DNA from: a virus
DNA: 21,071 nucleotides
Reading direction: 5' to 3' (one strand)
IMG/VR virus record: IMGVR_UViG_3300025853_000814
Coordinates: 1 to 21,071 of that record
In this document: one piece after another, positions 1 through 21,071 of the stretch
How the letters are laid out: each line of letters opens with the position of its first letter
How positions within the stretch are numbered: the first letter of the stretch is position 1
Notes under the pieces: generated by a model
Told to the model about the DNA's origin: nothing
Database searches by the model: none
What the model saw: only the letters and a program-made list of their open reading frames with translations
Program-made: the position numbers and the translations under genes

Positions 1-1082
1 TCAAACCTCACTCTTTTTGCATCTAAAAGTATAATTTCATCGTTTTGTTCGTCACCTCTATTAAATATTGCCCAGGTTGTTATAGCTGAATAGTCGGCTG
101 TTTCTTTTTTAGAAAAAGCTGTGTCATAACTTTGTATTACATAAGAATAAGATGGCACATCTGCGTCTTCCCATCTATTCCACCATTCTCTTTTAACTAT
201 AGATCCTTCCTCAGCTGTTGGATTTTGCATCCACTGGCTATTCCATTTAGATATAGGTAATGAGGCTTTAACACCAAGCAACTCTTCTTTTTTCCAAAAT
301 TCTGGCCATAAAGGTTTTTCAGAATCTGGTAAGATTGCAGGAAACTCAACGACTTCCCATTGATCTGCGTTTTCATCGCCTTGTTTGTTTAATACTTTAC
401 CAACCAGATCTTTTGTGCTCCATCTAGTCATTACGATCACAATAATTCCACCAGGCTGTAAACGCTGTCTTGGACCAGATGTGTACCACTCGTAAGCTGA
501 TTCTAATGCTTTCGGAGATAGCGCATCTTGTTCTGAATGTGGATCATCAATAATCAATAGATCCGCACCACGACCTGTAATAGCACCACCAACACCAGCT
601 GCAAAGAACTCACCTTCTTGGTTACTTGTCCAACGGCCAGCTGATTTGTTATCTGCTTGTAGTTGGAGATCTGGAAAAACATGTTGATAATCTTCGCTGT
701 CTATTATGTTTCTTACTTTACGGCCGAACCTAACAGCTAGTTCAGCTGTATGAGTTGTTTGTATAATTTTTAAATTGCCACGTCTGCCCATCATCCAGGC
801 AGGGAAAAAAGTTGATGCAAATTCAGACTTAGAGTGTCTAGGCGGTAGGCAAACTATTAATCTTTTAAGTTTGTTATCGGCAATTTTATTAAATTTTTCA
901 GCAATAATTTTATGATGAGATCCTTCAATAAAGTCGGGCCACATGTGTTTTATAAAAGTTATAAAGTCTTGTTGACAACCATCTTGTTTTTCTAATTGAT
1001 CATATCTATGCAATAAGGCAACAGCCTCAGCCTTGTCTTGCTCAGATAAAATATCAAAATCTTTAAAAGATACTTCACTCAT
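1..1082 (-). CDS. terL: Terminase large subunit (C-terminus cut by window edge)
   Basis: This is the DNA-packaging motor ATPase/nuclease, which acts at the portal of the procapsid. The 360 visible residues carry an adenine/Walker A region with PPRHSKSE at about 80-87, a Walker B strand LLIIDDP at 175-181, the coupling motif VMTRW at 217-221, and the first RNase H-like nuclease motif QSYDTAFS at 317-324 with the likely metal-binding Asp320. The remaining nuclease acidic residues and the C-terminus lie beyond base 1. The start MSEVSFKDFD at 1082 is the only ATG after an in-frame stop upstream; it has no clear Shine-Dalgarno sequence, and an 8-bp inverted repeat lies just in front of it. It is the last gene visible on the minus strand, directly after the lysis genes. 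Identification is secure from the motif order. Confidence 0.96.
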   Translation of the reverse strand, partial: MSEVSFKDFDILSEQDKAEAVALLHRYDQLEKQDGCQQDFITFIKHMWPDFIEGSHHKIIAEKFNKIADNKLKRLIVCLPPRHSKSEFASTFFPAWMMGRRGNLKIIQTTHTAELAVRFGRKVRNIIDSEDYQHVFPDLQLQADNKSAGRWTSNQEGEFFAAGVGGAITGRGADLLIIDDPHSEQDALSPKALESAYEWYTSGPRQRLQPGGIIVIVMTRWSTKDLVGKVLNKQGDENADQWEVVEFPAILPDSEKPLWPEFWKKEELLGVKASLPISKWNSQWMQNPTAEEGSIVKREWWNRWEDADVPSYSYVIQSYDTAFSKKETADYSAITTWAIFNRGDEQNDEIILLDAKRVRF

Positions 1083-1086
1083 AATC

Positions 1087-1131
1087 GAGCTGAGAAACAA
1101 GGTAGCGACGATATTTTATGCAACTCAGCTC
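1087..1131 (-). promoter_or_regulatory. Inverted repeat upstream of the terminase start
   Basis: GAGCTGAG at 1087-1094 and CTCAGCTC at 1124-1131 are perfect 8-bp complements separated by 29 bases. They fill most of the 85-base gap between the endolysin stop and the terminase start, and the left arm ends five bases before the terminase ATG. In mRNA this could form a hairpin beside the ribosome landing site, and no Shine-Dalgarno is visible there. A regulatory role is inference; there is no U-tract typical of an intrinsic terminator. Confidence 0.35.
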
Positions 1132-1167
1132 TAAGCGTATTAGGCCTAGGTGTAGTATTACATATCG

Positions 1168-1611
1168 CTATACTTCGTGCCATTCCTTACCCTCGAATAG
1201 TAAGGCTTCCGCATCCCTTCTTCTAATAAGTCCCTGGAGTGTCTTCCCGCCAGCCTTATTCCAGCGTTTAATTTGTGCTGGAACTTCGTCATATTTTTCT
1301 TCGTTTAAAACACGAAGCATGGTTGAACTACTTAAATTTGATGGCCCTAAATTAAAAGTCCAAGAAACTATTGCGTCATATTGATTTTGTGAAAGTGGCA
1401 CTTTTACTGCTCTGGTGACAGCTTCTTCAAACTTAGCCACGTCTTCCATTAACAATTCGTCAGCTTCTTCTTGAGTAATCTCCATATCCATAGATACACC
1501 ATGAGTAGATCCATACCCGATTGTAGGAACTCCTGCGGCGCAGTGGTATGCTTTTAATTCGCATCCTTCAAACTTTTTAATTAACGATAAACCTTCTTGT
1601 GATATTTGCAT
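1168..1611 (-). CDS. Endolysin, T4-type lysozyme (glycoside hydrolase 24)
   Basis: This muramidase cleaves host peptidoglycan at lysis. From the start MQISQEG at 1611 it is 147 aa. The catalytic cleft reads FEGCELKAYHCAAGVPTIGYG, giving Glu15, Cys24 and Thr30 in the E-8-C-5-T spacing of the family, with Cys in the place of T4 lysozyme Asp20, as in P1/P21-like lysozymes. A GGGGAG ribosome site sits 6 bases before 1611. A longer in-frame extension to 1716 would overlap the nuclease gene and adds no recognisable signal, so the shorter start was chosen. There is no SAR or signal segment, so export must depend on a holin. It starts one base after the SNase gene stops and sits with spanins, so it is part of the lysis cassette. 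Confidence 0.93.
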   Translation of the reverse strand: MQISQEGLSLIKKFEGCELKAYHCAAGVPTIGYGSTHGVSMDMEITQEEADELLMEDVAKFEEAVTRAVKVPLSQNQYDAIVSWTFNLGPSNLSSSTMLRVLNEEKYDEVPAQIKRWNKAGGKTLQGLIRRRDAEALLFEGKEWHEV

Positions 1612-1612
1612 G

Positions 1613-2008
1613 TTATTCTCCCCATACTTTAGTTTTTTTCCCACCATCATAGTCAACAGCGAGATTTTCTTTTTTAAGCAAGTCAGCAACATTTCCTTTA
1701 CTACAGAAAATATCACCTAATACTCTTCCATATTTGTCGGTGCCATAAGATTTTAATGTTATGTTGCCTACCAACCATTCTTTCATTTTTTGTTTTGCTA
1801 ATAACCCAAGCTCCTTTTCTTTTGCGCGTTCTGGATATTTTTTTATGTTGATCCTAGATTCTGGAGTGTCAATTTTGGCCACCCTTACAGACTTATTGTG
1901 TAATTTAACACTAAATCCTAGATCTATCGTTTCTAACCGAACAGTATCACCGTCTATAACTTTTTTGAGTTCACAATTATATACAAAAGCATCTGGAGTT
2001 TTACTCAT
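1613..2008 (-). CDS. Staphylococcal-nuclease-like (thermonuclease) protein
   Basis: A 131-aa SNase-fold protein. Visible family residues are the DGDTV turn at 19-23, Arg42, Asp47 and Glu50 in VRVAKIDTPES (same spacing as R35, D40 and E43 of the archetype), and a second Arg at 95 in DKYGRVLGDIF. The family hydrolyses DNA and RNA with calcium. No signal peptide is seen, so it would act in the cytoplasm, perhaps in host DNA breakdown for nucleotide salvage or viscosity reduction before lysis; that role is inferred. It overlaps the outer spanin stop by 8 bases and abuts the endolysin, so it is co-expressed with lysis genes. Length is typical of compact phage SNase proteins. Confidence 0.9.
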   Translation of the reverse strand: MSKTPDAFVYNCELKKVIDGDTVRLETIDLGFSVKLHNKSVRVAKIDTPESRINIKKYPERAKEKELGLLAKQKMKEWLVGNITLKSYGTDKYGRVLGDIFCSKGNVADLLKKENLAVDYDGGKKTKVWGE

Positions 2009-2390
2009 CTTCTTTATCCTGTTTTGTAGTTACTTTTCTATAATACACCACAACATCTTTAAGTTCAGTTATGTAGCGTTTGATTTCTTGCATGTTATAG
2101 GCCATTACTTCGTAATCTGGTATTGTCATGGCTAAAAACAATATTTCACCTTCTTGTTCTTCTATTAAAGCTAATTGTTCTTCCCAATTATCTGGTGTTA
2201 CAGCTATCCACATTGGTTCTTTTAGATCTATTTCTCTAGGCATTACTGGTTGTACTATGGTTCGGTCCATAGGCTTTGCAGTTATTTCTATTTGTTTAGT
2301 CGGAAGAAGGCTGCAACTGCAAGCCATCATCAAGATCATCAACAGTGACGCTGATTTTCTCGATGTCCTCCATAATATGCTTTGTTCCAT
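2001..2390 (-). CDS. Putative outer-membrane spanin lipoprotein (Rz1-like)
   Basis: A 129-aa predicted lipoprotein. Residues 1-23 form a short basic n-region and a hydrophobic stretch (SLLMILMMA) ending at Cys24, with Cys26 as an alternative lipidation site. The mature part is mostly polar and acidic with a Pro-containing segment near 38-65. The first 95 bases lie inside the end of the preceding gene in another frame, the classic Rz/Rz1 overlapping arrangement, and the preceding gene looks like an inner-membrane spanin. A purine-rich AAAGGAAAA lies about 9 bases before the ATG. It is longer than lambda Rz1. The spanin assignment rests on lipobox, overlap and position between holin-like genes and endolysin; no sequence family was recognised. 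Confidence 0.6.
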   Translation of the reverse strand: MEQSILWRTSRKSASLLMILMMACSCSLLPTKQIEITAKPMDRTIVQPVMPREIDLKEPMWIAVTPDNWEEQLALIEEQEGEILFLAMTIPDYEVMAYNMQEIKRYITELKDVVVYYRKVTTKQDKEDE

Positions 2391-2691
2391 TATTTATTTT
2401 CCTTTGCATTTCTTCTGGATCTGCAAGTATTTTTGCCGACAATTGATAATTTTGTATAAACTGTGTATATCTATTTAACTCTCTTTGTGCGGCTTGGCTT
2501 TTAACAGTAAGCTCATTCATTTGTTCAGTCTGTAACGCAAAATCATTTTGAAGTGATGTTATGGCTTCCTCTTGCGTTGCTATAGCGCCTTCTAATACAA
2601 GATTATTCGCAGTTAATGTTTTGTTTTCATTAAACAAATAGTAGGTTGTAAAACCTAAAAATAATATTATGCCTATAAACACTTGTTGCAT
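2296..2691 (-). CDS. Putative inner-membrane spanin (Rz-like)
   Basis: A 131-aa protein with one N-terminal membrane anchor (about residues 3-20, VFIGIILFLGFTTYYLF) followed by a long heptad-like helical region (about 22-120) rich in Gln, Asn, Glu and Leu, with no Cys. This is the architecture of an i-spanin: N-in anchor and periplasmic coiled coil that fuses inner and outer membranes with the o-spanin. Its 3' end contains the start of the lipoprotein gene in another frame. Its start shares TAATG with the stop of the gene before it. Alternative: any phage coiled-coil membrane protein, but the paired overlapping lipoprotein makes spanin the best reading. Confidence 0.65.
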   Translation of the reverse strand: MQQVFIGIILFLGFTTYYLFNENKTLTANNLVLEGAIATQEEAITSLQNDFALQTEQMNELTVKSQAAQRELNRYTQFIQNYQLSAKILADPEEMQRKINNGTKHIMEDIEKISVTVDDLDDGLQLQPSSD

Positions 2692-2930
2692 TAAATTTCC
2701 TCTATTATGTAATTAAGGCCACCTGCACTTCTGTATTCAATAATACAATCATCTTCGTCCCTAAATTTTAAGTGTTTTTCTTTTTGCACTAAAATTTTTT
2801 TGGTAATAAATGTTCGATCATCTGAGTCACCATATTCTTTGTTAAATGACACTGTCACTTTATACCTAGTTTGAAATAAAGATAAAAACCAATTAAAAAC
2901 CCATATACTTAATTTTTTTAAATTGTCCAT
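2691..2930 (-). CDS. Hypothetical 79-aa protein
   Basis: No family recognised. Residues 8-20 (SIWVFNWFLSLFQ) form an amphipathic or short membrane-associated helix; the rest is charged and beta-rich, with TRYKVTVSFNKEYGDSDD and a Lys/Glu/Asp-rich centre. It overlaps the adenylate cyclase 3' end by 13 bases and couples by TAATG to the spanin gene, so it belongs to the same operon. Its position between the sensor cyclase and the lysis genes does not by itself suggest a function. Confidence 0.75.
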   Translation of the reverse strand: MDNLKKLSIWVFNWFLSLFQTRYKVTVSFNKEYGDSDDRTFITKKILVQKEKHLKFRDEDDCIIEYRSAGGLNYIIEEI

Positions 2931-4666
2931 ATTTGTAACGCGTCTTTTTTACCTTTTACTTTAATAGGTTTTAGAGACTTTAACACAAGTTTGCAATTTT
3001 TTGCAGTTTCTTGCCCAATTAAAATATCTACACCAACTTCTTTGGTTGCCGACTCTAATCTTGCAGCTGTGTTTACAGGATCACCGATTGCCGAATAATC
3101 AAACCGAGTATCAGATCCCATATTACCAATCACTGCTACTCCCGACTGACATCCTACTCCTACCTGGACTGGAGTAGATAAAGTTTTGTTAAGCTCGGCT
3201 ATACCTTTTTGAATATCTATAGCAGCCTGGACAGCTTTTGTTTCTTGATCTTTAAGATCTAAGGGCGCTCCAAATATAAACATACCTGCGTCCCCGATAA
3301 ATTTGTCCGTCATTCCGCCAAGTTTTTGCACGGCGTTGACCTGGACTGTTAAAGTTTTATTCATTATGTCGGTGACTTCCTCTGGTGGCAGTTTTTCACT
3401 TAAAGATGTAAAACCACGAAGATCTGTAAATAAAAATGTGCAGTATTTTTTCTCGCCACCGAGTTTTAATAGATCTGGATTGTCCTGGAGCTGTTTAACT
3501 TGTCTCGGATCTAAGTAATGTTCAAACTGTTTTTTGATCTGTTGACGTAATTTAAACTGTTTTCTAAAGTTTAAATAGAAGGCAACAGCTCCTGCAATAA
3601 ATTGTGATACGAAAGTCCATGAAAAATCTATTAAATAGCCTTTTTGCACGCTAAAAAACTCTGAGAAAGCCGCTGTGATAAGTAAAATTACAGCTATACT
3701 TACACCCTTGGTTATACCGAGATAATTGATTACAAGCCACGTCAGCGACACAAATATTGCAAAAATTAAAATTTCGGCCGCTAAATGCCAATCTGGGATT
3801 TGTGGAGAGTTTTGTATCAAAATTGACTCAGATAATGCTGCTTGAATCTTGTGAGGTTCTAATAAACCGACTGGGGTTGCAATTTGTGGTTGGATTCCTG
3901 CGGCGGTAATTCCGATAAATACAAATTTACCAGCAACATTCATTTCTTCTAAATTTGTTTCTGGTGTTTTTACCCAGCTGATCCATTTTCTTCCAAAATT
4001 ATCTGTAGGTATTGGTGGCAATCCTCTGACTGCAATTTCTTGTATGCCATTTTCATTCGTGGTAATAATATAGCTTCTGGTTTCAGTTAATACTTTTAAA
4101 ACTTCTGTGCCAAAAGAAGAAACATAGCCGTCTGGTGTTTTTAATAATAATGGTATTCGTCTTACCAGGTTGTCTATGTCAACTGGTGCAGTAGCTATAC
4201 CTTGATTTGCATTATTTTGTAGTATGTTGATATTTTGTACTACACCTGGAGTAAGCATACCACCAACGTCATTACCTTTTATAATTGTTCCTGTAGTTTT
4301 TGGATATTTACCATTGTCATTTTCAAACATTGCTAACACAGAAGGTGCATATCCGAGTGTTTGTGCGAATACCTCGTCACCGCCCATTCTGTCTGCTTGT
4401 GGAAAAGCTATTACCCATCCAACTCCCATAGCTCCTGCATTAATAAGATCTATTTGTATTTGTGCGAGAGTTTGACGCGGAAAGGGCCAGCCACCTTCTT
4501 TTGCTACATCTTCTTCTGTAATATTTAAAACGACAAAATTACCAGAAGGTTCTTGTTCTGCAACCAGTGCATCAAATATTTTTAGTTTAAGTATTTCTGT
4601 CGGTGTTGATTGAAACACCAAAGGTAAAATTAGTATTATAAGTATAGGTAATAATAGTCTTTTCAT
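2918..4666 (-). CDS. CHASE2-domain class III adenylate cyclase
   Basis: A 582-aa membrane cyclase predicted to make cAMP from ATP. Order: N-terminal membrane helix 4-19; periplasmic CHASE2 sensor about 25-285; three membrane helices near 295-316, 320-340 and 345-366; a short linker helix; cytoplasmic cyclase domain about 405-580. Catalytic residues are visible: metal-binding Asp415 (FTDLRGFT) and Asp459 (FIGDAGMFIFG), Lys455 for adenine recognition, Ser525 in the partner position, and the transition-state pair Asn532/Arg536 (VNTAARLES). Nothing essential appears lost, so it is probably active. It couples through TAATG to the FecR-domain gene just upstream. The sensor ligand is unknown. A full CHASE2 cyclase is exceptional cargo for a phage; the identification itself is strong. 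Confidence 0.95.
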   Translation of the reverse strand: MKRLLLPILIILILPLVFQSTPTEILKLKIFDALVAEQEPSGNFVVLNITEEDVAKEGGWPFPRQTLAQIQIDLINAGAMGVGWVIAFPQADRMGGDEVFAQTLGYAPSVLAMFENDNGKYPKTTGTIIKGNDVGGMLTPGVVQNINILQNNANQGIATAPVDIDNLVRRIPLLLKTPDGYVSSFGTEVLKVLTETRSYIITTNENGIQEIAVRGLPPIPTDNFGRKWISWVKTPETNLEEMNVAGKFVFIGITAAGIQPQIATPVGLLEPHKIQAALSESILIQNSPQIPDWHLAAEILIFAIFVSLTWLVINYLGITKGVSIAVILLITAAFSEFFSVQKGYLIDFSWTFVSQFIAGAVAFYLNFRKQFKLRQQIKKQFEHYLDPRQVKQLQDNPDLLKLGGEKKYCTFLFTDLRGFTSLSEKLPPEEVTDIMNKTLTVQVNAVQKLGGMTDKFIGDAGMFIFGAPLDLKDQETKAVQAAIDIQKGIAELNKTLSTPVQVGVGCQSGVAVIGNMGSDTRFDYSAIGDPVNTAARLESATKEVGVDILIGQETAKNCKLVLKSLKPIKVKGKKDALQIWTI

Positions 4667-5790
4667 TAATTACTCTGCGTTATTTTAATTGTAGAGTCAG
4701 ATCCACCGTTTACTCTCACAACATTTGATTTACCATCTTGTATAAAAATGACGGTATATGATCCGCCGCCGTCTATATCAACACGAGCAGAGCCGCTAAC
4801 ATTCCTTCGTAAACTTACAACCTGGCCTGTAACAATAGTTGTAATCTGCGTTTCTGTGTCCTGGCCTATTGCTGTACCAGCAATCTTAATACTAGTGGCT
4901 TGCTGTAACTGATCTTCTTCCTCTTGCACTTCTAAAGCATCTAAAACATTAAGCATATCTTCTAAAAAATTAACATCCAGGTAGTTTATATCTAGCTCTG
5001 TAAAAGTTAGATCTTCACCTAAAAAATCTTCTGCCAAGTAATCTACATCTAAGTCATTAAAATCTAAAACATTGTTTTGTTTTGCAGATACTTGTGCGTC
5101 GCTTATTTGTTCTTTTTCTTCTGGTGGAGTAACGATAAGCATGTTATCAAGCATTTCTAAACTAAGATCTAATATTACTGGTTTGCTTGGATTGCTTTCA
5201 AAAACTGAAATAGTTGTTGCCTGGAAAGGTTTGTTTAATAACACAGATCCTGTGGCAGTAATTACTTCAATCTCACCACTTGATAAACCGAGAGCATCTG
5301 GAAGTAACACTATAAGACTTTTGCCCAATTCGTCCACCGTAACCGAAAAATCTGTTCCTCTAATCGCGATGTTTGCAGTCGGTGTTTTTAGCTTTATGTT
5401 TTGCTTATCTATACGGTTTAGGTTGCCAGTTATAAACCTAGCTGTACCAAGTCCAAAAGTAAGGGCCATTTTAGACTTAGATGGATCTGGATCAAAAATA
5501 TACTCGTCTACAATTAGCTGACTATGCTCGGTCAGTCGGACCGTACTATCATCTAAAAAAGTTATGGCCATGCGGCCGTTGTTTGTTATAGCCTCATCGT
5601 TTTGCTGAATAGCAAACTGTATCTCTGCTGGATAGGCTTGATCTCTAACGATTTGTGCTTGGCCGTTAAGCTCAGATATATCGCCTATATCAGCAGCTTG
5701 TGCTTGTGCCTTGGTCGTTTTGAATGACACAAACAGTAGAAGTATTACTGCCTGTATTGTTGGATATAGATATGATCTTAAGCCAGTCAT
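4666..5790 (-). CDS. Exported FecR-domain protein with acidic repeat tract
   Basis: A 374-aa protein with a signal peptide (hydrophobic 12-24, likely cleavage after an AQA motif near 30-32) and a FecR-type beta domain at about 40-155, ending in the hallmark TANIAIRGTDFSV (139-150). A segment near 240-300 is rich in Asp, Glu, Leu and Tyr and repeats the pattern DxDYL/DINYL/DVNFL. The C-terminus is beta-rich with Gly and Ser. No lipobox or TonB-related partner was seen, so it is likely a periplasmic or surface sensor/scaffold rather than the iron-citrate regulator. The start at 5790 lies 101 bases inside the curlin-like gene and is needed to give the signal peptide; no Shine-Dalgarno is visible there, so translation is probably coupled. 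It is linked to the CHASE2 cyclase by TAATG. Confidence 0.88.
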   Translation of the reverse strand: MTGLRSYLYPTIQAVILLLFVSFKTTKAQAQAADIGDISELNGQAQIVRDQAYPAEIQFAIQQNDEAITNNGRMAITFLDDSTVRLTEHSQLIVDEYIFDPDPSKSKMALTFGLGTARFITGNLNRIDKQNIKLKTPTANIAIRGTDFSVTVDELGKSLIVLLPDALGLSSGEIEVITATGSVLLNKPFQATTISVFESNPSKPVILDLSLEMLDNMLIVTPPEEKEQISDAQVSAKQNNVLDFNDLDVDYLAEDFLGEDLTFTELDINYLDVNFLEDMLNVLDALEVQEEEDQLQQATSIKIAGTAIGQDTETQITTIVTGQVVSLRRNVSGSARVDIDGGGSYTVIFIQDGKSNVVRVNGGSDSTIKITQSN

Positions 5791-6427
5791 TGTCTTGGGT
5801 ACTCAATTGTTGCACGTTAAAGGTCATATTATTACCTGTTTGATCTAAATAAAAATAACCGCCTGCATATCCAGAACCAGTGAAATTAACAGTGTTCGAG
5901 TTTCCGTCGATGTCCATATAATTTGTGGCTCCGTCATAGTTAATATTACTAGTGACTTGGTTTCCAGTACCGTTAATTATCCAATCAAGATCAAGTGTAG
6001 CAGCAAGTGCAGTTGTGCCGTGGTTAAGGGTAAAGGTGTTAGTGCTACCAGTTACATCGACGTTATAATTTGAGTTATCAATACCGTAGGTGTTTGTAGG
6101 ATCGCCTTGTATTGTAAAAGTATTGCTATCGCCATCAAACTCAAAAAATCCTGTTACGTTATCTCCCCATATATCTCCAAGAAATTTATTGGTATCACCG
6201 ATTTGATTTATGTCAAGCGTAAAAGCATTTCCGTCTAAGTCGAAAGGGGTTAGGGATCCAGCTGAGGATAAGAGTCCTCCTATAATATTGCCAGAGCCAA
6301 GCTGTTCTAAATCTATGTTTACAGTGGTACCAGATTGATCTATGAAGATTTCATTATCAGCCGCGTATGCTGGCGATACAATCAACATCATTATCATCGC
6401 AAGGTTTATCAATTTTAATTTCTTCAT
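5690..6427 (-). CDS. Curlin-like secreted repeat protein
   Basis: A 245-aa exported protein, the probable substrate of the neighbouring CsgG/CsgF. Starting at MKKLKLINLAM it has a clean signal peptide with cleavage after SPAYA (about residue 22). The mature chain is rich in Asn, Thr, Asp and Gly and has about eight to ten irregular repeats of alternating strand residues, e.g. NAFTLDINQIGDTNK, SNTFTIQGDPTN and SNTVNFTGSG, like the N/Q-G spaced strand-loop units of curlins. Two cysteines close the protein (about 233 and 245). A longer in-frame start at 6469 only adds a segment ahead of the signal peptide. Its 5' end overlaps csgG by 71 bases and its 3' end overlaps the FecR gene by 101 bases. 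It could be a minor or nucleating subunit; assembly into fibres is inference. Confidence 0.82.
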   Translation of the reverse strand: MKKLKLINLAMIMMLIVSPAYAADNEIFIDQSGTTVNIDLEQLGSGNIIGGLLSSAGSLTPFDLDGNAFTLDINQIGDTNKFLGDIWGDNVTGFFEFDGDSNTFTIQGDPTNTYGIDNSNYNVDVTGSTNTFTLNHGTTALAATLDLDWIINGTGNQVTSNINYDGATNYMDIDGNSNTVNFTGSGYAGGYFYLDQTGNNMTFNVQQLSTQDNDWLKIISISNNTGSNTSTVCVIQNDQGTSTSC

Positions 6428-7238
6428 GCTTCCAAAATCTCCTGTCGTAGCCGACTTTAATAAGCTCAACCACTGCTGCTTCTATTGATTTCATCAAAGC
6501 AATAGTAGTGCTCTCGTTACGCGCTGATCCGATTTCTAATTCCACAAGTTCCGTTCCAGACTCATAAAATTTGAAGACATCGTTTGATCTTCCGTAACTA
6601 TAAATGGTTTTTTGGCTTAAAACTTCTATAAGAATTTCACCAGTTGCGACTGAAACCATCCGCAAACTAACGCTTACGGTATCTTCTCGATATTGCGCAC
6701 TACCAGACACACCGAGAAAGCGGGCACCAGCGCCACCACTTTTTAAGTTTGTATCATAGCTTATCACAGATCCTTCGAGCAAGACACCTGCAAACAGCAG
6801 TGGTGGTACATTCTTTTCTTCACCCTCTTTTGCAAACTGTTCTCTTGCTGAACGTATAAGCTGTCTCTCTTTTACAAGGTTATCTAGGCCCACACGCTCA
6901 ACTACACGAAAAAACTCACCGTTAGACGCATGCTTTAGTGCTCGTATAAGTAAAGTGCTTGGCTGTTGAGTTATGGCCGTGCTAAATAAAGCAAACTCGC
7001 TGTTGCTTTTTCTTTGTCCAGTTTGATCAGTAAAAGCAGTTGCATAAACAGCTACTACTGGCTGTACTTCTGGTTTTTGTATATTTTTTAATTCTTCTGA
7101 TTGTAAAGAAAAAATACTTGCTTCTGTTAATCCTTTACTTGGAAACCTTTGTGCAAAGGTATCTTCTTGAACATCGACTATAGCGCAACTAGAAAGTAAA
7201 AGAACCAATAGGAAGGGTAATTTCTGTAATGTTGCCAT
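6357..7238 (-). CDS. csgG: CsgG-family curli secretion pore lipoprotein
   Basis: A 293-aa outer-membrane channel protein of the curli (type VIII) secretion system. Signal peptide with lipobox LSSC puts lipidation at Cys18. Conserved CsgG stretches are visible: AVYATAFTDQTGQ, FSTAITQQPSTLLIRAL, FFRVVERVGLDNLVKERQ, SYDTNLKSGGAGARFLG, VSLRMVSVATGEIL and a C-terminal YDRRFW. Against E. coli CsgG, the constriction Phe56 appears retained (FSTAI), while Tyr51 and Asn55 are replaced and one residue is inserted; this is a by-eye alignment. Length matches the family. It overlaps csgF by 50 bases and the curlin-like gene by 71. A GGAT ribosome site precedes the ATG. No CsgE, CsgC, CsgB or CsgD homologue is seen nearby. 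Confidence 0.96.
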   Translation of the reverse strand: MATLQKLPFLLVLLLSSCAIVDVQEDTFAQRFPSKGLTEASIFSLQSEELKNIQKPEVQPVVAVYATAFTDQTGQRKSNSEFALFSTAITQQPSTLLIRALKHASNGEFFRVVERVGLDNLVKERQLIRSAREQFAKEGEEKNVPPLLFAGVLLEGSVISYDTNLKSGGAGARFLGVSGSAQYREDTVSVSLRMVSVATGEILIEVLSQKTIYSYGRSNDVFKFYESGTELVELEIGSARNESTTIALMKSIEAAVVELIKVGYDRRFWKHEEIKIDKPCDDNDVDCIASIRG

Positions 7239-7692
7239 CGGGATCCGTTATTTTTAAAGTTATAAATTGTCCATCGCTAGTGTAAGTTATTATATTACCT
7301 TCTAGCTCAATAGTCCCAGATGTAGAGGCTGTATCTCCAAAGAGGTTTTCTACTAGCTGTCTTGAAAGCTGTGCATATATTCTGGACTCCAGGTTACGAA
7401 TGAATCTAGCTAAAGTTGTGTTTTCTTTATCACGCTCTATTTGCTCTTGTAGTGCCTTTATTTCTTCTTTTATGGACATTTTACGATTAAACTCTTGGTT
7501 CTCAATCGTAAGATAGTGACTAGAAGTTCCGATACCAGAAAATGAAGGTGACTTAAATTTATGAACTATCTGGTCAGCTGCAATGTTTTGCACAAATACG
7601 CCAAAAAACAAAACAAAGCCTATAGCAACTAGAATTTGTATTGTAAAAAGTTTTTCTGCTTCTTCTTTTTTATTTTTTTCTTTGTATATCAT
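7189..7692 (-). CDS. csgF: CsgF-family curli assembly factor
   Basis: A 167-aa partner of the CsgG pore that caps or extends the channel at the surface and couples fibre growth to export. The CsgF fingerprint is visible: after the signal segment, FKSPSFSGIGTSSHYLTIENQ matches the pore-binding N-terminus (FRNPNFGGNP in E. coli). Further along come FIRNLESRIYAQLSRQLVENLFG and a C-terminal strand domain with ITYTSDGQFITLKITDPDGN. The membrane/signal helix is at about 15-37, with predicted cleavage after IAA. It differs from the enterobacterial protein in a long charged n-region (KEKNKKEEAEK) and an extra charged helix near 72-92. No Shine-Dalgarno is visible; the start lies 23 bases inside the upstream gene, which argues for coupling. 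Confidence 0.92.
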   Translation of the reverse strand: MIYKEKNKKEEAEKLFTIQILVAIGFVLFFGVFVQNIAADQIVHKFKSPSFSGIGTSSHYLTIENQEFNRKMSIKEEIKALQEQIERDKENTTLARFIRNLESRIYAQLSRQLVENLFGDTASTSGTIELEGNIITYTSDGQFITLKITDPDGNITEITLPIGSFTF

Positions 7693-7927
7693 CTTTTTTT
7701 TGTTGTCTGATTTTAGTTACAGTATCAACCTTCTCTTTTAATCGTATCATATCCTGGTCTAAAAGTCGTAGCTGGTCCGTCAACCTAATAATAGTCTTTT
7801 TCATTTCACTTATAGATGGATCTATGGTGTTGTTAATAGTTTGCCAAACATAGAACACAAAATATCCCAGGCCAATTACCATTACAGTTGGAAAACCAAA
7901 TTTTTGTATTAAATCAACTATTTCCAT
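7670..7927 (-). CDS. Small single-pass membrane protein with coiled coil (paralogue B)
   Basis: An 85-aa protein with one membrane helix at about 13-32 (FPTVMVIGLGYFVFYVWQTI) and a charged coiled-coil tail ending in a Lys/Arg-rich segment, KIRQQKKDDIQRKK. It resembles the preceding 98-aa protein: short leader, G-P turn, helix ending GYF.F, then an Asn-Asn and an Ile-rich coil. The two look like a tandem duplication. It couples by TAATG to that gene and overlaps csgF by 23 bases, so it may be an accessory of the curli module or a holin/antiholin-type lysis protein. No family recognised. Confidence 0.75.
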   Translation of the reverse strand: MEIVDLIQKFGFPTVMVIGLGYFVFYVWQTINNTIDPSISEMKKTIIRLTDQLRLLDQDMIRLKEKVDTVTKIRQQKKDDIQRKK

Positions 7928-8223
7928 TAATCGCGTCTAGCATCAATCTTGCCGTCTTCAACAAAGTTTTCTGCTCTAGCGATTCGTTCAAGATCTGGAG
8001 GTATGTCAAGCGCACTTGACACTACTGTATCGATTCTAATAATGTCGTTGTTCATTATTGAGGCTCTAGTAATAAGCATTTTTGTAATGCCCTGGATAGA
8101 TTTAATGTCAGATACTAGATTATTCATAAGCTGTCTGATTATAAGAAATATAAAATATCCCATAATCAAGCCGCTTGCGATTGGTAGGCCTACGTCGCCG
8201 ATCAAGCCTATGGCTTGGTTCAT
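7927..8223 (-). CDS. Small single-pass membrane protein with coiled coil (paralogue A)
   Basis: A 98-aa protein with one membrane helix at about 13-33 (LPIASGLIMGYFIFLIIRQL) and a polar helical tail ending in acidic and Arg residues. It is similar in layout and in several positions to the 85-aa product that follows it. It is joined to both neighbours by TAATG overlaps (at 8223 and 7927), so the genes are probably translated in series. Role unknown; a membrane-bound oligomerising accessory of lysis or of the curli module is possible. Confidence 0.75.
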   Translation of the reverse strand: MNQAIGLIGDVGLPIASGLIMGYFIFLIIRQLMNNLVSDIKSIQGITKMLITRASIMNNDIIRIDTVVSSALDIPPDLERIARAENFVEDGKIDARRD

Positions 8224-8609
8224 TATTTATCTTCGCCTTTAAACCCTTTACTTTGTCCAGATTTACCCGAATAAACTCCAAAGACAACACCCATAGCACC
8301 TACAACAACTGAGACTAATGCTGATTGTTCTAGGTTAGGATCTGGCAGGTTCATAAACCAAATAACAGACTCATACATAAGATAAATATAAACCACAACA
8401 AATATCCTAGGAAATATTCTCCAGGCATCTATTGCTCTAGCTAAGTGAATTACTTTTTGCCAGGGGTTTATATTTGTTTCGTCTTCTAAGTCTCTAATTT
8501 TTTCTTTTAGCTCACCAATTTCTTGAATCATAGACATGAACTTGTTTAGATCCATTTCTACTTCATTACGATCCATGTCTCCGCCAAATCTTCCGCTTCC
8601 TTCGTGCAT
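8223..8609 (-). CDS. Two-helix membrane protein, putative holin
   Basis: A 128-aa protein from the start MHEGSGRFGG at 8609. Residues 19-45 form a predicted coiled coil. WRIFPRIFVVVYIYLMYESV at about 63-82 is the first membrane helix, and 96-113 (QSALVSVVVGAMGVVFGVY) the second, followed by a Lys/Gly-rich tail. Two helices with a basic cytoplasmic tail next to lysis genes fit a holin. The start at 8609 shares TAATG with the upstream stop and has a GAGG about 8 bases ahead; an ATG at 8663 is in frame but would overlap the previous gene. The holin role is inferred from topology and place, and the genes at 8609-8791 and 8972-9142 are competing candidates. Confidence 0.6.
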   Translation of the reverse strand: MHEGSGRFGGDMDRNEVEMDLNKFMSMIQEIGELKEKIRDLEDETNINPWQKVIHLARAIDAWRIFPRIFVVVYIYLMYESVIWFMNLPDPNLEQSALVSVVVGAMGVVFGVYSGKSGQSKGFKGEDK

Positions 8610-8791
8610 TATATAAACCTCGCTAGTATTACTGCTCCAACTATAAATGGGTAAACGGCCCATATCATGTTTTCTAATTTATCAAAACGCTTAGATCCGT
8701 CTTCTAATCTTTTATCAATACTTTTATACAAAGCCTTACACTCTCTTTCGTGAGACTCTATTGCATTGAGCGCATCTTTTACTGTAGCCAT
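8609..8791 (-). CDS. Small tail-anchored membrane protein
   Basis: A 60-aa protein: a charged helical N-terminal half (DALNAIESHERECKALYKSI and onward to about residue 42) and one C-terminal membrane helix (MIWAVYPFIVGAVILARFI). It starts at the TAATG that ends the previous gene and ends at the TAATG that begins the putative holin. Tail-anchored proteins of this size next to a holin can act as partner or antiholin, but no family was recognised and the role is open. Confidence 0.7.
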   Translation of the reverse strand: MATVKDALNAIESHERECKALYKSIDKRLEDGSKRFDKLENMIWAVYPFIVGAVILARFI

Positions 8792-8979
8792 TATTCGTTA
8801 TTGTCGATAGATACCTTTGCAGGCCTACCTCTTTTTTTTCTTACTGTTGTGTAAGCCTCATTAACATCTGGAGTCGATTTATCATCTGCAACATAATGGC
8901 CTTTTTTATTTCTTGATCTGACTTTTACACGCTCAGTGCCTGTTACTTTATCCCAAAAATTTGACCACCAGCTACTCAT
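8791..8979 (-). CDS. Small basic protein with AT-hook-like motif
   Basis: A 62-aa hydrophilic protein. It begins with a Trp-rich segment (SSWWSNFWDKV) and has an AT-hook-like core RKKRGRPAK at about 47-55, which in other proteins sits in the minor groove of AT-rich DNA. An AAGGA site precedes the ATG. The 5' end overlaps the 56-aa gene by 8 bases and the 3' end couples by TAATG to the next gene. DNA binding is suggested only by the short motif; it could equally be a virion component. Confidence 0.65.
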   Translation of the reverse strand: MSSWWSNFWDKVTGTERVKVRSRNKKGHYVADDKSTPDVNEAYTTVRKKRGRPAKVSIDNNE

Positions 8980-9142
8980 TGTGCTTTTCCTTGGCTTTTA
9001 GAACATTTAACGCACACCAGTCAATGATGCGATAAAGTTTGCCTAACCACCAATTTCCCTGTGGTGTTGGTGTGACAGCTGCAACAAATGATGCAATAGC
9101 TATTATGGTTGTTATCCATGAAAATATATTAAGAATTGTCAT
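8972..9142 (-). CDS. 56-aa membrane protein, holin candidate
   Basis: A short open frame starting MTILNIFSWITTIIAIA, with one membrane helix at about 5-24 and then TPTPQGNWWLGKLYRIIDWC and an Ala-Lys-rich end. The TPTP turn, the Trp-Trp pair and the LYRIIDW segment resemble small membrane proteins I have seen near lysis genes of marine phages (from memory, not a search). It uses the TAATG at 9142 that also ends the 64-aa gene, and overlaps the next gene by 8 bases, so real translation is likely. It is a second holin candidate beside the 8223-8609 gene. Confidence 0.7.
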   Translation of the reverse strand: MTILNIFSWITTIIAIASFVAAVTPTPQGNWWLGKLYRIIDWCALNVLKAKEKHNE

Positions 9143-9336
9143 TAATCATCTCCTTTTGTTTCTGTATCTTTTTCAAGATCAGTAGTTATTTCTTGGTCAG
9201 CAAACTCTTTAAGTTGCTCAACCACGTCTTTTCTTAAAATAGCAACAGTTTCTAACTCTTCACCATTCCAAGTCCCTCTTTTACTAGCTACATCAATAAT
9301 TTGTAACATGCCTAATAAAAATTGTTTTTCATCCAT
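9142..9336 (-). CDS. Hypothetical 64-aa acidic protein
   Basis: A soluble, mostly helical protein: MDEKQFLLGMLQIIDVASKRG followed by an acidic tail (TTDLEKDTETKGDD). A good AAGGAG lies 8 bases before the ATG, unlike the coupled genes downstream, so this may be the entry point for ribosomes on the following small-gene run. No family recognised. Confidence 0.75.
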   Translation of the reverse strand: MDEKQFLLGMLQIIDVASKRGTWNGEELETVAILRKDVVEQLKEFADQEITTDLEKDTETKGDD

Positions 9337-9355
9337 AATCGTCTCCTTGTTTTAC

Positions 9356-9376
9356 AAAAAAAATTAGCTATTAGCT
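9356..9376 (-). terminator. Weak terminator-like hairpin
   Basis: On the minus strand, AGCT-AAT-AGCT (stem 9366-9369 with 9373-9376) is followed by AATTTTTTTT. It overlaps the stop codon of the 98-aa gene and lies before the well-defined ribosome site of the 64-aa gene. The stem is only four base pairs, so at most it attenuates transcription between tail and lysis genes. Confidence 0.2.
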
Positions 9377-9660
9377 GCGATATACGCCTTGCCAGTTGCA
9401 ATAGCTGCAACATGAGTAGTCTTTTTACTATCTGCTGCTCCTGCTACATTGGGTGTATCATCGTCACTATCAACAGGTGCATACGCTAAAATAGTTTCTA
9501 AATGGTCTACATTTGCTTGTACTACTTCATTAATTTCAGCTTGTGTCATTCCTTCAACTCTTTGTACTGACGAAGCATCTGTATTAATACTATTGATTAA
9601 TGTAACGCTATCACTTCCTGCTGATAAAATTGATGTTACTGTTCTAGCTTCTATAGTCAT
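9364..9660 (-). CDS. Hypothetical 98-aa protein after the tail fibre
   Basis: A 98-aa soluble protein rich in Ala, Ser, Thr, Asp and Val. It has a predicted helical middle (MTQAEINEVVQANVDHLETILAYAP, about 38-62) and small-residue ends. A clear AAGGAG ribosome site lies before the ATG at 9660. It begins two bases after the tail-fibre stop, suggesting a virion accessory or fibre-associated role. No family recognised. Confidence 0.75.
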   Translation of the reverse strand: MTIEARTVTSILSAGSDSVTLINSINTDASSVQRVEGMTQAEINEVVQANVDHLETILAYAPVDSDDDTPNVAGAADSKKTTHVAAIATGKAYIAANS

Positions 9661-9661
9661 A

Positions 9662-12600
9662 TTATTCTCCTTTTAAAATTGTAATTTCTTGTTTTAATTG
9701 GTCTACTGTTGTAGACAGCTCTTTCACTGCGTTTATTAAGTACCAAGTTAGATTATCAGCGTTTACAGTTTTTACTCCTGAAGATTCTATTGTAATTATT
9801 TCAGGTAAAACTTTTTCTATTTCTTGAGCTATAACACCAAGTTGTATACCTTCTTTTTTTACAGCTAAATTACTTGGTAATTCTGTTACCTCATCTTCAG
9901 TTCTATATTCAAAATTTCTTACTTGGATATCTTTGAGTTTATTTAAACCTTCATTGTTATCTACAATATTCTTTTTAATTCTTTTATCAGAAGTTTGTAA
10001 AAAAGAAGTTCCGTTTGTAGCTTGGTAAATACCACCACCACCAGGCGGGTAGATTTTTCCTGTATTATTTCCTTGTCCAGAAACAGCGTTTCCTATAACT
10101 AACTCAGAAACACCACTACTACTAACATTAGCTTCTTTACCTATAAGAATACAACTGCTACCAGTTGTTAATGCATTTCCTGAGTTGTAACCTACTGCTG
10201 TATTATTAGAACCTGTAGTTACATATTGAATTGCACCTACGCCCATACCAGTATTATCAGTACCTGTAGTACATCGTCTAAGAGCTTCTGTGCCAAAGGC
10301 TGCATTATCATTACCTGTTGTTACTTCGTTTAAAGTAAAGTAACCAAATCCATTGTTACTTTCACCAGTAGTATTAGCTGAACAAGTATTTGAACCATAT
10401 GCTGTTGCACCATGATATGTACTTACAGTTAAACAATTTTGACCAACAGCAGTGCTAGAAAAGAAAGCGTGGCTGCTTCTTAAAGCATTTATCCCAACAG
10501 CAGTATTATTTTGACCATTGGTTCCTGCAATTGACATACCAGCTTCCATACCAAAACAAGTATTACCAGAACCTGTATCAAACTGTCCACCAGCATTGAA
10601 TCCCATAATTGTATTGTTACCACCAGTGGTAATAGCATCACCTGCTATTGAACCTACTATAGTGTTTTGAATACCAGTGGTTAAAAGTCTTGCGGCATGA
10701 TAACCAACAGCAACATTATTCATATCTACATTACCGCTTGGATTTTGTGTAAACAATGCATTTGTGCCTACTGCTGTAGACTGATCTCCAGCCACGTTAG
10801 CTCCTAAAGCACCAGAGCCTATTGAAACATTTGAAACACCAGTTGTGTTAGCGTCAAGACACACATATCCGATAGCTACATTTTCTTCACCTGTCGTGTT
10901 AGATGTTAGAGAGTCAGAACCTATGGCTATGTTATAAGCACCAGTCGTATTAGCATCTAACGATTGAGCACCTAATGCTGTATTGTCAGCACCAGTCGTA
11001 TTAGCTCCTAGTGCCGCATAACCCATTGCTGTATTGTTGCTACCCGTTGTATTAGCGTCTAATGAAAAAGCACCAAAAGCATTATTTCTAGTACCTGTAG
11101 TCAATGCAGCCAATGCTGTATGACCAAATGCTGATTGATAAGACTCAGTACAGTTTGTCATAGCACCATAGCCAACAGCAGTATTAAAACTTGCTGATGT
11201 ACCTGCATCTAAAGCATTTTGACCAACTGCTGTATTTTGAGCACCAGTTGTATTTGCTCCCATAGCACCTTGTCCGATAGCTGTGTTGTCGTCACCCGTT
11301 GTATTAGCGTCAAGGGCTACATCACCAACAGCTACGTTTCTGTTTCCAGTAGTGCTATTGTGCATTGATTGATAACCAACAGCAGTGTTTTCAGCTCCAG
11401 TCGTATTACTTGTAAGTGAGTTAAAACCTAAAGCTGAGTTTCTACTAGCTGTTGTATTAGCATCAAGAGCATTTGCACCAACAGCAACATTATTTGTACC
11501 AGATGTATTGACATGTAAAGCCTTATATCCAACACCAGTATTATTAGATGCTGTTGTTTGAACAGTCATTACAGCATGTCCTATACCTGTATTGTTAGAA
11601 CCCGTTGTTATTGCATCAAGTGTCAATGCACCTAATGCAGCATTAAAAGAAGCTGTAGTGTTTGCTGCTAAAGCTGAATAACCAACAGCAACATTATACT
11701 CACCAGTTGTGTTTGAAGTTAAAGATGAACGACCTAATGCTGAGTTAAAGGTACCAGTGGTGTTAGATTCCATTGATGCTTGACCAACTGCTGTATTATA
11801 GTGAGCAGTAGTATTAGCTGTTAATGCTCCACCACCGATAGCTACATTGGCATTACCAGTTGTGTTTGCATCAAGAGCTAAAGAACCAACAGCTACGTTT
11901 GTATTACCTGTAGTGTTTGATAATAAAGAGTGTTTACCGATTGCTGTATTATTGTCAGCAGTTGTATTAGCTTCTAAAGAACTTCTACCAATAGCTACGT
12001 TAGAACTACCAGTAGTATTAGCAGTTAAAGAATAAGAACCTATCGCTACATTTTGTACGCCTGTAGTTAATTTAGTAAGTGATTGAAAGCCAACGCCTGT
12101 ATTTTCATCACCCTCTGTTAAATCATCAAAAACTTCCCAACCTAAACCTGTATTATTAGAAGCAGTAGATAAAGTACCTGTACCTGCATCATTACTAATA
12201 AGTATGCTGTTTGCAAAGTTTGTTATATTAGAAGATATACCTACGCCATTGATTGTGCTTGAACCTGTAATAGCTCCATCTACTTGTAAAGTAGAAGCCA
12301 TATCTACAGCACCATCTATATCTACTACATCTAGGTTAGTAGTACCATCTACGTCTATATCGCCTGAGATGTCTAGTGAGGTTGCTGTTAAAACTCCAGT
12401 TACGCCTAAAGTACCACCAACAGTCATATCGTCAGTTACAGTTAAATCGTCTTGTACTTTTAAATCTACTACGTTAAGACTAGCAAAAGCGTCAACGACT
12501 GCTGCTCCAGATCCTGCTCCGTCTGAGTAAACTACTTTTACATCCCCTGGTGGAATAGTAATGTTAGCTCCACTACCTTGAGAAATTATTATATTTTGAG

Positions 12601-12898
12601 ATCCAGATGTGCCATTTTCAATAAACCACATTTTACTAACGGTGTTAGGGCCAATAGTAATAGTACAAGCTGAGTCAAGTGTTCCTGTATATTTTAAATA
12701 TAAAGATCTGCCTGGATCTGTGGATCCGTCTGCAATTGTTGTTGTGTGTGTATCAGCATTAGTTGTTATAGCCTCGGTGCCAAAACTAAATGCTTCTGCG
12801 ATTAATTCTAAATTGGTGTTGGTTTCCGTACCCCAAGTACCACTGGATTCACCAGTGCCAATTTCTTTTAATCTTAAATCGTTTACATAGGTTGCCAT
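9662..12898 (-). CDS. Tail fibre/adhesin with about 40 repeats and S74 chaperone end
   Basis: A 1078-aa host-recognition fibre. Residues 1-110 (from MATYVNDLRLKEIGTGESSG) look like a virion-attachment and beta-rich head region, and 130-260 is a Val/Asp/Thr-rich beta shaft. From about 263 to 937 come some 40 tandem 17-residue repeats of the form NTAVGxxALxxNTTGxx, reminiscent of trimeric autotransporter head repeats and expected to form a trimeric beta roll. The end carries a Peptidase_S74 intramolecular chaperone, starting near 971 (SDKRIKKN) with LGVIAQEIEKVLPEI, which trims and trimerises fibres, then a coiled coil. A GAGG site precedes the ATG. The repeat part is almost free of GATC, unlike its neighbours. 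No frameshift is seen. Confidence 0.93.
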   Translation of the reverse strand: MATYVNDLRLKEIGTGESSGTWGTETNTNLELIAEAFSFGTEAITTNADTHTTTIADGSTDPGRSLYLKYTGTLDSACTITIGPNTVSKMWFIENGTSGSQNIIISQGSGANITIPPGDVKVVYSDGAGSGAAVVDAFASLNVVDLKVQDDLTVTDDMTVGGTLGVTGVLTATSLDISGDIDVDGTTNLDVVDIDGAVDMASTLQVDGAITGSSTINGVGISSNITNFANSILISNDAGTGTLSTASNNTGLGWEVFDDLTEGDENTGVGFQSLTKLTTGVQNVAIGSYSLTANTTGSSNVAIGRSSLEANTTADNNTAIGKHSLLSNTTGNTNVAVGSLALDANTTGNANVAIGGGALTANTTAHYNTAVGQASMESNTTGTFNSALGRSSLTSNTTGEYNVAVGYSALAANTTASFNAALGALTLDAITTGSNNTGIGHAVMTVQTTASNNTGVGYKALHVNTSGTNNVAVGANALDANTTASRNSALGFNSLTSNTTGAENTAVGYQSMHNSTTGNRNVAVGDVALDANTTGDDNTAIGQGAMGANTTGAQNTAVGQNALDAGTSASFNTAVGYGAMTNCTESYQSAFGHTALAALTTGTRNNAFGAFSLDANTTGSNNTAMGYAALGANTTGADNTALGAQSLDANTTGAYNIAIGSDSLTSNTTGEENVAIGYVCLDANTTGVSNVSIGSGALGANVAGDQSTAVGTNALFTQNPSGNVDMNNVAVGYHAARLLTTGIQNTIVGSIAGDAITTGGNNTIMGFNAGGQFDTGSGNTCFGMEAGMSIAGTNGQNNTAVGINALRSSHAFFSSTAVGQNCLTVSTYHGATAYGSNTCSANTTGESNNGFGYFTLNEVTTGNDNAAFGTEALRRCTTGTDNTGMGVGAIQYVTTGSNNTAVGYNSGNALTTGSSCILIGKEANVSSSGVSELVIGNAVSGQGNNTGKIYPPGGGGIYQATNGTSFLQTSDKRIKKNIVDNNEGLNKLKDIQVRNFEYRTEDEVTELPSNLAVKKEGIQLGVIAQEIEKVLPEIITIESSGVKTVNADNLTWYLINAVKELSTTVDQLKQEITILKGE
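10085..12108 (-). repeat. About 40 tandem 51-bp repeats in the tail fibre gene
   Basis: The DNA repeats with a 51-base period, each unit encoding 17 residues with N-T/V-A-V/I-G at the start and T-T-G near the end. Copies are diverged but keep blocks such as accagt(t/c)gtatta and caacagc. The last few units toward 10085 are less regular. Such arrays change length by slippage or recombination, altering fibre length and perhaps receptor choice. Confidence 0.9.
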
Positions 12899-12918
12899 AC
12901 TTAATGTCCTCTAAGTTA

Positions 12919-13653
12919 TCATGCCGCGTCTCTACCAGCATCTATTGTAGTATAGTTTGGAGATTGACTTGTCGCAACCTCTGAGTAGCCAGGGGTTTGT
13001 GAGGTTGTAACCTCTCCGTATCCAGGGGTTTGGTCAGTATCTATTTCACCGTAGACTAAAATAAAGCCTGGAGAGGTTGTGATAGACAATCCAGATATAT
13101 TTACGTCAGCTGCGGCCGTTGGTGCAATAGATCCGTTAGCACTTGTTATTGCCTGGCCAGTTACTTCAAAAGTAACGCCGACACTAATAAATGGTGTGCC
13201 TAAAGCTGAGGTTGCAGCTTGGCCATCTGGTGTTACGTTTGCAGCTGCGGTAGTAGTAACAGATCCAACGGCAGTAGATAAAGATCCAACGGTAGTTACA
13301 GATACATTTGCGTCAGCTGTCGGTGCTATAGATCCTACAGAACTGGTAGCTGCTTGGCCTGTCGGTATGACATTAGCTTTACCTGTAATTGTTAGAGATC
13401 CGACTGCTGCGGTGGCCGCTTGACCAGTAACGGATACATTTGCTTTTGCTGATACTGTTGTAGATCCTAGGCTGGAAGTAACCGCTAACCCTGTTATCTG
13501 GACTACAGCTGCTGCAACAACAGTTGCGGATCCTAGACTTGCTGTTACAGATTGGCCAGTGACATTAACATCGACATTAACAATTATCGATTCATTCCAA
13601 GGTCCCTGTCCCCAGGTACCTCTTCCCCAGCCAGTTGCACCAGTATTAGGCAT
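12919..13653 (-). CDS. Repeat-rich putative virion/tail protein
   Basis: A 244-aa low-complexity protein. The start MPNTGATGWGRGTWGQGPWN carries a Trp-Gly motif seen in some phage structural proteins. About eight repeats of some 22-24 residues follow, of the type VTGQAATSSVGSxTxxAxANV, predicted beta strands rich in Ala, Thr, Val and Gly. Near the C-terminus (about 200-240) a second repeat of 11 residues occurs four times (GEIDTDQTPGY and variants). No cysteines, signal or membrane helix. It couples by TAATG to the 46-aa gene before it and lies 20 bases upstream of the tail fibre. A spike, shaft or fibre-joining component is likely; no family is certain. Confidence 0.75.
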   Translation of the reverse strand: MPNTGATGWGRGTWGQGPWNESIIVNVDVNVTGQSVTASLGSATVVAAAVVQITGLAVTSSLGSTTVSAKANVSVTGQAATAAVGSLTITGKANVIPTGQAATSSVGSIAPTADANVSVTTVGSLSTAVGSVTTTAAANVTPDGQAATSALGTPFISVGVTFEVTGQAITSANGSIAPTAAADVNISGLSITTSPGFILVYGEIDTDQTPGYGEVTTSQTPGYSEVATSQSPNYTTIDAGRDAA

Positions 13654-13793
13654 TAGCTTAAGTTATCTCTTACTTCTTCGAGCTCAGTTTTAATTCTATT
13701 TAGATCTTCTCTTACAGGATCTGTCATAAAATCAAGTGTTAGCATTGAATCGATTGTAGTAATGGCGCTTATTATTTTTTCTCTGTCAGTCAT
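13653..13793 (-). CDS. Small 46-aa coiled protein
   Basis: A short frame, MTDREKIISAITTIDSMLTL through LEEVRDNLS, fully helical with heptad-like Ile/Leu spacing. It fills the gap between the 446-aa and 244-aa genes: it starts 4 bases after the first stops and shares TAATG with the start of the second. The tight packing and a GAGG-like site about 12 bases upstream support it as a real gene; function unknown. Confidence 0.65.
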   Translation of the reverse strand: MTDREKIISAITTIDSMLTLDFMTDPVREDLNRIKTELEEVRDNLS

Positions 13794-13797
13794 TGTG

Positions 13798-15138
13798 TTA
13801 TTCTACCTCGAATATATCTACATCATTAGGGTTGTAGTTTTTTGTAAATTTTTGTAAACTATTGTTGATGGAAAAATTTGATACATTATATTTTGCGTGG
13901 GAAGATGGTCCTGCTGTATTAGCACCAGTCGGTGACGGAGATCTGGGATATTTTATATCTCCAGGTAAGTCTGATTGGACACTAGCAGAGCCAAGCCAAG
14001 TTGCAGACTTTTTCGTCGACGGCTCAAAAATATCTAAAGACGCATTTGAAAAAACATTTGGTGTCATTGGAGCCGATCTTCCAGAACTTCCAGCTGTAAC
14101 ATAACCACCACTAGCAAACTTTTTAACTTCTGGTACATAAAAATCTGGATCTATTTGATTTCTTGCGTTTCCAAAAACATCACCCATGCCTTTTTGTAAG
14201 GCCTCACCTTTAAGTCTTATGTCTCTGCCTATTGTTTGTAATTCTTTTGAATCTGTTGGCATGCCTTTCGGGAATAAAGATCTAAATTCTTCATATAAAA
14301 CGTGCGCTTCGTCTGAGGCTCTCCACATAGGAGCTGTAATAATACCCACCTCTGCAACTAACTTTTCACCGTTAGCTCCAACAAATTGAATATTTAGTTT
14401 GCGGTCAACAAAACCTTCTGGCTTAATGTCGCGGCCTTTATCAAAGAGTTTGTATTGGTTTTTCATAAGATCTACAACAGCTTCTTCTTCGGCTGGTGTA
14501 TTAACCACAATTCTAGTTCTAATCGGATCTGTTAGCTGAGTAACATCTTTGTCGTATTTTTTTCTGGACTTTTCTACCATCCTGGGTATTTTTTTCACAG
14601 TACCAAGTTTTTGGCCCGTAGCTGCATCAATTTTAGTCGTCATTTCTGGAAGAGTGGTTTCGAGATTTAAACTTTTTGCAATATCGTCTATTTGTTGATT
14701 AAACTCTGGAGCTAAACGAACAGCTCGATCATACATCTTATTTGCATCACCTAAAGGATTGCCTGTATATAGATCTTCCTGGTGTCTTGTTATTTCGTAT
14801 CGAGGATTGTTGCTAGGTAAACTTTGAATACCTTTTTTTAAAGGCTGTTTGGCTAGGTTGGCCAGCTCACCAACTAAGGGTACAGCTGCGAGTCCAGATA
14901 ACGCCGCGATACCAAGATTACCAAATCCACTGCCAATATTACCTTGTGAAAAATCTTTAAAAGAATCACGGCCATATTTACCAGCTGCGGCAATATCCAT
15001 GGCCATACCTGGAGGAGTAAAGCCAGCAGCTATTTGGCCGAGTAGAGGTACGTTTTCCTCGTAGCCTTCAACCGCTCGATCTAACAGATCTTTGTCAGCT
15101 GCACCGCCTTGTTGGAATATGTCAATATCTTGATACAT
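13798..15138 (-). CDS. Protein with a RelA/SpoT-like nucleotidyltransferase domain
   Basis: A 446-aa protein. Residues 33-95 are Gly/Ala-rich and hydrophobic (FTPPGMAMDIAAAGKYGRDS and an ALSGLAAVPLVG stretch), as in proteins ejected with phage DNA. Residues 145-290 resemble a divergent RelA/SpoT synthetase fold: DPIRTRIVV at 204-212 (place of the metal-binding DIxGxR strand), EGFVDRKLNIQF at 241-252, then AEVGIITAPMWRASDEAHVLYEE at 262-284, like the EIQxxT...H.LYE segment. The canonical GYRSxH segment is absent, so activity (ppGpp-like transfer versus a toxin or binding role) is uncertain. The C-terminal 100 residues are Ser/Pro/Gly-rich and probably disordered. It lies between the recombinase and tail genes. 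Confidence 0.6.
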   Translation of the reverse strand: MYQDIDIFQQGGAADKDLLDRAVEGYEENVPLLGQIAAGFTPPGMAMDIAAAGKYGRDSFKDFSQGNIGSGFGNLGIAALSGLAAVPLVGELANLAKQPLKKGIQSLPSNNPRYEITRHQEDLYTGNPLGDANKMYDRAVRLAPEFNQQIDDIAKSLNLETTLPEMTTKIDAATGQKLGTVKKIPRMVEKSRKKYDKDVTQLTDPIRTRIVVNTPAEEEAVVDLMKNQYKLFDKGRDIKPEGFVDRKLNIQFVGANGEKLVAEVGIITAPMWRASDEAHVLYEEFRSLFPKGMPTDSKELQTIGRDIRLKGEALQKGMGDVFGNARNQIDPDFYVPEVKKFASGGYVTAGSSGRSAPMTPNVFSNASLDIFEPSTKKSATWLGSASVQSDLPGDIKYPRSPSPTGANTAGPSSHAKYNVSNFSINNSLQKFTKNYNPNDVDIFEVE

Positions 15139-15144
15139 TCCATG

Positions 15145-15172
15145 ATTATAACTAAATCTCTAGGATTTTCTA
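15145..15172 (-). promoter_or_regulatory. Candidate promoter before the RelA/SpoT-like gene
   Basis: On the minus strand, a perfect TATAAT lies at 15150-15145, with a weaker TAGAAA 16 bases upstream as a -35. The start codon (15138) is only 6 bases past the -10, so a transcript starting here would be leaderless or nearly so. A second possibility is that the sequence is a chance AT-rich match. Confidence 0.3.
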
Positions 15173-15958
15173 TTCGTGGAGGCCTTGGAATTTTCTTTTG
15201 AGGATTCTTTGGACTTTGTGATACGGGAAGTCCTCGTATCCAGCGTGTGAACTTTGGATCTGAGTAGCTATCTTCCTGGCACCTAGGCCTTGATCTCTGA
15301 GCGCTTTAATATGTCTTAGCACTGCTTGCTCCTCTGGTACTGGCACTAGTTTAGTTCTTCTTCTGCTACCAGATTCGTCGTATTCTTTTCTATAGCCAAA
15401 AGGTGTCTTGCCACCGATCGAGTAACCTTTTTCTGCGTAGACCAGCTTGCCACCGTTGAGCCTGGACATAATCATTTCTCTCTCGATTTCAGCGAACTGC
15501 GCCATGTTAGTCACTAGGTTTTGGTTAGCTATCCTGGTCATATTCATTTTTGCTGCTAGACCAGATTGTTCTTTTTGCTTAGGCAGGACCACTGGTATGT
15601 CTGCAAACATATCGCAGAAGTAAAGTGTGATCCCAGTTTCCTCAAGCGTAGGAATCATGTTAACCATTTCTAAAAAGGATCTTGCAAGCCTGTCGAGCTT
15701 GGTTGCTACTATCACGTCGTTAGCATCCATGGTATCAGTCAGCTCTCTGGATCCTGGCCTTTCGAGTAATGGCTTCATGCCACTTATACCAGCGTCGGTA
15801 AAGAACTGATCGACTTTCCTACCGCCGTATTTGTTGGCCACAAACTCTTCAATCGACTTCTTTTGCTCCTCTAGGGAAGATCCATCCCTGGCCTGCTGCT
15901 CAGATGATACTCTGATATAGCCGTAGATATTGTTTACTTGTTTTCTTGGTTCAATCAT
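15170..15958 (-). CDS. Serine recombinase (resolvase/integrase family)
   Basis: A 262-aa site-specific recombinase. The N-terminal catalytic domain (about 10-155) has YGYIRVSSEQQ with the nucleophile Ser18, the ISGMKPLLERPG loop, and DVIVATKLDRLARSF carrying the DRLxR arginines. Residues 170-255 form a Recombinase-type/DNA-binding region (GYSIGGKTPFGYRKEYDESG, then a helix-turn-helix-like segment). It is longer than small resolvases and much shorter than large serine integrases. An AAGGAG site precedes the ATG, and it overlaps the previous small gene by 8 bases. It may act in integration, genome resolution or inversion; no att or res site was located. A temperate life cycle is a possibility, not a conclusion. 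Confidence 0.92.
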   Translation of the reverse strand: MIEPRKQVNNIYGYIRVSSEQQARDGSSLEEQKKSIEEFVANKYGGRKVDQFFTDAGISGMKPLLERPGSRELTDTMDANDVIVATKLDRLARSFLEMVNMIPTLEETGITLYFCDMFADIPVVLPKQKEQSGLAAKMNMTRIANQNLVTNMAQFAEIEREMIMSRLNGGKLVYAEKGYSIGGKTPFGYRKEYDESGSRRRTKLVPVPEEQAVLRHIKALRDQGLGARKIATQIQSSHAGYEDFPYHKVQRILKRKFQGLHE

Positions 15959-16181
15959 GCTGCGCTCCTTTTTCTGGATAAGAAAAACTTGTACCTACAA
16001 TCATTGCTACATCTTGCATTGCAGAGTAAATACCTCTTTTATTGGCCCTAAATTCTAAAAGCTGTATATCGTCTTTAGTATAGGTTTCATGCGCTTCTGC
16101 AAAATTTAACGCAGTTCTTTTATCCATAAATAAATAATGGTCGTATCCTTCACTTACGTCTTCTAAATAATAAAATTTCAT
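15951..16181 (-). CDS. Hypothetical 76-aa protein upstream of the recombinase
   Basis: A small soluble protein beginning MKFYYLEDVSEGYDHYLFMD, aromatic and acidic at the start and mixed alpha/beta. A perfect AAGGAGG lies before the ATG. It overlaps the recombinase start by 8 bases and the 116-aa gene by 4 (ATGA). Possibly a partner or regulator of the recombinase, but only position suggests that. Confidence 0.75.
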   Translation of the reverse strand: MKFYYLEDVSEGYDHYLFMDKRTALNFAEAHETYTKDDIQLLEFRANKRGIYSAMQDVAMIVGTSFSYPEKGAQHD

Positions 16182-16528
16182 GCTGCCTCCTTAAGTAGCT
16201 TTTTGTATTTTCTTATGTTCTTTGGATCATCCAGTTCTGCTTTGATCATCTTGATAAAGGATCTTGGATTTATCTTTGGCATGAATATGCTTTTGTAGCC
16301 ATCCATTGCCAGGGGTGATGGAGCTTCTCTTTGTAACGGATCTTTATATCTGGTCATGTGAATTTCGGCATGATCAACCTTGTGTATGTCTCCGTCCTCA
16401 TACTTAACCCAATTCCAATTTTTGCAAAGATCTATTCTTACAGTAACCTTGTCCTTGCCATGGGACCAGGTGAACTTTTCAATCGTCTTATATTCTCTAT
16501 TGAACTTTGATTTGACTATCTCGCTCAT
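16178..16528 (-). CDS. Hypothetical 116-aa basic protein
   Basis: A Lys- and Trp-containing soluble protein. It begins MSEIVKSKFNREYKTIEKFT, has a strand-rich centre (DKVTVRIDLCKNWNWVKYED) and ends in a Lys-rich helix. It overlaps both neighbours by 4 bases (ATGA), so the three genes and the recombinase are one operon. No family recognised; nucleic-acid binding would fit the charge but is not shown. Confidence 0.75.
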   Translation of the reverse strand: MSEIVKSKFNREYKTIEKFTWSHGKDKVTVRIDLCKNWNWVKYEDGDIHKVDHAEIHMTRYKDPLQREAPSPLAMDGYKSIFMPKINPRSFIKMIKAELDDPKNIRKYKKLLKEAA

Positions 16529-16731
16529 GCTGCCACTCCTCTTTTTCTATAGATCTCTCTGACATGATTTTCTGCTTCTTTGTTCATGCCAGCAAAGTCT
16601 TCACACTTCCTATATTCTTTTTCATAGGTTAGAACATAATCCATATCGTCGCAGTAGTTGCAACCTTCTACACCTTTGTCGCAATACTGGTTATCGCCAG
16701 TAGCGTCTTTACAATTTTTCCAATCAATCAT
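16525..16731 (-). CDS. Small cysteine-rich protein, possible zinc binder
   Basis: A 68-aa protein with five Cys in its first 43 residues (positions 7, 17, 24, 27 and 43). The CNYC pair at 24-27 and the NCKDATGDNQYCDKGVEGC context could bind zinc. It is first in the leftward operon, with a strong AAGGAGG site, and is transcribed from the divergent promoter region at about 16767-16794. A small regulatory or nucleic-acid-binding role is plausible; no family recognised. Confidence 0.7.
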   Translation of the reverse strand: MIDWKNCKDATGDNQYCDKGVEGCNYCDDMDYVLTYEKEYRKCEDFAGMNKEAENHVREIYRKRGVAA

Positions 16732-16766
16732 ATTTCCTCCTTATTTAATTTGTTACTCACACTACA

Positions 16767-16794
16767 ATAATAACACTTTCACAAATATTTGCAA
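16767..16794 (-). promoter_or_regulatory. Leftward sigma70-type promoter
   Basis: On the minus strand, TTGCAA (16794-16789) is followed after 16 bases by TATTAT (16772-16767), a 5/6 match to the -10 consensus. It would start transcription about 30 bases before the gene at 16731. Its -35 is the same palindromic TTGCAA used by the rightward promoter, and a perfect CAAATATTTG palindrome at 16782-16791 overlaps it. Confidence 0.55.
16782..16791. promoter_or_regulatory. Palindromic candidate operator
   Basis: CAAATATTTG is a perfect 10-bp palindrome that overlaps the shared -35 of both divergent promoters. A dimeric repressor bound here would silence both directions. The first rightward gene encodes a ribbon-helix-helix protein, a natural candidate for autoregulation at this site; binding is inference. 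Confidence 0.35.
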
Positions 16795-16817
16795 CTATTT
16801 ATAACTTATAGTATATT
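16789..16817 (+). promoter_or_regulatory. Rightward sigma70-type promoter
   Basis: TTGCAA at 16789-16794 (4/6 to the -35 consensus) and TATATT at 16812-16817 (5/6) are separated by 17 bases, the ideal spacer. The expected transcript start near 16824 leaves a 20-base leader with a CGGAG ribosome site before the ATG at 16845. Confidence 0.65.
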
Positions 16818-16844
16818 TATTTTATATTAATTTACGGAGTAATT

Positions 16845-17021
16845 ATGAAACTTGATTTTGAAGTAAAAAAACCTAACACAACTGGCGTTCAGTTTAGAAT
16901 AGATCCAGATACTAAAAAACAAATGAACGCTTTAAAAAAATACTATGGTGTGCGTACGGGCCAGCTGATCAAAAAAATGATCCAGGTATCTTATGCAGCT
17001 GTAGAGGGAGAAATAAAATGA
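16845..17021 (+). CDS. Ribbon-helix-helix (Arc/CopG-like) DNA-binding protein
   Basis: A 58-aa protein. The pattern TGVQFRIDPDTKKQMNALKK YYGVRTGQLIKKMI gives a short basic strand (14-19), helix (21-33), turn and second helix (36-50), the compact RHH fold that dimerises and reads DNA with its strands. GGAG lies 5 bases before the ATG and a good promoter precedes it. It leads the rightward small-gene operon and overlaps the next gene by ATGA. Likely a repressor of the divergent region; compare Arc of P22. The fold is inferred from pattern only. Confidence 0.7.
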   Translation: MKLDFEVKKPNTTGVQFRIDPDTKKQMNALKKYYGVRTGQLIKKMIQVSYAAVEGEIK

Positions 17022-17236
17022 GTGAACCTAAACATGTAAAGAACTGGCTATATCCAGTAATGAAGGATATTTTTATGAAGTTTCTGGTCAATAAACATAA
17101 CAAGCCATACAAAGATATTGCGATCTCAGAAATGACGGATACTGAAATTGAGCTGTGGCAACAAGTCGAGGCCATGAACGGAACTAAGGTTGGAGTCACT
17201 TTTAAATCAGATCCAGAGAAGAGGGTGTTGCATTAA
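17018..17236 (+). CDS. Hypothetical 72-aa protein
   Basis: A soluble helical protein starting MSEPKHVKNWLYPVMKDIFM, with Lys-rich and acidic segments. It overlaps the RHH gene by 4 bases and the following gene by TAATG, so it is translated in series in the rightward operon. No family recognised. Small genes of this kind in early phage operons are often host-takeover factors, but nothing in the sequence shows that here. Confidence 0.72.
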   Translation: MSEPKHVKNWLYPVMKDIFMKFLVNKHNKPYKDIAISEMTDTEIELWQQVEAMNGTKVGVTFKSDPEKRVLH

Positions 17237-17466
17237 TGGCCGAGGATCATTCTCAAGAAAAATTTGCAGCTGACGTAGCTGGAATCATAATGCGATTTAT
17301 GAAACACATTACAGCTGTAAAAAACTTGGAAGGATATTATTTATCAAATCAATCGGCGATTAGCCAGGTAAAAAAAATTGACCAGGACAAATACGATGAA
17401 TTGATCCAGGCATTTAAAAATAAAAAAACAGAAATATTGGAGAAACAAAATGATGAAACTACTTAG
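17236..17466 (+). CDS. Hypothetical 76-aa protein
   Basis: A helical, Lys- and Gln-rich soluble protein: MAEDHSQEKFAADVAGIIMR, then KHITAVKNLEGYYLSNQSAI and a coiled-coil-like Lys-rich end. It begins at the TAATG of the preceding gene and its end overlaps the next start by 17 bases. No family recognised. Confidence 0.72.
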   Translation: MAEDHSQEKFAADVAGIIMRFMKHITAVKNLEGYYLSNQSAISQVKKIDQDKYDELIQAFKNKKTEILEKQNDETT

Positions 17467-17680
17467 AAGACTAGACAGATTTTTAGACAGACGTTGGAGA
17501 TCTACACATGCAGCAATTGTATATCTATTTGACAGGAGAAAGGATCCAGTGGATATTGATTGGTTGAACATGCACAATGATATGAAGTTTGATGAAAAGA
17601 AAAATTGGGAAAACAAAACCAAAACATACTTGAATGAAACAAAACATATAGACAAGTGGATAAAAAATGACAATAAATAA
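17450..17680 (+). CDS. Hypothetical 76-aa basic protein
   Basis: A strongly basic protein. The N-terminal part, LLRRLDRFLDRRWRSTHAA, is Arg-rich and could bind nucleic acid or membranes. The middle is acidic and aromatic and the end is Lys/Asn-rich. Two adjacent ATGs (17450 and 17453) could serve; a GGAG lies 8 bases before the first. It overlaps both neighbours. No family recognised. Confidence 0.7.
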   Translation: MMKLLRRLDRFLDRRWRSTHAAIVYLFDRRKDPVDIDWLNMHNDMKFDEKKNWENKTKTYLNETKHIDKWIKNDNK

Positions 17681-17933
17681 ACACGAACTAGAGATTGCGC
17701 GGGTTGCCAGGAGGTTTCGCGAAATTTGTGCAGAGCACATAGAAAATATGGAGGATAAACTTCCAGGTGCAAACAATCCTCTGGAGCGTGATGATCTGGA
17801 AAAACAAATTGATGCTATGCACGAATTAGCTGACCAGGCTAATGATCGAGCTAAAGCTATGATTGAAAGTTATTATGAGAATCGAGAAGATCCTTTCAAA
17901 GATTCTCCAAACGCAAAGGAGTTTATGACATGA
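17667..17933 (+). CDS. Hypothetical 88-aa helical protein
   Basis: A highly charged helical protein with likely coiled coil: HELEIARVARRFREICAEHI, then repeated acidic/basic helices up to NREDPFKDSPNAKEFMT. No membrane segment. It overlaps the previous gene by 14 bases and the next by 4. No family recognised. Confidence 0.72.
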   Translation: MTINKHELEIARVARRFREICAEHIENMEDKLPGANNPLERDDLEKQIDAMHELADQANDRAKAMIESYYENREDPFKDSPNAKEFMT

Positions 17934-18025
17934 AAATAGATAAAACAAAAATACCAGAACACTTAAGGCATTTAAGCGATCAAGCGCTTAGATCTTTAAT
18001 TAAGCTCTTTACACCTAATTTCTAA
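17930..18025 (+). CDS. Very small 31-aa protein ending the rightward operon
   Basis: MKIDKTKIPEHLRHLSDQAL followed by RSLIKLFTPNF, a mostly helical peptide. It starts inside the stop of the 88-aa gene (ATGA) and its stop overlaps the stop of the convergent oxygenase gene by 4 bases. Tight ATGA coupling supports translation, but the length makes it tentative. Confidence 0.5.
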   Translation: MKIDKTKIPEHLRHLSDQALRSLIKLFTPNF

Positions 18026-18576
18026 CGAAACGGCGGCCCAGTAAACCAGCAAACGACGACATAACGGTCGCCTTTAGTTACAGGCTTGACCTGGTGCGAA
18101 ATAAATGAGCTAAAAGCTACTGCTTCACCCATTCTTGGCCGCGTGCAATTAGCGTTATCACTGGTGCGAAAGCAAATTTCGCCGCCCTCATACTCCTCAT
18201 TCAGCATTAAAGATACACTGATCTTGCGATTAGCTGCCGTTCCCTCGGGCCCAATATCAATATGATAGCCGTAGCCATTACTCGGCGATTTGTAGTGTAA
18301 GATCTGAGCTGTCTCGATTCCAGATATATCATATCTAAAGTATTTATTGGCAGAAACCGCGATTCTGTTAAGGATCCTATAGAGGCGATCTTGTTTAGCG
18401 TCGATATAGCGCACATCAACGTCTCTTAGATCTGTATTTTCGGCCTCCTGGCTCTTTTCATGCACCTTGCCTGGCACTGGATCTGTTTCAACCAGATAAT
18501 CTAAAAATAAATCTACTTCGTCTTGCGTGATAGACAGGCCAGTAATACCATGATTAGGCATTATATCGGCTGTCAT
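18022..18576 (-). CDS. PKHD-type 2-oxoglutarate/Fe(II)-dependent oxygenase
   Basis: A 184-aa dioxygenase from the start MTADIMPNHG, which has GGAGG 4-5 bases ahead; an ATG at 18603 is in frame but lacks that site. The iron triad is visible: His105 and Asp107 in YGYHIDIG and His161 in SSFISHQVKPV. Arg171 (GDRYVVVCWF) would bind 2-oxoglutarate. The strands KISVSLMLNEEYEGGEICF belong to the double-stranded beta-helix. Substrates of phage members of this family are mostly unknown (proteins or nucleic-acid bases). It overlaps the nuclease gene by 23 bases and is convergent with the plus-strand operon. Confidence 0.9.
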   Translation of the reverse strand: MTADIMPNHGITGLSITQDEVDLFLDYLVETDPVPGKVHEKSQEAENTDLRDVDVRYIDAKQDRLYRILNRIAVSANKYFRYDISGIETAQILHYKSPSNGYGYHIDIGPEGTAANRKISVSLMLNEEYEGGEICFRTSDNANCTRPRMGEAVAFSSFISHQVKPVTKGDRYVVVCWFTGPPFR

Positions 18577-18973
18577 ACTTCCTCCAGTTCTTCTTGAGAA
18601 CATCTAGCCAATCATCCATCGCCATGACACAGATCTTATCGTCTTCGGCTGGCCAGTCCAGGTTCATAGCATAAAGCGGAATACATACTCGAATCGGTCT
18701 GCGGTTGAATTTAAAAATAAGAACGGGGATCCTACCATTACTGGAGCTGCAAACTTGATCCCACCAAGCGGACTTTAGCCACTCGCCGTCTTTGTAGAAT
18801 TTACACTCAACCGCATGAAAAGGTATGTCCAGATCACACTGACCTGCTTCCTGGTATTGGTCCAGGTTGCGCTTTGTTTTAAAATCTATGCCGTTGTCTG
18901 CAAAGAAACCATTAAGAATGGTCGCTATGTCGCGCTCGAACTGTGCTCCCTTGTTCCTGCTGTTTATCGGCAT
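18554..18973 (-). CDS. PD-(D/E)XK nuclease, Holliday-junction-resolvase-like
   Basis: A 139-aa nuclease. The order NKGAQFERDI (Glu13), GQCDLDIP (Asp47/Asp49) and VECKFY (Glu56, Lys58) is the metal-binding core of the PD-(D/E)XK fold, arranged as in Hjc-type resolvases, followed by an aromatic AWWDQV helix. It probably cuts branched DNA during replication or packaging; the exact substrate is not readable. It is co-transcribed with the oxygenase, which it overlaps by 23 bases. No clear Shine-Dalgarno is seen; a short hairpin lies upstream. Confidence 0.82.
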   Translation of the reverse strand: MPINSRNKGAQFERDIATILNGFFADNGIDFKTKRNLDQYQEAGQCDLDIPFHAVECKFYKDGEWLKSAWWDQVCSSSNGRIPVLIFKFNRRPIRVCIPLYAMNLDWPAEDDKICVMAMDDWLDVLKKNWRKYDSRYNA

Positions 18974-18991
18974 TGATAGAGTTTCTCAAAA

Positions 18992-19009
18992 TTTGCAAAA
19001 AATTGCAAA
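18992..19009. repeat. TTTGCAA inverted repeat, possible weak terminator or operator
   Basis: TTTGCAA (18992-18998) and TTGCAAA (19003-19009) are perfect 7-bp arms around an AAAA spacer. The hairpin lies right after the stop of the 544-aa gene, and on the minus strand is followed by TTTT, so it could be a weak terminator or a protein site before the nuclease gene. The stem has only two G-C pairs. Confidence 0.35.
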
Positions 19010-20644
19010 CTATTTTATAGAGCCAACACCTTTATCATTATCTTCGGTATTATCGTCAATAGTAAGAGCTGCAATGCCACCAGCGCCTGCGACGGGAGTT
19101 ATAGAAAACATCTGGTCTTTAAATTTCTGCCTGGCTTTGGTTTTTAAAAAGTCAGTTTCGATATCGCTTTCTATTACTTTCAGTCCGCGTTTTTCCAGAA
19201 TATCAATTACTTCTTTGCTAGTCCTGGGCGGTACTATTGCGCCAGCAAATTCTTCAAAGCCAACAGCTCGCATGGGTTTGGCTTCTAGGTATTCGACATT
19301 TCGTTCGGCGTTTTTTTTGAACACCTCGGTTAAATTATCAACTATTTGTTTTTGTTTTTGTGGAACAATGTCATCAAGCAAAGGAGTGAGAGTATTTTGC
19401 ACGGCGCTTCGTATATCTTTGCCATCTTCAAGAGCATAACCAACGCCAAGCATAATGTCCTCTGTATCAAAATATTTATCTGTGCCATCTAGTGATGATT
19501 CAAGAGCATCATATACATCGCCCTCTAAATCTGAATGCATAGGCTGATTGCCTTCGATTCTAGATCTTTGGCTTTTTATATCTTCAAGATCTGTCATTTT
19601 TTCGGTCATAAGTGCGCGTAGTCTGTTTGATCCAAATGTTCCTATGCCACCCTCGCCACCACGCTGCGTTTCTTTGATCATGTTTTCAGTTGCATTTTCT
19701 AGGGTGTAAGGTTTTGTAACCATAGTTTCCTCAAAATCATCAAAGTATGTAAATACACCTTCCTGGCTTAGATATTTGTCTTTTTCTTTTGCTACCCAAT
19801 CACGATATTTGCGTTCTGGAAATCTTGGTTTGGGTAAACCAATATCATTAATAAAATCTTTGGGATCTAGGTTTTGATCTTTAAGAAATTTCTTTCTTGC
19901 TACAGTGGTGTTAGTAAAAAAACTATCAAAACTGTCTGAGCTGTTTTCTAAAATTGTTGCACCTCTGTTTTTTTTGAGTTTTTCTAAGTTTTCTATTGCA
20001 AGTTCTTGCAGACCTCCAGCTTTTCCCTCTTTGATAAAATCTTTATAGTCTTTTTTAATTTTATCTACGGCATTATCTTTTGCTAGGCGTATTTTTTTCG
20101 GTGCTCTAGGTGTGTAAGCATCGGCAGAATAAACCGCGTTTCGCGGATCTACAGCGGGATCGAAATTTTTTGGCTTGGCGATCAGTTGTATCTGGCCAAA
20201 TCCTTTAAGTGGCACATCGGCAGGTTGAACCGCTAAACTTGGAGACGGGATTCCTCCCATCTGGTCGAAACTTTTTATAGCATCCTCAGAGGTATTATGC
20301 ACAAACATCATGTCTTTTGGCTGGTCTAGGGATCCTACGCCTTTTTTGGCTGCCTGTTTTCCAATCGCTAGGGTTCCTTTGACAGCTGTACCAGCTGGTC
20401 CCAGAGCATCAAGTGATGATAAAGCCATGCCGAGTTTATCGTTGTCGTATTTGGCTATCTCTCCAGATAGAAACGGAACAAATTGAGCTATGCCTTTAAG
20501 CGTATCGCGGCGACGCGAGGCAGGTGAGGGAACCATTGGCCTAGTGAAGTAGGAAGCGAGTGGTCCAGGTGCATTTATTTGTGGCGGAAGAATAGCACCT
20601 ACGTCTTGGGTAGTGTCGAATACGTTTATGCCGTCGGGTTCCAT
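19010..20644 (-). CDS. Large polyvalent-type phage protein
   Basis: A 544-aa protein. Residues 113-181 (MFVHNTSEDAIKSFDQMGGI, SPSLAVQPADVPLKGFGQIQLI and a DAYTPRAP end) match a domain I know from large multi-domain proteins of phages and plasmids that are co-injected with DNA. A later block around 445-490 (FAGAIVPPRTSKEVIDILEK RG) is another typical piece. The middle is helical and charged; the end has a hydrophobic Gly/Ala stretch (SITPVAGAGGIAALTI). The N-terminal layout (a Gly/Ala segment with LGPAGTAVKG) recalls the 446-aa RelA/SpoT-like protein. No catalytic motif is recognised. Likely a virion or ejected host-interaction protein. No Shine-Dalgarno is seen at the start. Confidence 0.6.
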   Translation of the reverse strand: MEPDGINVFDTTQDVGAILPPQINAPGPLASYFTRPMVPSPASRRRDTLKGIAQFVPFLSGEIAKYDNDKLGMALSSLDALGPAGTAVKGTLAIGKQAAKKGVGSLDQPKDMMFVHNTSEDAIKSFDQMGGIPSPSLAVQPADVPLKGFGQIQLIAKPKNFDPAVDPRNAVYSADAYTPRAPKKIRLAKDNAVDKIKKDYKDFIKEGKAGGLQELAIENLEKLKKNRGATILENSSDSFDSFFTNTTVARKKFLKDQNLDPKDFINDIGLPKPRFPERKYRDWVAKEKDKYLSQEGVFTYFDDFEETMVTKPYTLENATENMIKETQRGGEGGIGTFGSNRLRALMTEKMTDLEDIKSQRSRIEGNQPMHSDLEGDVYDALESSLDGTDKYFDTEDIMLGVGYALEDGKDIRSAVQNTLTPLLDDIVPQKQKQIVDNLTEVFKKNAERNVEYLEAKPMRAVGFEEFAGAIVPPRTSKEVIDILEKRGLKVIESDIETDFLKTKARQKFKDQMFSITPVAGAGGIAALTIDDNTEDNDKGVGSIK

Positions 20645-20698
20645 TTAGTGATTGTAGCAAGTGATGTGGCCGCAGGTAAAGTCGATGGCCAGGGATCC

Positions 20699-20733
20699 TT
20701 TGCATTGCAAAATTTTTTTCACAAAATTTTTTT
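20699..20733. repeat. Palindrome and tandem A/T-tract repeat
   Basis: TTTGCATTGCAAA is a perfect palindrome with a central T. It runs into two direct copies of CAAAATTTTTTT spaced by CA, with a period of 14 bases. Phased A/T tracts bend DNA and occur at origins and strong phage promoters. The block lies just upstream of the 544-aa gene on the minus strand. Confidence 0.6.
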
Positions 20734-20887
20734 GCGTTGAGTTTTTCTGGTGATTCAATGTATCTAACCTAGTTATAACTACAACTGCAAACGGCCGCAG
20801 CTATTTGGGGGTGTAGGGGTTCCTAATAATGCGATTTCCCTGTAAAAAAGCGGTTCCAAGGGACTCCTGTTACTATTGTGCTCACAT

Positions 20888-20905
20888 GTTGCACATAGTT
20901 GCACA
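20888..20905. repeat. Two GTTGCACA direct repeats, 10-base spacing
   Basis: GTTGCACA occurs at 20888-20895 and again at 20898-20905, one helical turn apart, so proteins bound at both copies would lie on the same face. The function is unknown; a replication or regulatory binding site is possible. Confidence 0.4.
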
Positions 20906-21071
20906 AAAGAATACATGTTTATATACGCAATAAAGCACGGCATATCAATGACTTACGACTGCCTTTGTTTTTTTCTCAGATTCTGGCGCTTGGATCGGGA
21001 GGCCGCGATAACACAGCCACAGATCTATTTATCCTTGGGAGAATAGTCGTCTATATTTGCGCCGAGCAATT

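Follow-up and report, generated by a model that had tools for sequence, protein, structure and literature searches.

Relation to described phage curli modules

The combination of genes examined here was already in print in 2022 (Wittmers et al., PMC9599517). Type VIII secretion (T8SS, curli) modules containing FecR and adenylate cyclase genes are described from podophages of the HTVC023P type and from pelagimyophages, with an alphaproteobacterial origin; these phage modules are reported without CsgE, and histidine kinase genes are annotated ahead of csgF (PMC9599517). For the phage Melnitz, a role in lysis has been proposed for the CsgGF pore (PMC9004378). The text of PMC9599517 mentions neither CHASE2 nor CRP, and a literature search for phage adenylate cyclases as a phrase gave no match.

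The window, meaning the whole stretch of 21,071 bases that was analyzed, has nearly all of its recognizable genes on the minus strand. What it has in common with the pelagiphage T8SS module is CsgF, CsgG, a curlin-like gene, FecR, and an adenylate cyclase in one conserved block. Its terminase is closest to those of 023Pt_psg01 (61%), HTVC027P, and HTVC023P, and the curli-FecR-cyclase block is present in both HTVC008M and Melnitz. Taken with the published module, these observations make the window a further member of it, so that the FecR-CHASE2-curli module cannot be claimed as novel. What can be added to the published description is the CHASE2 domain on the cyclase, a bacterial FecR-CHASE2 pair as the source, and the finding that CRP-type domains are largely absent.

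HTVC008M and Melnitz differ from the window in having an extra gene between FecR and cyclase, whereas in the window these 2 genes overlap directly, without a second curlin gene between them. The window cyclase is 31-34% identical to the HTVC008M and Melnitz cyclases. Downstream (3') of the module, there are lysis genes in the window, in contrast to tail or unassigned genes in HTVC008M and Melnitz.

The curli cassette and its neighbors

The module and its flanking genes, with their supporting matches, are these:

1168 to 1617, minus strand: phage lysozyme (endolysin), PF00959, E = 3e-49
2001 to 2691, minus strand: Rz/Rz1-like spanin pair downstream of the cyclase, phrog_739 and phrog_812
2918 to 4666, minus strand: CHASE2 class III adenylate cyclase, Pfam PF05226 and PF00211, with conserved catalytic residues and an AlphaFold model
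4666 to 5790, minus strand: exported FecR-domain protein, presumed periplasmic partner of CHASE2, PF04773, with a signal-peptide-like N-terminus and a 1-nt overlap with the cyclase
5690 to 6427, minus strand: curlin-like (CsgA/B-like) secreted repeat protein, G-x-x-N turns and weak Curlin_rpt
6357 to 7238, minus strand: CsgG outer-membrane secretion pore lipoprotein, PF03783, E = 4.5e-48
7189 to 7692, minus strand: CsgF, PF10614, E = 2.7e-16
7670 to 8223, minus strand: 2 small single-TM coiled-coil proteins of 85 and 98 aa preceding csgF, phrog_18771

With these scores for CsgG and CsgF, the curli genes neighboring the pair are genuine. The curlin-like label is the weakest identity in the module. 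In its favor, invariant G-x-x-N turns are repeated throughout 23 homologs, and 10 of the 23 family members have weak Curlin_rpt matches (best E = 0.002), but the window copy itself has no Pfam match over the cut-off. The FecR/cyclase pair was described at the outset as sitting directly after this gene, and the arrangement is even closer than that, as the final 101 nt of the curlin-like gene overlap the FecR signal-peptide region in a different frame. Out-of-frame overlaps of successive genes recur through the cassette, at 101 nt (5690-5790), 71 nt (6357-6427), and 50 nt (7189-7238); in each, the end of one gene also encodes the signal-peptide region of its successor, and many relatives have similar overlaps.

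The 85- and 98-aa genes are paralogous, and relatives occupy the same site in many viral modules. They match the site of the published histidine kinases by position alone, and a kinase domain was not found in them by Pfam or NCBIfam. They may be the genes published as histidine kinases, and that label in the pelagiphage modules may itself be wrong. A holin identity for the small TM genes was considered and dropped, there being one weak match, to phrog_4898 at E = 0.001.

Downstream (3') of the cyclase are encoded the spanin pair, a nuclease, the lysozyme, and the terminase, and this neighborhood bears on the suggestion in the preliminary description that the pair perhaps times lysis. In such a scheme, FecR-CHASE2 would read the envelope state late in infection and cAMP would trigger the holin/endolysin step. 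The window module does lie between small holin-like TM genes and the spanins, lysozyme, and terminase, lysis or terminase genes are within 4 kb in 35 of the 52 relatives with 2 kb of downstream sequence, and the lysis role proposed for the Melnitz CsgGF pore points the same way. The other 17 relatives, however, are without such genes nearby, HTVC008M and Melnitz follow the module with the tail or unassigned genes mentioned above, and the neighborhood looks like a late-gene position. Because the lysis-gene neighborhood is lineage-specific, lysis timing is a weak explanation, to which we give a small chance.

Elsewhere in the window, all on the minus strand, a 446-aa protein (13798-15138) has a RelA/SpoT-like match that at E = 0.0017 is weak and below cut-off, making it a possible second nucleotide-signaling gene of this phage. 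A 544-aa protein (19010-20644) has a PBECR5 nuclease-like domain (E = 1.2e-19), a serine recombinase/resolvase (15170-15958, E = 6e-26) is encoded near the tail genes, and a 1078-aa tail spike-like protein (9662-12898) has numerous repeats of the N-T-A-x-G type and ends in a Peptidase_S74 chaperone.

The CHASE2 cyclase

The 582-aa cyclase consists of an N-terminal TM segment, a periplasmic CHASE2 domain, a TM bundle, and a cytoplasmic catalytic domain of the homodimer type. Pfam places CHASE2 at residues 11-305 (PF05226, E = 3.6e-29) and Guanylate_cyc at residues 407-577 (PF00211, E = 9e-18), and the initial coordinates and domain calls for both this gene and FecR hold. The AlphaFold model has a mean pLDDT of 84.5, with TM, sensor, TM bundle, and catalytic domain as expected and helices at 2-18, 294-316, 318-341, and 349-381; a simple hydropathy scan flags 3 of the 4 TM segments. 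The catalytic part resembles the structures of CyaC, CyaB, and the photoactivated cyclase OaPAC. A sequence search of solved structures finds no match for the CHASE2 half, and with matches restricted to the catalytic part, the sensor fold has no placement.

The metal Asp pair, the substrate Lys and Ser/Thr, and the transition-state Asn and Arg are all found (D415, K455, D459, S525, N532, and R536) and are kept in 79 to 80 of 80 aligned homologs: D415, K455, D459, and R536 are without change, 79 have S or T at position 525, and 79 have N at position 532. The first description, of a complete membrane-spanning cyclase whose CHASE2 domain lies outside the cytoplasm, is thus supported. K455 and S525 align with the K and T of the Pseudomonas aeruginosa adenylyl cyclase CyaB, whereas Cya2, a guanylyl cyclase, has E and G at these sites; this residue match suggests that the substrate may be ATP rather than GTP and that the enzyme probably makes cAMP. 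Pairwise dN/dS (omega) for the cyclase is 0.08-0.19, which together with the conserved catalytic residues indicates a gene kept functional. In the Melnitz cyclase (locus L083, 8917-10965), the catalytic Asn is replaced by S and the S/T at substrate position 525 by D, so that the activity of this enzyme may differ.

The FecR protein

The cyclase and FecR genes share one base at a junction, ATTAATGAAA, that reads TAATG in the sequence, confirming the coupling initially noted. The 374-aa FecR product has a FecR domain (PF04773, E = 2e-10) after a signal-peptide-like N-terminal helix, so that its description as a secreted FecR-like protein paired with the cyclase is sustained. Its omega is 0.05-0.17, and the 2 genes are thus both under purifying selection, at about 0.05-0.2. 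The AlphaFold model, at pLDDT 43.7, has as its sole confident part a C-terminal beta domain at 300-374, which ends with a conserved I-x-I-x-Q stretch. Weak similarity to Leptospira surface proteins is seen. A sequence search of solved structures finds no structure, and a fold assignment was dropped, given the poor model and structural alignment (VIA-align) rows that are all at Z ≤ 3.3.

In PMC9599517, FecR is named as an iron-citrate regulator, which would tie the curli module to iron supply. The presence of the PF04773 domain is what speaks for this. However, the protein has a signal-peptide-like start, PF04773 is the only domain that Pfam detects, with no N-terminal cytoplasmic anti-sigma domain found, the window genes searched include neither a FecI sigma factor nor a FecA receptor, and FecR domains of this kind adjoin CHASE2 receptors in many bacteria. 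We consider an iron-citrate function very improbable.

Linkage across viral relatives

A complete virus-encoded transmembrane cyclase had been thought rare, which is contradicted by at least 599 relatives in a single viral scan; the curli-FecR-cyclase module is common in ocean phages. FecR is upstream of the cyclase in 73 of the 74 loci with upstream sequence, at a spacing of −10 to +30 nt in 70 of the 74, most often −1 nt (45 loci), followed by −4 (14) and 0 (8). All 31 loci having 4 kb upstream show the order csgF-csgG-csgA-FecR-cyclase, as does the window. When viral loci are anchored on CsgG, FecR is found in 35 of 35 and the cyclase in 28 of 28, and when they are anchored on FecR, the cyclase is found in 69 of 69. 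The independent CsgG and FecR anchors agree with the cyclase anchor, and the lack of conserved linkage that would have told against the preliminary description is not seen. Linkage of FecR, cyclase, and curli genes is near-obligate among viral relatives close to the window, and being drawn from these, the counts overstate its generality.

Bacterial origin of the FecR-CHASE2 pair

FecR-CHASE2 is a pair borrowed from bacteria. Phage cyclases are placed by the tree beside a mostly alphaproteobacterial clade (SH-aLRT 99), several members of which have FecR upstream, and FecR adjoins the cyclase in 19 of 79 bacterial loci that encode cyclase relatives (13 upstream, 4 downstream, and 2 opposite). 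csgG and csgF are absent from all 79. The phage cyclases cluster with 2 sequences from bacterial bins, L084 and L086, and L084, which has the module's small TM genes as well, is probably phage DNA. Read most simply, FecR and CHASE2 arrived together as a sensor pair and were then joined to curli export.

Clusters of FecR and CHASE2-cyclase genes are known in Campylobacterota (PMC9239204). In these and in the alphaproteobacteria, FecR is by a CHASE2-class III cyclase with the domain order of the window, but unlike in the window, the loci seen are without curli genes; the bacterial cyclases are 25-42% identical to the window cyclase across the matched part. In a Burkholderia biofilm operon (BiofilmReg), a FecR-domain protein likewise adjoins a CHASE2 receptor, but that receptor has a histidine kinase as its output, and its FecR neighbor contains LysM (PMC5192318). 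CyaD1, CyaD2, and CyaK of Sinorhizobium are CHASE2 class III cyclases of the same type as that of the window. In S. meliloti, NsrA, a protein of the outer membrane, conveys the signal that activates such cyclases (PMC13001267), and CyaD1 without CHASE2 gives constitutive cAMP (PMC5498481). The view of CHASE2 as an extracytoplasmic sensor is thereby supported in kind. The Sinorhizobium output is the CRP-family regulator Clr, for which no counterpart was found for the window phage.

The bacterial loci also bear on whether FecR is instead a structural or gating part of curli secretion, as a CsgE substitute or fiber anchor, with the cyclase riding along or draining ATP. The lack of CsgE in the reported phage modules is compatible with this, as are the position of the FecR gene between the curlin-like gene and the cyclase, the C-terminal beta domain with its conserved end, and the weak similarity to Leptospira surface proteins. 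Against it, the active site and FecR spacing are maintained in divergent loci with omega below 0.2, and bacterial FecR pairs with CHASE2 cyclases without curli genes. This reading seems to us improbable.

Host and cAMP receivers

The SAR11 family used here is defined by exact match to a SAR11-specific 16S probe sequence. The probe has no match in the order of genome G001, and at class level it matches 2 genomes, both in the family used for the 99-genome counts. A class III cyclase match is found in 3 of the 99 SAR11-family genomes, and the 2 cyclases above cut-off (G421 and G457) share contigs with the only 2 CsgG genes among the 99. The G421 contig matches window positions 1-9167 at 93.6%, so a close relative of the window phage has been binned with a SAR11-family genome, which suggests SAR11 as the host. 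The module-bearing phage contigs in SAR11-family bins are G421:C1 (L169/L172) and G457:C11 (L170/L173).

The cNMP-binding domain PF00027 is present in 5 of the 99 SAR11-family genomes, leaving 94 without a CRP-type domain, and in none of the 36 cyclase-bearing phage records, of which HTVC008M and Melnitz are complete and most others fragments. These absences disfavor CRP-type control of the host, and the output is probably not via a CRP-type regulator. The earlier idea that cAMP raised by the phage changes the physiology of its host thus meets no evident receiver if SAR11 is the host. A more specific form is that phage cAMP reprograms the host through a regulator of the CRP type, in the way that curli are controlled in gammaproteobacteria. 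The adenylate-type residues of the class III cyclase and the control of csgD by cAMP-CRP in E. coli (cited in PMC9599517) fit it, and with the SAR11 assignment suggestive, the phage could have another, CRP-bearing host; given the scarcity of PF00027, it is nevertheless unlikely. Universal stress protein was tried as an alternative cAMP receptor and rejected, being present in 18 of 60 SAR11-family genomes, which is too patchy.

Proposed mechanism

The explanation we favor, with moderate confidence, is a sensor pair borrowed from bacteria, in which FecR, located in the periplasm, informs CHASE2 of curli export or of the state of the envelope and CHASE2 then switches the cyclase. The FecR-CHASE2 pair would have been taken as a unit from alphaproteobacterial-type modules and joined to the phage curli (type VIII) secretion cassette. 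Once exported to the periplasm, FecR would most likely touch either the envelope or the CsgG/curlin export machinery, and would bind or release the CHASE2 domain; CHASE2 would in turn restrain or activate the cytoplasmic cyclase dimer, which would convert ATP to cAMP. The identities of the genes, the intact active site, the near-obligate linkage, the purifying selection, and the origin of the pair are computed results; we infer the FecR-CHASE2 contact, the sensed signal, the specificity for adenine, and any cAMP effect. A bolder proposal, which we hold to be doubtful, is that the phage brings an envelope-sensing cAMP circuit to a SAR11 host without a class III cyclase or CRP-type receptor, where the cAMP would have a phage or host target not yet described, making the circuit a second-messenger pathway imposed by the virus and connected to curli export.

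If the favored model is true, very common ocean phages install a sensor tying curli export to the synthesis of a second messenger, in hosts seemingly without the standard cAMP receiver. The purpose of phage curli modules could then be tested directly, with export sensing, lysis, and host reprogramming as the alternatives, and an unknown cAMP target would be implied in SAR11 or SAR11 phages.

Follow-up and report, generated by a model that had tools for sequence, protein, structure and literature searches.

The window considered in the current analysis (the whole stretch of 21,071 nucleotides) is a 21-kb linear virus record with all genes encoded on the minus strand. A group of genes related to the curli export system has been identified in it, and the transcribed order of the region is p56, p62, p60, p146, p98, p85, CsgF, CsgG, curlin-like, FecR, CHASE2-cyclase, p79, Rz, Rz1, SNase, lysozyme and TerL. 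From p98 through Rz1 every gene overlaps or abuts its successor. The features are as follows.

8223-8663, minus strand: p146, a two-TM protein that is still in place where the module is absent
7927-8223, minus strand: p98, 98 aa with a single TM and a coiled coil, first gene of the module (phrog_18771)
7670-7927, minus strand: p85, 85 aa, a paralogue of p98
7189-7692, minus strand: CsgF, with a signal peptide and an FKSPSFSG segment (PF10614)
6357-7238, minus strand: CsgG, the outer-membrane secretion pore lipoprotein, with an LLSSC lipobox and Cys18 (PF03783)
5690-6427, minus strand: curlin-like protein, secreted, with degenerate repeats and a predicted beta-solenoid, the presumed export substrate
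4666-5790, minus strand: periplasmic protein with a FecR domain and a signal peptide of its own (PF04773, 2e-10)
2918-4666, minus strand: CHASE2 - class III adenylate cyclase, its set of catalytic residues complete (PF05226, PF00211)
2691-2930, minus strand: p79, 79 aa, adjoining the cyclase in some relatives
2296-2691, minus strand: Rz inner-membrane spanin (phrog_739, 5.7e-11), a neighbour outside the module
2001-2390, minus strand: Rz1 lipoprotein spanin (phrog_812, 1.6e-10), overlapping Rz, a neighbour outside the module
1168-1611, minus strand: GH24 lysozyme / endolysin (PF00959, 3e-49), a neighbour outside the module

An earlier sequence-only reading had placed a curli export module at 5690-7692. 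The module is indeed present, and its extent was drawn too small, as it reaches 2918 on one side, with FecR and the cyclase, and 8223 on the other, with p98 and p85. CsgG, CsgF, FecR, CHASE2 and the cyclase pass the Pfam cut-offs, and PHROGs families exist for phage CsgG (phrog_20175), CsgF (phrog_35372), FecR (phrog_37870) and cyclase (phrog_35576). Promoter-like sites are no more frequent than in shuffled sequences and hence no operon boundary has been drawn from them.

The phage setting of the module is borne out by the terminase, tail fibre, spanins and lysozyme encoded on the same contig, which rule out a bacterial island. TerL is 58-61% identical to those of HTVC023P, HTVC027P and 023Pt_psg01, and the terminase comparison places the phage nearest to the HTVC023P-type group. 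A near-identical locus occurs on a contig (L050) filed under a Pelagibacter MAG; this contig, on which an ORF of 828 aa comes after TerL, is itself of phage origin. SAR11 is the likely host of the phage.

Other large proteins are encoded elsewhere in the window. A fibre of 1078 aa (9662-12898) is rich in NTTG..N..IG repeats and carries an S74 chaperone domain at its C-terminus. It diverges far more rapidly than the curli genes do, dN/dS reaching 0.5 in comparisons with near relatives. A serine recombinase of the resolvase/integrase-like type (15170-15958), retained in a few close relatives, lies upstream of the tail-fibre region. Two large proteins (13798-15138 and 19010-20644) have enzyme-like domains: RelA/SpoT is matched weakly (E 0.0017, which falls below the cut-off), PBECR5 with an E of 1.2e-19. 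Both could be virion proteins that bear effector domains.

The CsgG and CsgF signatures that had been recognised by eye hold in the profile searches. CsgG matches PF03783 with an E-value of 4.5e-48 (163.8 bits, cut-off 20.8) and the solved E. coli CsgG in the PDB with an E-value of 4e-40, while CsgF matches PF10614 with an E-value of 2.7e-16 (60.4 bits, cut-off 25.8). CsgG has the features of a lipoprotein, namely the LLSSC lipobox with a Cys18 that is invariant across phage and bacterial CsgG. The constriction residues Y51 and N55 of E. coli CsgG are not conserved in the phage protein, which is 44-48% identical to CsgG of HTVC008M and Melnitz. In the CsgG tree, phage and bacterial sequences are split by a branch with 100/98 support; the split alone is used here, the root being meaningless owing to a mis-trimmed row (L055). 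A CsgG homologue is also encoded in a 1499-bp record named Salmonella phage S.Kent 1-2-1 (OR851715.1), and this is possibly host DNA and not a phage gene.

The mature CsgF N-terminus starts DQIVHKFKSPSFSG, in register with the mature N-terminus of E. coli CsgF. P49, F51 and G53 are invariant in the alignment of phage and bacterial CsgF, and the conserved FKSPSFSG segment matches the CsgG-anchoring segment of the E. coli protein. CsgF is anchored on CsgG in E. coli by F24, F26 and F31 (PMC10133297); the phage protein retains the equivalents of F26 and F31 and has His in place of F24. By its sequence, CsgF has kept part of its CsgG-anchoring segment. The two proteins have been suggested to act independently in Melnitz; the F26/F31 equivalents together with the invariant P49, F51 and G53 favour a retained complex of CsgG and CsgF. 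A search of the PDB with the CsgF sequence found no relative, and the structural model (pTM 0.29) gives no useful fold match; its pair of long helices and its beta-meander at the C-terminus agree with the published Melnitz model. In some relatives (L021:9490-10050, L102:678-1256) an AT-hook-like KKRGRPSKAEL motif lies ahead of the signal/TM segment of CsgF, and p62 of the window (8791-8979) has KKRGRPAK close to its C-terminus.

No match to the CsgE gate has been found among the window proteins scanned, and no CsgD gene in the window. CsgE is not taken as defining type VIII secretion here because pelagiphages are reported to be likewise devoid of it (PMC9599517).

The third protein of the module bears a signal peptide and strand repeats, as the sequence-only reading had noted, and the repeats are of a degenerate G-x-x-N / Q-x-G kind. 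Its gene most probably starts with the ATG at 6427 and not with the TTG at 6469. It has 8 GxxN motifs against 3.4 expected from shuffling (P 0.012). The expectation that all three proteins would answer to their family models held for CsgG and CsgF and failed for this one, which has no match to Curlin_rpt of Pfam. A profile of its family nevertheless leads to a bacterial curlin bearing 9 Curlin_rpt matches (4e-9, with composition bias) and is also linked to the curlins of the myophages, among which Melnitz has a second, bona fide curlin. AlphaFold2, run on input from which rows taken from database records were omitted, predicts a beta-solenoid with a mean pLDDT of 80.6. The structures matched by this model are of the general beta-helix type; the CsgA fibril of E. 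coli is among them, with a Z of 10.8 and an rmsd of 8.8 over 109 residues, and unrelated beta-helices score higher. A sequence search of the PDB returned antibody-like chance matches only. The predicted fold is compatible with a curlin and is not a proof of one.

The module also encodes a FecR-domain protein followed by a cyclase with CHASE2 (PF05226, 3.6e-29) and catalytic (PF00211, 9.1e-18) domains. The cyclase has the residues of a CHASE2 class III adenylate cyclase, D415, K455, D459, N532 and R536, the first three being invariant in 72/72 cyclases and the other two nearly so. In the alignment its Lys is paired with Ser/Thr as in the adenylate cyclase CyaB, and not with the Glu of 2w01. The phage FecR has a signal-peptide-like N-terminus, unlike the cytoplasmic anti-sigma N-terminus of FecR in FecIRA systems, and no match to FecI or FecA has been found among the window proteins scanned. 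In 30 alphaproteobacterial genomes, FecR lies within 3 kb upstream and on the same strand of 10 of the 76 CHASE2 genes, against about 0.1 expected by rough arithmetic from genome sizes and FecR counts. A cluster of CHASE2-cyclase, FecR, phosphodiesterase and TPR has been described in Campylobacterota (PMC9239204). Because of this pairing in bacteria, the signal-peptide-like FecR and the lack of FecI and FecA, the two proteins are read as a pair signalling from the periplasm to cAMP. They look like an imported bacterial signalling pair and not a device of iron regulation, and the whole module looks like curli export joined to this pair.

The genes p98 and p85, which had been taken as holin-like flanking genes, behave as parts of the module. 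The two are paralogues, each with a single TM helix and a coiled coil, and have a related conserved motif (ALDNRVKTMNxDxIRID in p98, ALIDRIRxLDNDxIRL in p85). A tblastn search of 50,697 phage records finds their homologues in HTVC008M and the Melnitz strains alone, where they precede csgF within the csg block; in these phages the csg genes lie away from the lysis genes. HTVC023P, HTVC027P and 023Pt_psg01 have no homologues of p98/p85. Where the module is gone p98 and p85 are gone as well, though the lysis genes stay. A role as holins was rejected on this distribution, in which they occur in phages only beside csgF and are missing where lysis genes persist, the sole PHROG holin match being a weak one (p85, E=0.001). 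They are parts of the csg module. With its two TM segments and its persistence where the module is absent, p146 is the better holin candidate. Neither p98 (98 aa) nor p85 (85 aa) has a Pfam or NCBIfam match to HisKA or HATPase domains. A short and paralogous 'HK', sometimes two, has been placed ahead of csgF in pelagiphages (PMC9599517), and p98/p85 are probably this 'histidine kinase', as judged from position and description.

The order of the genes is constant in about 90 podophage-type loci. Among the IMG/VR loci with enough flank, which are related and were selected by CsgG so that the counts are not independent, CsgF is found in 89/89, the curlin-like protein in 85/85, FecR in 77/77, the cyclase in 60/60 and p98 or p85 in 75/75. 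CsgF, CsgG, the curlin-like protein, FecR and the cyclase are under purifying selection, with dN/dS of about 0.03-0.34 against the two nearest relatives. The complete order p98-p85-CsgF-CsgG-curlin-FecR-cyclase is also seen on contigs assigned to a Rhodobacteraceae bin (L052) and a Flavobacteriaceae bin (L051), with a CsgG that groups with those of the myophages; these are probably mis-binned phage contigs.

Rz, Rz1 and the GH24 lysozyme lie downstream of the module, as had been noted before. A search with TerL reveals relatives both with and without the module: of the 23 loci in which 6.5 kb or more is available upstream of TerL, 16 carry it and 7 do not. The module-less relatives, with TerL 91% identical, retain the spanins and the lysozyme. 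In the 7 loci p56-p62-p60-p146 and Rz-Rz1-lysozyme-TerL are kept, and p98 through p79 are replaced by three other genes, as follows.

X1: about 375 aa, signal peptide, Asn/Thr-rich
X2: about 750 aa, signal peptide
X3: about 125 aa, TM coiled coil
X1-X2-X3 cassette: L253:4875-8579, in the slot of the curli module; also in L230, L231, L234, L238, L244, L254 and L255

X2 occurs in 16 loci, with csg genes in 0/16 of them; it has no match in phage records and no Pfam domain over cut-off. The loci with X1-X2-X3 form one close group and may reflect a single replacement. The csg block is a swappable cassette that adjoins the lysis genes and is not itself one of them. Adjacency to lysis genes is a feature of this lineage only.

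These observations do not sustain the earlier view of a lysis cassette as a functional unit. A CsgG/CsgF pore that forms late in the outer membrane, depolarises or weakens the envelope and times lysis has been proposed for Melnitz (PMC9004378), and in the present lineage the module does continue, with overlapping reading frames, into the genes for the spanins and the lysozyme, and in 40 of the 44 loci with flank the lysozyme is no more than 2.5 kb away. We consider such a role unlikely, as the modules of HTVC008M and Melnitz have no annotated lysis gene nearby, the close relatives described above keep their lysis genes in its absence, and a lysis aid leaves the conserved export substrate, FecR and the cyclase unexplained; a part in lysis is possible, but nothing requires it. 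Still less probable is an open CsgG channel admitting larger nutrients or siderophores, as suggested in PMC7029224 and PMC9599517. The missing CsgE gate gene and the FecR domain would fit such an uptake pore, but CsgF and the curlin-like substrate are always retained in loci with enough flank, and the signal-peptide-like N-terminus of FecR and the lack of FecI and FecA among the window proteins scanned speak against it.

The explanation that we regard as probable is phage type VIII secretion, by which the module would export the curlin-like protein to the surface of the infected cell. Late in infection CsgG and CsgF would form an outer-membrane channel passing the curlin-like protein to the surface, where it could alter the surface so that cells adhere, clump or shut out other phages. 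FecR and the CHASE2-cyclase would report envelope or export status from the periplasm to the cytoplasm as cAMP, and p98/p85 would be inner-membrane accessories of the export system and not lysis holins. The family matches, the constant gene set, the same order in HTVC008M and Melnitz, the low dN/dS, the invariant cyclase residues, the anchor residues of CsgF and the FecR-CHASE2 pairing of bacteria argue for this explanation. It is weakened by the failure of Curlin_rpt, by beta-helices that match as well as or better than CsgA, by the missing CsgE, by the changes at Y51/N55 and F24, and by infected Melnitz cells, in which no clumping was seen (PMC9004378). The substrate exported by CsgG might instead be a non-amyloid, monomeric beta-helix protein serving as an adhesin or decoy at the surface, to which the degenerate repeats, the absent Curlin_rpt match and the general beta-helix proteins among the best structural matches would point; the profile link to bacterial and myophage curlins and the second curlin of Melnitz make this improbable. 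Export of a fibre by the module is plausible.

The system itself is not new, contrary to the novelty first claimed for the complete module. CsgF and CsgG were first found in pelagimyophages (PMC7029224) and then in Melnitz, with a pinholin-like or secretin-like pore proposed (PMC9004378). Full sets with FecR and cyclase, in the order HK-CsgF-CsgG-CsgA/B-FecR-(CsgA/B)-cyclase, have been published from HTVC023P-type podophages and pelagimyophages and are ocean-wide and transcribed (PMC9599517). The module of the window is this pelagiphage-type system, complete apart from CsgE. It shares with the HTVC023P-type systems the gene order with FecR and cyclase, and the terminases are related; the 'HK' slot is occupied in the window by membrane coiled-coil proteins of 85-98 aa without a kinase domain, the optional second CsgA/B is absent, and FecR, taken there as an iron regulator, is read here as the partner of the CHASE2-cyclase. 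The synteny extends beyond the podophage-type loci to the myophages HTVC008M and Melnitz, where p98-p85-CsgF-CsgG-curlin-FecR-curlin2-cyclase differs from the window in the second curlin (PMC7029224, PMC9004378) and, unlike in the window, lies away from annotated lysis genes. Bacterial curli operons (csgBA/csgDEFG and the alphaproteobacterial csgFG-curlin) have CsgF, CsgG and a secreted repeat protein in common with the window. True curli CsgG is present in only 6 of the 385 alphaproteobacterial genomes sampled, and none of these six csg loci has FecR, CHASE2 or p98/p85 around csgFG. Conversely, the FecR/CHASE2-cyclase pairs of alphaproteobacteria and Campylobacterota (PMC9239204) have the FecR gene shortly before the cyclase as in the window, and among the genomes examined they adjoin no curli genes. 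Three details are new: p98/p85 belong to the module, one cassette is exchanged for another at the locus, and FecR and CHASE2 are read as a pair.

The locus between p146 and the spanins could be a dedicated slot for interchangeable surface-protein cassettes, holding either a curli system that has its own cAMP feedback through FecR-CHASE2 or a pair of secreted proteins, one Asn/Thr-rich and its partner of 750 aa. We put this forward tentatively, as possible but rather doubtful; if true, phages would generally remodel the host surface late in infection, by means of parts that can be exchanged. The 'holin' and 'kinase' genes as parts of the module, a swap that spares the lysis genes and the FecR-CHASE2-cyclase pair offer specific hypotheses open to testing, as alternatives to iron sensing or lysis timing. 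The module is common across ocean viruses (PMC9599517). As curli are reportedly absent from SAR11-type hosts, the phage would supply the infected SAR11-type cell with a wholly new surface organelle.
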